Shown: positions 1 to 64,000 of the stretch, piece by piece
Layout of the letters: the number at the start of each line of letters is the position of its first letter
Numbering within the stretch: the first letter of the stretch is position 1
DNA from: Candidatus Puniceispirillum sp.
GTDB lineage: Bacteria; Pseudomonadota; Alphaproteobacteria; Puniceispirillales; Puniceispirillaceae
Assembly (NCBI GenBank): GCA_028382965.1
Contig: JAOEUK010000004.1
Coordinates: forward strand, 62,001 to 126,000
Direction of reading: 5' to 3'
DNA: 64,000 nt
The notes under the pieces: model-generated
What the model was told of the DNA's origin: nothing
Database searches by the model: none
What the model saw: only the letters and a program-made list of their open reading frames with translations
Position numbers and translations under genes: made by a program

Positions 1-369
1 TAAAATGTTGCCAGACTCAAAAACTCGAATTGGCGGTGATACAGAATGATCCATCAATGCTGGGATTTTTGAATTAGGGTTTGCGGTGACAAAACCGCTG
101 CTAAATTGTTCGCCATCTCGAATTTTTACGAGCCATGCATCATATTCCGCTGCGGCGATGTTCATTTCAAGAAGTTCTTCAAACATTATCGTTACTTTGA
201 CACCGTTAGGTGTTGCAAGGGAATAAAGTTGAAATGGATGCTTACCAATAGGCAGGGGCTTCTCATAGGTGGCGCCGGCAATCGGCCGATTAATATTGGC
301 AAAGGCACCGCCATTTTTAGCTTCCCATATCCAAGTGGTTGGAGGAACGTAAATACTGTTATCTGTCAT
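1..369 (-). CDS. yghU: YghU-like glutathione S-transferase family protein (partial, 3' end outside window)
   Basis: The minus strand from the ATG at 369 reads 123 codons without a stop and runs off the left edge. The N-terminus contains AFANINRP, GKHPFQLYSL, TPNGVKVTIM and NPNSKIPAL. These match the thioredoxin-fold N-terminal domain of YghU/YfcG-type GSTs, which act as glutathione-dependent disulfide reductases or organic peroxidases in the cytoplasm. Full-length YghU is near 290 residues, so more than half is missing. The start overlaps the 3' end of the upstream MFS gene by 11 bases, which suggests co-transcription and translational coupling. Assignment to this subfamily is firm; the substrate is unknown. 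Confidence 0.85.
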   Translation of the reverse strand, partial: MTDNSIYVPPTTWIWEAKNGGAFANINRPIAGATYEKPLPIGKHPFQLYSLATPNGVKVTIMFEELLEMNIAAAEYDAWLVKIRDGEQFSSGFVTANPNSKIPALMDHSVSPPIRVFESGNIL

Positions 370-1591
370 TAGTTGTTTCCGTTTCATTCAGTTCATCTGG
401 CGGGCATAGATCAGCTAACCGGTCAAGTTGGCGTAATTTTGGAAATATATACCATCCTACAACTGCAACACTAAGCGCTGCTAGTCCTCCAATGAATACT
501 GTCGTAACAGGGCCAAGCATAGCAGCAGCACTGCCAGCTCGAATGTCACCCATTTCGTTGGATGATGAAATAAAAATCGAGTTAACTGCGCTAACTCTTC
601 CGCGAAGATGGTTGGGAGTAGCTAACTGGATGAGCGTCATGCGAATGTTCACACTTATCATATCTGCTGCACCATAAACAAACAAAGCCGCAAGGCTAAT
701 CCAATAAACTGTTGAAAGTGAAAAGACCAGAATTGATGCTGCAAAAACAATAAGCGCCGAAAACAGGCAAAGCCCAGAACGCCGCATGGGCGGTAGAGCT
801 GCAAGGCCAAGGCCAATGACAACGCCGCCAAGGGCAGGCATAGCCCTCAATATTCCTAAAGATTCTGGTCCAACATTAAGTATATCAGCAGCATAAACTG
901 GAAGTAAGGTAACAACTGAACCCAAAAGAACAATAAAAAGATCAAGCCCAATGGCGCCAAGTACTATTGAGTTTGAACGCACATAGGCAACCCCACCAAG
1001 TAGCATTTTCAGGCTGCGTCCCGCTGGTTTTAGCTGCGTTAATTGGGGTAGAAACAAATAGGCTATAGTACTAATGCCCATGAGGCCTACTGCAACTAGA
1101 TAAGTGTAAACATCAATTACTGAAATTAAAACACCGGCCAAAACCGGACCCATCGTTCCAAAGATTTTGCCAACCGTGGCATTTAACGCAATGGCACGTG
1201 AAAGCATAGTGCTTGGCACAATGTTAGTGATAATTGCTTGTTGGGCGGGCGTGTAAAAGGCCTTAATTGTACCATGCAAAAACAAAAGTATAAAAATATA
1301 AGTTAAGTTGAGGTCATTTGCGAACATGGCCAATGTAATGCCACCAAGAACTACCATTTCACTGATTGTACATAGAATTAATAAAGTTTTTCGAGGTAGG
1401 CTGTCGGTTGCCCATCCAGTTAAAAAGAAAAACAGAAAAATCGGAATAACCTGCATTAGGCCAACAAGTGCTAGATCAAAAGGATCACCACTATTTTGAT
1501 ATAGGTGCCAGCCAATTGCAATTGACAGCATCGCAGTGACAAGACTCACCGCGGCCCTTGCAACAAGAAAAAATAGAAAGTCTCGTGACAT
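359..1591 (-). CDS. MFS transporter (EntS/MFS_3-like)
   Basis: A 410-residue polytopic inner-membrane protein with about 12 hydrophobic segments. The loop after the second helix carries GWATDSLPRK, a version of the MFS motif A (G-x-x-x-D-x-x-x-R-K). The overall look (HLYQNSGDPFDLALVGLMQ near residue 30, STMLSRAIALNATVGKIFGTMGP mid-protein) fits the EntS/MFS_3 exporter group. That group exports siderophores or drugs, so efflux is more likely than uptake, but the substrate cannot be read. It lies 85 bases downstream of the sulfatase and overlaps the yghU-like gene, so the three probably form one minus-strand unit. No strong Shine-Dalgarno is seen before the ATG. Confidence 0.8.
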   Translation of the reverse strand: MSRDFLFFLVARAAVSLVTAMLSIAIGWHLYQNSGDPFDLALVGLMQVIPIFLFFFLTGWATDSLPRKTLLILCTISEMVVLGGITLAMFANDLNLTYIFILLFLHGTIKAFYTPAQQAIITNIVPSTMLSRAIALNATVGKIFGTMGPVLAGVLISVIDVYTYLVAVGLMGISTIAYLFLPQLTQLKPAGRSLKMLLGGVAYVRSNSIVLGAIGLDLFIVLLGSVVTLLPVYAADILNVGPESLGILRAMPALGGVVIGLGLAALPPMRRSGLCLFSALIVFAASILVFSLSTVYWISLAALFVYGAADMISVNIRMTLIQLATPNHLRGRVSAVNSIFISSSNEMGDIRAGSAAAMLGPVTTVFIGGLAALSVAVVGWYIFPKLRQLDRLADLCPPDELNETETTNDR

Positions 1592-1676
1592 TAAAAAAAC
1601 TTTTTATTTATTGCACAAGACAATAAAAAACTGATCTTTTTTTGCTGTGATAGTAGCGTTAAACGCCAAAAGGAGT

Positions 1677-3149
1677 TCATTCTTTTGCAGCATATTCTGG
1701 GTTAACTCCTGGTGGTGGTGTTGCTCCAAATCCACCTTTTGCAATAATAGCGTCAGTACCACCGTTTGCCGCAATTATTTTGCGTTGATCTTCTTTTGCC
1801 ATTTGATCAATGGCTTCAGGGTCACAGATGCTCCTTAAGTGCATTTCCATTTCTTTCTGGATTTTAATAAAATTGGGTAATCTACCTAAGTCGTTTAACT
1901 CGTCAGGGTCTTCAACTAGATTAAAAAGCTGTGGTTGTATACCAACGTAATAAACAAATTTCCAGCGACCCTTGCGAACCATAAATGCTCCAGATGTGGA
2001 GCCGGAAGCGTGGTATTCTGAAAAAACCAGCCGATCTTGATCATCAGAATCATTTGCCAGTTTAACAAGTGATTGCCCTGGTTTTTCTGCCCTAGGTTTT
2101 AAGCCTGCGGTTGTTGTTATTGTTGGATATATATCAACAAGACTGATTGGCGTTCGGCATGTTTTACCAACAGGAATATTTGGTCCTGCTATAATACAAG
2201 GGACACCAACGGATTCTTCATAAAAATTTGATTTTCCCCAGAAATCTCGTTCACCGATATTATCGCCATGATCACTCGTATAGATAATCTGAGTTGTGTC
2301 TTCTAGGTCGAGAGTCTTTAGAGTTTTGAGTATATCTCCAATCAAGCTGTCAACAAAACTTACAAGCCCGTAATAAGATGCAAGTGCAATGCGGGTTTTT
2401 TCTGGTGTGAAGTTGTCCATAACATTGCATTCACGCATTGCAAGATGCCAAGGGTGTTCTGGGTTTTCACGAGGTTTCTTTGGGGTTAATTCAATATCCT
2501 TGTAAAGATCATAAAATTCTTGCGGCGCAATTAATGGGAAATGTGGCGCTACCATGGACACAAATAAAACCCACGGCTCTGAAGATTTTCCGTTAGTGCT
2601 CAGCCAATTTCTTGTGTGCTGACAGACTTGCCTATCGTAGGTATTGTAAGACGTTTCCCCCGGTCCAATATTTTCGGCCATTGAACGGGCTTTCCAGCGT
2701 TTTGGTAGTGGCTCACGAATGCAGCCAAGGACGTCTCCAATACCGTTGACGACATGCATTGGAATTTCTTGGAAATCAAACCCTACTGCGTCTTTTTTGT
2801 TGCGGTAATGAAGTTTACCAATGGAACCGACTTTAATTCCAGCCTTTTGCAGTTCCCCCCCCCAAGAGTCTGGCTCGCCAAAATATGGTGTCGCATTATC
2901 CCAGTGGCTGGTTGTGTGTGCATATTGACCTGTTGCAAACGAAGCCCGCGCTGGAACACAAATGGGTACGTTTGTGTAAGCGTCAGTAAAAACAGTACCG
3001 CGAGCAGCTAGTGCATCAATGTTCGGTGTTTTAACAATATCATTGCCGTAACACCCAAGAACTTTACGCGTATGCTCATCCGTCATCAGTATTAATTGAT
3101 TATTTAAATGCAAAACTGGCACTCCCTTTTTTAGATCCTTTAAAAGCAT
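1677..3149 (-). CDS. Sulfatase (formylglycine-dependent arylsulfatase/choline-sulfatase-like)
   Basis: 490 residues, alkaline-phosphatase superfamily. The N-terminal metal-binding segment is ILMTDEH (Asp24). The formylglycine site is CVPAR at Cys64-Arg68 (C-x-P-x-R type), and TSDHGDNIGE followed by FWGKSNFYEES supplies the second metal/active-site cluster typical of choline-sulfatase and phosphonate monoesterase relatives. No signal peptide is visible, so a cytoplasmic enzyme is likely. It hydrolyses a sulfate (or phosphonate) ester of unknown nature. It needs a formylglycine-generating enzyme, which is not in the window. A run of nine G on the coding strand (2855-2863) sits inside the gene. 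It is divergent from the DUF3604-like gene and upstream of the MFS permease. The family call is sure, the substrate open. Confidence 0.88.
   Translation of the reverse strand: MLLKDLKKGVPVLHLNNQLILMTDEHTRKVLGCYGNDIVKTPNIDALAARGTVFTDAYTNVPICVPARASFATGQYAHTTSHWDNATPYFGEPDSWGGELQKAGIKVGSIGKLHYRNKKDAVGFDFQEIPMHVVNGIGDVLGCIREPLPKRWKARSMAENIGPGETSYNTYDRQVCQHTRNWLSTNGKSSEPWVLFVSMVAPHFPLIAPQEFYDLYKDIELTPKKPRENPEHPWHLAMRECNVMDNFTPEKTRIALASYYGLVSFVDSLIGDILKTLKTLDLEDTTQIIYTSDHGDNIGERDFWGKSNFYEESVGVPCIIAGPNIPVGKTCRTPISLVDIYPTITTTAGLKPRAEKPGQSLVKLANDSDDQDRLVFSEYHASGSTSGAFMVRKGRWKFVYYVGIQPQLFNLVEDPDELNDLGRLPNFIKIQKEMEMHLRSICDPEAIDQMAKEDQRKIIAANGGTDAIIAKGGFGATPPPGVNPEYAAKE
2855..2863. repeat. Homopolymer tract C9 (G9 on the coding strand) inside the sulfatase gene
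   Basis: Nine consecutive C on the plus strand, read as nine G in the coding strand, encoding part of S-W-G-G-E around residue 98 of the sulfatase. Tracts of this length are prone to slippage. Whether it is used for on/off switching or is merely chance cannot be told from one sequence. Confidence 0.9.
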
Positions 3150-3286
3150 ATGTTAAGTGACTGCTCTTTGGTAAAAAAAATTTAATTTAGGACTTTTCAT
3201 CTGATCTTTTATAGCCTTTTATAATTGGCTCATTTCAGGCCCATTAATAAACCTCACTTTATGTATGTGGTGTATTGCTTTTTTAC

Positions 3287-3292
3287 AGGAGA
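3287..3292 (+). promoter_or_regulatory. Shine-Dalgarno AGGAGA selecting a TTG start
   Basis: AGGAGA lies five bases before a TTG at 3298, which is in frame with the DUF3604-like gene. The upstream ATG at 3265 has no comparable site, so the TTG is the likelier start and the protein begins M-P-Y-N-D-Y-R-P. Confidence 0.65.
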
Positions 3293-3297
3293 TTGCT

Positions 3298-5490
3298 TTG
3301 CCTTATAACGACTATCGCCCCGACTTAATGGGTTCTGCTGAATTAGCGCCATCCGGCAGTTTTGAGGTTGGTACATATCAGAGCTTTACATTAATCTACA
3401 CGGCTGGAAAGTTTGGTCTCGATGATCAGGGCGGATTGCGTATTGGGTTTCGCGGCCATTTTGATGGTTCTGCTATACAGTTTGATGATCCAAAAGCTGC
3501 TGGTTTTACAACAGTTGAAGCATCCAATGGTGCCGTGCTTGAAGCTTCATGGGAGGCCCGCCGAAACATCCGCCCCTGGAATAAAAGCCTCTATATTCGT
3601 TGCTTGAGGTTCCTGCGCGAAGGTGACCAAATAAAGATTGTTTTTGGCAATCAAACCAAGGGATCGCCGGGTTGGCTAATGCAAACATTTTGTGAATCAG
3701 CCTTTACGTTTCAAATCACTGTCGATCCATTTGCTACCCAAGATTTTATTGCACTGCCAAGCAATACAAATCCTACTGTGTCAATAGTTCCAGGTGATCC
3801 CGTCGCTTGGAAAGCTGTTTTGCCAACATTGAGGCGTCCCGGAGAGTTGTTTCGTTTGTCATTGAAGGGTGATGATCGGTGGGGGAACCCTTCAAACCGG
3901 CTCATGGGTCAAGTTAGAATTAAAACTAACATTGCTGTAAAAGGTTTGCCAGATTTAATCAATTTCAAATTTGGTGATTTTGGAACTGTTATAGAGGGAC
4001 TTTCAGTTGAAGGTGCGGGGATTCTCAACTTAACAGTACTTGATGAAGATGATCATGTTTTAGCCACGGCAAACCCATTAGTTATCAGTCAATCTGATGT
4101 TGCTCATTTTTGGAGTGATATGCACGCCCAAAGTGGGGAGACAATTGGCGTGGGAACAGCACGCGAATATTTTGATTTTGCTCGCAACAAGGCGTTCCTC
4201 GATATTGCGGGTCATCAAGGTAATGATTTTCAGATCACTGACGCATTCTGGCAGCATCTTAACGAATTGACTGCAGACTATAACGAAGATAACCGTTTCA
4301 TGACATTGCCTGGTTATGAATGGTCGGGCAATACCGGCCTTGGTGGAGATCACAATGTTTGGTACCGAACCGAAGGTCGGCCAATCTACCGGTCCAGTCG
4401 AGCGCTAATCAGCGATCGTACGCATCCTGAAAATGATGTGCTGTCAACGCCTGATCTTATTGAAAAATTGCGTGATGAAGATGCAATTGTTGTTGCACAT
4501 GTTGGTGGGCGCTACGCTGATATCAAATATGCGCATGATGCTAAGCTGGAGCCCTCAGTAGAGGTACATTCTTCTTGGGGAACGTTTGAGTGGATTTTGC
4601 GTGATGCGTTCGAGTCTGGTTATCGGGTTGGCATCGTTGGATCAAGTGACGGCCACAAGGGCCGGCCGGGCGCAGAGTATCCTGGTGATAGCCAATTCGG
4701 ATCGTATGGTGGTCTGACCTGTCACTTATTGCCAAAGCTAGATCGAGATACATTCTTTGATGCATTTCGAAAGCGGCGTCATTACGCAACCACTGGTGCG
4801 CGGATCTATTTGGATGTGACTGCCAGCTTGGGGGATGACACATTACAAATTGGGGATATTGTTACTACTGATCTTGATCAGCTTGAACTCAAGTTTAATG
4901 TCATTGGCACGGCCCCAATTGAGCGTCTGGATATTTTTAATGGTCTTGATCTAATAAAGACTATTCGCACTTGGAATGATCAAAGTCCATTGAGTAGGTT
5001 GCGTGTTACCTGTGCTGGACAACATTATCGTGGGCGTGGTCGGTTGGTAAAATGGGATGTTTCTACAACATTTAGTGATGGCAAAATTGTTCGTATTAGT
5101 CCTGTAAATTTTTGGAACCCAAATCGCCAGCCACAGCAAATTTCTCCCACTGAAGCTGTCTGGAAAACAGTGACAACAGGCGGATCATCATCAGTTGATT
5201 TTTGGCTGGATAACGTGGCATTGGCTGGTAAAATTAATGTTCAGACCAATTTTGAATCGTGGTTTTCGTTATTGGGTGATATTGATAAAAATGGTGTTGC
5301 CGTTGATTGTGGCGGCATGGATATTCGTCTCCATATTGAGAGGTTGCCTGAGATTTTAGATGAGCACTCATTATCTGGAAAGCAGTCTTTTGCTATTGAA
5401 AATGGATTGGAACAACGCCTGTATATTAGGGTAACTCAGGAAGACGGTCATCAAGCTTGGAGTAGTCCCATATATGTTCAAAAGCGTTAA
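3298..5490 (+). CDS. DUF3604 / PHP-like metal-dependent hydrolase
   Basis: About 730 residues. The C-terminal half has the hallmarks of DUF3604 proteins, which have a PHP-type TIM-barrel: HFWSDMHAQSGETIG, then DIAGHQGND, MTLPGYEWSG, GDHNVW, VVAHVGGRY, GIVGSSDGHKGRPG and RRHYATTGARI. The repeated His/Asp residues (DMH, GHQ, GDH, AHVGG, SDGH) look like a di- or trinuclear metal site. The N-terminal ~250 residues are beta-rich and probably form an accessory domain. No signal peptide is seen. The start is placed at the TTG at 3298 because AGGAGA precedes it; an ATG at 3265 would add 11 residues. It is divergent from the sulfatase and followed by an enolase-superfamily gene. The function of the family is not established; the neighbourhood suggests catabolism of a sulfated or esterified compound. 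Confidence 0.75.
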   Translation: MPYNDYRPDLMGSAELAPSGSFEVGTYQSFTLIYTAGKFGLDDQGGLRIGFRGHFDGSAIQFDDPKAAGFTTVEASNGAVLEASWEARRNIRPWNKSLYIRCLRFLREGDQIKIVFGNQTKGSPGWLMQTFCESAFTFQITVDPFATQDFIALPSNTNPTVSIVPGDPVAWKAVLPTLRRPGELFRLSLKGDDRWGNPSNRLMGQVRIKTNIAVKGLPDLINFKFGDFGTVIEGLSVEGAGILNLTVLDEDDHVLATANPLVISQSDVAHFWSDMHAQSGETIGVGTAREYFDFARNKAFLDIAGHQGNDFQITDAFWQHLNELTADYNEDNRFMTLPGYEWSGNTGLGGDHNVWYRTEGRPIYRSSRALISDRTHPENDVLSTPDLIEKLRDEDAIVVAHVGGRYADIKYAHDAKLEPSVEVHSSWGTFEWILRDAFESGYRVGIVGSSDGHKGRPGAEYPGDSQFGSYGGLTCHLLPKLDRDTFFDAFRKRRHYATTGARIYLDVTASLGDDTLQIGDIVTTDLDQLELKFNVIGTAPIERLDIFNGLDLIKTIRTWNDQSPLSRLRVTCAGQHYRGRGRLVKWDVSTTFSDGKIVRISPVNFWNPNRQPQQISPTEAVWKTVTTGGSSSVDFWLDNVALAGKINVQTNFESWFSLLGDIDKNGVAVDCGGMDIRLHIERLPEILDEHSLSGKQSFAIENGLEQRLYIRVTQEDGHQAWSSPIYVQKR

Positions 5491-5542
5491 GAACAAGCCA
5501 GTGTAGCATAAATATATTTGCGGTTTAATAATGGAGAAAAAA

Positions 5543-6655
5543 ATGAAAGCTGTTCGCATTCAATCACTTGAAGTTTTTGTCATAGCAATGCCGCTGATTG
5601 CAGTCTTTTCTAGTGGTGGAAAATCAAAGGACGTTACAAAAGGTGTTGTGGTTCGGATAACAGCCTCTGATGGATCATATGGGATTAGCAGTGTTGACCC
5701 GTCAACACGGGCTGTTTTTCCACACCGAGCTGAAGACATTGCAAAAACTATAAGTGAAAATATTAAACCGCTGATCCTTGATGAGGTGCCTACCGATATT
5801 AATCGGCTATCCAACATTATTGGAGCTATAGAAAACGTTCAAATTGGCGCTAGAGCGGCAGTTGAAATGGCGGCGATTGAGTTAACGTGTCGTAATTTGG
5901 GTATTTCGCTATGTCAGTTTCTTGGTGGTGCCGTCTCCAACTCCGTGTTGTTTAATGGTTGGGTTGGTGAACTGCCAGCAGATGATGCTGCTCTAGAAGC
6001 GATTAGGTGGACTAAGTCTGGCTTCAAATCCTTGAAGATAAAAGTTGGCGGGGATGTAAGGGCTGATATTCAGCGTGTTGAAGCGATTCGTGCTGCAGTT
6101 GGTAATGATATTTCTTTGCGAGTTGATGCTAATGAGCAGTATAGCATTGCGGACGCCAAAATGTTGTGTAAGGGCATAAAAGACTTTGAGATACAGTTGT
6201 TTGAACAGCCCGTGCCCCGCGCTGACCTTGAGGGGTTAGCTGAAATCCGCCGCACTGGTGGCATTAGCATTATGGCGGATGAGGCTATCAGTGATCATGC
6301 TAGCTTATTAAAGGTAATCAAGGCTGACTGTGCTGACCTTGTCAAGTTTGGCATTGCCCAAGCTGGCGGAATTATACCCGCTGTTCGGATGCTTGCAACT
6401 GCTGAAGCTGCAGGTTTAAAGGTCGTCATGGGTCATGGTTTTGGACTGGATATGAGCACAATGGCTGAAATTATGGTGGGTGCGTTATCAACAAATATTT
6501 TACCTGGTCTTGAGTGTGTTGGCCCTCTAAAGGTTAAGGATACCGTCGCTCAATCTACTTTAGATATTAGCTCTGGCAGTTTCACAATACCAACTGGGGT
6601 TGGTTTGTGTTTGGAACTGGATGATCACAAGCTCACTCAATATTCAGTGAACTAA
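5543..6655 (+). CDS. Mandelate racemase/muconate lactonizing enzyme family (enolase superfamily)
   Basis: 370 residues, with the usual N-terminal cap (about 1-130) and TIM-barrel. Catalytic signatures in order: LKIKVGG (K-x-K pair), RVDANEQYS (metal Asp), LFEQPV (metal Glu), MADEAISD (metal Asp/Glu), VKFGIAQAGG (candidate opposite-face Lys) and GHGFGLDM. This is the MLE-type arrangement with Lys on both faces; members do racemization, cycloisomerization or dehydration of carboxylic acids. The ATG at 5543 is preferred over 5531 because GGAG at 5533-5536 then lies six bases upstream. It starts about 50 bases after the DUF3604-like stop, probably as an operon, and faces the TauE-like gene. The substrate is unknown. 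Confidence 0.85.
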   Translation: MKAVRIQSLEVFVIAMPLIAVFSSGGKSKDVTKGVVVRITASDGSYGISSVDPSTRAVFPHRAEDIAKTISENIKPLILDEVPTDINRLSNIIGAIENVQIGARAAVEMAAIELTCRNLGISLCQFLGGAVSNSVLFNGWVGELPADDAALEAIRWTKSGFKSLKIKVGGDVRADIQRVEAIRAAVGNDISLRVDANEQYSIADAKMLCKGIKDFEIQLFEQPVPRADLEGLAEIRRTGGISIMADEAISDHASLLKVIKADCADLVKFGIAQAGGIIPAVRMLATAEAAGLKVVMGHGFGLDMSTMAEIMVGALSTNILPGLECVGPLKVKDTVAQSTLDISSGSFTIPTGVGLCLELDDHKLTQYSVN

Positions 6656-6689
6656 ATTTTGGTGGGGCCTTTCTAATTGTTCAACTACT

Positions 6690-7421
6690 TTACTTCAGCC
6701 CCATCCAGATAAAGTTAATAGCACCGCCAAATGCTACTATATCAACCAAAATTTCAAAATTACTGTTAGTCATTCGTTTTAGAAATTTTCTACCAAGCAT
6801 ATTCCCGGGTATGGTTGCCACGCCAGCTAGAAGTCCTATTATGAGTATCTCTTGGCTGATTAAGCCGAGGCCGCCATATGTTGCCATGCGAGCTACGTGG
6901 GTTAGGCCAGCAATAACTGCAAGTGTAGCAACAAAATTTGTTCTCGATAGACCAAAACCAAGCATAAATGGAATTAGAAGCATGCCAGGGCCTGTTGCTG
7001 AGCCCGCTAAAAAACCAAACAGTCCACCGACACAACTTAATACAAAAGGCGATGTCTTGACTGCATGTGATTTTGCTAATCTTCGCAAAGGTATAGATGC
7101 AAGCACAACACTTCCAAGCATTAATGCTATCATGTTGGGCTCTAACTGAGCGTATACAAAGCTGCCAACAATTACCATTGGTATGGCTGGGATTGCTATC
7201 CGAAGAAAGGCTTCTCTATGGAAATCAAATCTATTGATCCATGACCGCGAAACACTGCCAATGAACAGCATTACAGCAAGTACGGGCATGATTGAAGAAA
7301 TTCCAACTATTGGTGCAAGAAAAATTGCTGGAAGGAGTCCCCCTGCAACTCCTGTGACACCCGTAACACATGCTGTGATAAATGCAATTATTATAATGTA
7401 AACAAGATCTAAAAGTTCCAA
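6690..7421 (-). CDS. Sulfite exporter TauE/SafE family permease (copy 1)
   Basis: 243 residues with about eight transmembrane helices. The first helix region has the family's glycine-rich GVTGVAGGLLPAIFLAPIVG, and the second repeat has GGLFGFLAGSATGPGMLLIPF, the internal duplication seen in TauE/SafE proteins. Members move sulfite, sulfoacetate or other organic anions across the inner membrane. The start is a TTG at 7421 with AAAGG upstream at a long spacing. It is the last gene of a minus-strand run MmgE/PrpD - UbiD - TauE and converges on the enolase-superfamily gene. With a sulfatase nearby, export of sulfite or uptake of a sulfonate is possible but unproven. Confidence 0.85.
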   Translation of the reverse strand: MELLDLVYIIIIAFITACVTGVTGVAGGLLPAIFLAPIVGISSIMPVLAVMLFIGSVSRSWINRFDFHREAFLRIAIPAIPMVIVGSFVYAQLEPNMIALMLGSVVLASIPLRRLAKSHAVKTSPFVLSCVGGLFGFLAGSATGPGMLLIPFMLGFGLSRTNFVATLAVIAGLTHVARMATYGGLGLISQEILIIGLLAGVATIPGNMLGRKFLKRMTNSNFEILVDIVAFGGAINFIWMGLK

Positions 7422-7482
7422 TGGGAACCGTACCTTTCAAAAACATAGGGAATTTGCATTAGCGATTTGACTGCTATTAAAA

Positions 7483-9129
7483 TCAATTATTTTTTTCTGG
7501 TAGCCCTGTGTCTGGATCAAGTTTTGACTCTGGCTTTAGGTTGCTTTGAGAGAGCTCAATCGAAATTTTTCCATTTTCTAAATAGTCACCATCAGTCGCG
7601 CGCCGCGCCGCATCATCCCACACCTGATGCCAGGCACCAAGTGAGTAACCATGCCAAGGCATTTTCACAGTTAGGCTGGGGAGGCCTAACTCATGCCATA
7701 TATCTTTGGCGTGTTCCATGTGTTCTTTGCTTGGAAGTGCTAATGGTGGCATCGGAGACTTCATTGTTGCATCAATGAGCAGGCTAGAGTCTTCTTCGCC
7801 GCCATGTTCCCTTTTGGGGCCATGGCCTTGGCCCCTATGATCAAGAGTTTGGATGTCTTTGGTTGGGTTGGCGCGATAAGAAATTGCCCAGAATAATGCG
7901 TCTGCATTGTCCACATCAATATCTTCGTTCACTGCAATACAAATTTTACTACAGTCACCTTTAAAAAATGCTGCGCTGTAGAGAGCTCTCCAAATCTCGG
8001 TGCGTGGCATATTGGTTTCGCAGGTTATGACAGTGACACGTAGCAAGCCCGTCAAAGGTTCATGGAGAGATACTTTTTTTACTCCTTTGATGTTATTTTC
8101 ATCACGTAAATGGCGTAAGAAAAGGGGTTCATATGCAACACGTTTAATAACGCTCGACTCGCTTGGCGCAACTTGGCTGATGTATGACGGCACAATTGCT
8201 TTTTTACGGCGAGTGATTGTGGTAATCCGCATTGGCATATTATACTCTTCGAGTGCTATGTGGCCATGCGACTCACCAAACGGTCCTTCAGGTTCCACCT
8301 TCGTTGTGTCAATGAACCCTTCAATAATGATTTCTGCCTCAGCTGGGATTGTAAGGTCCACTGTCTTTGCTGACGTTACATTAATCGGCATTCCAGCAAG
8401 CCCGCCTGCAACGGTAAATTCATCAACACCAATAGGTAGCTTTTGAGGCCCCATAAAAGCGACATAAGGTGGACAGCCCAGCACAATGGCTATTGGCATT
8501 TCGCTAATTCCTAGTTTTTGGCATTTTTGATAATGTTGATATCCACCAGCTCCGCCAACGCGAGTGGCCATGCGCACTACCAGCCGATCAGGAGCTTTGA
8601 GCGCGCATCGATAAGTTCCCATATTTTGTACGTTTGTTTCAGGGTCTTTGGTGATCACATTGCCTGCGCTTAATGTCGGGGCACTATCAAAACCGGGTGT
8701 CGAAATTGGAATAGGAAGAGCATCAAGGCCGTGGCCTTTTTTGGACAGAATTTCTCCTTCTTCAATCATTTCATGGCAGGGTGCTGAATCAACAAATTTT
8801 GGTTTGATTGGATTGGAAATCGCGTTGTCCCATTTTGTTTGTATGTCATCAATTGAACAGCCCATGCCAACGCTATAAATGCTACGATTTGCTGCTAGTC
8901 CGCCAACAAGAACTGGAATATCAAATTTCCTCCCCTTTCCATCGACAACATTTGTAAATAAAAAAGCTTTGCGCTCCTCTTCTTTCATACCACCAATAAA
9001 CTGCCAGCGAACGAGTGCATGCATTTCGCTATCTTTGTCAATTTGTCTGTCGACTTCGATCAACAAGTCACGCTCTTTTAAAGCTAGGATATGGTTGTGC
9101 AGATCGTTATAGTTTGAAGGTATGACCAT
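7483..9129 (-). CDS. UbiD family (prenyl-FMN-dependent) decarboxylase
   Basis: 548 residues, full length for the UbiD/Fdc family. The prFMN/metal site is visible as PEGPFGESHG, with Glu281 and Glu286 matching the two catalytic glutamates of Fdc1-type enzymes. The upstream NMGTYR...RLVVRM segment matches the cofactor-binding strand, and RRKKAIVPSYISQVAPSE the family core. These enzymes reversibly decarboxylate acrylic, aromatic or heteroaromatic acids in the cytoplasm and need prenyl-FMN made by UbiX; a ubiX gene lies at 59.1-59.7 kb. At this length, beside an MmgE/PrpD gene and far from ubi genes, a catabolic role is likelier than ubiquinone synthesis. It lies between MmgE/PrpD (44 bases away) and TauE (61 bases). 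Confidence 0.87.
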   Translation of the reverse strand: MVIPSNYNDLHNHILALKERDLLIEVDRQIDKDSEMHALVRWQFIGGMKEEERKAFLFTNVVDGKGRKFDIPVLVGGLAANRSIYSVGMGCSIDDIQTKWDNAISNPIKPKFVDSAPCHEMIEEGEILSKKGHGLDALPIPISTPGFDSAPTLSAGNVITKDPETNVQNMGTYRCALKAPDRLVVRMATRVGGAGGYQHYQKCQKLGISEMPIAIVLGCPPYVAFMGPQKLPIGVDEFTVAGGLAGMPINVTSAKTVDLTIPAEAEIIIEGFIDTTKVEPEGPFGESHGHIALEEYNMPMRITTITRRKKAIVPSYISQVAPSESSVIKRVAYEPLFLRHLRDENNIKGVKKVSLHEPLTGLLRVTVITCETNMPRTEIWRALYSAAFFKGDCSKICIAVNEDIDVDNADALFWAISYRANPTKDIQTLDHRGQGHGPKREHGGEEDSSLLIDATMKSPMPPLALPSKEHMEHAKDIWHELGLPSLTVKMPWHGYSLGAWHQVWDDAARRATDGDYLENGKISIELSQSNLKPESKLDPDTGLPEKNN

Positions 9130-9173
9130 GAATTGAATGCTCCAATGCAGAATTGATTTGGGATAAAAATGGC

Positions 9174-10544
9174 TTAATGTTTCTTAGAATTCGTAGCATT
9201 AACAAGTCCATCAGTGAGTTGAATTTTATCTAGCTTCCACAATTGATTGAGTAGTTTAGCTGTCGATTTGGTGCCAAGTACAGGGTTTGCCAACTCTAAA
9301 AATTTTGCTTCCAACTCATTATCAGATAAAGGTAAGTCTGGATCACCTTTCCTAGTCGCTTGGTAATAAGAAAATTTTTGACCTGAATAAGTGGTGATGG
9401 ATACATGTGCTGCACGTCGGGCTGGAAACTCAGCATCAACCTTTGGATCAATTGTTAACCTGATTTGTGGCAGTAATGCCCGGATTACTGGATCGTGCAT
9501 GCGTGCCTCTTCAAAAGCGTCGATACGTACACTACCATGATGGGCAGCATGGGCTATAACATATTGCATGGAAAACTTACATTCTTGGGGGGTTTTGGGG
9601 TTTGCTCTATCGGTAATTTCGACTGCCGGGCCATAGGTGGCAATGTCAATACTGACGATATTGCTAGCAATTATCTGCTCTGCCTCCATGATGGTAAGAA
9701 GCCCGTCAATGGCAGCAAATGTATGACCACAACATCCATGATTTTTGAAAGTTATCAATTCAATATTATAAACATTGCCAAGGCCGGCTGTCGCTTTTCC
9801 CCAATCGGCAGAACCGCTCATTGCGGCGCCCATTCCCACTGAGCCCTCAAGAACATCTAGCGCGCCAGTAACTCCTTTGCTGGCCGCCATTGCTGCCATA
9901 ACACCGGTTTCTGCTGCATGTGCGGCATGCAGTGGTTTACTCATTCCGTCTGAACGAAAAGCTTGTTGCAGGCCTGCTGCAAGGGTGGCAGATGTTGCCA
10001 AAGCATGCGCGGTCTGTATGCGGTTTAGCCCAAAAAGGAGGGATGCAGCGGCGGCTGCTCCAAAGGTGGAGATGGTTGCTGTTGTGTGCCAGAATTGGTA
10101 ATGATCGCGCCCCATTGCGGCACTAATTCGGCTGCTCACTTCATAGCCGGCAATAACAGCGCGAAGAAACATTTCACCAGATTGGTCATGTTTTTGTCCT
10201 ACCGCTAGTGCTGCTGCAATTGTTGCGCAACCAGGATGCAATCCGCCATCACGAAAGATATCGTCAAATTCAGATGTGTGCGCGCTAGCCCCATTTAAGA
10301 AGGCTGCTGTTTTAACAGAAGAATAATGATGGGTTGGGAACACTATTGACTGTTGTGGGTCGTCTGGATCAAGAAACGCCCTGCGTAACATCGGGTTAGG
10401 CTCTTGTATGGCGCCTGGATACATTGCAGCAAACCAGTCAATTACGGCGCGTTTTGCATGATGAATTGTTTTCGGTGACAACGGCTTTTCCCGTTCGAAT
10501 ACAATATAGTCTGCAATTTTTTCAATGAGTATCATTTTTAGCAT
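9174..10544 (-). CDS. MmgE/PrpD family protein (2-methylcitrate dehydratase-like)
   Basis: About 456 residues from the ATG at 10544. The family core is plain: AVIDWFAAM, NGASAHTSEFDD, HPGCATIAAALAVG, AVIAGYEVSSRI, HTTATISTFGAAAAA and KNHGCCGHTFAAID. MmgE/PrpD proteins dehydrate or isomerize citrate-like or itaconate-like acids (2-methylcitrate dehydratase, cis-aconitate decarboxylase). Here there is no prpB or prpC alongside, so a methylcitrate role is not supported. The open frame extends to 10643, but the extra 33 residues are atypical; starts at 10544 or 10535 match where the family begins, and neither has a clear Shine-Dalgarno. It is first in the minus run with UbiD and TauE and divergent from the crotonase operon. 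Confidence 0.8.
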   Translation of the reverse strand: MLKMILIEKIADYIVFEREKPLSPKTIHHAKRAVIDWFAAMYPGAIQEPNPMLRRAFLDPDDPQQSIVFPTHHYSSVKTAAFLNGASAHTSEFDDIFRDGGLHPGCATIAAALAVGQKHDQSGEMFLRAVIAGYEVSSRISAAMGRDHYQFWHTTATISTFGAAAAASLLFGLNRIQTAHALATSATLAAGLQQAFRSDGMSKPLHAAHAAETGVMAAMAASKGVTGALDVLEGSVGMGAAMSGSADWGKATAGLGNVYNIELITFKNHGCCGHTFAAIDGLLTIMEAEQIIASNIVSIDIATYGPAVEITDRANPKTPQECKFSMQYVIAHAAHHGSVRIDAFEEARMHDPVIRALLPQIRLTIDPKVDAEFPARRAAHVSITTYSGQKFSYYQATRKGDPDLPLSDNELEAKFLELANPVLGTKSTAKLLNQLWKLDKIQLTDGLVNATNSKKH

Positions 10545-10636
10545 ACAAAAACTGGAGAGTGAAAAGACCTTAGCCTTCTCAATAGAATAGCATGATCGCA
10601 AGGTCAAAATAAATTTTATTTCAACAAGTCTGAATA

Positions 10637-10652
10637 ATGACAAGATTGTTTT
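10637..10652. promoter_or_regulatory. Candidate operator ATGACAAGATTGTTTT (copy 1)
   Basis: Sixteen bases identical to a stretch at 23331-23346. The core ACAA-GA-TTGT is an inverted repeat with a two-base centre. Both copies sit in divergent intergenic regions ahead of acyl-CoA catabolic genes. It could bind a shared regulator; the match may also be chance in AT-rich DNA. Confidence 0.4.
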
Positions 10653-10675
10653 TTTGATTTAGAATTATAAAAAGA

Positions 10676-10695
10676 TAGTGATTTTTTATTCACTA
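10676..10695. promoter_or_regulatory. Inverted repeat TAGTGA-N8-TCACTA in the divergent promoter region
   Basis: Perfect six-base arms around an eight-base AT spacer, midway between the MmgE/PrpD and crotonase starts. It is palindromic like a dimeric repressor site. The spacer does not fit the CRP/FNR consensus (N6 or N4), so no regulator family is named. Confidence 0.4.
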
Positions 10696-10760
10696 AAGTC
10701 TGACTATTTCAAATGTAAAGAAAGCCATTTCAACCCTCAAACCACCAAGGTGAATTGCCG

Positions 10761-11552
10761 ATGACTAATACGCTTCCTCTTATCGATGTGGTTCACGTTA
10801 ATGGCGTGGCAATGGTAACTCTCAATCGTCCTGAAAAACGTAATGCGATTAACGATGAGATGAGGGAAGCATTAATTAATGTTCTGGAAACTGTTAATAA
10901 AGACGACAGTATAAAAGCTTCAGTTTTGACTGGTGCTGGGACAGTGTTTTGTGCAGGTGGAGATATTGGTGGAATGCGCGACAGGCTGAATGCGCCGCCT
11001 GGAAAGGTTGGATTTAATGGTTGGAAGCGGCAAAAACAAACTCACCGTCTCATCTCAACAATTTATCACATGGATAAACCAATTATTGCTGCGGTGAATG
11101 GCGCAGCGTCAGGTCTTGGGTGTGATCTTGCGCTTGCCTGTGACTTTGTAATGGCTGCCCCTCCAGCCAGTTTTTCAATGGCCTATCTAAAACGTGGTTT
11201 AATTCCAGATGGTGGTGGATTGTATTTTCTTCCGCGGCGTGTTGGTATCAGCCGTGCTAAAGAATTAATCTTTAGCGCACGTACAGTCGTGGCAGATGAG
11301 GCGGAAAAAATTGGCCTTGTTGACCGGGTGACCAATGCTGAAGGTCTAGTCAAAGATGCAGCTAAGTGGGCGGAAAATCTAAGTTTTGGTCCAGCAAGTG
11401 CGATTGCTCTCTCAAAATCCATATTAAATCGATCAGTTGACCTTCCGCTCGAAACAGTCTTTGCACTTGGTGCTGAGGCACAATCGATCTGCTATGCAAG
11501 TGATGAACACCGCGACGCTGTCAATGCTTTCCTAGATAAACCAGCTCGCTAG
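10761..11552 (+). CDS. Enoyl-CoA hydratase/isomerase (crotonase) family protein
   Basis: 263 residues. Crotonase signatures: TLNRPEKRNAIND at the N-terminus, GAGTVFCAGGDIGGM for the first oxyanion-hole loop, and AAVNGAASGLGCDLALACD for the second. It acts on a CoA thioester in the cytoplasm (hydration, isomerization or related). The ATG at 10761 is chosen with AAGG ten bases upstream; a TTG at 10755 would add two residues. One base separates its stop from the CoA-transferase start, and the next two genes also abut, giving a four-gene operon. The exact reaction cannot be assigned from the motifs. Confidence 0.88.
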   Translation: MTNTLPLIDVVHVNGVAMVTLNRPEKRNAINDEMREALINVLETVNKDDSIKASVLTGAGTVFCAGGDIGGMRDRLNAPPGKVGFNGWKRQKQTHRLISTIYHMDKPIIAAVNGAASGLGCDLALACDFVMAAPPASFSMAYLKRGLIPDGGGLYFLPRRVGISRAKELIFSARTVVADEAEKIGLVDRVTNAEGLVKDAAKWAENLSFGPASAIALSKSILNRSVDLPLETVFALGAEAQSICYASDEHRDAVNAFLDKPAR

Positions 11553-11553
11553 A

Positions 11554-12759
11554 ATGATGGTGCCTGTAGCTGACACGTTTGCTGGATTAAGTGTAGTTGA
11601 ATTTGCACAAGGGGTTGCTGCACCTTACTGTGGACTATTGCTTGCCCGAAATGGTGCTGAAGTGATTAAGGTTGAACCACCAGGCAATGGTGACTGGTGC
11701 CGTAGCCTTGGACTCCAAAAAGGTGATTTTTCTTCTGAATTTATTGTGTTGAATCGAGGTAAAAAAAGCCTTGCCCTTGATATAAAAAGTCCTGACGGAT
11801 ACGCCGCAGCGTTTAAGCTCGCTGCCAAGGCTGATGTGATTATTGAGAATTACCGGCCAAACGTAACTAAGCGGTTAGGTATTGATTATGCCACGGTGGC
11901 AAATGTTAATCCGCAGGTGGTTTATGCTTCAGTTACTGGTTTTGGCCAGACAGGTCCAAAGAGCCACATGCCAGCAACCGATACGGTGATGCAGGGCTAT
12001 ACTGGTCTAATGAATATTAATTGTGACCAAAATGGGTTGCCCCGCCGTATCAATATGTTGGCCATTGATTATTCTACCGGTCTTTATCTGAGCCAGGCAG
12101 TGTTTGCGGCGTTGTACCGTCGTGCAACGACTGGCCAGGGCAGCTATATTCAGACAAGCTTGCTGGAGAGCGCGATGGCATTCCAAGAAGCCCGCCTTGT
12201 TGCTGAGAAGTTTGAAGGATCTGCTGTTAAACCAGTGGGGGCGCCCGTTGGAACCTTTGCTACAGAAGATGGATATCTTAGTCTGAATGCGCGCCGTCAG
12301 TCGCATTTTGTAGCTCTATGTAATATTCTCGGCAAGGTTGGATGGTTGGATGACAAAAGGTTTGATACGCCAGAAAATAGGCTGGTTAATGCGGCTAAGA
12401 TTAATGCGATGGTTGCTCCTGAGATTAAACAAAAATCAACCGCTCATTGGGGAATAGTATTTTCAGATGCTGATATACTTAATGCGCCCGTAAATAATTA
12501 TAATGATCTGTTCAATGACCAACAGATCAAAAAAATTGAAGCAATTGGTTGGGTGGAGATAGATGAATTTGGAAGTTTGCCATCTGCAAGGATTGCTGGT
12601 TTGCCTCCTGCATCCGCAAGTGACATAAGATCCATGACTCCGCCACGGCTTGGTCAGGGTGGTCGATCAGCGTTACAATCTAGTGGGTTAAGTACTTATG
12701 AAATTGATCAACTTGAAGCCAGCGGGGCTGTGGTTTTTAATGATGATAAGGATGCCTAA
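11554..12759 (+). CDS. Family III (CaiB/BaiF) CoA-transferase
   Basis: 401 residues with family III features: GLSVVEFAQGVAAPYCGLLLARNGAEVIKVE at the N-terminus, VIIENYRPNV, VYASVTGFGQTGP, then ATDTVMQGYTGLM, whose Asp aligns with the catalytic Asp that forms the acyl-enzyme anhydride. It transfers CoA between carboxylic acids. It sits one base after the crotonase and abuts the acyl-CoA dehydrogenase, so the substrate acid is probably activated by CoA exchange and then oxidized and hydrated by its neighbours. Two ATGs occur in tandem at 11554 and 11557; either may be used. Confidence 0.9.
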   Translation: MMVPVADTFAGLSVVEFAQGVAAPYCGLLLARNGAEVIKVEPPGNGDWCRSLGLQKGDFSSEFIVLNRGKKSLALDIKSPDGYAAAFKLAAKADVIIENYRPNVTKRLGIDYATVANVNPQVVYASVTGFGQTGPKSHMPATDTVMQGYTGLMNINCDQNGLPRRINMLAIDYSTGLYLSQAVFAALYRRATTGQGSYIQTSLLESAMAFQEARLVAEKFEGSAVKPVGAPVGTFATEDGYLSLNARRQSHFVALCNILGKVGWLDDKRFDTPENRLVNAAKINAMVAPEIKQKSTAHWGIVFSDADILNAPVNNYNDLFNDQQIKKIEAIGWVEIDEFGSLPSARIAGLPPASASDIRSMTPPRLGQGGRSALQSSGLSTYEIDQLEASGAVVFNDDKDA

Positions 12760-13929
12760 ATGGACTTTGAACTGACTACAGAGCAACAAATTTTTTATGA
12801 TACGGTTAATCGCTTTGCGGCGAATGAGTTGGCTGATGGGGCTGTCAAGAGAGCTAACAGTGATGGGTACCCATGGGATATTGCAAAAAGATTTGCAGAG
12901 ATGGGCCTCCTTGGAATCACCATTCCTGAGAGCAAGGGTGGTATCGGTGGTACTCTTACTGATGCCATTCTGGCCATTCAGGCTATCGCTGAATTTTGTC
13001 CACGCAGTGCTGATGTTGTTCAAGCTGGAAATTTTGGGGCAATCCGAACCTTTGCTGAATATGCAAGCGATGCGCAGTTAAAGCGCTATCTTCCAGAATT
13101 GTTGGCTGGCGAGGGAGTTATGTCAGTTGGCATGTCTGAGCCTGATGCTGGATCATCTGTGACTGAATTAAAAACATTTGCAACGCCTGATGGCGATGAT
13201 TTTATAGTTAATGGTAGTAAGGTGTTTGGTACAAATAGTGTCGAGGCTAAAGTGTTTTTGATTTATCTTCGCTTTGGCCCAGGGACAGAAGGAATTGGCT
13301 CTGCCATTATTGAAAGAGGCACTTCAGGTTTTGAAATTGGCCCCTCCTACCGCTACATGAATGGTGAATTTTGGTCGCCACTTTATTTTGAAGAGTGCCG
13401 TATTCCAAAAGCTAATATTCTCCTTGGATCTGGTGGGTTTAAAAAGCAGATTTCAGGATTTAATATAGAACGACTGGGCAACGCAGCGCGTGCTGTTGCT
13501 GTAGGGAGGAAAGCTTTTTTAGAAGCGCGAGAACATGCTAAAACGCGTCAACAATTTGGACGGGACATATGTGAGTTTCAGGGTTTGCAATGGAAGTTTG
13601 CAGAGATGCAGATGCGGCTTGAATCAGCTCAATTATTGCTAATGAGAGCAGTCACGAGGGCTGACAATAATCTGCCATCAGCTCATGACTCAGCGCTTGC
13701 AAAATTGGCTTGTAATGATGCCGGTTTTTTTGCTGCTAATGAAGCGTTGCAAGTAATGGGTGCACTAGGGTTTAGCGATGACAATATTGTTCAATACTGT
13801 TTGCGTCGAACACGTGGATGGATGATAGCTGGCGGGTCTACCGAAATTTTGAAAAACCGAATCGCAGAGGGTATATTTGAGCGTCGGTTCTCGCAACGTC
13901 CTAAAAAATCCGTTAAGGAAAAAACTTAA
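12760..13929 (+). CDS. Acyl-CoA dehydrogenase (operon with CoA-transferase)
   Basis: 389 residues with the three ACAD domains. MSVGMSEPDAGSSVTELKT is the FAD-binding strand, and IAGGSTEILKNRIAEGIF the C-terminal signature. At the position of the medium-chain enzyme's catalytic Glu (the E of Y-E-G-T) this protein has Gly, as in subfamilies where the base lies elsewhere, so its substrate is probably not a plain straight-chain acyl-CoA. It is an FAD flavoprotein, expected to pass electrons to ETF. The start codon directly follows the CoA-transferase stop, and two bases separate it from the ADP-forming synthetase gene. Confidence 0.9.
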   Translation: MDFELTTEQQIFYDTVNRFAANELADGAVKRANSDGYPWDIAKRFAEMGLLGITIPESKGGIGGTLTDAILAIQAIAEFCPRSADVVQAGNFGAIRTFAEYASDAQLKRYLPELLAGEGVMSVGMSEPDAGSSVTELKTFATPDGDDFIVNGSKVFGTNSVEAKVFLIYLRFGPGTEGIGSAIIERGTSGFEIGPSYRYMNGEFWSPLYFEECRIPKANILLGSGGFKKQISGFNIERLGNAARAVAVGRKAFLEAREHAKTRQQFGRDICEFQGLQWKFAEMQMRLESAQLLLMRAVTRADNNLPSAHDSALAKLACNDAGFFAANEALQVMGALGFSDDNIVQYCLRRTRGWMIAGGSTEILKNRIAEGIFERRFSQRPKKSVKEKT

Positions 13930-13931
13930 TT

Positions 13932-16091
13932 ATGGAAAGAATGCGACAGGCGCTGGTAGCGCCAAAAGTTGTTGCCCTTGTTGGTGTTTCTAAGGATCTA
14001 AAAAAATTATCGACACGCCCATGGCAATTCTGCCAGCAACATGGCTTCAGGGGAAAGCTTTATCTTGTAAATCCTCTTCATAAAAAAGTTCTTGGACAGA
14101 TTGCCTACCCATCTGTGTCAGCCATTCCTGAAAAAGTTGACCATGCATACATTCTACTTGGTACGATGCTGGTTGAGGCAGCTCTTGAGGACTGTATTGC
14201 GGCGGGTGTTAAAGTTGTGTCGGTGCTTGCTGACGGATTTGCTGAAGCTGGTGATAGAGGATTAGAGCGCCAAGGCATATTGGTTAGCAGGGCAGATGCC
14301 GCTGGTGTGATGCTGATTGGTCCAAACTCTATGGGTATTGTAAACACAGAAAACTCTTTTGTTTGCACCACTAATGCTGCATTTAAAGCTGAGAGTCTTA
14401 CGCGTGGACGTCTTGCCGTATTATCTCATAGTGGCAGCTTGATTGGGACGCTTATTTCTCGGGGAAAGGCTCGAAATATTGGGTTTTCAAAGCTGATATC
14501 ACTTGGTAACGAAGCGCAGTCCTGTGTTGGTACAGTTGGCCTAACGTTGGTTGATGACAAAGAAATTGATGGATTTGTGCTGTTTTTAGAAACAATTCGT
14601 AACCCAGATAAATTTGCGGCATTTGCATCTGCAGCCAAACGGCTTGGAAAACCAGTTGTGGCATATATGCTGGGCAAGTCATACGAGGGGCAGGCCCTAT
14701 CAGTTTCACACACTGGCGCCATGACAGGGGAAGCTGATGCAGTTAGTGCATTTCTGGCTTATCATAGTATTGCCGAAGTCAGCCAGTTTGATGCTCTGTT
14801 TGAAGCGCCAGCGCTGTTGCTGAAAAAGGCTCAGCTTGCCAATCGCCCTCGCCACGCAACTGTGGTCACAACAACTGGCGGTGGCGGTGCTATGGTAGTT
14901 GATCAATTGAGTATTCGGGGAGTAGAACTCAAAGGGTTAAGCGCAGCCTCAAAAAGTTTTTTTCATGAACAAAATATACCGCATGGCAGCGGAAAGCTTG
15001 TCGATGTAACCCTTGCGGGTGCTCAATACGATGTTATGAAAAAGGCCATTACACAATTGATGACTGATAGTGAAACAGGACTAATTATTGTTGCTATTGG
15101 GTCATCCGCACAATTTAATCCAGAGTTAGCGGTTAAGCCAATAATTGATGCAGTAACTGAGAATTTGGGTGCTGCACCAGTTGTTGCTTTTCCGCTGCCT
15201 ATTGCCACGAGATCAATGGAAATGCTTGAGGAGGCAGGTGTTCCTTGTTTTGGCAGTGTTGAAAGCTGTGCTGATAGTGTTTCGCTTTTTTTAGGCAATA
15301 AAGATAGTTTGTTAGTAGATTCAAGTTTAGCAGAGTGTGATGTGACAGAGATCAATAAGAGACTTGATACAATACTTGCGAAGGTAAAAATTGGTGGTGC
15401 TGGAGGCGTGCTGAACGAGGTTGATGGAAATGATATCTTTGCAGCGCTTGGCATTGCTGGGCCACGCCAACTTTTCTTTCCCGCGCAGAGTGAATTGCCC
15501 ATATCAGAATCCAAAATTTATTTAGAGCAGGGACTAAGCTACCCTTTGGTGACTAAACTTGTGTCAAAAGATCTGCCGCATAAGTCTGATTATGGTGCGG
15601 TGGTAATGAATATCTGGGATAATGTGCAGCTTGATTCTGCTGTAGTTGAGATGAGGGCAAGGATTAAAAAGCTCGAACCTACTGCGTATATCGATGGCGT
15701 TTTAGTGCAGGAAATGGCTAAAGGTTTAGGTGAAGCCATTGTTGGCCTCAGGCATGATAACCTTGTTGGGCCAGTGATAACCGTTGGTGCGGGAGGTGTG
15801 CTTGCTGAAATTTATAAGGATGTTAGTATCCGACCAGCACCAGTCAACCTTGCATCCGCCCGTCAGATGATTGGAGAGATAAAAGGATTTGCTGGCCTTC
15901 GTGGGTACCGTGGTAAGGCAAAGGGTGATTTAGAGGCCCTAGCTCAATTAGTGACAGCCATATCAAGCCTTGCCATTGTTGGGCGAATTACTGAGGCGGA
16001 GATTAATCCAGTTTTAGTTCGCGCTGACGGTGTATTAATGTTAGATGCTCTAATCTGTATTGGTCCAAAGATATTGCAAAGTCGGTTATGA
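13932..16091 (+). CDS. Acetate--CoA ligase (ADP-forming)-like acyl-CoA synthetase
   Basis: 719 residues with both subunit halves fused. First a CoA-binding Rossmann domain (VVALVGVSKDLKKLSTRP... from residue 13), then succinyl-CoA-ligase-like flavodoxin domains with PNSMGIVNTEN, LSHSGSLIG and SVSHTGAMTGEADA (candidate phospho-His segment), and finally an ATP-grasp_5 domain from about residue 490 with YPLVTKLVSKDLPHKSDYGAV, VQEMAKGLGEAIVGL and GAGGVLAEIYKD. Such enzymes reversibly make acyl-CoA from acid, CoA and ATP, releasing ADP. It is last in the crotonase-CoA-transferase-ACAD operon and could activate the starting acid or harvest ATP from the product. It converges on the OYE gene. Confidence 0.88.
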   Translation: MERMRQALVAPKVVALVGVSKDLKKLSTRPWQFCQQHGFRGKLYLVNPLHKKVLGQIAYPSVSAIPEKVDHAYILLGTMLVEAALEDCIAAGVKVVSVLADGFAEAGDRGLERQGILVSRADAAGVMLIGPNSMGIVNTENSFVCTTNAAFKAESLTRGRLAVLSHSGSLIGTLISRGKARNIGFSKLISLGNEAQSCVGTVGLTLVDDKEIDGFVLFLETIRNPDKFAAFASAAKRLGKPVVAYMLGKSYEGQALSVSHTGAMTGEADAVSAFLAYHSIAEVSQFDALFEAPALLLKKAQLANRPRHATVVTTTGGGGAMVVDQLSIRGVELKGLSAASKSFFHEQNIPHGSGKLVDVTLAGAQYDVMKKAITQLMTDSETGLIIVAIGSSAQFNPELAVKPIIDAVTENLGAAPVVAFPLPIATRSMEMLEEAGVPCFGSVESCADSVSLFLGNKDSLLVDSSLAECDVTEINKRLDTILAKVKIGGAGGVLNEVDGNDIFAALGIAGPRQLFFPAQSELPISESKIYLEQGLSYPLVTKLVSKDLPHKSDYGAVVMNIWDNVQLDSAVVEMRARIKKLEPTAYIDGVLVQEMAKGLGEAIVGLRHDNLVGPVITVGAGGVLAEIYKDVSIRPAPVNLASARQMIGEIKGFAGLRGYRGKAKGDLEALAQLVTAISSLAIVGRITEAEINPVLVRADGVLMLDALICIGPKILQSRL

Positions 16092-16138
16092 CGTAAAAAT
16101 CAATGCTGCACAATTTTTCAGACAGACGCAACGCTGGC

Positions 16139-17371
16139 CTATTTGGAAGAGGGCGTTTCACCGTCCAGAAAATAGCGAAGGCTTTTGGCAATTATTGCCT
16201 GATCTTGATTTACTTCCATTGTTTTTTGGACCTCACGCTGTCGCAAACGATGCGCGTATCCTTCAGGTAAATAGCAAAATGGGTCGTCTAACCCGAAGCT
16301 GTAGGCGGCATGGGCTGGCCAATCAGCATTCCACATTAGCTCGCGTGCCATTGCAATCATATCTGCATCGCCGGCTTGCAGTATCTCCTCAGCTTGTTGA
16401 GGTTCGGTAATGCCGCCAACAGCAACTGTACTCACTTTTGCTTGACGCCGGATAAGACCAGAAAAGCTGGCTTGATAGGCTGGTATTCTTGGTACCATTG
16501 GCATGTTGCTTGACCCAGAAATGCCTCCTGATGACACGTCAACCATATCGATGTCAATTTTACGAAGGGCTTTTGCAAGCGCAATAGCTTCGGTTAATGT
16601 CCAGCTTCCCCCCTTGCTATCAACAGCTGACAGTCGGAAAAAAACTGGTTTGTCCTTGGGCCATACATCACGAACTGCTTGAGCAACTTCGATTGCAAAC
16701 CGCATACGATTTTCAAGACAGCCTCCATAAGAATCAATGCGTTGATTTGATGCAGATGACAAAAATTGATGGATCAGATAGCCATGTGCACCATGAATTT
16801 CCACGATATCATATCCAGCATCAAGACTTAGTTTTGTTGCATCACGGAAGGTGTCAATGACCCGATTAATGTCATCTTGATCCATTTCCTTTGGTGGAAT
16901 TGGCCGTGGGGGGCTGACAGCTGCAGAGGGTGTCATGATTTGCCAAGGTGGAAAACCCTGAATTGCATCTGACTCAGTTAGCGGTCGCCAGTCCTCCATT
17001 GCGCCATGACATGATCCTTTGCGACCAGCGTGGCCAAGCTGGATTGCAGGAACTGCACCATGCTGTTTTATCATATCGGTAAGCTTACGATACGATTTTA
17101 CATGTTTGGCGTTGTAGATCCCAGCGCAAGAATGCGTTTTGCGCCCATTTGGCTCAACTGCTGTTTCTTCACCAAAAACTATACCACAACCGCCAATGGC
17201 GAGCCTGCCAAGGTGCATCATATGCCAGTCATTTGGCCCCCCATCAGTTGATAAATATTGGCACATTGGAGAGGCAATAATACGGTTGCGCACGATCACT
17301 GACCGAAGTTTTATCGGTGTAAAAAGCAAAGGGGTAGTCGTTATTTTATTTTGGGCGGGCAAGCTCACCAT
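16139..17371 (-). CDS. NADH:flavin oxidoreductase / Old Yellow Enzyme family (YqjM/NamA-like)
   Basis: 410 residues. Features of the thermophilic-like OYE class: IIASPMCQY with the active-site modulating Cys, WHMMHLGRLAIGG, AIQLGHAGRKGS with the substrate-binding His, EIHGAHGYLIHQFLSSASNQR, DSYGG and VGGITEPQQAEEIL for FMN phosphate. It reduces activated C=C bonds using NAD(P)H and FMN in the cytoplasm. It is convergent with the CoA operon (47 bases between stops), so it has its own promoter, in the spacer shared with the SET-domain gene. An alternative is a 2,4-dienoyl-CoA-reductase-like role, but the C-terminal Fe-S/Rossmann domains of that family are absent. Confidence 0.9.
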   Translation of the reverse strand: MVSLPAQNKITTTPLLFTPIKLRSVIVRNRIIASPMCQYLSTDGGPNDWHMMHLGRLAIGGCGIVFGEETAVEPNGRKTHSCAGIYNAKHVKSYRKLTDMIKQHGAVPAIQLGHAGRKGSCHGAMEDWRPLTESDAIQGFPPWQIMTPSAAVSPPRPIPPKEMDQDDINRVIDTFRDATKLSLDAGYDIVEIHGAHGYLIHQFLSSASNQRIDSYGGCLENRMRFAIEVAQAVRDVWPKDKPVFFRLSAVDSKGGSWTLTEAIALAKALRKIDIDMVDVSSGGISGSSNMPMVPRIPAYQASFSGLIRRQAKVSTVAVGGITEPQQAEEILQAGDADMIAMARELMWNADWPAHAAYSFGLDDPFCYLPEGYAHRLRQREVQKTMEVNQDQAIIAKSLRYFLDGETPSSK

Positions 17372-17564
17372 TTTTGATCCTAAATTTAGCTAAACAATTA
17401 ATGAATTATAGAATGGAGTATATCTTTGCTGGCCAAAGTACTCAAGACAACACTATATAATTTGAATATGCGATAAAGATAGCCACTGGAATATTGGTTT
17501 TCTGCCTGGCCAATCTAAAATATGATCGAAATTGGGAGTCACCGTGTGCGTGGAGACGGTTAAA

Positions 17565-17954
17565 ATGACAACAGCATTAAAAAAAGTGAATGAACAGAAA
17601 ATGAGGATTGAAGTTCGTGATTCGAAACTGCATGGTTTGGGCGTCTTTGCTTGTGTTGACCTGCTTAAAGGGGATGTCATTGAACGCTGTTTTTATCTTG
17701 TTATTGATGATGATGATTTACAGGAAGTAAATCGGCTTAATGACTATCTTTTTACCAGCCCTGATGTGAAGAGTGATTACCTCTGTGTTTTGGGGTGTGG
17801 AATGATTTACAATCACGGCACACCGTCAAATGCTGAGTGGCAAATTGCGGATGATGATAACCGGTTTATTGAGTTTACCGCGCTAAGTGATATTCAGGCC
17901 GGTGATGAAATTCTTCACGATTATGGCCAAGATTATTGGGATAGTCGTAATTAG
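17565..17954 (+). CDS. SET domain protein-lysine methyltransferase-like protein
   Basis: 129 residues, essentially a bare SET domain. SKLHGLGVFA is the N-terminal SET motif, MIYNHGTPSNAEW the N-H-x-x pseudo-knot motif, and AGDEILHDYGQDYW the C-terminal motif with the catalytic-region Tyr. These enzymes use S-adenosylmethionine to methylate lysine side chains; bacterial targets are poorly known. The ATG at 17565 is chosen over a TTG at 17532 because GGAG lies nine bases before it. The acidic stretch DDDD near residue 50 is unusual. It is followed by a convergent metallohydrolase gene four bases away. Confidence 0.8.
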   Translation: MTTALKKVNEQKMRIEVRDSKLHGLGVFACVDLLKGDVIERCFYLVIDDDDLQEVNRLNDYLFTSPDVKSDYLCVLGCGMIYNHGTPSNAEWQIADDDNRFIEFTALSDIQAGDEILHDYGQDYWDSRN

Positions 17955-17958
17955 GCGT

Positions 17959-18771
17959 TTAGATTTTTGGTGATTCGTCCAAACGCACCATCAAATCATT
18001 CTTGCCAGTGACAGCTGGATATATTTTCATAACTTTTGGATCATGACCTGGGATAATATGCTGAGGGCTCGGTGCAACTCTATTCAGTTGATCAAAACTT
18101 TCCAACATTTTACCAACGTGAAAGGCAATTACAAATGGACGGTAGCTTTCCATATGTTCATAAAAGTGGCTGGCATCAGAGGCTAAAACTACCCAACCTC
18201 TTTTGGTGTAAATCGAAACAAATTGTAGCCCCGCTGAATGGCCACCGGTACGGTGCAGACGTATCCCAGCGGACAGTTGATCGTCACCATTATAAAAAGT
18301 GACCTTATTTGCATAGTTGAGCCGAACAATGCCGCAAACATCATCAAGTTCAAAAGCCTGCTGTAATTGCGGGTATTGCATATAACGGCCGGTGGCGAAT
18401 TGCATTTCTTGTTCTTGAAGGTGAAATTGTGCGGCAGGAAACCGATCAAAATTACCAGAATGATCATAGTGAAGGTGTGTAAGAATAACATCGCTCACTT
18501 GATCAGCAGCTATTCCAAATTCAGCTATTGTTTGAATTGGGCATTGGATAAAGGTACGACCCCGTTTCTCCGCCATTTTTGCAGTAAAGCCCGTATCAAT
18601 TACAACAATGTGATCTTGTGATTTAGCTAGCCAGACAAAATAATCCATTGGCATTGGACCGTCGTGGGGGTCACCACCAATAAAATGCTCACTGCGCAGT
18701 GCGTCACGCCTTGCGTAACGAATTGCATAAAGTTCATATATAGGAAAATTGGTTTGGTTGGCATTAGGCAT
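17959..18771 (-). CDS. MBL-fold metallohydrolase (N-acyl-homoserine-lactonase-like)
   Basis: 270 residues. The zinc motif is THLHYDHSG (His99, His101, Asp103, His104), with later metal ligands in HRTGGHSAG, LASDASHFY and IPGHDP. The size and the HFIGGDPHDGP segment before the domain fit the AiiA/AttM-like lactonase group of the metallo-beta-lactamase superfamily. It is cytoplasmic, with no signal peptide. Quorum-signal lactonase activity is a family guess; hydrolysis of another lactone or ester is equally open. It is convergent with the SET gene and divergent from the molybdoenzyme gene. Confidence 0.8.
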   Translation of the reverse strand: MPNANQTNFPIYELYAIRYARRDALRSEHFIGGDPHDGPMPMDYFVWLAKSQDHIVVIDTGFTAKMAEKRGRTFIQCPIQTIAEFGIAADQVSDVILTHLHYDHSGNFDRFPAAQFHLQEQEMQFATGRYMQYPQLQQAFELDDVCGIVRLNYANKVTFYNGDDQLSAGIRLHRTGGHSAGLQFVSIYTKRGWVVLASDASHFYEHMESYRPFVIAFHVGKMLESFDQLNRVAPSPQHIIPGHDPKVMKIYPAVTGKNDLMVRLDESPKI

Positions 18772-19011
18772 AATGGCTATCCGTTTGGTTGATAAAAAAG
18801 TGTCATAAATCTAAGTGTGCTGGTCTTCGCGATGCTGGCAACAAAAAAGCGTTCATTGGTAATGTTTTTGACAAAGCCTGAAATTTAAGGATTGCTGATT
18901 TTTGATGGATCTTTATCATCTATGGCGTATTGTTTTTATCGGACTTTATAAAGCTCAACTTTTTAGAAAACACAAAAGGCTAAGAGCTAATAGTTGATGA
19001 AAGGTATAAAC

Positions 19012-21336
19012 ATGAGTTTAACCAGCGCACATTGGGGTACCTACCATGCCCATGTTCAAGATGGTCGCCTGACTGGTTTAAGCCCTTTTACTGAAGATGC
19101 TGATCCAAATGAAATTGGTAAAGGCATTGTTGATGTCATTGATAATGAGTCTCGTATTAGCGGGCCAATGATTCGGAAAAGCTGGCTTGAATTTGGTCCT
19201 GGAAGCTGTCCTGAACGCCGCGGCTTGGATCCGTTTGTGCGAGTGGGATGGGATAAAGCAAATCAGATTGTTGCAGAAGAGCTTAACCGGGTAATCAAGA
19301 CCTTTGGCAATGAAGCAATTTACGCTGGGTCATATGGGTGGGCAAGCGCTGGGCGGTTTCATCATGCACAGAGCCAACTGCATCGGTTTTTGAATAGTGT
19401 TGGTGGTTATACCAAATCAGTTAACACTTATAGCTTTGCCGCAGCTGAGGTGATTTTACCGCATGTGATTGGGAGTTTCCGAGACTACATCTACAATCAA
19501 ACTAGCTGGAAATCAGTTCGAGACCATTGCAAATTATTTGTTGCGTTTGGCGGTGTGCCCCTGAAAAATGGACAAATTAGTCAGGGTGGACTTGGCCGAC
19601 ATATCCAGAAGGAATCTATTTTGGCAGCGTATGAAAATGGGGTTGAGTTTATATCAATTTCACCACTGCGGGCGGATATGATTGAGGATGTTAAGGCTGA
19701 TTGGGTGCGAATTAGACCAAATAGTGACGCAGCACTCATGATTGGCATATGCCATGTATTGCTTGATGAGGGTCTGCACGATCAGGTGTTTCTTGATCGC
19801 TACTGTGTTGGGTTTGCTAAATTTGCTGATTATTTGAAAGGATCTGTTGATGGTGTCATCAAAGACGCTGTATGGGCTGCCAATATTTGCGCCATTGATG
19901 CAGAGATGATCAAGACCCTAGCCCGCCGCATGGCTGCTGCTAGAACAATGTTGTCATTCAGCTGGTCTCTGACACGGCAGGCAAATGGTGAACAGCCGTT
20001 TTGGGCAGGCATTACGTTAGCTGCAATGCTAGGACAGATTGGTTTGCCGGGCGGTGGTTTTGGTCTTGGTTATTCGGCAGTAAATACGGTTGGCAACGAC
20101 ATAAAGCGGTTGCCGGTTGCAGCTTTGCCGCAAGGTGTAAACCCTGTTAGCAACTTTATTCCGGTGGCGCGCATTGCAGATATGCTGCTTCATCCAGGTG
20201 ATAGTTTTGATTATAATGGCGAGCGTTATGATTACCCTGATATTAAAATTGTATATTGGGCAGGAGGTAACCCTTTCCATCACCACCAGAATTTGAAGCG
20301 GTTGGTGAAAGCTTGGCAAAAGCCTGACACGGTCATTGCTCATGAATGGTGCTGGAATGCGCTTGCTAAACATGCCGATATTATTTTGCCTTGCACGACT
20401 ACGCTGGAACGAACAGATATCGCCATGTCTCCAATGGATAATTATTTTGTGTCAATGCAGCCAGCGATTTCAGCAGTTGATGATGCTCTTGATGACTTTG
20501 AGATTTTCAAAGGCATAGCAGCAAAAATGGGTTCGGAAGAAGCATTTACTGAGGGGCGCAGTGCTGAAGATTGGCAACGTTGGATGTATGATGTGACCAA
20601 ACAGGCATCTGCCCAGAAAGGCTATGAATTACCAAGTTATGATGTTTTTCGCGAGGAGGGGTGGTTTAAATTAGCACAACCAGAAGAAACAAATATCATG
20701 CTTGCTGACTTCCGCACAAATCCAGTCGCTAGCCCTTTGGCAACACCGAGTGGAAAAATTGAGATTTACTCTGAAACAATTTTAAGCTTTGGTTATGACG
20801 ATTGTGCACCACACCCATGCTGGTTTGAACCGCCAGAATGGCTTGGTAGTCTAGACTGCGGTGCTCGTCTTCATCTTGTTGGAAACCAGCCAACGGCTCG
20901 TCTTCATTCCCAGTTGGATCACGGTAGTATCAGCCTTGCAACAAAGATTAATGGTCACGAGCCAGTCAAAATTAATCAAGAAGATGCAAGCGCCCGCGCC
21001 ATTGTAGGTGGCGACATCGTCCGCCTTTACAATGATCGTGGTTCCTGCCTTTGTGGTGCAATTGTTAGTGATGATGTCATGCAAGGAGTGTTGATTGTTA
21101 GCACAGGAGCATGGTTCGATCCTGATACAGACGGGTTATCAGGCTTGACCTGTCGTCATGGTAATCCCAATGTTTTGACACCGGATATTGGCACGTCAAA
21201 ACTGGCACAGGGTCCAGCAGCGCATTCCTGTCTGGTTGATATAGAGAAATGGACCGGTGATTCAGTGGTAATTAATGCGCACAAACCTCCTATCATTGAG
21301 GATAATACGACGGCGAATGGCCTAGGTGCATCTTGA
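19012..21336 (+). CDS. BisC/TorZ-type molybdopterin S/N-oxide reductase
   Basis: 774 residues from the ATG at 19012, which has GAAAGG seven bases upstream; an upstream ATG at 18997 would add five residues. The molybdopterin oxidoreductase domain shows YAGSYGWASAGRFHHAQ, which holds the Ser molybdenum ligand region of the DMSO-reductase family, then YWAGGNPFHHHQN, VIAHEWCWNALAKHADIILP, and a C-terminal dinucleotide-binding domain (LHLVGNQPTARLHSQLD). No N-terminal Cys cluster, so no Fe-S centre. No twin-Arg signal, so it is cytoplasmic like BisC (biotin and methionine sulfoxide). It may reduce sulfoxides or N-oxides. The next gene overlaps its stop by four bases. Confidence 0.87.
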   Translation: MSLTSAHWGTYHAHVQDGRLTGLSPFTEDADPNEIGKGIVDVIDNESRISGPMIRKSWLEFGPGSCPERRGLDPFVRVGWDKANQIVAEELNRVIKTFGNEAIYAGSYGWASAGRFHHAQSQLHRFLNSVGGYTKSVNTYSFAAAEVILPHVIGSFRDYIYNQTSWKSVRDHCKLFVAFGGVPLKNGQISQGGLGRHIQKESILAAYENGVEFISISPLRADMIEDVKADWVRIRPNSDAALMIGICHVLLDEGLHDQVFLDRYCVGFAKFADYLKGSVDGVIKDAVWAANICAIDAEMIKTLARRMAAARTMLSFSWSLTRQANGEQPFWAGITLAAMLGQIGLPGGGFGLGYSAVNTVGNDIKRLPVAALPQGVNPVSNFIPVARIADMLLHPGDSFDYNGERYDYPDIKIVYWAGGNPFHHHQNLKRLVKAWQKPDTVIAHEWCWNALAKHADIILPCTTTLERTDIAMSPMDNYFVSMQPAISAVDDALDDFEIFKGIAAKMGSEEAFTEGRSAEDWQRWMYDVTKQASAQKGYELPSYDVFREEGWFKLAQPEETNIMLADFRTNPVASPLATPSGKIEIYSETILSFGYDDCAPHPCWFEPPEWLGSLDCGARLHLVGNQPTARLHSQLDHGSISLATKINGHEPVKINQEDASARAIVGGDIVRLYNDRGSCLCGAIVSDDVMQGVLIVSTGAWFDPDTDGLSGLTCRHGNPNVLTPDIGTSKLAQGPAAHSCLVDIEKWTGDSVVINAHKPPIIEDNTTANGLGAS

Positions 21337-22184
21337 GCTGGATTGAATGGCATGATCATGGGATGGAAGCTCAGTTTAGTCCGCGTGTTTCTATTGGAGC
21401 GGAGGCAGCGGCAGCTTGTCTTGACGAGTGGGCGTTGCAGTCTCAGGCACGAAAGCGTGAATTAACGGGCATATTTGACTTGCCATATGGTGAGCACAGT
21501 CTAATGCGGTTTGACTTACATTTAGGTGATAAGGATAAACCAGTTGTTATCAATTTTCATGGTGGTTATTGGCGTGCTCTCGATAAGTCTGATGTGAATC
21601 ATCATATGGCTGATTTGGCTAAGACTGGTTTTGGTTTGGTTAATATGAACTATCCGCTTTGCCCTGAGGTTAGCTTGGCCCAGATAATACAGCACTTAAA
21701 TCATGGCCTCGCAGAGGTGATTTCTAAACTGAATGACTCTGGCCACAATCAGCCAATTATTTTGATGGGCCACTCAGCTGGTGCTCATATTGCGATGCAC
21801 CTATCGCATAACGAAAAATTACATGGGCGCGTGGTGGGTATTGCAGCATTGTCCGGTATTTATGAAACTGAGTTGGTTAGGAAGCTGAAAGTCAACGATG
21901 ATGTGTGCCTGACAGAATCTGAAGCCAAAAAGTGGAACTGTATAACCCATATGCCTGCCGTTGGGCCATCATATTATGTTGCAGTAGGTGGCGGTGAACC
22001 CTCAGGCTGGATTGATCAATCATGGATTATGACACAGGCGCTAAGCCAACGTGGAGACCCTGTTAAGTTTCATGTTTGTGGAAAATTTCATCATTTCAAT
22101 TTGGTTGACTGTCTTTCAGATTCTAATAATTTAGACGGTGAAAAATTACACAGTTGGATGCTTAGCTTATATCATCAAGAATAA
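21333..22184 (+). CDS. Alpha/beta hydrolase (arylformamidase/kynurenine formamidase-like)
   Basis: 283 residues. NFHGGYWRA gives the HGGxW oxyanion-hole motif and ILMGHSAGAHIA the G-x-S-x-G nucleophile elbow; the catalytic His is likely in GKFHHFNLVD near the C-terminus. The HGGYW type is shared with kynurenine formamidase and hormone-sensitive-lipase-like esterases. It begins at a TTG overlapping the molybdoenzyme stop by four bases, so the two are translationally coupled. An ATG at 21363 is the alternative start. No kynurenine-pathway genes are near, so the formamidase role is not supported by context. Confidence 0.83.
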   Translation: MSWIEWHDHGMEAQFSPRVSIGAEAAAACLDEWALQSQARKRELTGIFDLPYGEHSLMRFDLHLGDKDKPVVINFHGGYWRALDKSDVNHHMADLAKTGFGLVNMNYPLCPEVSLAQIIQHLNHGLAEVISKLNDSGHNQPIILMGHSAGAHIAMHLSHNEKLHGRVVGIAALSGIYETELVRKLKVNDDVCLTESEAKKWNCITHMPAVGPSYYVAVGGGEPSGWIDQSWIMTQALSQRGDPVKFHVCGKFHHFNLVDCLSDSNNLDGEKLHSWMLSLYHQE

Positions 22185-22190
22185 GTTTTA

Positions 22191-23264
22191 TTAGTGTTTT
22201 GATGCTAGATAAAATGAAAGAGTGTCTGCACCGAGTGCTGCAACTTTTTTTGCTTGACCTCCAACTGAGGCTGAGTTGGATGCTGAAGCATTTCCTTCAA
22301 CATGACGTTTTCTCACACCTTGTAAAATAGCAGCAAATCTAAAACATTGAAAGGCTATCAGCGCCTCCCAATTTATAGGAGGGTTAAGATTAGTTTTTTG
22401 ACAGAAAGCTCTTATCAGCGCTCCCTCATCCGGAATGCCAAGTCTTACCCTATTGATCCCTCCAAGGCCTCCAATGGGCCATTTAGCGTCCATCCGTAAC
22501 ATTGTGCACCAGTAACTAAGGTCTATAAATATGGGGCCAAGAGTGCTTAATTCCCAATCGAGCAATGCAGCGATATGGCTTTGATGTTGAATCAGGAGGT
22601 TGTCGAGTCGAAAATCACCATGAATTACGCAAAACCCTGGAGGATCGGATTCAAAGCAATAGGGTAATTTGGTTATCAAAAACTCCATTCCAGGAATGAT
22701 TTCTGTTTCGCTGGCACGATATTGACGTGTCCATGTTCCAAGCTGACGGTCAATGTAGCCAGATGTTTTGCCAAAACCATCAAGGCCAAGTGCAATTGGG
22801 TTAAGTTTCGCTAGAGCTGCCAGTAAATCAATTTTTGCACTGAATAAAGCACTACGACCTGTTGAATTATAGTTATCAAGGGTCGGTTTGAAAAAGGTTT
22901 TTCCATTTACCTCACGCATAATAAAAAACTTTACCCCAATGACCGTTAGGTCATCACAATAAATGATCATTTCTGGAACAGGGATGTCGCTTGGCCTCAG
23001 AGCGCTCATGACTTGATATTCTCGATCGACTGCATGGGCTGATTTTAACAGCAATCCCACTGGTTGTGTGCGAAGCACAAAACGGTCTTCTTTGCCATTA
23101 TCTATGGTTTGAATCCTGTAAGTAGGATTTGATTGTCCTGTTGAAAATTTTTTTAGACCAGTAAGTATGCCAATCTGAGGAGCTGTTTTTTTTACCCATT
23201 TAGCCAACGGTTTTACAAAGGGTGTGCCTGTATTGTTGTCAAGGTTTTTGATGTTTTTTGTCAT
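22191..23264 (-). CDS. Phosphotransferase family protein (ACAD10/11 kinase-domain-like, LvaA-like)
   Basis: 357 residues with an APH/choline-kinase fold. KKFSTGQSNPTYRI is the nucleotide loop. VIHGDFRLDNLLI carries the catalytic loop (His215, Asp217, Asn222), and LLDWELSTLG supplies the magnesium-binding Asp236. SGYIDRQLGTWTRQYRASET is characteristic of the kinase domain fused to acyl-CoA dehydrogenase in mammalian ACAD10/11 and of LvaA in the Pseudomonas levulinate pathway, where it phosphorylates a 4-hydroxyacyl-CoA. Here it is divergent from an SDR, an ACAD and a CoA ligase, the expected partners. It converges on the alpha/beta hydrolase gene. Confidence 0.87.
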   Translation of the reverse strand: MTKNIKNLDNNTGTPFVKPLAKWVKKTAPQIGILTGLKKFSTGQSNPTYRIQTIDNGKEDRFVLRTQPVGLLLKSAHAVDREYQVMSALRPSDIPVPEMIIYCDDLTVIGVKFFIMREVNGKTFFKPTLDNYNSTGRSALFSAKIDLLAALAKLNPIALGLDGFGKTSGYIDRQLGTWTRQYRASETEIIPGMEFLITKLPYCFESDPPGFCVIHGDFRLDNLLIQHQSHIAALLDWELSTLGPIFIDLSYWCTMLRMDAKWPIGGLGGINRVRLGIPDEGALIRAFCQKTNLNPPINWEALIAFQCFRFAAILQGVRKRHVEGNASASNSASVGGQAKKVAALGADTLSFYLASKH

Positions 23265-23330
23265 GATATATTTCTGTTTTGCCAGTGATTTTTGCCTAAA
23301 TAAAAAATATCGATATTAAAGAAAGTGATG

Positions 23331-23346
23331 ATGACAAGATTGTTTT
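23331..23346. promoter_or_regulatory. Candidate operator ATGACAAGATTGTTTT (copy 2)
   Basis: Identical over 16 bases to 10637-10652 and also in a divergent promoter region, here between the phosphotransferase and SDR genes. The core ACAA-GA-TTGT is an inverted repeat. Confidence 0.4.
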
Positions 23347-23492
23347 GACCATCCCGACCCAGCTAGCGTAAGCTTAAAATGATTTTTAAAGTATTAAAAA
23401 AACAAAAACATTGACAATAGAAAAATCTGTACTGAACACCACTAATCACTTTGAAGCCGCCTTATAATAGATTTTATTTTTGGAAAAATTAT

Positions 23493-24227
23493 ATGACTAA
23501 ACAGCTTGATAAAAAATTGATTTTAGTCACTGGCGCTGCACGTGGGCTAGGCGCCCTATTTTGTCAAGCAATTGGTGTGGCTGGAGGTACGGTGCTTGCC
23601 CTAGGGCGCGATGAAGCTGCACTGGCAAAGATGGTGGCTAAATTACCAGGCAAAGGGCACGAGGTAATTGTTGCTGACGTTACCGACAGTGAATCTGTTG
23701 CCAATCAGTTAAAGGGACGCTGTTTTGATGGTTTAGTGAATAATGCAGGTGTTGCGATGAGTGCAGCACTTATTACAAGTGATGAAGATGAAGTAAGGCG
23801 TGTAATCGACACCAACTTTCTTGGTAGTTTATGGATATTGCAGGCTGCTGTTCCAGCATTAAAAGCATCTGGTGGCGGTGTTATTGTTAACATTGCTTCT
23901 GTGCTTGGCCACCGGCCACTGGCTCATACAGGCATTTATGCTGCAAGCAAAGCTGCTGTCATTCAGATGACCAGGTCTGCTGCTCTGGAACTGGCACGTG
24001 ATGGTATACGGGTGAATGCGCTTGCGCCCGGCTATGTGATTACTGATTTAAATCGATCTTTTTTGGAAAGTGAGACCGGTGTAAAGCTAAAAAAACGAAC
24101 GGTTTTTCGTCGCTTTGCCACCCCTGATGAGTTGATTCCGGCACTGCTTTTTCTTCTTGATCCAGCGAATACTTATATGACTGGTGAGACTTTGACCATT
24201 GATGGCGGTATGAGCGCTGGGCTTTGA
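23493..24227 (+). CDS. Short-chain dehydrogenase/reductase (SDR)
   Basis: 244 residues. LVTGAARGLGALFC is the TGxxxGxG NAD(P) loop, LVNNAGVAMS the NNAG motif, IVNIASV carries the catalytic Ser strand, and IYAASKAAV is YxxxK; DGGMSAGL ends the fold. A classical SDR oxidoreductase. The ATG at 23493 is preferred over a TTG at 23451 for length, with GGAAAA about ten bases upstream. It is first of three plus-strand genes with the ACAD and CoA ligase. In the levulinate (lva) pathway an SDR helps interconvert phosphorylated/hydroxyacyl intermediates, so a similar step is plausible here. Confidence 0.87.
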   Translation: MTKQLDKKLILVTGAARGLGALFCQAIGVAGGTVLALGRDEAALAKMVAKLPGKGHEVIVADVTDSESVANQLKGRCFDGLVNNAGVAMSAALITSDEDEVRRVIDTNFLGSLWILQAAVPALKASGGGVIVNIASVLGHRPLAHTGIYAASKAAVIQMTRSAALELARDGIRVNALAPGYVITDLNRSFLESETGVKLKKRTVFRRFATPDELIPALLFLLDPANTYMTGETLTIDGGMSAGL

Positions 24228-24266
24228 CATGATGTTTTTAAGATTAGAATAAAGGACTGGCATATC

Positions 24267-25475
24267 ATGGATTTTTCAATTGAAGCCAAATTACAAGCAG
24301 ATCAGGCTAAAATATTTGCCTTTGTGAAGGATCACATTGTGCCACTTGAAGCTGTTGCCAAAAACTATGACCCATATGATAATATTGACATGGCCGTGTT
24401 AAAGGGCCTTCGCGCGCAAGTAAAAGCCGCAGGTTTATGGGCACCTCAAATTCCGCTTGATCAGGGTGGGCTTGGTTATGGCCCGATTGGCATGGCTGTT
24501 TTGTATGAAGCAATGAACTATTCGATTTTTGGACCTGTTGCTTTTAATTGTGCGGCGCCTGATGACGGCAATATGTATATTTTAAATAAAGTTGCTAGCG
24601 AGGCACAAAAGGATCGTTGGTTGTTACCTATTATCAACGGCGATGTAAGATCCTCTTTTGCAATGACTGAGCCTGCGCCTGGCGGAGGTTCTGATCCAAA
24701 TATGATCCAAACAACTGCTAAGAGGGCAAATGGAAAATGGGTTATCAATGGGCGTAAATGGTATATTACTGGTGCTGGTGAAGCGGCGCATTTTATTCTG
24801 ATGGCAAAAACAGGTGACGGTGCCCGTGATGGATTAACTGCGTTTTTATTCCATCGTGATGACCCAGGTTGGCACATTGAACGGAGAATTGGCATTATGG
24901 GGCCTGAAGAGCATGGCGGGCATTGTGAACTTGTTTTTGATGGTATGGAATTAGATGATGAACGTGTGCTCATGGGAGAGGGAAAAGGCCTAAAAGTTAC
25001 ACAAATTCGTCTTGGGCTTGCCCGACTGACGCACTGCATGCGCTGGCTTGGCCTGTCCAAACGAGCCGTTGATATTGCTAGTGATTATGTTAGTCATCGA
25101 AGTGGCTTTGGCATCAAGTTGATCGATCGTGAGTCAATTCAAATGAAGCTTGGTCAAGCTGCTATGGATATTGAAATAGGCCGTGTTATGGTTATGCGAG
25201 CGGCATGGCGGATTGAGAATGGATCAAAAGCTCGACAGGACATTTCGATAGCAAAAATTCACGTCTCGCAACTACTTAATCGGGTCACTAGTGATGCTAT
25301 TCAAATTTGTGGTGCGCGGGGCTATTCGAAGGATACCGTGCTTGAGTGGATTTATCGTTATGGCCGTCAGGCGCTGCTTGTTGATGGTGCAACTGAAGTT
25401 CATCAAATGGTAATAAGCCGATTTTTGCGGCAGGCTGAAAGTAACTTTTGGGGGTGGGGTGTTGGCCATGACTAA
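24267..25475 (+). CDS. Acyl-CoA dehydrogenase (ACAD10/11, LvaC-like)
   Basis: 402 residues. SFAMTEPAPGGGSDPNMIQTT is the FAD-binding segment with the PGGGSDPN variant typical of ACAD10/11 relatives. KWYITGAGEA, FGIKLIDRESIQMKLGQAAMDIE and QICGARGYSKDT follow, and VDGATEVHQMVISR replaces the usual Y-E-G-T-S-E-I. With the separate phosphotransferase and SDR next door it reproduces, as individual genes, the domain set of the fused mammalian ACAD10/11. Those act on 4-hydroxyacyl-CoA through a phosphorylated intermediate. It is 39 bases after the SDR and 25 bases before the CoA ligase, which has AAGGAGG ahead of its start. Confidence 0.9.
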   Translation: MDFSIEAKLQADQAKIFAFVKDHIVPLEAVAKNYDPYDNIDMAVLKGLRAQVKAAGLWAPQIPLDQGGLGYGPIGMAVLYEAMNYSIFGPVAFNCAAPDDGNMYILNKVASEAQKDRWLLPIINGDVRSSFAMTEPAPGGGSDPNMIQTTAKRANGKWVINGRKWYITGAGEAAHFILMAKTGDGARDGLTAFLFHRDDPGWHIERRIGIMGPEEHGGHCELVFDGMELDDERVLMGEGKGLKVTQIRLGLARLTHCMRWLGLSKRAVDIASDYVSHRSGFGIKLIDRESIQMKLGQAAMDIEIGRVMVMRAAWRIENGSKARQDISIAKIHVSQLLNRVTSDAIQICGARGYSKDTVLEWIYRYGRQALLVDGATEVHQMVISRFLRQAESNFWGWGVGHD

Positions 25476-25500
25476 ACAGGAAAGTAAGGAGGTTTAATCC

Positions 25501-27147
25501 ATGTCTAATGAGCAAGCAGGAAAATTATTTTCTGCGTTGGATATGCAGGGTGCTGATACACAGCCATTGTCACCAGTGCATTTTATTCAGAGGGTTTCCG
25601 GTGTTTTTGGAGACAAAATAGCAATTTGTTACGGTGATCGTCGCGTCACTTATTCGCAATTTGGTGCGCGCTGCATCCAACTAGCTGCAGCCATTATTAA
25701 CGCGGGCATAAAGCCGCAAACCACAGTCTCTGTTTTTTGTCCAAATGTTCCGGAAATGCTTGAATTGCATTTTGCGGTCCCGATGACAGGTGCTGTTCTT
25801 AATACGATTAATACACGTCTTGATGCAAAAACAATTGCCACAATTCTTGACCATGGTGAAAGTCAAATGCTGTTTGTTGACTGTGAATATGCTGATGTTG
25901 TTGAGGAAGCATTGACCATTTGTGACCGCAGGATTCCAGTAATTGGTATTGATGATCCAGCGGTTGACATTGGCCGAGTGATTGGGGATGAGGATTATGA
26001 AACATTTCTTGCCCGTGCTCCAGCTGATACGCCCTTGTTTGATTTGCAAGATGAAACTCTGCCAATTTCCTTAAGTTATACATCAGGCACAACAGGAAAT
26101 CCAAAGGGTGTGGTCTATTCACATCGTGGAGCAGCATTAAATGCACTTGGTAATGTTCTTGCAATGGGGCTTACCACAAACAGCATTTATTTGTGGACCC
26201 TTCCGCTTTTCCATTGCAACGGTTGGACTCATCCTTGGGCAGTCACTGCGGTTGGTGGCACACATGTTTGCCTTCGCACAGTCGATCCAGCAGAAGTATT
26301 TCGTATAATAGAAGCTGAAGCGGTAACTCATATGGCAGCGGCACCAATTGTTTTGTCTATGTTGATTCATGCCCCTGATGGGGACAAGCCAAAGACAAAA
26401 AGATCTATTCCTGTGCAGGTTGCAACTGGGGGGGCCGCACCACCAAGCAAGGTTATTGACGATATGGAAACCATGGGTTTCAAAATCACTCACCTTTATG
26501 GGCTAACCGAGTCTTATGGACCATCCCTGATTTGTGAGATGCAGGCTGATTGGGAAGACTTGCCACTTGCAAAACGGGCGCAGAAAATGGCTCGTCAAGG
26601 AGTGCCGCACATACTTGCAGGGGATTTTAAAGTGGTTGATCCAGGGACTATGCTACCTGTCCCCACAGATGGAAAAACCATAGGTGAGATAGTGCTAAGA
26701 GGGAACACTGTCATGAAGGGCTATTTAAAAAACCTTGAAGATACAGCAAGTGCATCATCTGGTGGGTGGTTTCACAGTGGTGACCTTGCGGTTATGCATC
26801 CCGATGGCTACGCCGAAGTGAAAGACCGGTCAAAGGATATCATTATTTCGGGGGGTGAGAATATTTCTAGCCTAGAGGTTGAAGAGGCGCTTTATCAGCA
26901 CCCTGATATTATGGAGGCCGCTGTAGTGGCACGGCCTGATAGCAAATGGGGAGAAACACCTTGTGCTTTTATTACATTGAAGCCGGGTGTAGATGCCCCC
27001 GCGCCGGACGCTTTGCGAACTTTCTGTCGCGAACATTTAGCAAGCTATAAATTACCAACCCATTTTGTATTTTCTATTTTACCAAAAACCCAAACAGGTA
27101 AGATTCAGAAAACAGTTCTTCGTGAACAAGCAAAGGACATTAAATAG
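25501..27147 (+). CDS. Acyl-CoA synthetase (AMP-forming; LvaE-like position)
   Basis: 548 residues of the ANL superfamily. SLSYTSGTTGNPKGVVYSH is the P-loop (A3), LYGLTESYGP is A5, GWFHSGDLAVMHPDGYAEVKDR are A7/A8, IIISGGENISSLEVE is the hinge, and KTQTGKIQK contains the C-terminal catalytic Lys. It activates a carboxylic acid to its CoA thioester through an acyl adenylate. AAGGAGG ends eight bases before the ATG, one of the strongest ribosome sites in the window. It is last of the SDR-ACAD-ligase operon; it would supply the acyl-CoA that the phosphotransferase/ACAD pair acts on. Chain length is not readable. Confidence 0.9.
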   Translation: MSNEQAGKLFSALDMQGADTQPLSPVHFIQRVSGVFGDKIAICYGDRRVTYSQFGARCIQLAAAIINAGIKPQTTVSVFCPNVPEMLELHFAVPMTGAVLNTINTRLDAKTIATILDHGESQMLFVDCEYADVVEEALTICDRRIPVIGIDDPAVDIGRVIGDEDYETFLARAPADTPLFDLQDETLPISLSYTSGTTGNPKGVVYSHRGAALNALGNVLAMGLTTNSIYLWTLPLFHCNGWTHPWAVTAVGGTHVCLRTVDPAEVFRIIEAEAVTHMAAAPIVLSMLIHAPDGDKPKTKRSIPVQVATGGAAPPSKVIDDMETMGFKITHLYGLTESYGPSLICEMQADWEDLPLAKRAQKMARQGVPHILAGDFKVVDPGTMLPVPTDGKTIGEIVLRGNTVMKGYLKNLEDTASASSGGWFHSGDLAVMHPDGYAEVKDRSKDIIISGGENISSLEVEEALYQHPDIMEAAVVARPDSKWGETPCAFITLKPGVDAPAPDALRTFCREHLASYKLPTHFVFSILPKTQTGKIQKTVLREQAKDIK

Positions 27148-27234
27148 TCAATTATAGTTGGCTGAGTGTAAATGTTTTATTGGCACCGGCATGCGTAAAT
27201 CGGAGCACCAATCATGGCATGTCACAATAAGTAT

Positions 27235-29037
27235 TTACTCAGGAATATAGCGGCTTCCAATCGCTGGTTGGTTGACACCAAGGCCAGGAATTTCCCAAAC
27301 ACCTGCCCCTGGTGGATTTAAATCTCCATTGATATTAGCGTCAATTAAATATGGTTGATTACTATTAATCCCTGCAAGAATAGCATCTCCCAAATCGCCT
27401 GGCCGGTCTATACTTACTCCTTGAACGCCAGCTGACCTTGCCATCGCAGCAAAATCTGGGCTGTAGGGCTGTCCAGTTTTTGGGTGATGAAAATCTGTTG
27501 CTAGTTCACGATTGTTTAAGTAGCCGCGTTGCAAGCCACGAATTGACCCATAAGCGTAATTGTTCCAAACAATCCAAACAACTGGGATATTATGTTCAAC
27601 AGCTGTTCCTAAAACATTTGCATGCATAAAAAATGCACCATCACCACATACTGCTACACAAGGCCTGTCCGGTGCTGCAAGTTTAGCGCCCATTACGCCT
27701 GCTACTCCAAAACCCATTGGACCAAAACCCATTGAGCCAATTAAGGAATCTGGACGAGTTGGGGTGCAAAACTGCAGTAACCAATTATGATGAACGCCAA
27801 TATCGCTTACTAAAATAGCATCTTCAGGAAGCGCCTTGTCAATTTCAACAGCAGCGCGCTGCGGATTAATTGGTGAGCTTTCATCAGCATATCCAGGTGC
27901 AGTAAAATTATTCCATTCAGCGCGATAGCTATCAATTCTCGTCAACCATTTCTGACTTTTGGTTGTTGGTTCGCTACTTTGGCCACGGCGATCTATTTCG
28001 GCTAGAATTTGGCGAAGAAATGTCCGAACATCAGCCATCAAACCGAGTGCTACTGGATAATTTCGTCCAATCTCTTCTGGGTCAATATCAACATGAATTA
28101 ACTGTGTTGGTGGAATTGTAAAAGAATAGCCTGGTATCCAAGAGCTTGATGTCCGGTCGTCAAATCTGACACCAAGGGCTAGTAGAACATCAGCTTGGCG
28201 ACAAGCGTGATTTGACTGATATGTGCCCCCGCGTTGAACAAGACCTAGGGATAATGCATGGTCTACTGGAATGGCGCCAAGCCCGCTGGCTGATGCAGCG
28301 ACGGGAATTTGCAGTCTTTCAGCCAATGCAAGAAGCTCATTGGCGGCGCCGCCATATCGCACGCCTTGTCCAACAAGAATGACGGGCCTTTCAGCAGAGA
28401 GAAGCATATCGACTGCTTTAATTACACCATCTGGATCAGCGCCACAACGTGATGAAATGTTTGCTGACCACATTGTTGGGTTGGGCGTTTCGCTAGCAGC
28501 ACTTTCCTTAAAAATATCAAAAGGTACATCAAGAACTACGGGGCCAGGTCTGCCTGTTGTCATAGTCTTCCAAGCTTGTCGTATCATTAGTGGTACTTGT
28601 TCACCGCGCGTAGGCTGGTAAACACGCTTACAATAGGCTTGCACCGTAGATGGAAAATCAGCTTGATAGTGGCGGTATATCTCTTGAAAAGCGCCACGGC
28701 CAAACTGGCTAGTTGGCACATTACCAGTGATTGCTAAAAACGGAACAGAGTCAAAAAATGCATTGCCAAGGCTAATTGGTAAGTTGGCTGATCCTGGGCC
28801 ACATGAAGTGAATGTAGCTGTTGGCTGACCAGAAACACGATAATAAACATCAGCCATGAAACCGGCAACGCTCTCATGATGAACGGAAATTGTGCCAATA
28901 TCGTCTTGGCGCTCATACATCGCATCAATTAGGCCAATATTGCCATGCCCACAAAGGCCAAAAATATAAGGCACCTTTTCCTTGATCAGGTAATCAATAA
29001 TCACCTGCCCACCATTTAATACATTTGTATCAGACAT
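27235..29037 (-). CDS. Thiamine-diphosphate enzyme (acetolactate synthase-like family)
   Basis: 600 residues with three ThDP domains. The PYR domain carries VHHESVAGFMAD with the activating Glu, the central domain holds VILVGQGVRYGGA, and the PP domain has VAVCGDGAFFMHANVL followed by WNNYAYGSIR, the GDG...NN motif that binds Mg and ThDP. It is not a housekeeping IlvB: no regulatory subunit gene follows. Substrates may be a 2-oxo acid or 2-hydroxyacyl-CoA. It is 160 bases downstream of the GntR gene on the same strand, with a YdiJ-like dehydrogenase further up, so the set may handle one 2-hydroxy/2-oxo acid. It is convergent with the CoA ligase. Confidence 0.85.
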   Translation of the reverse strand: MSDTNVLNGGQVIIDYLIKEKVPYIFGLCGHGNIGLIDAMYERQDDIGTISVHHESVAGFMADVYYRVSGQPTATFTSCGPGSANLPISLGNAFFDSVPFLAITGNVPTSQFGRGAFQEIYRHYQADFPSTVQAYCKRVYQPTRGEQVPLMIRQAWKTMTTGRPGPVVLDVPFDIFKESAASETPNPTMWSANISSRCGADPDGVIKAVDMLLSAERPVILVGQGVRYGGAANELLALAERLQIPVAASASGLGAIPVDHALSLGLVQRGGTYQSNHACRQADVLLALGVRFDDRTSSSWIPGYSFTIPPTQLIHVDIDPEEIGRNYPVALGLMADVRTFLRQILAEIDRRGQSSEPTTKSQKWLTRIDSYRAEWNNFTAPGYADESSPINPQRAAVEIDKALPEDAILVSDIGVHHNWLLQFCTPTRPDSLIGSMGFGPMGFGVAGVMGAKLAAPDRPCVAVCGDGAFFMHANVLGTAVEHNIPVVWIVWNNYAYGSIRGLQRGYLNNRELATDFHHPKTGQPYSPDFAAMARSAGVQGVSIDRPGDLGDAILAGINSNQPYLIDANINGDLNPPGAGVWEIPGLGVNQPAIGSRYIPE

Positions 29038-29197
29038 TGACGTTACTCCTTATGAATTTTGGAGGAGGCCTTGATGCAGATTTATCTTTGATGATGAAGT
29101 TTGGCATAAAATTATATCGATATCCAATGGGAATCTGCGTATTTTTAAGTCATTTTTGATTGCACAGAGGCTTTTTCTAACTTAGGCCAGATTTTTG

Positions 29198-29866
29198 CTA
29201 GCGCTTATTTTTATCCGAAATTGAATTAAAGCTTGAAACAAGGTCATTGAAACGAACGCCGACAATGTCGATGTGCTTTTTCATTGTCTCCACTGCACTG
29301 TCAGCATCACCCGCTTTCAGCGCCGACAAAATAATGTCATGTTCAGCCATTGATTCGGTCATCCTTCCGCGGACGCGTAACTGCAAGCGACGGAATGGGC
29401 GCAATCGATCGTGTAGCCGACGGGTTTTATTTGCAAGAAAGCTATTGCCGGACATTTTATAAATATGGTTATGCAAGCGTGAGTTCACCTCGTAATATTT
29501 AATGGTGTCATTGGCTTTTACGGCTTCCCGACAGATTTCATTGTCATCTTCAAGCACTTTGATATCTTTTATAGTGACGCGGCGTGCGGCAAGGCGAATA
29601 GCCATACATTCTAACTCAGTCATAACTTCGAACATTTCAACAAGTTGACCAAGGCTTGGTGATCGCACAAAGGTACCACGACGTGGCAAATGTTCAGCAA
29701 GCCCAGACTCTGTTAGTCTTTGTAGAGCCTCACGGACTGGTGTACGAGACACACCATAAAAACTTGAGAGTTCATTTTCATCGAGACGTTGTTTGTTATT
29801 AAGTTCACCATCAACGATGCGCTGCTCAAGGGAGTCTCTAATTTTTGCTGATGGCAGTCGTTCCAT
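29198..29866 (-). CDS. GntR family transcriptional regulator (FCD/FadR subfamily)
   Basis: 222 residues. The N-terminal winged helix-turn-helix (residues about 5-70) contains ENELSSFYGVSRTPVREALQRLTESGL and PRRGTFVRSP. The C-terminal all-helical FCD effector domain includes MTELECMAIRLAARR and a candidate metal/carboxylate site from HNHIYKMSGN and ESMAEHDIILSAL. FCD members usually sense small carboxylic acids. It starts four bases after the YdiJ-like stop, with AGGGA just upstream, so the two are coupled. The likely operator is the perfect palindrome TTTTTGTATACAAAAA at 32891-32906, ahead of the YdiJ-like gene, which would make it autoregulated. Confidence 0.88.
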   Translation of the reverse strand: MERLPSAKIRDSLEQRIVDGELNNKQRLDENELSSFYGVSRTPVREALQRLTESGLAEHLPRRGTFVRSPSLGQLVEMFEVMTELECMAIRLAARRVTIKDIKVLEDDNEICREAVKANDTIKYYEVNSRLHNHIYKMSGNSFLANKTRRLHDRLRPFRRLQLRVRGRMTESMAEHDIILSALKAGDADSAVETMKKHIDIVGVRFNDLVSSFNSISDKNKR

Positions 29867-29870
29867 TCAT

Positions 29871-32855
29871 TCAGATCCCTGCTTCTTGTACAATTTCTAT
29901 TTTATTATTAGTTACTTGCATCAACTCGTCTAAAACAGTGGCAACATGTTTTGCCTCACGGTCTGTGCCATCTTTGATCTGGCATCGGCATGAAGTGCCA
30001 TCTGCAATAATGATAGTTTCAGGTGAGGATTTACGAATTGTTGGGAGTAGCGTTGCGTTCGCCATTTTCATTGAGACATCAAACGTCTCTGCACCATAAC
30101 CAAATGCACCTGCCATGCCGCAGCAACTTGTTTCAATTTTTTCCACCTCTAAGCCGTCAACCCACGACAGAACTTTTTCAATAGGTTGAATTGCGTCAAA
30201 TGCCTTTTGGTGGCAATGCCCATGCAACAATGCTTTAGTTTTAGGAATTTTCAACGACAAGGGTTGCGCCTTTTTGGCCAGAAATTCTTCAAAAGTTAGC
30301 GTTTCCTTAGCAACAGCATTTGCTTCTTTGCTGTTCAATAACGCAGGGATTTCGTCGCGAAGGGCCAGTGTGCACGATGGTTCTAGGCCAACGATGGGTA
30401 TCCCTGCCATCGCAAAGGGTGCCATGGTCGTTACCAATCTTTTTGCCTCATTACGAGCACGGTCGACTAGACCGGTAGAGAGGTAGGTGCGCCCACAGCA
30501 AAGAGGTCGATCTAAACTGTCGTGGGGTGTTGGGGTAAAGACCTTATAGCCAGCAACTTCCAAAACTCGAACTGCAGCACGCAAGTTTTCTGGTTCAAAA
30601 TAACGGTTAAAGCTGTCAACGAAAAGTAAAACAGGTGGTTTATACGCTGTTGGTGTCCCGCTATGACCGGGCTTGTTTGGCAATTCATGATTGCGAAACC
30701 ATTGGCGCTGCCAGTGTGGCAAAGGACGGCGAGCTGTGAAACCAGTTAGCTTTTCACTTAGCCATGCAGCGCCGGGGATGAGATCACGCAAACGAATTAA
30801 TGGAGCAATGGCTGCCATGTAAGGTGCGTATTGGGGAAGATGAGCGATAAGCCGGTCATGTAATGATAGGCCGTGAGCTTCTGTGCGCAGCGCTGTAACT
30901 TCTATTTTCATGCGCGCCATATCAACGCCAGTTGGACATTCGCGTTTACAAGCTTTGCAGGAAACACATAGTTTCATTGTTTCCATCATAGCATTGCTAG
31001 CGAGTGCTGCAGGACCAAGCTGGCCTGACAATGCTAGACGCAGACTATTTGCCCGGCCTCTGGTAGAGTCCTGTTCATCGCGTGTTGCTCGAAAAGAGGG
31101 GCACATTACGCCGCCATCAAGCTTTCGGCAGGCACCATTATTATTGCACATTTCTACCGCACCTTGCAGGCCGCCAGCAGCTCCGGGCCATGCATCCCAA
31201 TTTAGCCTTGTTGGAAAATCATCAACGGAATATCCAGGCGCAAATCGGAAAAGTGACCGGTCGTCCATTTTTGGTGCATCAGTAATTTTTCCTGGGTTAA
31301 AAATGCCTTGAGGGTCAAACATCTGTTTTACTTTCCGAAAAAGCCCAGTCATTTTTGCACCAAACATTACTTCATTAAACTCAGACCGGGCGATGCCGTC
31401 TCCATGTTCACCAGAATGCGAGCCACCATATTCTTTTACAAGTTGAAATGCTTCTTCAGCGATGCCGCGCATCGCTGCCACATCATTGTTGTTTTTCATA
31501 TCAAGAACCGGACGAACGTGAAGGCATCCAACCGAGGCATGTGCGTACCATGTACCAGTAGTGTTATATTTGGCAAAAATACGAGTCAATTTATCAGTAT
31601 ACTCAGCAAGATCAGGTAAACTCACAGCGCAATCTTCAACAAATGAAACAGGTTTGGCCGTTGTTTTCATTGACATCATAATATTAAGGCCAGATTTACG
31701 CATTTCACTAATTTTTTCCTGATCCTCTTTTTCAGTGAGAATAACGGTGCCGCCAGTAAAATCTGCTTCCTTGTCCCAGCCAAAACCAAGATCAGAAATC
31801 ATGGCTTCTAGTGCAGCAAGACGCCGGGTGTTTTCAGCCGGATCATCTTCAGCAAATTCAACCACTAAAACAGCTTTGGGCTGGCCCTTTATATAAGCTT
31901 CAACAGTTGGCCGAAAGAGTGAAATTGAGCGGGCTAAATCAAGCATTGTACTGTCGATCAACTCTACAGCAACTGGGTCGAGAGAGACAAGATGCTGGGC
32001 TGCGTCCATAGCTTTGTAAAATGTTGGGAAATGACATAGGCCCATTAATTTGCCCGCGGGTAAAGGGGATAGTTTCAATGTAATGGCCGTCGAGTAGGCC
32101 AGTGTACCTTCAGAGCCAACCAAGAGGTGAGCCAGGTTAACTCCATCACCAGGTTGTCCATTGGGACGAAGTGCCATTGCATCAGGGATTAGTGCGTCAA
32201 TATTATAGCCACCAACACGGCGCAATACCTTTGGAAAGCTGGATAGAATGTCGTCTTGATAAGTTTTGCCCAAATTTAGGAGATTAGGCAGAATTTTGCC
32301 AAATACGCCGTTTGGCACTGGCTTTTTAGGATCATAGATACCGAAAGAGCTGTGGCTTCCATCTGCAAGAAGCGCGTCAATGGCAATAACATTATCACGC
32401 ATCATGCCGTAGCGTATTGATCGGCCCCCACAGCTGTTGTTTGCAGCCATGCCGCCGATTGTTGCTCGACTTGATGTTGAGACGTCGACAGGGAACCAAA
32501 GTCCATAGGGTTTCAGCTTGCGGTTCAATTCGTCTAGAATAATTCCTGGTTCAACAACACAAATCTGATTTTCAACGTCAAGATCCAGAATTGAATTAAG
32601 ATATTTTGTATTGTCTAATACCAATGCGTTATTTACAGTTTGGCCACATTGTGATGTGCCTCCCCCTCTTGGTAAAAGAGCCATGTCTTGTTCACGACAA
32701 AAAGCGATAGTAGCTTCTATGTCCGCAATTGTTTTTGGAACAACCACGCCATGTGGCATCATTTGATAGATTGATGCATCTGTAGCATAGCGTCCACGGG
32801 TAAAGCCATCGTGGAACAGTTCGCCGGAAAGTGATCGTTTTAAGTCTTTAAACAT
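29871..32855 (-). CDS. ydiJ: YdiJ-like FAD-linked oxidase / Fe-S dehydrogenase (D-2-hydroxy acid dehydrogenase)
   Basis: 994 residues, close to the ~1,018 of E. coli YdiJ. Domains in order: PCMH FAD-binding domain (about 35-230, LLPRGGGTSQCGQTVN, SSRATIGGMAANNSCGGRS), FAD-oxidase C-terminal domain (about 250-520, HASVGCLHVRP, SGEHGDGIARSE), ferredoxin-type Fe-S segment (CVSCKACKRECP), then two CCG-containing halves (CCGRTYLSTGL, CCGMAGAFGY). YdiJ oxidizes D-2-hydroxyglutarate; others in the family take D-lactate or glycolate. It passes electrons to the quinone pool or a carrier. First gene of the unit with the GntR regulator. The substrate is inferred only. Confidence 0.88.
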   Translation of the reverse strand: MFKDLKRSLSGELFHDGFTRGRYATDASIYQMMPHGVVVPKTIADIEATIAFCREQDMALLPRGGGTSQCGQTVNNALVLDNTKYLNSILDLDVENQICVVEPGIILDELNRKLKPYGLWFPVDVSTSSRATIGGMAANNSCGGRSIRYGMMRDNVIAIDALLADGSHSSFGIYDPKKPVPNGVFGKILPNLLNLGKTYQDDILSSFPKVLRRVGGYNIDALIPDAMALRPNGQPGDGVNLAHLLVGSEGTLAYSTAITLKLSPLPAGKLMGLCHFPTFYKAMDAAQHLVSLDPVAVELIDSTMLDLARSISLFRPTVEAYIKGQPKAVLVVEFAEDDPAENTRRLAALEAMISDLGFGWDKEADFTGGTVILTEKEDQEKISEMRKSGLNIMMSMKTTAKPVSFVEDCAVSLPDLAEYTDKLTRIFAKYNTTGTWYAHASVGCLHVRPVLDMKNNNDVAAMRGIAEEAFQLVKEYGGSHSGEHGDGIARSEFNEVMFGAKMTGLFRKVKQMFDPQGIFNPGKITDAPKMDDRSLFRFAPGYSVDDFPTRLNWDAWPGAAGGLQGAVEMCNNNGACRKLDGGVMCPSFRATRDEQDSTRGRANSLRLALSGQLGPAALASNAMMETMKLCVSCKACKRECPTGVDMARMKIEVTALRTEAHGLSLHDRLIAHLPQYAPYMAAIAPLIRLRDLIPGAAWLSEKLTGFTARRPLPHWQRQWFRNHELPNKPGHSGTPTAYKPPVLLFVDSFNRYFEPENLRAAVRVLEVAGYKVFTPTPHDSLDRPLCCGRTYLSTGLVDRARNEAKRLVTTMAPFAMAGIPIVGLEPSCTLALRDEIPALLNSKEANAVAKETLTFEEFLAKKAQPLSLKIPKTKALLHGHCHQKAFDAIQPIEKVLSWVDGLEVEKIETSCCGMAGAFGYGAETFDVSMKMANATLLPTIRKSSPETIIIADGTSCRCQIKDGTDREAKHVATVLDELMQVTNNKIEIVQEAGI

Positions 32856-32890
32856 ATGTAATTTATTATCCTAAAATAATAGACATGACA

Positions 32891-32906
32891 TTTTTGTATA
32901 CAAAAA
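32891..32906. promoter_or_regulatory. Perfect palindrome TTTTTGTATACAAAAA, candidate GntR/FCD operator
   Basis: A 16-base perfect inverted repeat centred on TTGTATACAA, a core often bound by FCD-type GntR regulators. It lies 36 bases upstream of the YdiJ-like start and about 210 bases upstream of the divergent crotonase. A related half-site (ATTATACAATAA) follows at about 32916-32927. The GntR gene in the same operon is the obvious candidate binder. Confidence 0.6.
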
Positions 32907-33118
32907 ACTGAACTAATTATACAATAAATTCCAGAGTTTTAACGCTCTTTTGCGGTTTTAACGCTAAAATAGTTTCCCGCTTTTTTATACTGGAGTGTAC
33001 CCTAATGTCCCTACCCTATGCCTCAGGTCGCCATTTTCTTAAAACATCTGAACCAACAAATGTGCCAGACTTGTTCTTTTAGTTAGCCAGATGATTGTAG
33101 CCGTTGGAGGATGATATA

Positions 33119-33916
33119 ATGTCTGCTGATAAACCTGAGTTGTTGGTTGATGTTAAAGATGGAATAGCTCTGGTGACATTGAATAGGCCTCAGGCTCGGA
33201 ACGCACTAACATTTAAAATGTATGAAGATCTTGCGGCACTCTGCTCAAGGGCTGGTGGCGTGAGTGATACTGATCATGTCAAAGCTATTATTATTTTTGG
33301 TGCAGGAAAAAAGTCATTTGCTGCGGGAACAGATATCAGCCAATTTACGGCGTTCACGAAAACTAAGGATGGATTGGAGTATGAAGAAAAGGTTGAGTCC
33401 GTTATCAACCAGATCGAAACTTGCAAAGTACCTGTCATTGCTGCACTTCATGGCGCAGTAACTGGAGGTGGTTTGATGATTGCATCGGCGGCTCATGTAC
33501 GTATTGCGAGCAGCGCTGCTATCGCGGGAATGCCAATTGCCCGAACACTTGGGAATTGTTTGGCTGTCTCTAATTTACGTCGCCTTACAGCTCTATTAGG
33601 TGAGTCACGTGTTTCTCATATGATTTTAACAGCAGAACTTCTGGATGCTGATGCACTTTTTGTTAGTGGTTTTGTTCATGAAATTTTGCTGGATCAAGAT
33701 AAGTTAATGACCCGTGCTATTCAGATTGCTGAAAGAATGAAACATATGGCCCCTCTGACTATTCAAGCAAGCCTTGAGGGGCTACGTCGTTTGCGGCAAG
33801 CTGCCCCTTTGCCAGATGACCATGATTTAATTGAGCGCAGCTACGGTAGTGCTGATTTTGCTGAAGGGGTTAACGCTTTTTTAGAGAAGCGTAAGCCAAA
33901 TTGGCAGGGTAGATAG
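33119..33916 (+). CDS. Enoyl-CoA hydratase/isomerase family protein
   Basis: 265 residues, crotonase fold: VTLNRPQARNALTF, GAGKKSFAAGTDISQF (first oxyanion loop) and AALHGAVTGGGLMIASAAH (second loop). The usual catalytic Glu pair is not evident: GMPIARTLGNCL replaces the common PE-x-x-x-G-L-x-P stretch. So it may not be a true hydratase. The ATG at 33119 has a perfect GGAGG eight bases upstream (33106-33110), which rules out the TTG at 33104. It is divergent from the YdiJ-GntR unit with the GntR-like palindrome between them, and converges on leuA. Confidence 0.87.
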   Translation: MSADKPELLVDVKDGIALVTLNRPQARNALTFKMYEDLAALCSRAGGVSDTDHVKAIIIFGAGKKSFAAGTDISQFTAFTKTKDGLEYEEKVESVINQIETCKVPVIAALHGAVTGGGLMIASAAHVRIASSAAIAGMPIARTLGNCLAVSNLRRLTALLGESRVSHMILTAELLDADALFVSGFVHEILLDQDKLMTRAIQIAERMKHMAPLTIQASLEGLRRLRQAAPLPDDHDLIERSYGSADFAEGVNAFLEKRKPNWQGR

Positions 33917-33933
33917 GTTGGCTGATGCTCTGT

Positions 33934-35622
33934 TTACGAGGGCTTTGCCAATTTATTAATTGCACTGATCACAGCAAGAATTGGTGCGAGTGTAATGGAT
34001 GTGTCAATGCCAACACCGTAGACTGATTCTTGTTTGTTTTGTATTTCACCATACGTCAGCTCAACATATGCGGCCGCTTCTGCTTTGGACGTTGCTGAAC
34101 GGGTATTCTGCCCAAAATCTGCAAGCCGGAAGGCAAGATCAAACTTCTTACGAATTGCATTGATGAAGGCTGAAATAGGCCCATTGCCTGTTGCGCTGAT
34201 GCTGACCTCGTTACCATTATAGAGTAGCGTTGCTGTAACACGTTCAGTTTTGCCTTGACGACTTGCCCGAAATGACTCAAAGCTGACAAGCTTGAATGGT
34301 CCCTTGGGATTGATGTAATGAGTATTGGCAAGCTCCCAGATCCGCTGACTAGAAATTTCCTTACCGGTAGTATCAGCTTCGTTTTGAACAATGCCCGAAA
34401 ACTCAACCTCTGCGCCCCGTGGCAAACGAATATGATGATCCGCCTCAAGCAAGTAAGCTGCCCCAGCTTTACCAGACTGTGAGTTTACTCGAATAATTGC
34501 TTCAAAGGTCCGTCCAATATCAGCTGGGTCAATTGGTAGATATGGGACTTCCCACACATCACTATTTGATTCAGCCAACGCCTCGACACCTTTTCGGATA
34601 GCGTCTTGATGACTGCCGGAAAAAGCTGTGTGAACAAGTTTTCCCGCATAAGGATGCCGTTCATGAATTGACAACTGGTTGCAAAATTCTGCAGTTTCGA
34701 TTAGCTGATTAATGTTGGTGAAATCTAAATGAGGATCAACACCTTGAGTAAACATGTTTAAACCAAGTGTGACCAGGTCAACATTTCCAGTTCGCTCACC
34801 ATTTCCAAATAAAGTGCCCTCAACACGATCTGCCCCTGCCATAAGGGCAAGTTCAGTCGCTGCAACTGCGCAACCTCGGTCATTGTGAGGATGCAACGAT
34901 AGAATCACAGAATCACGATTTGAAAAATTACGCCCCATCCATTCGATCTGATCAGCGTGAATATTTGGCGTTGACATCTCAACAGTTGACGGCAAATTTA
35001 TAATTGTAGGATTTTCAGTGCTTGATTCCCAGATTTCCATAACTGCTTCACAAACATCCAGTGCATAGTCCAATTCAGTGCCGGTAAAACTTTCTGGACT
35101 GTACTGCAAACGCAAATTACCTTCACCAAAGCCTGTTAAACGGTCGGCAACCATTTTTGCCCCGTCAGTTGCAATTTTTTTGACCCCGTCGCGATCTGTT
35201 TTAAAAACAACCCGCCTTTGCAAAGTGCTTGTCGAATTGTAGAGATGTAAAATGGCATTTGGCGCGCCACGCAAGGATTCAATAGTCCGATCAATCAGTT
35301 GTTCACGGGCTTGGGTAAGGACTTGAATGGTAACATCTGATGGCACATATCCACCTTCTATCAATTCGCGGAGAAAATTAAAATCGGTGTCGGATGCGGC
35401 TGGAAACCCAACTTCAATTTCTTTAAAACCCATAGACACAAGCATTTTGAACATTTTCATTTTGCGTGCACTATCCATTGGCTCGATAAGCGCTTGATTG
35501 CCGTCGCGCAAATCAACGGAACACCAGATAGGAGCGGATTTGATTTGTTTGTTTGGCCATGTTCGGTTGCTTAGATCTGGACCAATAAATGGACGATATT
35601 TGTTATGAGCTAGGGTTGCCAT
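33934..35622 (-). CDS. leuA: 2-isopropylmalate synthase
   Basis: 562 residues, the long (type 2) LeuA. The DRE-TIM catalytic barrel begins SVDLRDGNQALIEPMD and contains HLYNSTSTLQRR, STVEMSTPNIHAD and LHPHNDRGCAVAATEL (metal His pair). GERTGNVDLVTL completes the catalytic part; a C-terminal regulatory domain (residues about 430-560) should bind leucine for feedback inhibition. It condenses acetyl-CoA with 2-oxoisovalerate as the first step of leucine synthesis. It stands alone, divergent from lepA. No leucine leader peptide or attenuator is evident in the 212-base upstream spacer. Confidence 0.95.
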   Translation of the reverse strand: MATLAHNKYRPFIGPDLSNRTWPNKQIKSAPIWCSVDLRDGNQALIEPMDSARKMKMFKMLVSMGFKEIEVGFPAASDTDFNFLRELIEGGYVPSDVTIQVLTQAREQLIDRTIESLRGAPNAILHLYNSTSTLQRRVVFKTDRDGVKKIATDGAKMVADRLTGFGEGNLRLQYSPESFTGTELDYALDVCEAVMEIWESSTENPTIINLPSTVEMSTPNIHADQIEWMGRNFSNRDSVILSLHPHNDRGCAVAATELALMAGADRVEGTLFGNGERTGNVDLVTLGLNMFTQGVDPHLDFTNINQLIETAEFCNQLSIHERHPYAGKLVHTAFSGSHQDAIRKGVEALAESNSDVWEVPYLPIDPADIGRTFEAIIRVNSQSGKAGAAYLLEADHHIRLPRGAEVEFSGIVQNEADTTGKEISSQRIWELANTHYINPKGPFKLVSFESFRASRQGKTERVTATLLYNGNEVSISATGNGPISAFINAIRKKFDLAFRLADFGQNTRSATSKAEAAAYVELTYGEIQNKQESVYGVGIDTSITLAPILAVISAINKLAKPS

Positions 35623-35834
35623 CAGCTTCTCGTTGTCTAAAAAATCAAAAAATTATTGTGTGTTGAATAAGGATGCATTCCTTATCTATACTCGTAAGAG
35701 CCAAGGGAAAACAGAAAAAAGATCAAGAAAATTTCTACAAATAAGGGAATAAATGCGGTATTTCTAAAGAAATTGTAGTATAGCAAAGCTAGATTAATTG
35801 CTTCCACCTAAATTACGAGATTGCACTCTAAGCT

Positions 35835-37637
35835 ATGATCAAAACTGACCAGATTCGTAATTTCTCTATCATCGCTCACATCGACCACGGTAAATCAACT
35901 ATAGCAGACCGATTAATTCAGGTGTGTGGTGGTTTAAGTGATAGGGAAATGACAGAACAAGTCCTGGATAGCATGGATATTGAACGTGAGCGTGGTATAA
36001 CTATAAAAGCTCAAACAGTGCGTTTAGATTATCAGGCAAAAGATGGCAAATCTTATGTGCTGAATTTGATGGATACACCAGGTCATGTTGACTTTGGCTA
36101 TGAGGTGTCACGGTCATTATCAGCTTGTGAAGGCTCATTACTGATCGTTGATGCTAGTCAAGGGGTTGAAGCCCAGACCTTAGCAAATGTTTATCAGGCA
36201 ATTGATGCTGACCATGAGATTGTGCCTGTTCTGAATAAAATTGACCTTCCTGCTGCTGAACCTGAGAGGGTAAAAGCGCAAATCGAAGAAGTTATTGGTT
36301 TGCCTTCTGATGATGCAATTGCAGCTTCTGCAAAAACAGGTGAAGGGATTGCCGAGATTCTTGAGGCGCTGGTAACAAAATTACCACCTCCAAAAGGGAG
36401 TGCAGATGCGCCGTTACAGGCATTGTTAGTTGATAGCTGGTATGACGCTTATCTTGGCGTCATGACATTAGTGCGAGTGCGGCATGGTGTGCTGAGAAAG
36501 GGCATGAAAATCCGGATGATGGCTACTGGAGCTAATCATGTTGTCGAACGTGTTGGCGTGTTTGCGCCAAAACCAGTTTCTATTGAAGAGCTTGGTCCTG
36601 GTGAAATAGGTTTTATTAATGCTGGTGTAAAGCGTGTTGCTGATGCAAAAGTTGGTGACACAATTACAGAAGAACGTCGTCAAACTGAGGAAGCGCTGCC
36701 TGGGTTTGCGCCATCAGTGCAAGTAGTGTTTTGTGGGTTGTTTCCGGTGGATGCGAATGATTTTAGTGGGCTTCGTGACGCACTGGAAAAGCTCTCGCTT
36801 AATGACGCCTCGTTTTCATTCGAAGCGGAAACATCTGCTGCTTTAGGTTTTGGCTTTCGGTGCGGATTTCTGGGATTGCTTCATATGGAAGTGATTCGTG
36901 AACGGCTTAACCGTGAATTTAATCTCGAACTCATTTCAACTGCGCCATCAGTAGTCTATAAAATGACCATTACTGATGGAAAGCAGCTAGACCTCCATAA
37001 TCCAGCTGATATGCCTGAAATAACTCGCCTATCAATGATTGAAGAGCCTTGGATTAAAGCCACGATAATGACGCCGGATGAGTTTCTTGGTCCGGTCTTG
37101 ACTCTTTGTACTGAGCGCCGTGGAGAACAGATTGATCTGACCTATGCAGGAAATCGGGCTATGGCAGTTTACCGTTTACCCCTCAATGAAGTTGTCTTTG
37201 ATTTCTATGATCGACTAAAATCCATCACACGAGGTTATGCCAGCTTTGATTATGCCATTGACTCATATCGTGAAGGTGACCTTGTTAAAGTCTTAATACT
37301 TGTGAATGGAGACCCCGTCGATGCTCTTTCCATGATTGTACATCGTGATCAAGCAGAGGGAAAGGGACGTGCCATTTGCGTTCGATTAAAAGACCTTGTT
37401 CCTCGACAAATGTTTAAGGTTGCGATTCAAGCGGCTATAGGCGGCAAGGTAATAGCACGTGAGACCATTGCTGCATTAAGAAAAGATGTCACTGCAAAAT
37501 GTTATGGTGGTGATATTTCGCGCAAAAAGAAGCTTCTTGAAAAGCAAAAAGAGGGAAAAAAGAAGATGCGGCAGTTTGGTAAGGTGGAGATACCGCAGAA
37601 CGCATTTTTTGAAGCATTAAAGATGGGTGATAACTAG
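35835..37637 (+). CDS. lepA: Elongation factor 4 (LepA), ribosome-associated GTPase
   Basis: 600 residues, the standard EF4 length. GTPase motifs: [10 protein letters not shown] (G1), ERGITIKAQ (G2 region), [12 protein letters not shown] (G3), NKIDLP (G4) and SAKTGEG (G5). The EF-G-like domains follow ([19 protein letters not shown]), and the basic LepA C-terminal domain ends [25 protein letters not shown], as in all LepA proteins. It binds the ribosome at the cytoplasmic membrane/cytosol and affects translation initiation and elongation. Single gene, divergent from leuA, followed by a T-rich stretch but no convincing hairpin. Confidence 0.97.
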
Positions 37638-37712
37638 GTTTAATTTTTTTTGTATTAGGTTTTTTGAGATTAGCCGAGTTAGTAGATGTTCTTTGTGATG
37701 GGCAAATACTTT

Positions 37713-38117
37713 CTATTTGTCACCACTCCGCCTTAATGTACTTGCTCTTGATCTGTGCTTCAATTTGGAGTCGCCTATCATTTTGCTAATCAGCCAAAAA
37801 ATTATGGATAGCGATAATAAGACCAAAGCTGCGGGCCATCCCAGAATTGTCGCAATGATTGGGTGCCATAGGAAAGTCGAACATTTTAGGGCAATTATTA
37901 AGCCACATGGGTCGATAAAGCGGCTGATTATAGCTTCGCTGACTTGAAGTGATCCGGGGTTGTGTGAGTACCAGAGCCTACCCAAAGACGCACTTGGACT
38001 AAATGTACTGGTTAGGTCGAGCCAAATGGCATAAAATGCCAACAGGCTGGAAATCATAGCTAGAATGCGGAAAACGTATTTCATTGCAATGCTATCTTGT
38101 CCAGATAAAGCGTTCAT
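37713..38117 (-). CDS. Small membrane protein of unknown function (134 aa)
   Basis: Not recognised. Two clear hydrophobic segments: VFRILAMISSLLAFYAIWL near residues 15-33 and ATILGWPAALVLLSLSIIFWLI near 89-110. A region between them (FIDPCGLIIALKCSTFLWHP) may form a third or re-entrant helix. The tail is basic (KLKHRSRASTLRRSGDK), predicted cytoplasmic. The start could be the ATG at 38117 or at 38084 (M-K-Y-V-F). It sits between lepA (convergent) and the tRNA-Ser gene. Probably an inner-membrane protein; no function is proposed. Confidence 0.55.
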   Translation of the reverse strand: MNALSGQDSIAMKYVFRILAMISSLLAFYAIWLDLTSTFSPSASLGRLWYSHNPGSLQVSEAIISRFIDPCGLIIALKCSTFLWHPIIATILGWPAALVLLSLSIIFWLISKMIGDSKLKHRSRASTLRRSGDK

Positions 38118-38291
38118 AAAGAAATTATATTATCTGTTAAATTTTGGCGAGACAACCACATTTGCTAGTCTGGAGTTTAAGTCCAATAAATATTATGTCA
38201 GAGCATAAAAAAATTCGCTTATGAAAGTGTAAGCGATTAAATCTCCTCTAGTTTACATATGTTTGTTGGACTGATAAGTTCGCCTCATATT

Positions 38292-38381
38292 GGAGGGGTG
38301 GCCGAGTGGCTTAAGGCGCACGCTTGGAAAGCGTGTTGAGGTTAACACTTCACCGGGGTTCGAATCCCCGTCCCTCCGCCA
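38292..38381 (+). tRNA. tRNA-Ser (GGA anticodon)
   Basis: Ninety bases including an encoded CCA. Acceptor stem GGAGGGG pairs with TCCCTCC (last pair G-U). The D arm has the class II GTGGCCGAGTGGCTTAAGGC pattern, the anticodon loop is CTTGGAAAG with anticodon GGA, a long variable arm follows (GTTGAGGTTAACACTTCA region), and the T arm is CGGGG-TTCGAAT-CCCCG. The long variable arm and GGA identify a serine tRNA. It stands alone. No repeated copy of its 3' end is seen in the window, so there is no evidence of an integrated element here. Confidence 0.97.
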
Positions 38382-38404
38382 TATTCTCCAAATCATTAAC
38401 GGGT

Positions 38405-38572
38405 CTATGAATTTCTCCAGATGAAGACAAGGTTCACCAACGGTGCTACTGCCCACAGTATTGCTGAACTCCAGAGCATCAGACTCTTTGGCAAACCATG
38501 CCCAATAAGAAATCCTGCACATAGCATCAATAAAAGGACGTTCAGTCCTATCGCGCTAGTTTTTAAAGTCAT
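38405..38572 (-). CDS. 55-aa small membrane protein, unrecognised
   Basis: Short reading frame not previously flagged by length. The minus strand has AGAGGAG six bases before the ATG at 38572, a near-ideal ribosome site. The product has two hydrophobic stretches: IGLNVLLLMLCAGFLIG (about residues 8-24) and LMLWSSAILWAVAPLVNLVFIW (about 31-52), joined by HGLPKS, and ends RNS. A two-helix hairpin membrane protein is expected. It lies between tRNA-Ser and the divergent YwqK-like gene. A different open frame over the same bases (38253-38522) runs through the tRNA and is not a gene. No function can be proposed. Confidence 0.6.
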   Translation of the reverse strand: MTLKTSAIGLNVLLLMLCAGFLIGHGLPKSLMLWSSAILWAVAPLVNLVFIWRNS

Positions 38573-38639
38573 GTTCATCTCCTCTAATGCATAGATAGTC
38601 TACTTTACTGAAATACCAAAACCATATTAAAGTCTGAGT

Positions 38640-38984
38640 ATGAGAACTCTATTCATCATACCTCTGGTTCTAATGTCTCTGGTTTCATTTCCTAGTTGGG
38701 GCTTAACTATCAATGAATTGGTTGTTCGTGCAGGCCTCTTTTACGAGAAATTCACTGCAACTCCATTCACTGGTGAAGTTGATGAAGGACTACAAAAAGG
38801 TTTAATTAAGGGCGGGAAAAAGGAGGGTTCTTGGGAGCACTACCATCCTAATGGACAACTGTTTTACAGAGGGGAATATAAGAATGGCAGGGAAAATGGG
38901 TATTGGGTTGGTTACCACTCAGACGGAAGGGAAATAAAGGAATATACAGGTACCTTTAAGAGAGGTCGGAAGGTGAGTGACTGA
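38640..38984 (+). CDS. Secreted MORN-repeat / YwqK-family protein
   Basis: 114 residues. The N-terminus (MRTLFIIPLVLMSLVSFPSWG) is a type I signal peptide, so the mature protein of about 93 residues is exported. The rest holds two or three MORN_2-type units of the pattern G-x-W-x-x-Y-x-x-N/D-G: GSWEHYHPNGQLFYRGEYKNG and GYWVGYHSDGREIKEYTGTFKRG. This repeat is found in YwqK-family proteins and other envelope or toxin-immunity-associated proteins, function undefined. No strong Shine-Dalgarno precedes the ATG. It is divergent from the 55-aa membrane protein and followed by a tiny acidic ORF. Confidence 0.75.
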   Translation: MRTLFIIPLVLMSLVSFPSWGLTINELVVRAGLFYEKFTATPFTGEVDEGLQKGLIKGGKKEGSWEHYHPNGQLFYRGEYKNGRENGYWVGYHSDGREIKEYTGTFKRGRKVSD

Positions 38985-39061
38985 GAAGCATGAACCTTAT
39001 CGATGAATTCAAATCCAACATCCTCCGAGACGTTGACATACGTCTTTAAAGAGAGTTGTCG

Positions 39062-39226
39062 ATGGCACTTTATTTTTTTATTGCCAATGTAAAGCTCGAT
39101 GAGGGCAACAGCTTTTATGATGAAGTGGAGGTTATCTTTAACAGAGGCGGTGCAGAGGAATTAAAAGAATTCCTGTATAGAATGATTGAGATGCTTGAAG
39201 GTTTTCAAGGAGAGAGCGCTAATTAA
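39062..39226 (+). CDS. Possible 54-aa small acidic protein
   Basis: Short open frame starting MALYFFIANVKLDEG and ending EMLEGFQGESAN. It is amphipathic and acidic, with alternating beta-like N-terminus and a helix (AEELKEFLYRMIEMLEGF). AAAGAGAG lies about eight bases ahead of the ATG. No family is recognised. It follows the YwqK-like gene by 77 bases. A chance ORF cannot be excluded. Confidence 0.4.
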   Translation: MALYFFIANVKLDEGNSFYDEVEVIFNRGGAEELKEFLYRMIEMLEGFQGESAN

Positions 39227-39335
39227 CCTCCAAAACATCTCTTCCATAGGCTTGAACGTCATCGTACGTGGTCAGTGTTGCGCGGCCAGAGTTCTCTGGA
39301 TAGGGGCCTTGGGTGATGTATTGATAGGCCCCCGA

Positions 39336-40169
39336 TCATTTTGGGGGATTGTTGTTATGATATTTGGAACTCTTCAAACATGGCAGTACATAGGGCACTC
39401 TGGCTCGGTAGGCTTTAAACCTAGCGCCATATCGTTTTTCAAAACGGGCTTCCTTGAGTTTTGGCGCGAAAAGGCAATAGGTGGTAAACACCATCGCAAG
39501 CGCTAGCTGGTCAGGTGTCCAAACCGGAACGGTCCAGAGTGTGAGAGCAAATGAAACATAAATGGGCTGACGAATTATGCTGAAAAGACCTTGGGTGGGC
39601 ATATCTGGAAATTCTGGTTTTTTATCCTGAGCTAAAGACATCCAGCCAAGAGCACCTGACTGTACTTCCGCACCGGCTTCATAACTCGCTTTAATGAGAA
39701 GCATCCATGAAGATGCGTAAAGAACACAAATAACATAAAGGAGATAGCCTTCTGCGCGCCACCAAACAACGCCACTCGGTGTCCACAAAGCAAAAAGAGC
39801 CAAAAGCTGAATGGACGCGAAGATCGCGTAAGACGTGGTGTTAAGGGTCTCTGCATACTTGGAGGGTGCTAAAAAATTTAAAAACTTATTTCCCCTCTTA
39901 CTAAGCAAAACGGAGTGCATAAAAGGGAATTGAAGCACCAAGAACAAGTTTGATGCGTATGACCAGGGTTTTGATACTGCGCCAAAACTCTCGGTCATTC
40001 CAAAAAACATTGCAACAATCATCACACAGACAGCAAGTGCAAATAGAGTTTGGCAAAACACTCCATAGACGAAGGCGACTAAAATTCGTTTGGGTCCGGG
40101 CGGCATTTTAAAAAGGCCCATGGTCAATGACAACAGACGGTTAAAAGGGATCGTTCTTTTATTGCACAT
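39336..40169 (-). CDS. Membrane methyltransferase, isoprenylcysteine-methyltransferase fold (MddA/NnrU-like)
   Basis: Up to 277 residues with about six transmembrane helices. The C-terminal signature RQPIYVSFALTLWTVP ... LKEARFEKRYGARFKAYRARVPYVLP matches the SAM-binding R-x-P-x-Y and E-x-x-x-x-x-x-x-G-x-x-F/Y-x-x-Y segments of ICMT/PEMT-like methyltransferases. The N-terminal half, with LVLQFPFMHSVLLSKRGNKFLN (conserved H-S), follows the order seen in methanethiol S-methyltransferase MddA and NnrU relatives. MddA makes dimethylsulfide from methanethiol, attractive in a marine organism, but isoprenoid or phospholipid methylation is possible. The start may be at a later Met (residue 17 or 22). 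Antisense to its neighbours. Confidence 0.75.
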   Translation of the reverse strand: MCNKRTIPFNRLLSLTMGLFKMPPGPKRILVAFVYGVFCQTLFALAVCVMIVAMFFGMTESFGAVSKPWSYASNLFLVLQFPFMHSVLLSKRGNKFLNFLAPSKYAETLNTTSYAIFASIQLLALFALWTPSGVVWWRAEGYLLYVICVLYASSWMLLIKASYEAGAEVQSGALGWMSLAQDKKPEFPDMPTQGLFSIIRQPIYVSFALTLWTVPVWTPDQLALAMVFTTYCLFAPKLKEARFEKRYGARFKAYRARVPYVLPCLKSSKYHNNNPPK

Positions 40170-40246
40170 GACAATTCAGTTATAACTTAGAAACTTGTAA
40201 AAGTTGTTGGCGAAATGTCGCAGCTTCTCTCTCTCTTCGCTGACCA

Positions 40247-40579
40247 TTAAGATCTGCAACTTGGCGCTAACGACTTTCCCCGCCAAAACAGGGATTGCTG
40301 GTTTAGCTGTGTGAGATTTGCTCGCCCCTCAGCAATATCTTGACAAAGCTTTACAGCACGTTGTGCTTGGTCGTTTGTGAGATGCTTGTAGGCAGGACGA
40401 CCCAAATGTTCGTACCAAACACCGTCGCATACATTGTCCAGCACGATGCGTTGGAAACAGTGATCCTCAGATACTGGCCAATTCCTGGGGTCACTCCGCG
40501 CCATCGATGGGAGAACCTCTTTTGTGAGGTGCATATAGTCAGCGATTAGGTTGCCTTTTTCCTCTTTTTGTGCATTCAT
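40247..40579 (-). CDS. Conserved-looking 110-aa protein, function unknown
   Basis: Not recognised with certainty. Soluble protein rich in Trp, His and Cys: RNWPVSEDHCFQRIVLDNVCDGVWYEHLG, then PAYKHLTNDQAQRAVKLCQDIAEG and LNQQSLFWRGKS. The spacing of D-H-C-F and Cys residues suggests a compact fold, possibly metal- or nucleotide-binding, but no known motif fits. AGAGG five bases before the ATG at 40579 sets the start; a GTG at 40582 would add one residue. It is followed at 77 bases by the membrane methyltransferase gene on the same strand and preceded by the structured non-coding segment. Confidence 0.65.
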   Translation of the reverse strand: MNAQKEEKGNLIADYMHLTKEVLPSMARSDPRNWPVSEDHCFQRIVLDNVCDGVWYEHLGRPAYKHLTNDQAQRAVKLCQDIAEGRANLTQLNQQSLFWRGKSLAPSCRS

Positions 40580-40680
40580 CACTACCTCTTCTTCCAGAAT
40601 TTATTTTCACACGATGGTACTTGGCGTCGTGTTCCCACTGCGCCGCGCAACATAAGCTACTTTGCCTTCTGGTGTTTAAG

Positions 40681-40741
40681 GGCCTGTTGACAGGCCACCA
40701 TGGAGCCTGCACCGTATAGGGTGCTTCTGGCAGGGAGTGCC
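40681..40741. other. GC-rich segment with three consecutive hairpins (candidate structured RNA)
   Basis: Non-coding spacer between the 110-aa gene and the OsmC-YcaO gene. Three perfect inverted repeats follow each other: GGCCTG-TTGA-CAGGCC (40681-40696), GCACC-GTATAG-GGTGC (40709-40724) and GGCA-GGGAG-TGCC (40729-40741). The segment is much richer in G+C than its flanks. It could be a small RNA, a leader of the 110-aa gene (minus strand) or a repeat-type element. Strand is undetermined, and no known RNA family fits. Confidence 0.4.
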
Positions 40742-40808
40742 TGATCTGGGTTTGGCAAGACAAATCTTGGTTGATTTTTATCCTACATCATTTGTTTTAA
40801 TCATGCCT

Positions 40809-42980
40809 TTAGTGTTGTAATTCCCGCCCTTTATGCAACTTTTTATAGCTTTCAATCAAACTCAGATGTTTATCTAATCCTTCGAGTTTCATACTCGTCT
40901 TTGTTAAACCAGAAAATTTAATAGCTCCCGTCACAGACCCGACAACATTTCCCATAACTTCAGGGCTGAACATTCTGTTGAGGTTTGGTAAATAATCATC
41001 AATATCCAATTCATCATCTATTGTAATATCAAGCACTGCGCTCAAAGCTTGGTAAAACAGAACACGGTCCACTTTATTGTCATTAAAGTTTAAGAAGTCG
41101 TCGATGATCTCTTTCGCTTCTGAATATTTTTTCAATACTAAATAAATTAGTATCTTCAACTCGCCAACGTCCAATTTTCCCCAAACCGAATTTTCATCAA
41201 ACTTTACCCCAATTAGACCTGATATCAGCGTATAATGATCCAGTTGCACCTCTTCAAAACGGTCGAGCAAATCTTCAAGCTCTTCATGCATTAATGAGTG
41301 AATGTTTAAAATATCTTTCCTGAATAACAGTGCTTGATTGGTATTATCCCAAATCAAATCCTCTGCCAGGTAAATTTCAGAATAACCGGGCACTAATATC
41401 CGACAAGCCATAGCGCCAAAGTCTTGATAGGTCGCGACGTAAACCTCTTTTCCAAGGCTTGCTAAAATAGTCATCAACCGGTCATTTTCCTCTTCAGATG
41501 TGCCGCTAAAATCCCACTCGCAAAACTCATAATCATGTTTTGCACTAAAGAACTTCCATGATATTGCACCAGTTGAATCAATGAAGTGCAAAACAAAATT
41601 ACTCGGCTCTGTAAGCGCATGGCTATTAAAAGTTGGGGGTGGCACATCATTTAGGCCTTCAAAGCTGCGCCCCTGTAATAATTCAGTTAGGGAACGCTCT
41701 AGAGCCACCTCAAAGCTTGGATGCCCGCCGAAAGATGCAAATACGCCGCCAGTTTTTGGATTCATTAAGGTGATGCACATTACAGGAAACATTCCCCCCA
41801 AAGACGCATCCTTAATCAAAACGGGGAACCCTTTGTTTTCTAGCTCCTCTATACCTGCTAAAATACTTGGGTATTTTGCTAGAACTTCTTTTGGCACATC
41901 AGGAAGAATAATCTCTTCCTCTATAATTTTTCGTTTGACCGCTCGTTCAAATATTTCCGATAGGCATTGTACCTTTGCTTCGTACAAATTATTACCCGCA
42001 CTCATGCCATTGCTTACAAATATATTTTCAAGCAAATTAGATGGGAAATAGACGGTCTTCAGATCTGAGTTGCGCGTAAAAGGCAAGGCACAAATTCCGC
42101 GTTCGGTATGTCCCGAATTTGTATCAATTAGATGAGACGCCCTTAATTCATTGTCTGAATTGTAGAGTTGTAAGCATCTTTCATCCATTAACCCCTCTGG
42201 CAAAGCGTCATCTGAGCCGGCTTTAAACCATTTTTCATCGGGGTAATGCACAAATTTGCTGTTCGCTATTTCTTCGCCAAAATAATAATCATTATAGAAG
42301 AAATTGCAGCTCATCCGTTCGATGTATTCGCCTAGGGCCGAACAAAGTGCACTTTCCTTTGTCGTCCCTTTTCCGTTGGTGAAACACATAGGGGAGGCTG
42401 CCTCACGGATATGAAGAGACCATACATTTGGTACAATATTACGCCAAGACGCTATTTCAATCTTGATACCAATATCCGATAAGATAGACGTCATATTAGC
42501 AATGGTTTGTTCCAAAGGAAGGTCTTTACCCAAAATCATTGTATTGCCATCATGCTCATATGCTTTTAGCAACGGTGTATCATCCAAACTTTCCACAGGA
42601 ATAATTTTGAATACTGGAGTATGCTGAATAACTTTTTTTACGGTGCAACGTTCAACCGATCGCAAAATACCTGCCCGATCACGTTCTGAAATGCTGGATG
42701 GTAATTTGACTTGAATTTGAAAAGTTTGATTGTATCTGTTTTCTGGATCCAGAATATTGTTTTGCGAAACCTGAATATCATCAGTTGGAATATCACGCGA
42801 GAGGCAATAAACCCTTACAAAATATGCGGCGCAAAGGGCTGAAGACGCTAGGAAATAATCAAAGGGACTTGGTGCTGTGCCGTCGCCCTTATACCGAATA
42901 GGCTGATCTGTGGTAATCGTAAAATCATCGAACCTAGCCTCAAGCCGAAGGTTGTTTAAAAAATTTACTCTGATTTCCAT
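40809..42980 (-). CDS. ycaO: OsmC-domain / YcaO-domain fusion protein
   Basis: 723 residues. Residues 1-140 form an OsmC/Ohr-like domain: PSPFDYFLASSALCAAYF holds the first conserved Cys, and VERCTVKKVIQHTP the second. From about 150 on the protein follows E. coli YcaO closely: ASWRNIVPNVWSLHIR, CFTNGKGTTKESALCSALGEYIERMS, FVSNGMSAGNNLYEAKVQCLSEIFERAVK, FASFGGHPSFEVALERSLTELLQGR and the helical TPR-like C-terminus. The Glu/Arg-rich motifs are the YcaO ATP-binding site. E. coli YcaO is linked to beta-methylthiolation of ribosomal protein S12 with RimO; YcaO enzymes generally activate amide backbones. E. coli's version lacks the OsmC domain. No RiPP precursor is evident nearby. Confidence 0.92.
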   Translation of the reverse strand: MEIRVNFLNNLRLEARFDDFTITTDQPIRYKGDGTAPSPFDYFLASSALCAAYFVRVYCLSRDIPTDDIQVSQNNILDPENRYNQTFQIQVKLPSSISERDRAGILRSVERCTVKKVIQHTPVFKIIPVESLDDTPLLKAYEHDGNTMILGKDLPLEQTIANMTSILSDIGIKIEIASWRNIVPNVWSLHIREAASPMCFTNGKGTTKESALCSALGEYIERMSCNFFYNDYYFGEEIANSKFVHYPDEKWFKAGSDDALPEGLMDERCLQLYNSDNELRASHLIDTNSGHTERGICALPFTRNSDLKTVYFPSNLLENIFVSNGMSAGNNLYEAKVQCLSEIFERAVKRKIIEEEIILPDVPKEVLAKYPSILAGIEELENKGFPVLIKDASLGGMFPVMCITLMNPKTGGVFASFGGHPSFEVALERSLTELLQGRSFEGLNDVPPPTFNSHALTEPSNFVLHFIDSTGAISWKFFSAKHDYEFCEWDFSGTSEEENDRLMTILASLGKEVYVATYQDFGAMACRILVPGYSEIYLAEDLIWDNTNQALLFRKDILNIHSLMHEELEDLLDRFEEVQLDHYTLISGLIGVKFDENSVWGKLDVGELKILIYLVLKKYSEAKEIIDDFLNFNDNKVDRVLFYQALSAVLDITIDDELDIDDYLPNLNRMFSPEVMGNVVGSVTGAIKFSGLTKTSMKLEGLDKHLSLIESYKKLHKGRELQH

Positions 42981-43273
42981 TTAACCATTCTTTCTTGAAA
43001 ATTCACCGTGAATAACACTTCTTTATTTATACCTAATATCTTTTAACGATGAACATGGTTTCGCTGCAAACGCTAACTTGAATCGAACTTAATCGATATA
43101 TTGAGTGTTTTATCTTAATACCCTAGTAGCAGACTTCGCGCTCCCCTTTTTATTGTCGATGCCTCTATCGAAAAGAATACCTTTCACATTATGCAGCAAA
43201 AGCGTAAATCGAAACTAACACATTGCAACAAGCCGCATTAAACATCTCTATCTTAGCTATTCAGGGGCAAATT

Positions 43274-43840
43274 ATGGCGCAGCATGCCACCATATATAAA
43301 GTTAAACTTTCTGTTTCCAATATGGATCGCCACTATTATGAGGCCCATAATCTGACCATTGCCAAACATCCTTCGGAGACGGATGAACGGTTAATGTTAC
43401 GCGTTGTCGCTTTTGCGCTGAATGCACACGAGACATTGGAATTTACTAGGGGCATTTCGACAGGTGATGAGCCTGACATGTGGCAAAAAAACTTGCGTGG
43501 TGAAATTGAGTTATGGGTGGAGTTGGGGCTTCCAAGTGAGAAGATCATTCGTCAATCTTGTCGCAAGGCTGACGAGATGATTATCTATTGTTATGGTGGT
43601 AGTACAGCTGAGATTTGGTGGACAAAAATCAAAGATAGTACCGCTAGATTTGATAACCTTCAGGTTATAAATTTTTCAAAGAAGGACACGACCGAATTGG
43701 GGAAACATGCAAACCGCTCGATGAATCTTCAGGTTAACATTCAGGACGGCGATGTGATGGTCAGTGTCAATGATAACGTCGTTCACGTTACGCCAGTTAA
43801 ATGGAAAAACTCGGATCATTTTGGAGCTTTGTCAGACTAA
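43274..43840 (+). CDS. yaeQ: YaeQ family protein
   Basis: 188 residues from the ATG at 43274, chosen because AGGGG lies about seven bases upstream and the family begins M-A-x-x-A-T-I-Y-K. Signatures: ATIYKVKLSVSNMDRHYYE, LTIAKHPSETDERLMLRVVAFAL, EPDMWQKNLRGEIELWVELGLPSEKII and KADEMIIYCYG. YaeQ has a PD-(D/E)XK nuclease-like fold (E-x-W-V-E-L-G region), but its function is not established. It is cytoplasmic. Flanked by the YcaO fusion (divergent) and the RoxA-like gene. YaeQ is best known from gammaproteobacteria, so transfer is possible. Confidence 0.9.
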   Translation: MAQHATIYKVKLSVSNMDRHYYEAHNLTIAKHPSETDERLMLRVVAFALNAHETLEFTRGISTGDEPDMWQKNLRGEIELWVELGLPSEKIIRQSCRKADEMIIYCYGGSTAEIWWTKIKDSTARFDNLQVINFSKKDTTELGKHANRSMNLQVNIQDGDVMVSVNDNVVHVTPVKWKNSDHFGALSD

Positions 43841-44181
43841 AATTTTACTTCTACATTTTATTATCTGAAAATTGAAAAGTTATTAGTTTTTGCAAGTTTC
43901 CTGATATGTTGTGAAGCGCTGGTCAAACCAAATTGTTGGTAATCTGACAACACCCTCTGGTCTCAAATTCATTAAGCTTGAAGTTTCCTTTGACAGGACC
44001 TTGACGATGCAGAAGGCTATTGTCACAAAATGCCTTAATTAAGAGTTTTAGACGATGTTCTCAGGAGAGGATTTGAAATAGCGAATTTATTTGCTCAATT
44101 TGGAACTTTAAGCGCAAAATCATCCAATACGAAGTGTTGTCTGACACTAACCGTTTTTTGCTTCTAAATAGGTTTTTATCC
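43841..44181. other. 341-base intergenic region, no gene seen
   Basis: Lies between yaeQ and the RoxA-like gene. Stop codons break all frames into short pieces; I see no convincing ribosome site, hairpin with T-tract or repeat. It probably holds the RoxA-like promoter. Confidence 0.5.
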
Positions 44182-45330
44182 ATGTCCTTCATTCTTGATG
44201 CACTTCCAACAACAAAAGAATTTTTCCGTGATTTTTGGAACAAACGACCATTTGTTGTACGCGGCATGATATCAAAGGAGATCATGGGAGGACTGATTGA
44301 TAAGGATCATCTTGCTGGACTCTCTATGGAAGAGGAAGTCGAATCCCGCCTTGTTAGAAAAGGTAGAAAACCGAACGATTGGAAATGTGATTATGGTCCT
44401 TTTCAAGAAAAGGATTTTGCAGAATTAGGCGAAGAAGACTGGAGCTTGCTTGTCCAAAACACAGATAAACACCACGATGAAACGGCGGAGCTTTTAAAAT
44501 GCTTTAACTTTACACCCCGTTGGTTGCTTGATGATATTATGGTCAGCTTTTCTTCAAAAGGTGGCACAGTGGGCGCTCATATAGACAGCTATCACGTTTT
44601 TTTAGTACAGGGAAAAGGCCAAAGACGATGGAAAGTCGCAAATGAGCCTGTCAAAAATGAAGACTATATCAACGATATTTCCCTCAAAATACTAAAAGAC
44701 TCCTTTGAAGGCGAAGATATCACCGTCACGGAAGGAGATGTCATTTACATTCCTCCCCAATTTGCTCACCAAGGGGTCAGTTTAAAGCCATCTCTCACTT
44801 ATTCCGTAGGGTTTTTAGGGCCATCGTTGTCCGATATGCTTACCCAATTTGGCCAATATATAGAAGAAAACCACCCCAAAATTCCAAGATATTTGGGTCA
44901 GAATCTTACTGAAAGCGCGGTCCCTTTTCATGTTACACAAAACCATATTGATGACTTAAAGTTTTTTATGACTGAAATTTTTGATCAAGATTACTTCAAC
45001 AAATGGCTAACCCATTATTTTTGCTGCCCCATACAAATTTATGAGGACGATTATGAGGACGATACCTCTGTTAATGTGGTGAATATTATTGCTGAGAGCA
45101 CCATGGTGATTAAGCGCCCCGCAATAAAAATGTTTTTCACGCCTCTTAAAGCCTCGCAAACATATTGTGTCTCGGCAGGTAAGTTATCCTTTAATTTGGA
45201 TTTTTCTGATTTGTTTATTGTCAATATGATGGCAAAAGAGACACCTTTTTCAGCAAAAATATTTATCAATCATGCTGAAATATTAGAAAATTTACTTGAA
45301 CAAAATATTCTTTCAAGATGCGAAACGTGA
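44182..45330 (+). CDS. roxA: RoxA-like (YcfD-type) JmjC ribosomal oxygenase
   Basis: 382 residues from the ATG at 44182. The JmjC cupin core matches E. coli RoxA/YcfD, which hydroxylates an Arg of ribosomal protein L16: TPRWLLDDIMVSFSSKGGTVGAHIDSYHVF, QGKGQRRWKV and GDVIYIPPQFAHQGVSL. Fe(II) ligands are His133, Asp135 and His196 in this numbering, nearly the positions in YcfD; the enzyme uses 2-oxoglutarate and O2. The N-terminus FWNKRPFVVRGM is also typical. The C-terminal winged-helix region is present, ending at the usual length. The open frame extends to 44134, but the added 16 residues are atypical. It is close to OsmC-YcaO, another ribosomal-protein-modification gene. Confidence 0.88.
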   Translation: MSFILDALPTTKEFFRDFWNKRPFVVRGMISKEIMGGLIDKDHLAGLSMEEEVESRLVRKGRKPNDWKCDYGPFQEKDFAELGEEDWSLLVQNTDKHHDETAELLKCFNFTPRWLLDDIMVSFSSKGGTVGAHIDSYHVFLVQGKGQRRWKVANEPVKNEDYINDISLKILKDSFEGEDITVTEGDVIYIPPQFAHQGVSLKPSLTYSVGFLGPSLSDMLTQFGQYIEENHPKIPRYLGQNLTESAVPFHVTQNHIDDLKFFMTEIFDQDYFNKWLTHYFCCPIQIYEDDYEDDTSVNVVNIIAESTMVIKRPAIKMFFTPLKASQTYCVSAGKLSFNLDFSDLFIVNMMAKETPFSAKIFINHAEILENLLEQNILSRCET

Positions 45331-45854
45331 ATGCCGAAGTTGTGCGTACCTGATCCTGTTTTAGCAAAAGTAAAGCGTTATACCGTTTGGTTCTTTATCG
45401 GTTGCTTTGATCATGGGCCTTGCCTCCGTTTCTGAAGTTTTGGTGTTATCTTAAAAGTTGGCAATAGTAGCTTTAGGGATGTCTGGCTCTTTAGTTGGCG
45501 CAGGCCACTAAAAGGTCGCAATGTATCAGGGCTATCCCTGCATCTTATGCAAACAAATTGTGGGACGGAATTGTCGGACGTAAATCAGCGGGAATTGATT
45601 GAGAAATGTGTTTCAATGGCTTATGCATGGAAATGGAAGATTGTTACTCCCCCATTTTGCGTCGCAGTAAAAATAAATTTTTTATCCTAAAGCTAGTTTA
45701 TTAGAATTTAGTGTGTACGCAGCAATTTTTTTTTGTAATGGTAAATCGTGGAAATTCAATCTCAACACATCTTTTCATAGCCGAATTATGAGCCAAGTTT
45801 TTGGAAAGTCATTGGTTGGGGTTTTATAAAAAATAATTTGAGGATGCTGATACA
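45331..45854. other. 524-base region without an intact gene
   Basis: Short frames with repeated stops follow the RoxA-like stop. Conceptual pieces such as MGLASVSEVLVLS and KLAIVALGMSGSLVGAGH are hydrophobic and separated by single stops, so this may be a decayed membrane-protein gene. The similarity is too weak to name it. The last part (45720-45854) is AT-rich and probably carries the promoter of the small membrane-protein cluster. Confidence 0.35.
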
Positions 45855-46067
45855 ATGAACCACGGATTAGTTCTGCTGAGTGGTATAGGCTTTATCTTTA
45901 TTTCAGGTTTGATTTTTTTTGTACTTCGCTTTGTAGAAAAGTGTTCTTTTTCAGAAAGAACGAAACAGATAGCGCATTTATGTGCTTTCTCAACTCTGGC
46001 TATCGTATGTATTCTAATTTTTGATTGGTATAGTTCAGAATATATCAAAAATGCAGTTGTAAGTTAG
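45855..46067 (+). CDS. Small membrane protein 1 of a three-gene cluster (70 aa)
   Basis: Two hydrophobic helices: LVLLSGIGFIFISGLIFFVL (about 5-24) and HLCAFSTLAIVCILIFDWY (about 41-59), with a charged loop RFVEKCSFSERTKQ between them. TTGAGG lies about 14 bases before the ATG. Not recognised. It is the first of three tightly spaced tiny genes on the plus strand; the third has a similar helix - R-x-V-x-E - helix plan, suggesting a distant duplication. Confidence 0.6.
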   Translation: MNHGLVLLSGIGFIFISGLIFFVLRFVEKCSFSERTKQIAHLCAFSTLAIVCILIFDWYSSEYIKNAVVS

Positions 46068-46078
46068 AGGCTAAGCAA

Positions 46079-46216
46079 ATGGGCAATGATAAAGACACAG
46101 AGTACAGTGGATGGCGGGAACCTAAAATAGCTATGTCTTTTCATCGTAACCGTCTTAGATATTACGGCATAGTGTGGCTACTGATAATAATCTTTATTTT
46201 TTTAAGAAATGGTTAA
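46079..46216 (+). CDS. Small membrane protein 2 of the cluster (45 aa)
   Basis: Starts MGNDKDTEYSGWREPKIA and ends in one hydrophobic helix (IVWLLIIIFIFL) with RNG at the tail. AGAGG about nine bases before the ATG at 46079 supports translation. A polar N-terminus of ~28 residues and a C-terminal helix suggest a tail-anchored peptide. It follows the 70-aa gene by 11 bases. No family is recognised. Confidence 0.55.
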   Translation: MGNDKDTEYSGWREPKIAMSFHRNRLRYYGIVWLLIIIFIFLRNG

Positions 46217-46267
46217 TAAAAAGTCACTGCTTAGGCTCTGAATCAGTTCTACGAATGAGGTACGCTT

Positions 46268-46438
46268 ATGCTTGGAATACCATTATTATTTTCTGCACTA
46301 TTCGCATTTATTCTTTTTTATTTTTTTAGATGGGTGTTTATCGAACGCTATTCTGCTGAAATCTCTCATATCTATGCCGCGCTTGCAGGCTCTCTATGTG
46401 GGGTAATTACATATATAACCCTGGTGAGGTTTTTTTAA
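46268..46438 (+). CDS. Small membrane protein 3 of the cluster (56 aa)
   Basis: Two hydrophobic helices, LLFSALFAFILFYFFRWVF (about 6-24) and YAALAGSLCGVITYITLV (about 36-53), joined by IERYSAEISHI. GAGG lies nine bases before the ATG at 46268. It is 51 bases after the second small gene. Not recognised; same architecture as the first protein in the cluster. Confidence 0.55.
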   Translation: MLGIPLLFSALFAFILFYFFRWVFIERYSAEISHIYAALAGSLCGVITYITLVRFF

Positions 46439-46711
46439 ACAACAGTTTTTTTGTCATAATTTCATCTTCTTTAATCTTGTGTATGAAATAGTTGTTAACA
46501 AAGAGAAACTGGTCCACTAATCAAAATAAAAATAGTTATTAGGTATTAAATCACTAATTGCATCGCCCACTTCGAGAGTGCTTGATCAGCCTCTAATTGA
46601 AATCACATAAAACTAGAGAGAACATGCCCATTATTGGAATATTTCAGTCTATTTTAGATGCTTTCCCATGTAGATAGACCTGCACTAAAAAAACCTGCCC
46701 ATACCAATTTC

Positions 46712-47812
46712 CTAACCCCTTGATTTAACAAAAACGTTAACAGATTGAACAGCATTATTACCAAATCCAGCTAAGTCCCAAGGTGGTTTGATAGGTTGGA
46801 TTTCTCCTGTTTCGTCTGTAGCCCGGCACTGCAAAATGTGCTGTCCAGGTTCTGCTTTCCATTCATGTTTCCATCCAGTCCAAGCATATTTGCCATTACG
46901 GCCAGTTAGTTGAGCTTCTTCCCAAGCTCCATTAATGCCAAATTCAATCTTTGCTATTTTGTGACCCATCCCGGTCCAGGCGCGGCCCTTGATAATCACA
47001 GTCCCTTCATCAACGCAACGGTCTCTACTTAACCAATCTGGGGCTCCAGGTGGCACCATTAGCGATTTTACTCTTATTTGAGTTACTGGAAGGCCCTCGT
47101 CTTCGACGCTTTTTCTAAAACGATAGGTCTGAATTTGTTGAAAGCCTGTGAATTGCTCAGTGAGCGCCTCTATTTTATTTAGCCATTTGACAGAAGCCAT
47201 TCCATACCACCCTGGGACAAGTAACCGGAGTGGCGCGCCATGTTGAGGTAACAGTGGCTGACCATTCATTTCGTATATTAGTAGCACCTCAAGATTCAAA
47301 ATCTGCTCAAGAGTTAGACTGCGGCCAAAGTGATGCCCAACGCCAGCGTCATATCCATAATCAGCGCCAGTAAAAGAAATTTCAACAGTGTCTTTATTTG
47401 GGTTTGCTTGTGCCATCAATGGGGCCAGCAAAGTGCCTGTCCATTCTGATGTGCCTACTGCTTCATATTCCCAAGGCATAGAATATCTCCTAGGGGACAG
47501 CCCAGTACGACCGTTGCCTGAACACTCCAACGTCACGGGCATGGTTGTCTTTGGTAGGTTGCAAATCTCACTTAGTGTTACTTCAAAAGGATCTTTAAAA
47601 GCGCCATCAAACTTTAGAAGATGTTTATTGGAGTCGAGAATTGGAGTATCAAAATGAGTTAGCAGATAATGTGCACCAGACGGGGTTATATCCAGAGCTA
47701 AGGTCTCTAATAATGTGCCCGAATTGCGATTGGCAAGGCCACGCTCTGCGTTATCATAAACACCATCCTCCGTAATAGGTTTCTTTGTAGGGTTTGTGAA
47801 TGGATTGCTCAT
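46712..47812 (-). CDS. Sulfite oxidase family molybdoenzyme (cytoplasmic)
   Basis: 366 residues. The oxidoreductase molybdopterin domain holds PVTLECSGNGR, with Cys97 as the molybdenum thiolate ligand, then GTSEWTGTLLAPLM, LLPQHGAPLRLLVPGWYGMASVKWLNKIE and the C-terminal Mo-cofactor dimerization domain (GRAWTGMGHKIAKIEFGINGAWEEAQL). There is no twin-Arg or Sec signal and no heme domain, so it differs from periplasmic SorA/SorT and animal enzymes in location. It would oxidize sulfite to sulfate, or act on a related substrate, and fits with the sulfatase and TauE exporters in the window. It stands alone on the minus strand with a 210-base spacer upstream. Confidence 0.88.
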   Translation of the reverse strand: MSNPFTNPTKKPITEDGVYDNAERGLANRNSGTLLETLALDITPSGAHYLLTHFDTPILDSNKHLLKFDGAFKDPFEVTLSEICNLPKTTMPVTLECSGNGRTGLSPRRYSMPWEYEAVGTSEWTGTLLAPLMAQANPNKDTVEISFTGADYGYDAGVGHHFGRSLTLEQILNLEVLLIYEMNGQPLLPQHGAPLRLLVPGWYGMASVKWLNKIEALTEQFTGFQQIQTYRFRKSVEDEGLPVTQIRVKSLMVPPGAPDWLSRDRCVDEGTVIIKGRAWTGMGHKIAKIEFGINGAWEEAQLTGRNGKYAWTGWKHEWKAEPGQHILQCRATDETGEIQPIKPPWDLAGFGNNAVQSVNVFVKSRG

Positions 47813-48022
47813 GATCTATCCAATAAAATGGTTGTCAATTCTTGCTATTATAGAAGGTTCACTTTCTTCCAAAAAATCAATAAACCTTTAACAGAATATT
47901 AACATCTTTTAAATAGAAGCCGCTAAGATAAATAATCAAACAATACTTAAATTGTCTCTTTTACATTTTATTATTGTGCTAATAATATCTGATGATCATG
48001 AGTACATTTTTATTATGCAATC

Positions 48023-48924
48023 TCAGTTGTCAAGCGCCATAGTATCCACATATATCTTTAGTACCTCAGCTAAGTTATCAGTAGTAGGAGCATTTTCTTG
48101 CGTGCCGGCTGCAAGAGGGGTGCAGTTGGCGAGTTCCATTATATCACCTGCACCTTTATGAAAATGCGGCGTTACTCCATAGGACTCATATGTCTTTACA
48201 ATGTCTGCCATTTCAAAAATCCAACGTTTAGCATCTAGTGGAATGTGAGGGACTATTCTTTCTATACTCGCTAGAGTGTTTGGCTGGCTTTCGGCTAATT
48301 CCCTGAACAGATCTTCACGAGGTCCAGTTAACTCAGCCATTAATGCTACCGCAGCGTATAATGAAAAAGCACCTTTGGTACTGCTGACATAGACCATTTT
48401 CATAGCCGACGCACGTCCAACATCTGTTCCCAAATCAGGAACCACCATGCCGCGGCGATCAAGCTGTCATAAAAGTGCTGTGTCTCCATCACTGACATAT
48501 AGTCGAGTATGGCCGGTTTCTTTTAACGGGTTCAGCCCAATGATTCCAGCATCAACAAAATTTGTTAGCAACCCATCAAAATCTATGACGATTTTCTTAC
48601 TTGTGTCCGGTGATATGGTGTTGCAATCAACGTAATCTGGATAAGCATCTGCCGCATTCATAGTGTTGGCAAGAGTTTACGCCTGCGCTACAACATGTTC
48701 TGGTGGGAGGATGGAGAGTATTAGATCTGCGTTTTTACTAGTTCTGTCAAAGAGTGCAAATCCTCATGCCCTGATTTTTTTGCCAGTGCCTTAGTGCGCT
48801 GCCTTCTTCTTGCAAGACAGGTTATCACCCGCAATCCATTTTGCCGAAATACGGTTGCACAGCCATGCCCCATATCGCCGGGCATTAAAATGGCGATTGA
48901 ATTCAATGTCTTTATTTTTGCCAT
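48023..48924 (-). pseudogene. Decayed 6-phosphogluconate-dehydrogenase-like / DUF1932 protein gene
   Basis: Three adjacent minus-strand pieces read as one NAD-binding 6PGDH-like protein with a DUF1932 C-terminus. The N-terminus is IAILMPGDMGHGCATVFRQNG; the middle ADLILSILPPEHVVAQA, YVDCNTISP and FVDAGIIGLNP; the C-terminus GRASAMKMVYVSSTKGAFSLYAAV and HKGAGDIMELANCTPLAAGT. It is interrupted by a frameshift near 48731-48737 (a run of five T), an in-frame TAA at 48677-48679 and an in-frame TGA at 48467-48469. Three separate lesions point to a true pseudogene, not one sequencing error. It lies directly downstream of the carotenoid operon. Confidence 0.85.
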
Positions 48925-49015
48925 GGGTGCCGCCTTACGGTTGTTAAAGACGTCTAGGAGCACCTATTTAGCAAGGCTTTTGGGTGAAGATAAAAGTACA
49001 TTTTTATTTTTTTGA

Positions 49016-50062
49016 TTAAAGTGGTGTGTTGTCAATCAATGCTGCTTTTTCACGAAAAACACAAAGATTTTGTGCTCCTGTGAGAAAAAGGGTGAGATTC
49101 ATCTGCTTTTTTAGTTGGTCAACAAATGCGCCTAGTCTTTTTACTGAAGGCTTTTTATCACTAATCAGAAGTTGTTTTAACATTGGCCCCGCAAGAGATA
49201 TTATATCCGCCCCAAGCCTGTAGGCGCGCATCGCGTCTAGCCCGTGGCGAACACCGCCTGAAGCAATGATAAGATTATTTGGACAAGCATTACATGCATT
49301 GATCAAACACTCAACTGTAGGCATGCCCCAATCTAAAAAGGGCTCAAAGGTAGCAATATCACCAACTCGTCGGTTAGACTCTATCCTTGCCCAGTTTGTC
49401 CCGCCAAATCCAGCTATATCCACCGCAGCAACCCCACAATCAAATAAATCTTTGGCAATACCGGCTGATATGCCCGCCCCTACTTCTTTAACTATTACTG
49501 GTGCTAAATCCGCTCGCACAAGGGCAGCAATTGCTTTTCGTACGCCACGCCAGTCACACTCGCCTTCAGGCTGAATTGCCTCTTGCAAAGGGTTTAAATG
49601 AATAGCAATCGCATCAGCTTGTAAATCTTCAATCGCTTCCTTCGCAAAATCTAGACCATTAGAACGCGCTAACTGAATACCCCCAAGGTTGCTAATAATA
49701 GGGATGTTAGGTGCTAGATTACGTAAATTAGCTGCTGTTTGTTTATTTTCTATCGCTGCGCGTTGAGATCCAACGGCGAAGGCAACTTTTTTGTCTTGTG
49801 CTACCATTGCCAGGGCTTGATTGATGGCTTCTGCACGAGGTGTGCCGCCAGTCATCGCGCCAATTATCATAGGTGCACTTAAATGTCTGCCCAAGAACTC
49901 AGTTGAAAGGTCGATTGAAGCCAAATTCACCTCTGGCAACGCAGAATGGACAAAGTCCATCCTATCAAATGAATTGGAGCTGTCTGTGTTGGTCATCAGG
50001 TCAAGTGCTAAGTCAATATGCGCGTCTTTACGATTTGCAGCAGGGTCAGATTTCAATGTCAT
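49016..50062 (-). CDS. fni: Type 2 isopentenyl-diphosphate delta-isomerase (FMN-dependent)
   Basis: 348 residues. Begins with the typical RKDAHIDLAL, then APMIIGAMTGGTPRAEAINQALA, AVGSQRAAIEN, ISNLGGIQLA, AIHLNPLQEAIQPEGE, VIVKEVGAGIS, DIAGFGGTNWARIE and ASGGVRHGLDAMRAYRLGAD, which bind FMN and substrate. It interconverts IPP and DMAPP, setting the precursor ratio for CrtE. It is last in the retinal operon; its start overlaps the blh stop by four bases. The presence of the type 2 form, unrelated to the Nudix-type Idi, is common in proteorhodopsin loci. Confidence 0.95.
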   Translation of the reverse strand: MTLKSDPAANRKDAHIDLALDLMTNTDSSNSFDRMDFVHSALPEVNLASIDLSTEFLGRHLSAPMIIGAMTGGTPRAEAINQALAMVAQDKKVAFAVGSQRAAIENKQTAANLRNLAPNIPIISNLGGIQLARSNGLDFAKEAIEDLQADAIAIHLNPLQEAIQPEGECDWRGVRKAIAALVRADLAPVIVKEVGAGISAGIAKDLFDCGVAAVDIAGFGGTNWARIESNRRVGDIATFEPFLDWGMPTVECLINACNACPNNLIIASGGVRHGLDAMRAYRLGADIISLAGPMLKQLLISDKKPSVKRLGAFVDQLKKQMNLTLFLTGAQNLCVFREKAALIDNTPL

Positions 50063-50892
50063 AATTTGTGGCCCTTCTCTTTAGCCCTAAAAAACCCATC
50101 CACCAGTACCATATGTGGAACCGTAAGTGCGGCAAGCCCAATGAAAATAATTTGTACTAACTCGGCATGGATATTACCATTATCTATACAAAAAAATGCT
50201 ACTGCACCAAAACACCAACTCCCTATTGTGTATACAGTTGCCTGTTTAATCAGAGCTTTTGATGATGTGGCTGATGATAATACAAGCCAAATTTTGCGCA
50301 TATGACGGTTTGTGTGAATGAAGCAAAAATAAAAAGCAAAGCCAACTAGTGGTGGCAAAAGTGCTATCAATGCCGTGATAGCAAGTAATTCAGCAAATCG
50401 CCAGCGAAGCAGTCTGTTCTGTAATGCAAGCCCAGCGTATATGATAACGAGAGCCATTATAATTGGCGCTGCAAACTCGCTTAGCTGTAGCGCAATATCT
50501 GGCGCGCCAAAGGTCAAAATACTAAAAAGTGGAGCTACTTCCGCCTTGTGAAAATAAACAATACCAAAAATAGGCATCCCGCCGTGTACAATGACTTGTA
50601 CAAAAAATGTGATGCCTGATCGATTAATGGTGTCGCCCCAACCAAAGTGAATCATTGAAATTATTAAAAATAAACCAAGCATCACACCGGGTAAAGCAAT
50701 CCACAGAGCAATCACAAAAAAGGTCGTAAAGCAGTAATAGGCAAAAAATTTTATCGAGGTAAAGCCCGATTTTTTGGCTGAAAGATGAGTTGCAATTGCT
50801 CCGTCAAAGGCACCGTGTGGTAGTCCAATCAGCACGACAAACATAAGCGCATAAAGGCTGGTCATCTCGAGTGTTAAGAATTCTGCTGTCAT
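50059..50892 (-). CDS. blh: Beta-carotene 15,15'-dioxygenase, Brp/Blh family
   Basis: 277 residues, integral membrane protein with about eight hydrophobic helices. Conserved metal-binding His residues are His26 (GLPHGAFDGA), His82 (IHFGWGD), His193 and His197 (FIHTNRHMRKIW), with His103 nearby. These correspond to the iron ligands of Blh. It cleaves beta-carotene into two retinal molecules, the chromophore of the adjacent proteorhodopsin. It overlaps both crtY (four bases) and fni (four bases), so it is tightly coupled. Confidence 0.95.
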   Translation of the reverse strand: MTAEFLTLEMTSLYALMFVVLIGLPHGAFDGAIATHLSAKKSGFTSIKFFAYYCFTTFFVIALWIALPGVMLGLFLIISMIHFGWGDTINRSGITFFVQVIVHGGMPIFGIVYFHKAEVAPLFSILTFGAPDIALQLSEFAAPIIMALVIIYAGLALQNRLLRWRFAELLAITALIALLPPLVGFAFYFCFIHTNRHMRKIWLVLSSATSSKALIKQATVYTIGSWCFGAVAFFCIDNGNIHAELVQIIFIGLAALTVPHMVLVDGFFRAKEKGHKL

Positions 50893-51974
50893 ATTTTCTT
50901 ACTTTCTTTTGCTGGAAGTAATGCCCGTAAGAAGAGTAATTTTGGCATGGCAAGGATCACTTTAAACCATATGCTCACACTTGCTTCACCGCTTAAAAAC
51001 TTGGCAAATTCATCGCCGGTTAAGCTGCTTGCTAAGCTCATAAAGATTTTTGGAGCTAAGGCTGGGTGGCAACGAATGACGTTAAGGAAGACACCATCCA
51101 TGAAAATTTCAAAATGGCTATGGGGTCTATTGACAAGAAGTGGTTGACCAGGGCGCGCCGTTGATACAATTTGATTAATTTGTTTATGAATGAAGGTAAA
51201 CGCATAACCACTAGATGGCCTTATGGCTCCACCATTGGCACCAATGCCGGTGAGTGTTGGGTCGAGCTGTTGTAATTCTGCCAAGGGTATTACACCCTGT
51301 TCAATCCGTTTTACAGCGTAATCTTTGCACCCAAGGTTTTTTTCTAGGTATTGAGTTATGGCGTTTTCATAAAATATTTGCGGCACCAATTTGGTAGAGA
51401 AAAGAGTTGATTCGACGAGGGCGTGCCTTGAGGTAAAAGGCAAAAAGTAAATAAAGTGCATCCCTTGGCTCTGGTCGCATCTAAAGTCCATCAAAATAGC
51501 GGTGCTAGGTTCAAATACATCTTTATCACTTTTAACCTCGTGGCCTAAAAAATGCTGAAGCATCGTGTTTTCTGGAGTAGCTGGAGTGCGACTGTCGAGA
51601 ACTTGCTGAGTGCCATATGTGTTTGAATTAGAGCTAAACACCGCTCCAAAATCGATGGCTTGAGCGCGGCAATGGTTTAACCACTCGTGGCGGCTAATTG
51701 CACAATAGGGGTGCTGTTGAGATGATAATTCAACTGTTTTATTGGTGCTGATAATACGCCAATGGTTCCAGCTTTTATGTGTCTTAGGCACAACATGAGA
51801 GAGCCATGGCATTGCCCAAAATCCCCATGTATGATCGTCTGCTATTCGGTCTTTCTGTTCAATTAAAGTAAATTGATGCGAATTAAATTCGTTTGAACGC
51901 GCGGCGAGTGATAAGCTCGCACAACCGCCTCCAAGCAATGTAACGGGCATTTTTTTTTGTTGTTCATCTGACAT
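50889..51974 (-). CDS. crtY: Lycopene beta-cyclase
   Basis: 361 residues of the CrtY type. The N-terminal dinucleotide motif is LLGGGCASLSLAAR, followed by DDHTWGFW, which is diagnostic of lycopene cyclases. FLPFTSRHALVESTLFS and GANGGAIRPSSGYAF also match the family. It cyclizes both ends of lycopene to beta-carotene at the membrane, with FAD as redox-neutral cofactor. The start lies 11 bases inside the end of crtB, and its stop overlaps the blh start, so it is expressed from the same message. Confidence 0.94.
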   Translation of the reverse strand: MSDEQQKKMPVTLLGGGCASLSLAARSNEFNSHQFTLIEQKDRIADDHTWGFWAMPWLSHVVPKTHKSWNHWRIISTNKTVELSSQQHPYCAISRHEWLNHCRAQAIDFGAVFSSNSNTYGTQQVLDSRTPATPENTMLQHFLGHEVKSDKDVFEPSTAILMDFRCDQSQGMHFIYFLPFTSRHALVESTLFSTKLVPQIFYENAITQYLEKNLGCKDYAVKRIEQGVIPLAELQQLDPTLTGIGANGGAIRPSSGYAFTFIHKQINQIVSTARPGQPLLVNRPHSHFEIFMDGVFLNVIRCHPALAPKIFMSLASSLTGDEFAKFLSGEASVSIWFKVILAMPKLLFLRALLPAKESKKI

Positions 51975-52887
51975 GAGGAAGGCCCTTCAACACATGATGC
52001 AGGTCAGTATTGTGTCGAGCAATGGGGCGCCAGCGCTGTGATAGACTTCTAAGCGCCTTGATACTGCAAATCAGTTTTGTAAAACGGCTAGTCACCTCTC
52101 GGCCTTGATGCCAAGCGTAATCTTTTTTGGATAGCTGAATACCAATTTCGCGGTACACAAGAGCAGCAACTGCGATTGATATATGTGCCCGAATTGGAAG
52201 ATAGGTAAGGCCTGCCATCCCACTTTTGTAATATGTGTCTGCAAGTAATAAAAGTTTCTCAAGAGCGGCATAAATTGGGAGTGCTGCTTTATCTGATGGG
52301 GTTTTAGCAAATATCAAAATTTGAGATGGCTCTAACTTGCCAACCCAGCTTTCTGGTAGATAACGGCGATCCATTGTTGCGTCTTCTAAAATATCGCGAG
52401 CAATGTTAGTTAGTTGCATAGCGATACCTAGGTCAATTGCATGGTCTAGTGCTCTGTCATCACTACAGTCCAAGACATCACACATAAGAATCCCAACAGT
52501 GCCTGCAACATGGTAAGCATATCGCAATAGCTGGCTTTCAGAAGTGAACCTAACAAGCCTTTGGTCACTTAGTAGACCATCGATCAATGCAACAATTACA
52601 TCTCGTGAGAACTGGCGTTCAGCAAGAAAAGTCTGGTGGGTTAACATTAGGGGATCAAGAGCCTTGCCGATGGTTGATAGATCTTTACGGATTCCTGAGA
52701 GACGCTGAGGGCCATCATCAATATCACCATCAGCCATATCATCAAGAACACGGCAAAATTGATAAAGCTGTGCAGCGCTCGTTCCCATGCGGTTGCCAAG
52801 AAAACGCCTTGCCCAATGAAAGCTCTTCCCATAGGTGGCCAGAGCTGTTTTAGGTGCTAATGTTTCACTAGAGTCTGAAGTGACCAT
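51964..52887 (-). CDS. crtB: Phytoene synthase
   Basis: 307 residues, squalene/phytoene synthase family. The first Asp-rich motif is FCRVLDDMADGD (Asp49, Asp50, Asp53), and the second is LTNIARDILEDA. YAYHVAGTVG and the C-terminal RRYLP segment also match. It condenses two GGPP into phytoene with Mg2+ at the membrane surface. It starts 50 bases after crtI ends. The order I-B-Y is common in proteobacterial carotenoid clusters. Confidence 0.95.
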   Translation of the reverse strand: MVTSDSSETLAPKTALATYGKSFHWARRFLGNRMGTSAAQLYQFCRVLDDMADGDIDDGPQRLSGIRKDLSTIGKALDPLMLTHQTFLAERQFSRDVIVALIDGLLSDQRLVRFTSESQLLRYAYHVAGTVGILMCDVLDCSDDRALDHAIDLGIAMQLTNIARDILEDATMDRRYLPESWVGKLEPSQILIFAKTPSDKAALPIYAALEKLLLLADTYYKSGMAGLTYLPIRAHISIAVAALVYREIGIQLSKKDYAWHQGREVTSRFTKLICSIKALRSLSQRWRPIARHNTDLHHVLKGLPHVR

Positions 52888-52937
52888 TGTCCGCCAATTT
52901 TACAAGATACATCGATACATCATATTAGCTCACCAAA

Positions 52938-54446
52938 CTATGCCGCGGTGATGGCCAGCTTTTCTTCATCTTCAATAATTAGGTTTTCAACCACTTTTGC
53001 AGAGCACAGAACACCTGGAATGCCGGCGCCTGGGTGCGCTCCTGCAGCCGCAAAATAAAGATTGGAAATATGCGGATCCCGATTATGAAAGCGAAACCAA
53101 GCTGATTGTAAAAATATAGGTGCGATTGAAAACCCTGCTCCATGCATTGATCTATAATCTTTCTTGAAATCCTCAGGCGTCATGTAGAAGGGGTCTACAA
53201 TTACTTCATTTAAATTTGGAAGTATTGTGTCCGAAAGTGCATCAATAATCCGCTGCTGCAACAAGGGGCCAGTCTCTGTCCAGTCAATATCTGCTCGCAG
53301 ATTGGGCACTGGGCATAATACGTAAAAACTATCACAACCATCCGGGGCAAAACTTTTGTCAGTTGCCGTTGGACGATGCAGATAAAGAGAAAAATCGTCA
53401 GCCAGAATCTTTCGATTAAAGATATCGGCTAATAACTCTTTATAACGTGGTCCCATCCAAATCGTGTGATGCGCAATATCGTCATAAGTTTTTTTTGTTC
53501 CAAAAAACAGCACATACAGCCCCATTGAATATTGGGTTAACGACTCCGGCATTAAGCGTTTTCTGGTTGCATGTGCCGCTGGCATCATTTGCTTGTAAAC
53601 TGTTGGTGGGTCACCGTTACAGATTACCCGATCGGCAGGAAAATAGGTTCCATCAGTTGTAGTTACGCCAACGGCTTGATCGTTTTTTATGTCAATAGAG
53701 GCTATATCTGTTTTCAAAATTATATTGACGCCAGAACGTCTTAACAATGCATCTAATTCAGCAACTAAGTGTCCTGTGCCTCCCATAGCAAAAAAGACTC
53801 CCCATCGTCGTTCAAGGTAATGAATAAGGGCATAGATAGAGGTGGTGCTAAAAGGATTCCCCCCAACCAAAAGTGGATGAATAGAAAAGGCTTGGCGTAA
53901 AAGTGGATGTTTGATGTAACGATTCACAATTCCTGCGACGGACAAGTAGCTTTGTAATTTTAACAAGCTTGGAATCTGAGCAAGCATTGCTGTGAATTTT
54001 GAAAAAGGTTTATCCGCTAGTTTTTCAAATCCAATTTCAAAAATAGCTTTTGATGTTCTCAGGAGCCTAGCATAGCCAGCAACATCATCTGCAGAAAAGC
54101 GTCGGATTTCGGCATTAGTGTCTTCAACAGAAGGGCGGTAGTCAAATTGTTCACCGGTATGAAAATAAAAACGGTACCAAGGATCAAGTGACCGAAACTC
54201 GACATAATCCTCGCGCTTTTCACCAAAAAGACTAAATAACTCATCAAATAAAAAGGGAGCGGTTATAACAGTTGGGCCAGCATCGTGTTTAAACCCGCCA
54301 CGCTTAAAAACTTGAGCTCGGCCACCAATCTTTGCTAGCCGGTCAAGTAACGTGACATCATATCCACGGGCTCGCATGCGGAGGGCAGCAGCAATTCCAC
54401 CAAATCCTGCACCTATTACAACAACTCTACCCTTAGAAGTTAGCAA
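52938..54446 (-). CDS. crtI: Phytoene desaturase
   Basis: 502 residues, the CrtI length. FAD Rossmann motif VVVIGAGFGGIAAALR (Gly12-x-Gly14-x-x-Gly17), then GGRAQVFKRGGFKHDAGPTVITAPF; YFAAAGAHPGAGIPGVLCSAKVVE is the C-terminal FAD signature. It takes phytoene to lycopene in four desaturations at the membrane. It begins 54 bases after crtE. The GAFSIAP-like segment (HGAGFSIAPIF) is typical of bacterial desaturases. Confidence 0.96.
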   Translation of the reverse strand: MLTSKGRVVVIGAGFGGIAAALRMRARGYDVTLLDRLAKIGGRAQVFKRGGFKHDAGPTVITAPFLFDELFSLFGEKREDYVEFRSLDPWYRFYFHTGEQFDYRPSVEDTNAEIRRFSADDVAGYARLLRTSKAIFEIGFEKLADKPFSKFTAMLAQIPSLLKLQSYLSVAGIVNRYIKHPLLRQAFSIHPLLVGGNPFSTTSIYALIHYLERRWGVFFAMGGTGHLVAELDALLRRSGVNIILKTDIASIDIKNDQAVGVTTTDGTYFPADRVICNGDPPTVYKQMMPAAHATRKRLMPESLTQYSMGLYVLFFGTKKTYDDIAHHTIWMGPRYKELLADIFNRKILADDFSLYLHRPTATDKSFAPDGCDSFYVLCPVPNLRADIDWTETGPLLQQRIIDALSDTILPNLNEVIVDPFYMTPEDFKKDYRSMHGAGFSIAPIFLQSAWFRFHNRDPHISNLYFAAAGAHPGAGIPGVLCSAKVVENLIIEDEEKLAITAA

Positions 54447-54500
54447 GTTGTTCAGTCCCGTTCATTGCGGAGTTCGTTGAAAAGCACCATTGGCTGCAGC

Positions 54501-55523
54501 TCACGCATTTTTATTGTTGCTGGCAGCAGTGCATGTTTGTAAAATCAGCCCATGGACAGGCGTGGCTACTTTGGAGATCTCAACTGGTAAGTGGCTTGCC
54601 TTTCGAGCGGCGCGATTCAGTGTTGAAAACATTCGGTTTGATGCGGTCTTGATGGCAGGGGAATCTATGATTCTTCGGCACCATTTTGACAAATCGTTTG
54701 TGTCACCACTTCGATACCAGTTTTTAAAGGACGTTTTATCCTCATCATTAAGATCATCCACATAAGAAAGGGTAACTGCATTCGGGGCCCTACGAGCTAG
54801 GTCTCCAGCAATTAATTTTGCGCCGTCACTGCCATAGAAATTAGATATGTCATTACTGATTTGATAAGCTTCACCAAGATCGCGAAAATAAGCCGAAATT
54901 GGTTGTTCGGTTTTATGATCTCCAGCCATGACAGCAATGCCCTGCAATGGCGCTGTTAAAAGTGGCGCAGTTTTGTCAGCAGCAATCGTTAAGTAGGTGT
55001 TCCAGTTGAGGCCACCGTCCCATTCAAATTCCATTGCTTCACCAGCAGTTGTGCGTGACATGTGTTGTGCTAAAATTTTTAACAATCTCGGTGTATTAGA
55101 GATTTCCGCGGCTTCAGAGGCAAATTCGAAGGCTAACGCAATCAACCAGTCACCTAGTGTTAAAGCTACATTGCGGCCAAATTTTGTCCACACTGCCTGT
55201 TGCCCTCGTCGCTGTGTGTCCCCGTCGCAAATATCATCATGAATCAGTGAAGCGTTGTGTAAAACTTCAACAGCTGCAGCCCAACGCAAAGCTGCAGCAT
55301 GGTTGACATTTAAAATCTCCGCTCCTTGCATTGCCATCTTAGAGCGGAGTAATTTTCCTGGTTTGTTGAAATGGTGCACTGCTGCTTTTGCCAAAGGCTT
55401 GTTATGTTCAGGCAGTCGACTAATTATCAAGCTATGGACTGTAGTAGTTTTGGATGAGCAGAGTGCTGTAGATGATAAGGATTTTTCAAAATTAGTTTTT
55501 TGCAATGTCCGCAATTCATTCAT
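54501..55523 (-). CDS. crtE: Geranylgeranyl diphosphate synthase (polyprenyl synthetase)
   Basis: 340 residues, all-helical prenyltransferase. GKLLRSKMAM is the IPP-binding G-K-x-x-R region, and LIHDDICDGDTQRRG the first Asp-rich motif (Asp96, Asp97, Asp100). The second motif is unusual: DLGEAYQISNDISNF has Asn224-Asp225-Ile-Ser-Asn228 where D-D-x-x-D is usual. It should make GGPP for CrtB. It is the first gene of the carotenoid part and follows the proteorhodopsin terminator, so it may depend on read-through or its own promoter. The family is sure; the altered motif may affect Mg2+ binding or chain length. Confidence 0.9.
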   Translation of the reverse strand: MNELRTLQKTNFEKSLSSTALCSSKTTTVHSLIISRLPEHNKPLAKAAVHHFNKPGKLLRSKMAMQGAEILNVNHAAALRWAAAVEVLHNASLIHDDICDGDTQRRGQQAVWTKFGRNVALTLGDWLIALAFEFASEAAEISNTPRLLKILAQHMSRTTAGEAMEFEWDGGLNWNTYLTIAADKTAPLLTAPLQGIAVMAGDHKTEQPISAYFRDLGEAYQISNDISNFYGSDGAKLIAGDLARRAPNAVTLSYVDDLNDEDKTSFKNWYRSGDTNDLSKWCRRIIDSPAIKTASNRMFSTLNRAARKASHLPVEISKVATPVHGLILQTCTAASNNKNA

Positions 55524-55564
55524 TGGTTGCTTCCATCTACTGCTTTAAAGAGAATAAAAAATAA

Positions 55565-55590
55565 GGGGTGACTAGATAACCAGTCACCCC
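55565..55590 (-). terminator. Intrinsic terminator after proteorhodopsin
   Basis: Perfect nine-base stem GGGGTGACT / AGTCACCCC with an eight-base loop. On the minus strand it is followed by TTATTTTTTATT, a T-rich tract. It lies just past the proteorhodopsin stop and before crtE, so most transcripts would end here and proteorhodopsin would be made in excess over the Crt enzymes. Confidence 0.85.
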
Positions 55591-55599
55591 CTTCATTAT

Positions 55600-56379
55600 T
55601 TATTTGCTTTCTGAGGTCGCAGCATTGGCTGCAGCCCAGATGATGCCTACGAAGGCTATTTTATTTACAACATCAGCGACGTTGTAAATTACGTTCAATG
55701 TTACAGCGTCGGCAGAACCATTTAGGTAGCCTAAGAAGTAACCTAGCGGATAGATTGCCCAACCCACTGTAACAATTAGACGCATTGTGCCAAAGGCTGA
55801 CTGAACCCCTGCTGGTGCTGACTCTGAAGAAACCTTGCCAGCTTCACCAAGAAAGATTTCATACAAGATGTAACCCCATCCGAGCATACCAACGATAAAT
55901 GCTGGCCACGCTGGTGCAAGGCCTGCTTCACCCATATAGCCAGCTATCAACATAACAAGTGAGCCGACCATCAAGCGCCAGAAGACGCCGGAACTTACAA
56001 CTGTTACTGCAGCTAAGATAAAGTAGAATTCCACCATTTGGAGAGGAACAGTAATTAACCAATCTACATAACGATAAACGGTTGGTGTCGCACCGGACGA
56101 AACCCATACGTCTCTCATGTAGAAATAGTGAACTGCTGCAACCAAAGTGACAAGAGCGCCAACTGTTAGTGACGTCCTCCACTTACCACCCATACGCGCA
56201 GCTTCCATGAGGAAGAAAACGGTAGCGGCAACCATGGCCATTGAAATAGTCCAGAAAGATATGCCCACATAGTCGTTAGACTCGAGCATAGTTGTGGCAG
56301 CATTAGCGCTTACTGGTAGAAGTGTTAACGCCGCTGTTGCCAAAGAGGCTTTGATGCCCCTTATAGATAGAAAACTCAT
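55600..56379 (-). CDS. Proteorhodopsin, green/blue light-driven proton pump (Gln-105 blue type)
   Basis: 259 residues with a signal-like N-terminus (to about LLPVSANA, residue 27) and seven helices. By proteorhodopsin numbering, RYVDWLITVPLQMVEF gives Asp97 (proton acceptor, here Asp106), Gln105 (Gln114, blue-absorbing tuning) and Glu108 (proton donor, Glu117). VHYFYM has His75 (His84), and NVADVVNKIAF carries Lys231 (Lys240), the retinal Schiff-base lysine. This is a proton-pump type (D...E), not a sodium (NDQ) or chloride pump. GGAGG at 56387-56391 lies seven bases before the ATG. It is first in the locus whose other genes make retinal. Confidence 0.97.
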   Translation of the reverse strand: MSFLSIRGIKASLATAALTLLPVSANAATTMLESNDYVGISFWTISMAMVAATVFFLMEAARMGGKWRTSLTVGALVTLVAAVHYFYMRDVWVSSGATPTVYRYVDWLITVPLQMVEFYFILAAVTVVSSGVFWRLMVGSLVMLIAGYMGEAGLAPAWPAFIVGMLGWGYILYEIFLGEAGKVSSESAPAGVQSAFGTMRLIVTVGWAIYPLGYFLGYLNGSADAVTLNVIYNVADVVNKIAFVGIIWAAANAATSESK

Positions 56380-56386
56380 TTGGATC

Positions 56387-56391
56387 CCTCC
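56387..56391 (-). promoter_or_regulatory. Strong Shine-Dalgarno of proteorhodopsin
   Basis: GGAGG on the minus strand with a seven-base spacer to the ATG at 56379. It fixes the start and fits high expression. Confidence 0.8.
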
Positions 56392-56510
56392 GTTAAGTAT
56401 TACTCATCCCCCGTGCAACCGGCAAGAACTTGCGCTTAAATTTCGGCCACACGGTATGATTACGAATTTTTTCTGCCTTTAAATCAAGATCAAAAAAACA
56501 GGCTTGACCA

Positions 56511-56538
56511 AGAATACAAATTTATTGATAAATTTCAA
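56511..56538 (-). promoter_or_regulatory. Candidate sigma-70 promoter for proteorhodopsin
   Basis: On the minus strand TTGAAA and TATTCT are separated by 16 bases, giving a predicted leader of about 125 bases before the proteorhodopsin ATG. The -35 box is a good match and the -10 box a fair one. The surrounding DNA is very AT-rich, so other boxes are possible. Confidence 0.35.
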
Positions 56539-56675
56539 TTAATTAATAGATATCAAAATCCTTTTGCGATTTTAGCAAAAATCAATATTTATCATATATT
56601 GTTTTTGATTTGAACTACATATTGATTTAAACCGCATCAGTTTAATACTGACGCAAAGATTTTGAGACGAGGTAA

Positions 56676-57536
56676 TTGTCAGCGTTGCATTTCTTTATTA
56701 GTGTTTTGTGCCTTTCAGTAAATTTGACTTTCATTGAATTTAATCGATATTTGTCGTTTTTTAGGATTAATAAATTGAATAGCTTTGTTCTACTTTTGCC
56801 GTCTACAGTAACGTTACCTGATGCAGGGCTTCTAATTGTTGCTAGTCTTTTTACTTCATTTATAACCGCAGCTTTCGGTATTGGTGGGGGTGTGACTTTG
56901 ATTGCGCTTTTGGCCCTGCTATTGCCACCAATTGCGCTTATTCCTGTTCATGGAGTTGTTCAATTAGGTTCGAACGGTGGTCGCGTAGCCATAATGGCAA
57001 AAGACGTTTCATGGCGACCAATTCTGCCTTTTATGATTGGTGCTGTGATCGGTGCTAGCATTGGGGGGGCAGTGGTGGTCCAGCTACCATCTTGGTTAGT
57101 GCAATTGGCCCTTGGGATCTTTATCATCTGGGTGGTTCTGGTTAAAATGCCTCCAATTCAGAAGCGGTATGTCTTTTTAGGGGGTGTCATTTCTAGTTTT
57201 TTGACTATGTTTTTTGGTGCCACTGGAAATTTCATAGCGGCTATAGTCAAAAGCATGAATCTTGAGCCGGTTCCGCATGTTGCAACTCATTCTATGATGA
57301 TGACAATTCAGCACTTTATCAAAGTGCTAATTTTTGGAATTGTAGGTTTTCAGTTTGGACCCTATTTGCCTTTGATTGGTGCCATGCTGATTAGTGGTTT
57401 TGTTGGTACTATAATTGGCCGCCAATTTTTAACCAAAGTAGGTGGCCGGTATTTCAAGCAGGTATTAAATGCTATTTTGTTTCTTGCCGCGGCGCGATTA
57501 ATTTGGGCTGGGTTAGCTGGGCTGCTTGAAATTTAA
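56676..57536 (+). CDS. Sulfite exporter TauE/SafE family permease (copy 2)
   Basis: Up to 286 residues, with about eight membrane helices after a long N-terminus. Signatures: FITAAFGIGGGVTLIALLALLLPP (first repeat), PVHGVVQLGSNGGR, and MFFGATGNFIAAIVKSMNLEP (second repeat). FGIGGG and the P-V-H-G-V-V-Q motif are stronger than in copy 1. Members export sulfite or sulfonates or take up such anions. The start is uncertain: the TTG at 56676 is only three bases from GAGG, and family alignment suggests a start some 30-40 residues later. It is divergent from proteorhodopsin. It lies within the same window as the sulfite oxidase, so the two may share sulfite metabolism. Confidence 0.82.
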   Translation: MSALHFFISVLCLSVNLTFIEFNRYLSFFRINKLNSFVLLLPSTVTLPDAGLLIVASLFTSFITAAFGIGGGVTLIALLALLLPPIALIPVHGVVQLGSNGGRVAIMAKDVSWRPILPFMIGAVIGASIGGAVVVQLPSWLVQLALGIFIIWVVLVKMPPIQKRYVFLGGVISSFLTMFFGATGNFIAAIVKSMNLEPVPHVATHSMMMTIQHFIKVLIFGIVGFQFGPYLPLIGAMLISGFVGTIIGRQFLTKVGGRYFKQVLNAILFLAAARLIWAGLAGLLEI

Positions 57537-57749
57537 TGTTTCATAATTTTTTAACCATTAAAAAAGATATCTATTGTATTCATAAAACTGAAAAAGAGAA
57601 CTAGTAATATTTATGATATTTAGTGCATGGGTTGGAATATACTTAGTACAGAGATTCATCTATTTAGAATTTAATAAAGAAAATATTACATTGCTAATTG
57701 AAATTAAAAAGACATCAAATTGGACTAACTCGTTCCTCTGATTTATCAG

Positions 57750-57775
57750 GTAAAAGCCTACCTACAGGCTTTTAC
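57750..57775 (-). terminator. Perfect 10-base hairpin at the end of coxM-like gene
   Basis: GTAAAAGCCT / AGGCTTTTAC with a six-base loop, spanning the last codons and stop of the coxM-like gene. The A-tract/T-tract design (AAAAGCCT...AGGCTTTT) resembles a bidirectional terminator, though the GC part is only four pairs and no long T-tract follows. Confidence 0.45.
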
Positions 57776-58561
57776 TGCCCGGCGTGTCATCTCACAGATT
57801 AGATGAGCACGATATTCAGCTGACGCATGGATATCGCTCATTAGGCCATCTGAGGAAATTACGCCATCAGCAATTGCAGCGGAGTCGAAGTCAGCATTTA
57901 ACGCTGCTTCAAGGTTGCCCGCACGGAATACGCCATCTTCGCCAGCGCCGGTAACGGCCACTTTGACGCCATCACTAAACTTAGCAACAAATACTCCCAC
58001 CATTGCGTAGCGTGACGCTGGGTTTGGAAATTTCATATATGCCGCTTTCTCTGGTTTAGGCAAGCTGACAGCAATAACAATCTCATCTTCTTCCAGATCT
58101 GTATCGAACATGCCAGTAAGGTAATCTTCTGATGCAATCGATCGACGTTGTGTATGCACTGTTCCATCAAGCGCCAATAAGGCTGAAGGGTAGCAGGCAC
58201 TTGGGTCGTTGTTGGCCAGTGAACCGCCAATAGTGCCACGGTTGCGTACTTGCCGATCTCCAATGTGAGAGGCCAAATCTGCAACTGCTGGGATAGACTT
58301 CTGGACAATTGCAGATTCAGCAACATCAACATGTCGCGACATGGCTCCAATGCGTATGGATTGCCCTTCATCTTCAATACCAGTTAGCGCACAACCAGAT
58401 AGGTCAATTAGGCGATCTGGGTTTGCAAGCCTTTGTTTCAAGGTGGGTATTAAAGTCATCCCCCCTGCCAAAAATTTTCCATCTTCAGCTAATGTTATCA
58501 TTTCATTAGCCTCATTAATGTTCTCGGCTTTGATATATCTTGTTGAGTACATCTTACCCAC
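57758..58561 (-). CDS. coxM: CoxM-like FAD-binding subunit of a molybdenum hydroxylase
   Basis: 267 residues, xanthine-dehydrogenase-type FAD domain. [24 protein letters not shown] is the FAD-binding A-G-G-x-T/S motif, and [27 protein letters not shown] the second FAD motif with T-I-G-G-S. The CO-dehydrogenase C-terminal domain follows. It passes electrons between the Fe-S subunit and FAD. It overlaps the CoxS-like stop by eight bases; the next Met (58552) would instead abut it. The catalytic large subunit CoxL, which usually follows, is absent: the next gene downstream is an oppositely oriented TauE-like permease. Confidence 0.88.
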
Positions 58562-59021
58562 CCATTTTTTCGGCTGCAGCTTGTACAGACTTGACTATAT
58601 TATGATAGCCAGTACACCGACATATATTTCCCTCTAATCCTTCACGTATGTCACGTTCAGACAAGTTTTTGTTTTTTTCAACCAGCTCAATTGCGCTCAT
58701 CACCATGCCCGGTGTGCAAAAGCCACATTGGAGGCCGTGATTTTCATGAAAGGCTTGCTGCATTGGGTGTAATGTGTCCCCGTTTGCAATACCTTCGATA
58801 GTAGTAACTTCTGCTCCTTCAGCCTGAGCTGCTAGAATGCTGCATGCTTTAACTGATTCACCATTGAGATGTATATTGCATGCTCCACACTGGCTGGTAT
58901 CACAACCAACATGAGTACCCGTCAGCCCCATAGTTTCACGCAGAAATGATACCAGAAGAGTGTTATCTGGTACATCATGGCGTGAATTAATTCCATTCAC
59001 TTTCATTGTTACGGTTAACAC
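58554..59021 (-). CDS. coxS: CoxS-like [2Fe-2S] subunit of a molybdenum hydroxylase
   Basis: 155 residues. The plant-type [2Fe-2S] domain has Cys in [15 protein letters not shown] and VKACSIL; the four-helix [2Fe-2S] domain has [12 protein letters not shown] and [13 protein letters not shown]. Very like the small subunit of aerobic CO dehydrogenase and related xanthine-oxidase-family enzymes. Electrons go from the Mo centre through these clusters to CoxM. First of a two-gene unit with coxM. The start may be at residue 6 (M-K-V-N-G). The large subunit must be encoded elsewhere, or these subunits serve another enzyme. Confidence 0.9.
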
Positions 59022-59089
59022 TTGTCTCTCCTTTAAAACTTTATTGATATAATCTTCACAAGAATTCTTTGTCTTTATCGAACTGCGTT

Positions 59090-59671
59090 TTAACTTACAT
59101 CAGTTCCTGTCCAACGTTTGACTAATGGCAGTTGAATGTCCAAAAGGTCAAGTGCCCGACCGACAGACTGATTAACTATATCATCTATTGTTTTTGGGCG
59201 TGTGTACAAACCTGGCACAGGTGGCATAATGATTGCACCACTTTTTGTGGCTTGATCCATCAAATTAATATGTCCGGCATGGTAAGGCGTTTCACGAAGC
59301 ATTAGTACAACGCGGCGGCGTTCCTTTAAACAAACATCGGCTGCTCGCGCAGTTAATTCTTCGTTAAAACAATTAGCAATGGCACTTAATGTTTTAATTG
59401 AACAGGGCGCAACGAGCATTCCATTGGTGTGAAACGATCCCGATGAAATGGCTGCTCCAATGTCCTTATGATTATAGAGATGATCTGGGAGCGCACGGAT
59501 CTGATCAGGTTCATAATCAACCTCTGCAAGCGCAGTCCGGAATGCAGATGGAGTAATAATGGCATGAGTTTCGACATCGTCAACCTCGCGCAACAACTCT
59601 AAAGCTCGAATACCGTAAATCACCCCAGATGCTCCGGTAATGGCTATTATTACACGCCGCATTTTTTGCAC
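59090..59671 (-). CDS. ubiX: UbiX family flavin prenyltransferase
   Basis: 193 residues. [20 protein letters not shown] is the FMN phosphate loop, [26 protein letters not shown] the core with the flavin-binding Cys region, and [24 protein letters not shown] the dimethylallyl-phosphate site. It makes prenyl-FMN, the cofactor of UbiD-family decarboxylases; the only UbiD-family gene in the window is at 7.5-9.1 kb. It could also serve a ubiquinone pathway UbiD elsewhere. Sixty-eight bases upstream of the coxS-like start, same strand. Confidence 0.95.
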
Positions 59672-59782
59672 TCCCGTATTTCCTGTTACCGTTTAGTATT
59701 TATAACATCGACAATATTACGTTTTTTTCTGATATTTAAATTGGTCTAACATAACCGCGTTTACAAGAGCTACTGCTCAAAA

Positions 59783-59802
59783 GGGCTGAGCTGGCTCAGC
59801 CT
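59783..59802 (-). terminator. Hairpin with short T-tract downstream of CoxG-like gene
   Basis: On the minus strand a seven- to eight-base stem (GGCTGAG / CTCAGCC) with a four-base loop is followed by CTTTTG. It lies about 110 bases after the CoxG-like stop and before ubiX, so it would end the upstream transcript there. The T-tract is short, so it may be only partly efficient. Confidence 0.5.
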
Positions 59803-59912
59803 GATCTATGTTAATTATTTTCTTAAACAGATAATGATTTTGATGTATTTGGAATACACCACCCTTCTTTTCCGACTATTTACAGCATTTAAATCAATTT
59901 GATAGATCGGCC

Positions 59913-60365
59913 CTAGCTGTCACCAGTCATTATTTTTTCAAAGTTAGTAAAGAAAGTTTTGGATAATTTCTTAGCAGTGCTTTCGATTAGTCTTGCGCCT
60001 AATTGTGCAATTTTTCCACCAGTCTCCGCTTTAGCAGAGTAGCGCAAAAGGGTGTCATCACCTTGTTCAATTAACTCAACATCCGCGCCGCCCTTTGCAA
60101 AGCCAGCAAGACCTCCGTCACCAGCTCCAGATAGTGAAAGGTGGGCTGGAGCAGACTGGATATCTAATGTAACATTTCCAGAAAATTTAGCCTTGACTGG
60201 GCCAATTTTCAAAACAACTTTTGCTGTGAAATCTGTCTCGCTAGTTTTGATTAGCTCTTCGCATCCAGGGATACACTGTTTGAGAATTTCTGGATTGATC
60301 AGGTTTGAGAATACGATGTCACGCTGGCCTGGGATGGTGATTTCGTCAGTTAAATTCATGTTCAT
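59913..60365 (-). CDS. coxG: CoxG-like SRPBCC protein
   Basis: 150 residues of the START/SRPBCC lipid-binding fold, CO dehydrogenase subunit G type. DEITIPGQRDIVFSNLINPEILKQCIPGCEEL is the family's N-terminus with the P-G-C-E signature, and KVVLKIGPVKAKFSGNVTLD and GGADVELIEQGDDTLLRYSAKAETGGKIAQLGARLIESTAKKL follow. CoxG helps anchor CO dehydrogenase to the membrane in carboxidotrophs, but homologues occur with other Mo hydroxylases. Separated from coxS/coxM by ubiX and a hairpin. Confidence 0.85.
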   Translation of the reverse strand: MNMNLTDEITIPGQRDIVFSNLINPEILKQCIPGCEELIKTSETDFTAKVVLKIGPVKAKFSGNVTLDIQSAPAHLSLSGAGDGGLAGFAKGGADVELIEQGDDTLLRYSAKAETGGKIAQLGARLIESTAKKLSKTFFTNFEKIMTGDS

Positions 60366-60407
60366 TCCTATTTTGAATTTTAATCAATAGTGGCTAGATT
60401 TGGAATT

Positions 60408-61223
60408 TTATGCATTGTCCAGTAATAAAATAATGTCGGCTATAGTCTCTGGCACTTCAAGTGGAGTAAGGTGCCTTGCATTAGGAATGACTGTTAAGTT
60501 TGACCCCGCTATTGCACTGTGCATTCTCTTAGCCATCGCCACTGGTGCTGCGTAATCTTCCTCACCGACAATGATCTCGCAAGGAACTGAGATTGCGCTT
60601 AGAGTATCAGTTTGATTGCACTGGCCCAGCATTCGGCATGTTTTGAGGTAGGCGTTTGGATCATTTGCCACAAAAACTTTGATTGATTGGTCAACAACGA
60701 CGGCGTTTTTGGCACAAAAATCATCTGAAAACCATCGTGTTTTTTGAAATTCGGTCATAGCCATCATGCCGCCTGCCAAGGCTTTTTGTCCACGCTCTTC
60801 CCAATCATCAGAAGCTGTCTTGCCATACCAAGCGGTTGTGTCAATTAGGGCTAGGCCAGTTACCTTTGCTGAGTGACGTGATGCGAACGCCAGTGTTACG
60901 CAGCCGCCCATTGACGCACCACCCACGACCGCTTTATCCCATTTAGCATGGTTAAAAACAGATGCAAGGTCATCTGCAAACAATTCAACGGTGTAGGGAC
61001 CTCTCGGCTTATCTGATGCTCCATGCCCCCTGCAATCAAGAGCGAGTACGTCCCAGTCAGGGCCAAGAGCGAGAGCTGTGCTTTCCCAAAATTCGGCAGT
61101 CATTGCTAAAGAGTGAACTAGTGCAGCTTTTTTTGTAGCAGTGCCGTTTGACCATATGACATAACGAATACTTGTTCCATCTTGTGCCTTGGCGACATAT
61201 TCAGTTTTCATTCTATTACTCAT
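60408..61223 (-). CDS. Alpha/beta hydrolase (enol-lactonase/haloperoxidase-like)
   Basis: 271 residues. DVLALDCRGHGASDKP is the oxyanion loop region, VVGGASMGGCVTLAFA the G-x-S-x-G elbow with the nucleophile Ser, VGEEDYAAPV the acid region, and IPNARHLTPLEVP the catalytic His. It is similar to 3-oxoadipate enol-lactonases and other ester/lactone hydrolases. Its start overlaps the ThDP-enzyme stop by four bases, so they are coupled. Hydrolysis of a product of the ThDP enzyme, or C-C bond cleavage, is possible. The substrate is unknown. Confidence 0.85.
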   Translation of the reverse strand: MSNRMKTEYVAKAQDGTSIRYVIWSNGTATKKAALVHSLAMTAEFWESTALALGPDWDVLALDCRGHGASDKPRGPYTVELFADDLASVFNHAKWDKAVVGGASMGGCVTLAFASRHSAKVTGLALIDTTAWYGKTASDDWEERGQKALAGGMMAMTEFQKTRWFSDDFCAKNAVVVDQSIKVFVANDPNAYLKTCRMLGQCNQTDTLSAISVPCEIIVGEEDYAAPVAMAKRMHSAIAGSNLTVIPNARHLTPLEVPETIADIILLLDNA

Positions 61224-62962
61224 AAAAGCTCCACCATTGATTCCCCGATATATTCTTGACGAACCTTCACATCAAGAACAATTGCTGCCCCATCTTTTAA
61301 GCGACCTAAGGCATTTTCTAATGCCGCTTGAAGGTTTCTTAAATTAGTCACTGGTTCTGGTGATTCCAGACCAAGATTGCGAGCAAGTCCTGCAAGATCA
61401 GGCTCAGGCCCCTCCATTCGTTGTCCAATGGACGCATTTCTCTCAGGCCGCCCTCGGCGGCGAGCTACTTTAATTTGGTGATCCTCATCATTATAGTAGG
61501 ATCGATTATTGGCGATTATAAAAAGGATTGGCAGATTTAATGTTGCCGCGTTCCAGATTGCGGTTAGCCCCATGGTATAATCGCCATCTCCAAGGATTGC
61601 GACTGCACGGCGGCTGGACCCAATTTCACGTAGGCCAAGCGCTGCGCCGACAGCGATTGAAGTTCCTGCGCCAAGGCCTCCACCACCAGTATGTCCTAAG
61701 AAACCAAGGGGGTGGGTGATCTCATTAGCATTTGTTGGCCAGCCAAGCGGCCTGCCAGTTATACAAATTTTGCAATTCTTACTTGCATGATGAAAAGCAC
61801 GCGCCAGATCCATTAATCCAATTTCACCATCAGTATTTGAATTAGCCACGTTCCAACTTTTTAAGTCCTGTGCTGGTGGAGGACTGCCTAACTCATCAAG
61901 AAGAGCTGAAACGGTGGTGCTGGAAACTGTTGGGATTGAGACATCCACCGCGGGCAAGCCGCCATAATCCATGTTCCAACCGCGATGAATATGAAAATCA
62001 TTTGAAACATTTATGATAGGGGGACGGGGTGTACCCGCTGGAAAAGCCAATTTAAGGGAGTTTCCTGCGTCAAGCCAGTCAAGCATTAGAATAGCATCAG
62101 CAGACTGGATAGCATCAAGAACAGGGCCTTTAAGTCGCCAGCCAGTTTCACCAATAAAGAGAGGATGGGTGGTAGGAAACCCTGCAGGCAATTTCATGTG
62201 TGTTGTCGTACGGGCATTTAAACGCTCTGCAAGTTTGATCCGGTCATTCCATTCAGTTTCACTACGACTTCCACGGCCACAAAAAATGAATGGTCTTTTG
62301 GCTTTTGACAAAATATTAAGAGCCCTAGAAAGCGCGGCCTTTGGTGGCTCAGCATTCTCTGGTGTTGGAAAATGTGAAAACCCATCAAGCTTCGGCCTCA
62401 CATTGATCTCTTGTTCTTGAATAGTAACATCTAGATTAACGTAAACTGGTCCAGAAGGGCTTGTGTTAGCCAACATAACTCCTCGGCGAATAGACTCTAT
62501 AGCGGCCTCTGGTGAACCTGGTTGGTCGTCCCATTTTGTGTAGCCGCGAACCATGCTTCCTTGGTCTACAGTTGTGTGGATCCATTCAATCCAAGGACGA
62601 CGTTGCGCAGCATCCAATGGCCCTGTTGCACCCAAAATCAGCATAGGCACGCGGTCACACCATGCATTGAATATTCCCATTGACGCGTGCATCAATCCGA
62701 CGTTGGAATGAACTGCAACAGCAAGCGCATGATCTGTGATCTTAGCGAAGCCATGAGCTATCCCGACAGCATGTTCTTCATGCATGCAAGTGATAATCTC
62801 AGGCTGATGGTTTCCAAGGTGGTTCACCAGACTATCATGAAGCCCACGGTAACTGGCTCCTGGATTCAAACAAATATAGGAAAAACCCTGCTCTCGAAGT
62901 GCCTCGGAAATGAGATCACTCCCGTATAACTTATGATCAGGAAAGTCTGCCGATTTATCCAT
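61220..62962 (-). CDS. Thiamine-diphosphate-dependent enzyme (2-oxo acid decarboxylase/acetolactate synthase-like)
   Basis: 580 residues. The PYR domain has CMHEEHAVGIAHGFAKI with the activating Glu. The central domain holds FIFCGRGSRS, and the PP domain VAILGDGDYTMGLTAIWNA with IIANNRSYYNDEDH, the GDG...NN Mg/ThDP motif. It resembles benzoylformate decarboxylase and acetolactate-synthase relatives but lacks the housekeeping IlvB context. Coupled to the alpha/beta hydrolase (four-base overlap) and 19 bases after the TctA-like permease. A carboxylate imported by that permease is a natural substrate candidate. Confidence 0.87.
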   Translation of the reverse strand: MDKSADFPDHKLYGSDLISEALREQGFSYICLNPGASYRGLHDSLVNHLGNHQPEIITCMHEEHAVGIAHGFAKITDHALAVAVHSNVGLMHASMGIFNAWCDRVPMLILGATGPLDAAQRRPWIEWIHTTVDQGSMVRGYTKWDDQPGSPEAAIESIRRGVMLANTSPSGPVYVNLDVTIQEQEINVRPKLDGFSHFPTPENAEPPKAALSRALNILSKAKRPFIFCGRGSRSETEWNDRIKLAERLNARTTTHMKLPAGFPTTHPLFIGETGWRLKGPVLDAIQSADAILMLDWLDAGNSLKLAFPAGTPRPPIINVSNDFHIHRGWNMDYGGLPAVDVSIPTVSSTTVSALLDELGSPPPAQDLKSWNVANSNTDGEIGLMDLARAFHHASKNCKICITGRPLGWPTNANEITHPLGFLGHTGGGGLGAGTSIAVGAALGLREIGSSRRAVAILGDGDYTMGLTAIWNAATLNLPILFIIANNRSYYNDEDHQIKVARRRGRPERNASIGQRMEGPEPDLAGLARNLGLESPEPVTNLRNLQAALENALGRLKDGAAIVLDVKVRQEYIGESMVELL

Positions 62963-62981
62963 AATAAATCTCCATACTTAT

Positions 62982-64000
62982 TTAAATCAGGCGTCCGCTA
63001 ATGCGGCGCAATTCAGAAAATAAATCACCGAGTACTGCTTGTGGCCATGGAACGTTTAAGAGCTCGTGAAATAAGAACCAGACGCCTGCCAAAAAGGGTA
63101 TGAGAATGAGTGTTGCGGAAAGAGGTTTAGTCTTGCCCTCAATAATCATATAAAGAAAAATAAACAGCCCAATAGCAGGCAGCATACCGATTAGTTTGAC
63201 GCCAATCACAAGCGCTATTAGCCATATTATTTGCCGGAAAACAGCGCGAATAGGTTCGCTGCTCTCACTAACAAGTGGGGGAATTTTACCAAGATAACTG
63301 AATACCACGAAGCCAGCGGCAGTAATTAATCCAGCAATAGCTATTGCTTGAGGCAATATACGTGCTGGTCCCGGCCAAGCTGACGAGGATATATACACGT
63401 AGATCATCAGACCAATAACGCCAGCCCAAAACACAGTATCGGCGGCCAGTTCGCCGCCAGTTGCGTGGCTAACACGACCGGACTTAGCCATAGTATCACC
63501 TGTACCACTCTCAGCCTGCTGTTTTTTCCAGTTAGGAAGAAAACGTATTACAAGGGGGCGGGCAAGCAGAAAGGTAATTATTAAAATCGTTATTAATGGC
63601 AGCGGCATAAGCATCCATTCATAGCTGTAACGAAGCTGGGATATGAAGAGATAGTTCTCAACAAGGCCACCGAGAACAAAAGCAAGAATGAGGGGTGGAC
63701 GAGGCCAATTTAGTCTTTTCATACCCCAGCCAAGAATGCCAAAGGACAAAAGCACAATAAGGTCAGCATAATCTTTTGCACCTTGATAGGCTCCAATAAT
63801 CATTATGCCAAATACTAAGGGAACAAGAAGCCCCGCGCGCACCTTAGCGAGTTTGGCGAAATGTCCGGCAAGCAAAAAGCAAAGGCCAGCTCCTAGAATA
63901 TTTGCAATAGCCACAGTCCAAATCAGTGTAAAAGTCACATCAAGCTGCTCATCAAGCATTTTTGGTCCTGGCGCGATCCCATGAATAAGGAATGCGCCGA
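62982..64000 (-). CDS. TctA-TctB-like fused tripartite tricarboxylate transporter permease (partial, 5' end outside window)
   Basis: The frame is open from the right edge. GAFLIHGIAPGPKMLDEQ is the conserved G-I-x-P-G-P signature of the large permease TctA, followed by its C-terminal helices and the NWPRPPLILAFVLGGLVENYL region. After a hydrophilic linker (about 63510-63440) comes a second set of helices starting ADTVFWAGVIGLMIYVYISSSAWPGP, like the small permease TctB/DUF1468. So the two membrane subunits look fused in one gene. A TctC-type periplasmic binding protein is needed and should lie outside the window. It imports di- or tricarboxylates or aromatic acids across the inner membrane. 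Confidence 0.8.
   Translation of the reverse strand, partial: GAFLIHGIAPGPKMLDEQLDVTFTLIWTVAIANILGAGLCFLLAGHFAKLAKVRAGLLVPLVFGIMIIGAYQGAKDYADLIVLLSFGILGWGMKRLNWPRPPLILAFVLGGLVENYLFISQLRYSYEWMLMPLPLITILIITFLLARPLVIRFLPNWKKQQAESGTGDTMAKSGRVSHATGGELAADTVFWAGVIGLMIYVYISSSAWPGPARILPQAIAIAGLITAAGFVVFSYLGKIPPLVSESSEPIRAVFRQIIWLIALVIGVKLIGMLPAIGLFIFLYMIIEGKTKPLSATLILIPFLAGVWFLFHELLNVPWPQAVLGDLFSELRRISGRLI

Follow-up and report, generated by a model that had tools for sequence, protein, structure and literature searches.

A candidate split 4-hydroxyacyl-CoA kinase/phosphate-eliminating acyl-CoA dehydrogenase module in a SAR116 genome

The four genes found at positions 22191-27147 of the window (the whole stretch of 64,000 nucleotides from Candidatus Puniceispirillum sp. 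that was analysed) are likely to constitute a 4-hydroxy-acid activation module, i.e. a split form of the route in which a 4-hydroxyacyl-CoA kinase is coupled to a phosphate-eliminating acyl-CoA dehydrogenase (ACAD). Judged by its sequence, the ACAD belongs to clade II, a lineage which is separate from the ACAD11/LvaC-type clade and which, in SAR116, goes with a kinase of the LvaA type. Gene content, residues, phylogeny and genomic linkage are the direct basis of this reading; all reactions, along with the 4-position and chain length, are what we infer from them. The ligase would provide a 4-oxo- or 4-hydroxyacyl-CoA, the SDR would interconvert 4-oxoacyl-CoA and 4-hydroxyacyl-CoA, and the kinase would phosphorylate the 4-hydroxyl of the latter; the flavin-bound ACAD would then take the phosphate off by transient oxidation, elimination and re-reduction, and its product, a 2-enoyl-CoA, would pass into ordinary beta-oxidation. 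According to the available parts of PMC11342911 and PMC12440821, the kinase acts on the 4-hydroxyacyl-CoA rather than on the free acid, and 2-enoyl-CoA is then formed by the ACAD without an external electron acceptor. Because the same residues are present here, 4-hydroxyacyl-CoA chemistry is the best prediction for this locus. The presence of two thiolase genes elsewhere in the host genome was also counted in favour of a split 4-hydroxy-acid module.

The locus and its relation to known systems

Each of the four genes is an uninterrupted open frame that scores above the Pfam cut-off for its class, and the NCBIfam classes are consistent with the Pfam ones. On the minus strand lies the gene of the APH-family kinase (KIN, 22191-23264; Pfam APH PF01636, 120 bits), predicted to be a 4-hydroxyacyl-CoA kinase. 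It diverges from three plus-strand genes, which code for an SDR (23493-24227; Pfam adh_short), predicted to be a 4-oxo/4-hydroxyacyl-CoA oxidoreductase, for the clade II 'HCMR' ACAD (24267-25475; N, middle and C domains), predicted from its residues, trees and AF2 model to be a 4-phosphoacyl-CoA eliminase, and for an AMP-binding acyl-CoA synthetase of the PRK08162 subfamily (25501-27147; NF006020, 771 bits for a cut-off of 677), the predicted entry ligase. The original prediction, that four such functions lie together around one divergent gap with the kinase on the opposite strand, is thus borne out. The host genome has a size of 2.38 Mb and contains two APH genes in all.

The layout kinase-SDR-ACAD-ligase was found in 9 of the 10 loci fetched from the genus, the tenth being broken by a contig end. 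All four genes are likewise present in G096 (UBA7371), and kinase-SDR-ACAD is kept in the six unbroken loci (6/6) fetched from another SAR116 family (f4). Since the order recurs across the genus, G096 and this family, the grouping is not due to chance. Exceptions are L100/L158 and L157, where kinase and ACAD are divergent and an SDR between them was not found. A kinase match was obtained in 12 out of 15 further genomes of the genus, in three cases only as fragments or split over contigs, and the 3 genomes with no kinase match are each less than 85% complete. The ACAD is 84-92% identical to its nearest named relatives, including Candidatus Puniceispirillum and SAR116 cluster records.

Going by published descriptions, and not by the Lva sequences themselves, the lva operon of Pseudomonas putida (LvaA, LvaB, LvaC, LvaD, LvaE) has the same four classes as separate, clustered genes (kinase, ACAD, SDR and ligase); the ligase and the SDR of the window would match the roles of LvaE and LvaD by class only. 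An obvious LvaB had been said to be lacking at our locus, and no DUF6285 gene, the family that we take LvaB to be, was found in the window's own genome. A missing LvaB would be nothing special, because lvaB was likewise not found in the cluster region of P. citronellolis, as far as the available part of PMC6692424 goes. In addition, B. pseudomallei orthologs of the kinase and ACAD can substitute for the ACAD10 domains, and LvaB is not mentioned in the portion of PMC11342911 that describes this. The window also differs from the lva operon in that its kinase gene is on the opposite strand and its ACAD belongs to clade II, whereas LvaC is reported in PMC11342911 to be ACAD10/11-like with 56-62% identity. 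With mammalian ACAD10/ACAD11 the window has in common a kinase of the same group and, for ACAD11, the R-R-HCMR-D set, so that like chemistry would be expected; it differs in that the genes are unfused and in that the ACAD, about 32% identical to ACAD11, falls in a separate clade.

The kinase

The best PDB matches of the kinase were 3dxp (6e-65) and then the kinase domain of ACAD11 (3.9e-54). The former (Reut_A1007), its closest solved structure, bears a PDB title without tested function. In the trees, where the LvaA/ACAD10-11 kinase group is represented by the ACAD11 kinase and 3dxp and not by an LvaA sequence, the window kinase clusters with SAR116 and UBA7371 kinases (100/100), inside a 35-row group to which 3dxp and the ACAD11 kinase also belong (82/91). 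In a second tree 3dxp, the ACAD11 kinase and the window kinase are together separated from the 9o56 group (100/100). The window kinase falls apart from Rv3168 and from APHb, our working name for a divergent APH family that is distantly related to the LvaA type. Phylogeny therefore upheld the proposed kinship with the ACAD10/11 kinases as opposed to unrelated APH families, and the kinase motif set invoked at the outset is there too: D217, N222 and R173 align with D220 and N225 (catalytic) and R176 (CoA contact) of ACAD11, residues given as catalytic or CoA-contacting in the accessible part of PMC12440821. The CoA contact R86, also named in that part, does not fall on an Arg of ACAD11 under the numbering used; in the window kinase an Arg next to the alphaC Glu is present as R81-E82.

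Could the kinase be an aminoglycoside resistance gene? It does give a match to the APH(3') model, but with 29.5 bits for a cut-off of 205, and both the tree and the structures put it among acyl-CoA kinases; this candidate function was rejected, and we regard it as having practically no chance of being right. A more serious alternative is that the kinase-ACAD pair carries out the same chemistry on another hydroxyl or scaffold, for example on 5-hydroxyacyl-CoA, on hydroxy acids with a branched or cyclic skeleton, or on the side chain of a steroid. The AlphaFold model of the kinase (pLDDT 89) resembles the 25-hydroxysteroid kinase 9ft5 (Z 28.8), which is APH-like and whose substrate is not a 4-hydroxy compound. 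Like the window kinase, this enzyme (9ft5, 9fsg) has an APH-like fold, and it phosphorylates a lipid at an alcohol group; it is, however, only 17-18% identical to it (Z 28-29) and its substrate class is different. The model is much closer to 3dxp (Z 38.1, with 327 residues superposed at an rmsd of 2.3), and the phosphate-contacting residues of ACAD11 are kept in the window ACAD. We thus hold a non-4-hydroxy substrate to be rather unlikely and 4-hydroxyacyl-CoA to be the probable one, with the reservation that the ACAD is about 32% identical to the assayed ACAD11, and the position of the substrate could therefore differ.

The acyl-CoA dehydrogenase

R248, R253, H256-C-M-R259 and D373 of the window ACAD correspond to R626, R631, H634-CMR637 and the catalytic D753 of ACAD11, residues which include substrate-phosphate contacts and which the accessible part of PMC12440821 ties to 4-phosphoacyl-CoA chemistry. 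Overall identity is 31-32% to ACAD11 and 34% to 4hr3, the M. abscessus ACAD, while bacterial clade I proteins are 46-57% identical to ACAD11. The loop of the window ACAD reads TEPAPGGGSDPN (clade II motif TEPxPGGGSDP), and the corresponding stretch of ACAD11 and of the related bacterial proteins in clade I is TExxV(A/S)SSDA. A 'PGGGSDPN' type of loop, previously taken as an ACAD10/11-like trait, has to be reinterpreted, as it is what sets clade II apart from the xV(A/S)SSDA of clade I.

A tree built after masking seven motif columns unites clades I, II and III (34 of 57 rows, 100/99) and keeps them apart from ordinary ACADs. This tree was obtained by dropping 16 of the 53 rows of an earlier one (near-copies and long branches) and adding 20 ordinary ACADs; the 34 motif-bearing rows include two with HAMR in place of HCMR, and some of the clade II rows, from 17 named loci, had been chosen for the earlier tree with HCMR as a filter. 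Without such a filter, HCMR was present in the best-scoring ACADs of all 80 named-genome loci, all 19 phylum-set loci and all 48 class-sample loci. Three HCMR subclades can be distinguished, I (ACAD11, 4hr3), II (window) and III (L244-L247), the branching order among which is not settled by the tree. Clade I is supported at 100/100 and clade II, distinct from it, at 100/99; the earlier 53-row tree shows the same split. Clade I is anchored by ACAD11 and 4hr3, LvaC being placed there by its reported likeness. The view that the window ACAD is ACAD10/11-like consequently stands for the equivalents of R626, H634, R637 and D753 but not for descent: membership of the ACAD11/4hr3 clade was ruled out by both ACAD trees. 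The AlphaFold model (pLDDT 88) has 4hr3 and two ACAD11 entries as its top matches (Z 47.0, 46.6 and 45.9), with a small margin over ordinary ACADs, at Z 44.5 and below; 4hr3, the closest solved ACAD structure, is a clade I protein and its PDB title is without tested function.

Another explanation is that the locus is an ordinary beta-oxidation operon, in which the ACAD depends on ETF and the kinase is an unrelated neighbour. The best NCBIfam names for the window ACAD are indeed those of other ACADs, all of them far below cut-off. On the other hand, none of the 23 other ACADs in the tree has the R-HCMR-D set, and this trait needs a single change on that tree, which was built without the motif columns. 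Taken with the linkage data given below, this makes an ordinary operon an improbable explanation, far less plausible than a phosphate-eliminating route.

Distribution and linkage of clade II

A clade II ACAD was found in 48 of the 372 genomes of a class sample (own genome included), with a cut set at more than 600 bits, the next row being at 403 bits. In a phylum sample, again with the own genome, clade II occurs in 16 and clade III (at E <= 1e-100) in 4 of 398 genomes; the two sets share G000, G218, G248, G088 and G097. Named records with clade II include Azospirillum, Methylobacterium, Roseicyclus, Actibacterium and Burkholderiales. The 'marine' route of the original prediction is hence too narrow, clade II being present in Azospirillum, Methylobacterium and Burkholderiales records, and the idea of a kinase-ACAD pairing restricted to SAR116 was ruled out by the named records and the class sample.

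At 30 of the 48 class-sample loci the clade II ACAD has an APH-family kinase no more than 5 kb away, which is a fairer figure than that for the named genomes, 69 of the best-scoring 80 of 573 loci, in which SAR116 is over-represented (5 of the 11 misses are near a contig end). In the phylum set the count is 13 of 19, i.e. 11/15 for clade II and 2/4 for clade III. A window-like SDR is present within 2 kb at 33/48 loci of the class sample, 67/80 of the best of the 573 named loci and 11/19 of the phylum set. Linkage of the ligase to the clade II ACAD is weak: a similar ligase within 5 kb was found at 11/48, 24/80 (again the best of the 573 named loci) and 7/19 loci, respectively. Among 20 control ACADs, hand-picked ordinary ones from genomes of the SAR116 order only (the clade II sets are taxonomically wider), none had a kinase within 5 kb (0/20, with the same HMMs, built partly from the kinases of the 80 loci), a window-like SDR within 2 kb (0/20) or a similar ligase within 5 kb (0/20).

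The 18 of 48 class-sample loci without a kinase within 5 kb count against strict coupling, and they are also what an ordinary operon with a fortuitous kinase neighbour has on its side; the absence of kinases near the control ACADs speaks against it. Eleven of the 18 unlinked genomes have an LvaA-type kinase elsewhere (E <= 1e-50) and G218 has an APHb elsewhere. Neither kinase class was found, at the thresholds used, in 6 of the 48 genomes (G124, G286, G284, G173, G275 and G131); four of these six are less than 90% complete, and G173 and G275 are at least 95% complete.

Exchange of kinase partners and coexistence with clade I

At the 30 kinase-linked loci of the class sample the partner is of the LvaA type in 7 and an APHb in 23. 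The APHb rows that were compared keep the catalytic Asp and Asn and, in 7 out of 8, are without the R176-type Arg; APHb partners may therefore act on a different substrate. When the label 'beside ACAD-II' is mapped onto the tree of kinases, three gains or losses are needed, each of them required by starred branches; they may amount to one gain and two losses. The three changes hold after a recheck, with all ORFs, of the rows without an assigned neighbour ACAD, none of which is beside clade II. The L127 kinase, which adjoins the SAR116 kinases in the tree, has a clade I ACAD as its neighbour. Read most simply, the data mean that some kinase is needed for function, and not one particular kinase. 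Linkage of clade II to two distantly related kinase classes is a further point against an ordinary beta-oxidation operon, and it suggests that a phosphorylated substrate is the conserved feature of clade II loci.

Six SAR116 genomes (G042, G045, G051, G055, G057 and G059) have, besides the clade II ACAD, a clade I ACAD elsewhere, motif-checked and located beside a 9o56-type kinase; G039 and G053 have, by score alone, a further match of similar strength. The clade II protein accounts for the single ACAD match that the window's genome gives at E <= 1e-30. That both clades are kept in genomes of about 2 Mb suggests that clade I and clade II modules serve different substrates in SAR116, which may run the two routes for different oxidised lipids or lactones. 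The distance between the clades, together with this coexistence, is also in line with the alternative of another hydroxyl for the clade II pair, judged rather unlikely above.

The phosphorylation-elimination chemistry and the split gene arrangement are already known; the mammalian 4-hydroxy-acid route was solved in 2024-2025 and, in the accessible parts of PMC11342911 and PMC12440821, the ACADs studied form one clade. Our search of the open-licence literature turned up no description of a further HCMR clade of ACADs that exchanges its kinases. We would give an even chance to the broader proposal that clade II represents an ancient and so far unrecognised branch of phosphate-eliminating ACADs in Alpha- and Betaproteobacteria, with a substrate range other than that of LvaC/ACAD10/11 and with kinases exchanged across two classes, and that clade III is one more branch of phosphate-eliminating ACADs. 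A second clade that has the same active-site set and coexists with clade I offers a route to the residues that set substrate choice, and the replaceable kinase partners give a handle on whether kinase-ACAD fusion matters. Clade II modules also provide a way to ask which oxidised lipids are consumed by surface-ocean bacteria, and they would lend a testable function to genes for which family models offer no more than the generic names acyl-CoA dehydrogenase and APH.

Other features of the locus

The SDR probably starts at the ATG at 23493 rather than at the TTG at 23451, the former being favoured because most genus relatives are 244 aa long; the divergent kinase/SDR intergenic region (23265-23492) is 228 bp if this start is the right one. 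A consensus promoter scan of this gap was uninformative, as its 3 sites are near chance when compared to a mean of 1.4 in shuffles. A block at 23343-23372, with one match within the window, is present in 5 of the 7 other genus loci compared; of the remaining two, L156 is without it and L154, with an over-extended kinase ORF, is not judgeable. Finally, genes for a lactonase-like metallohydrolase (17959-18771) and an esterase-like hydrolase (21333-22184) are neighbours in 9 of the 10 fetched genus loci, the tenth being a short contig; this positional association would fit an entry by way of lactones or esters.

Genes surrounding the module

On its upstream side, the module has near it an acyl-CoA cluster (window 10755-17371), whose members are an enoyl-CoA hydratase-like protein, a CoA-transferase-like protein, another ACAD, an ADP-forming acyl-CoA synthetase-like protein and an OYE-type reductase. 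Then come a protein of the metallo-beta-lactamase fold that weakly resembles AHL lactonases (17959-18771) and a BisC/TorA-like molybdopterin S/N-oxide reductase (18994-21336; 918 bits, under the cut-off of 1017), the gene of which is kept beside the module across the genus. Downstream, a trio encoding a TPP enzyme, a GntR regulator and a YdiJ-like FAD/Fe-S 2-hydroxyacid dehydrogenase (27235-32855) is likewise kept together across the genus.

Related ACADs and kinases in other genomes

In another genome of the SAR116 family, a clade II ACAD, i.e. one of the lineage of the window protein, is adjoined by a gene for a beta-keto acid cleavage enzyme (BKACE; locus L116:6976-7902). Many clade II ACADs are adjoined by members of a divergent APH family, here called APHb (e.g. 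L116:9145-10239, L201, L213 and others), for which the Pfam label is APH only. The clade III ACADs (loci L244-L247 and L248-L251) score 350-373 bits against the clade II profile, and for two of four an APH kinase lies no more than 5 kb away; the R-R-HCMR-D residue set, matching the ACAD11 active site, is present in them as well. Finally, six SAR116 genomes (G051, G059, G045, G042, G055 and G057) carry, besides the clade II module, a clade I (ACAD11/4hr3 lineage) ACAD with a 9o56-type kinase (loci L110-L115), so that a genome of about 2 Mb houses two such modules in parallel.
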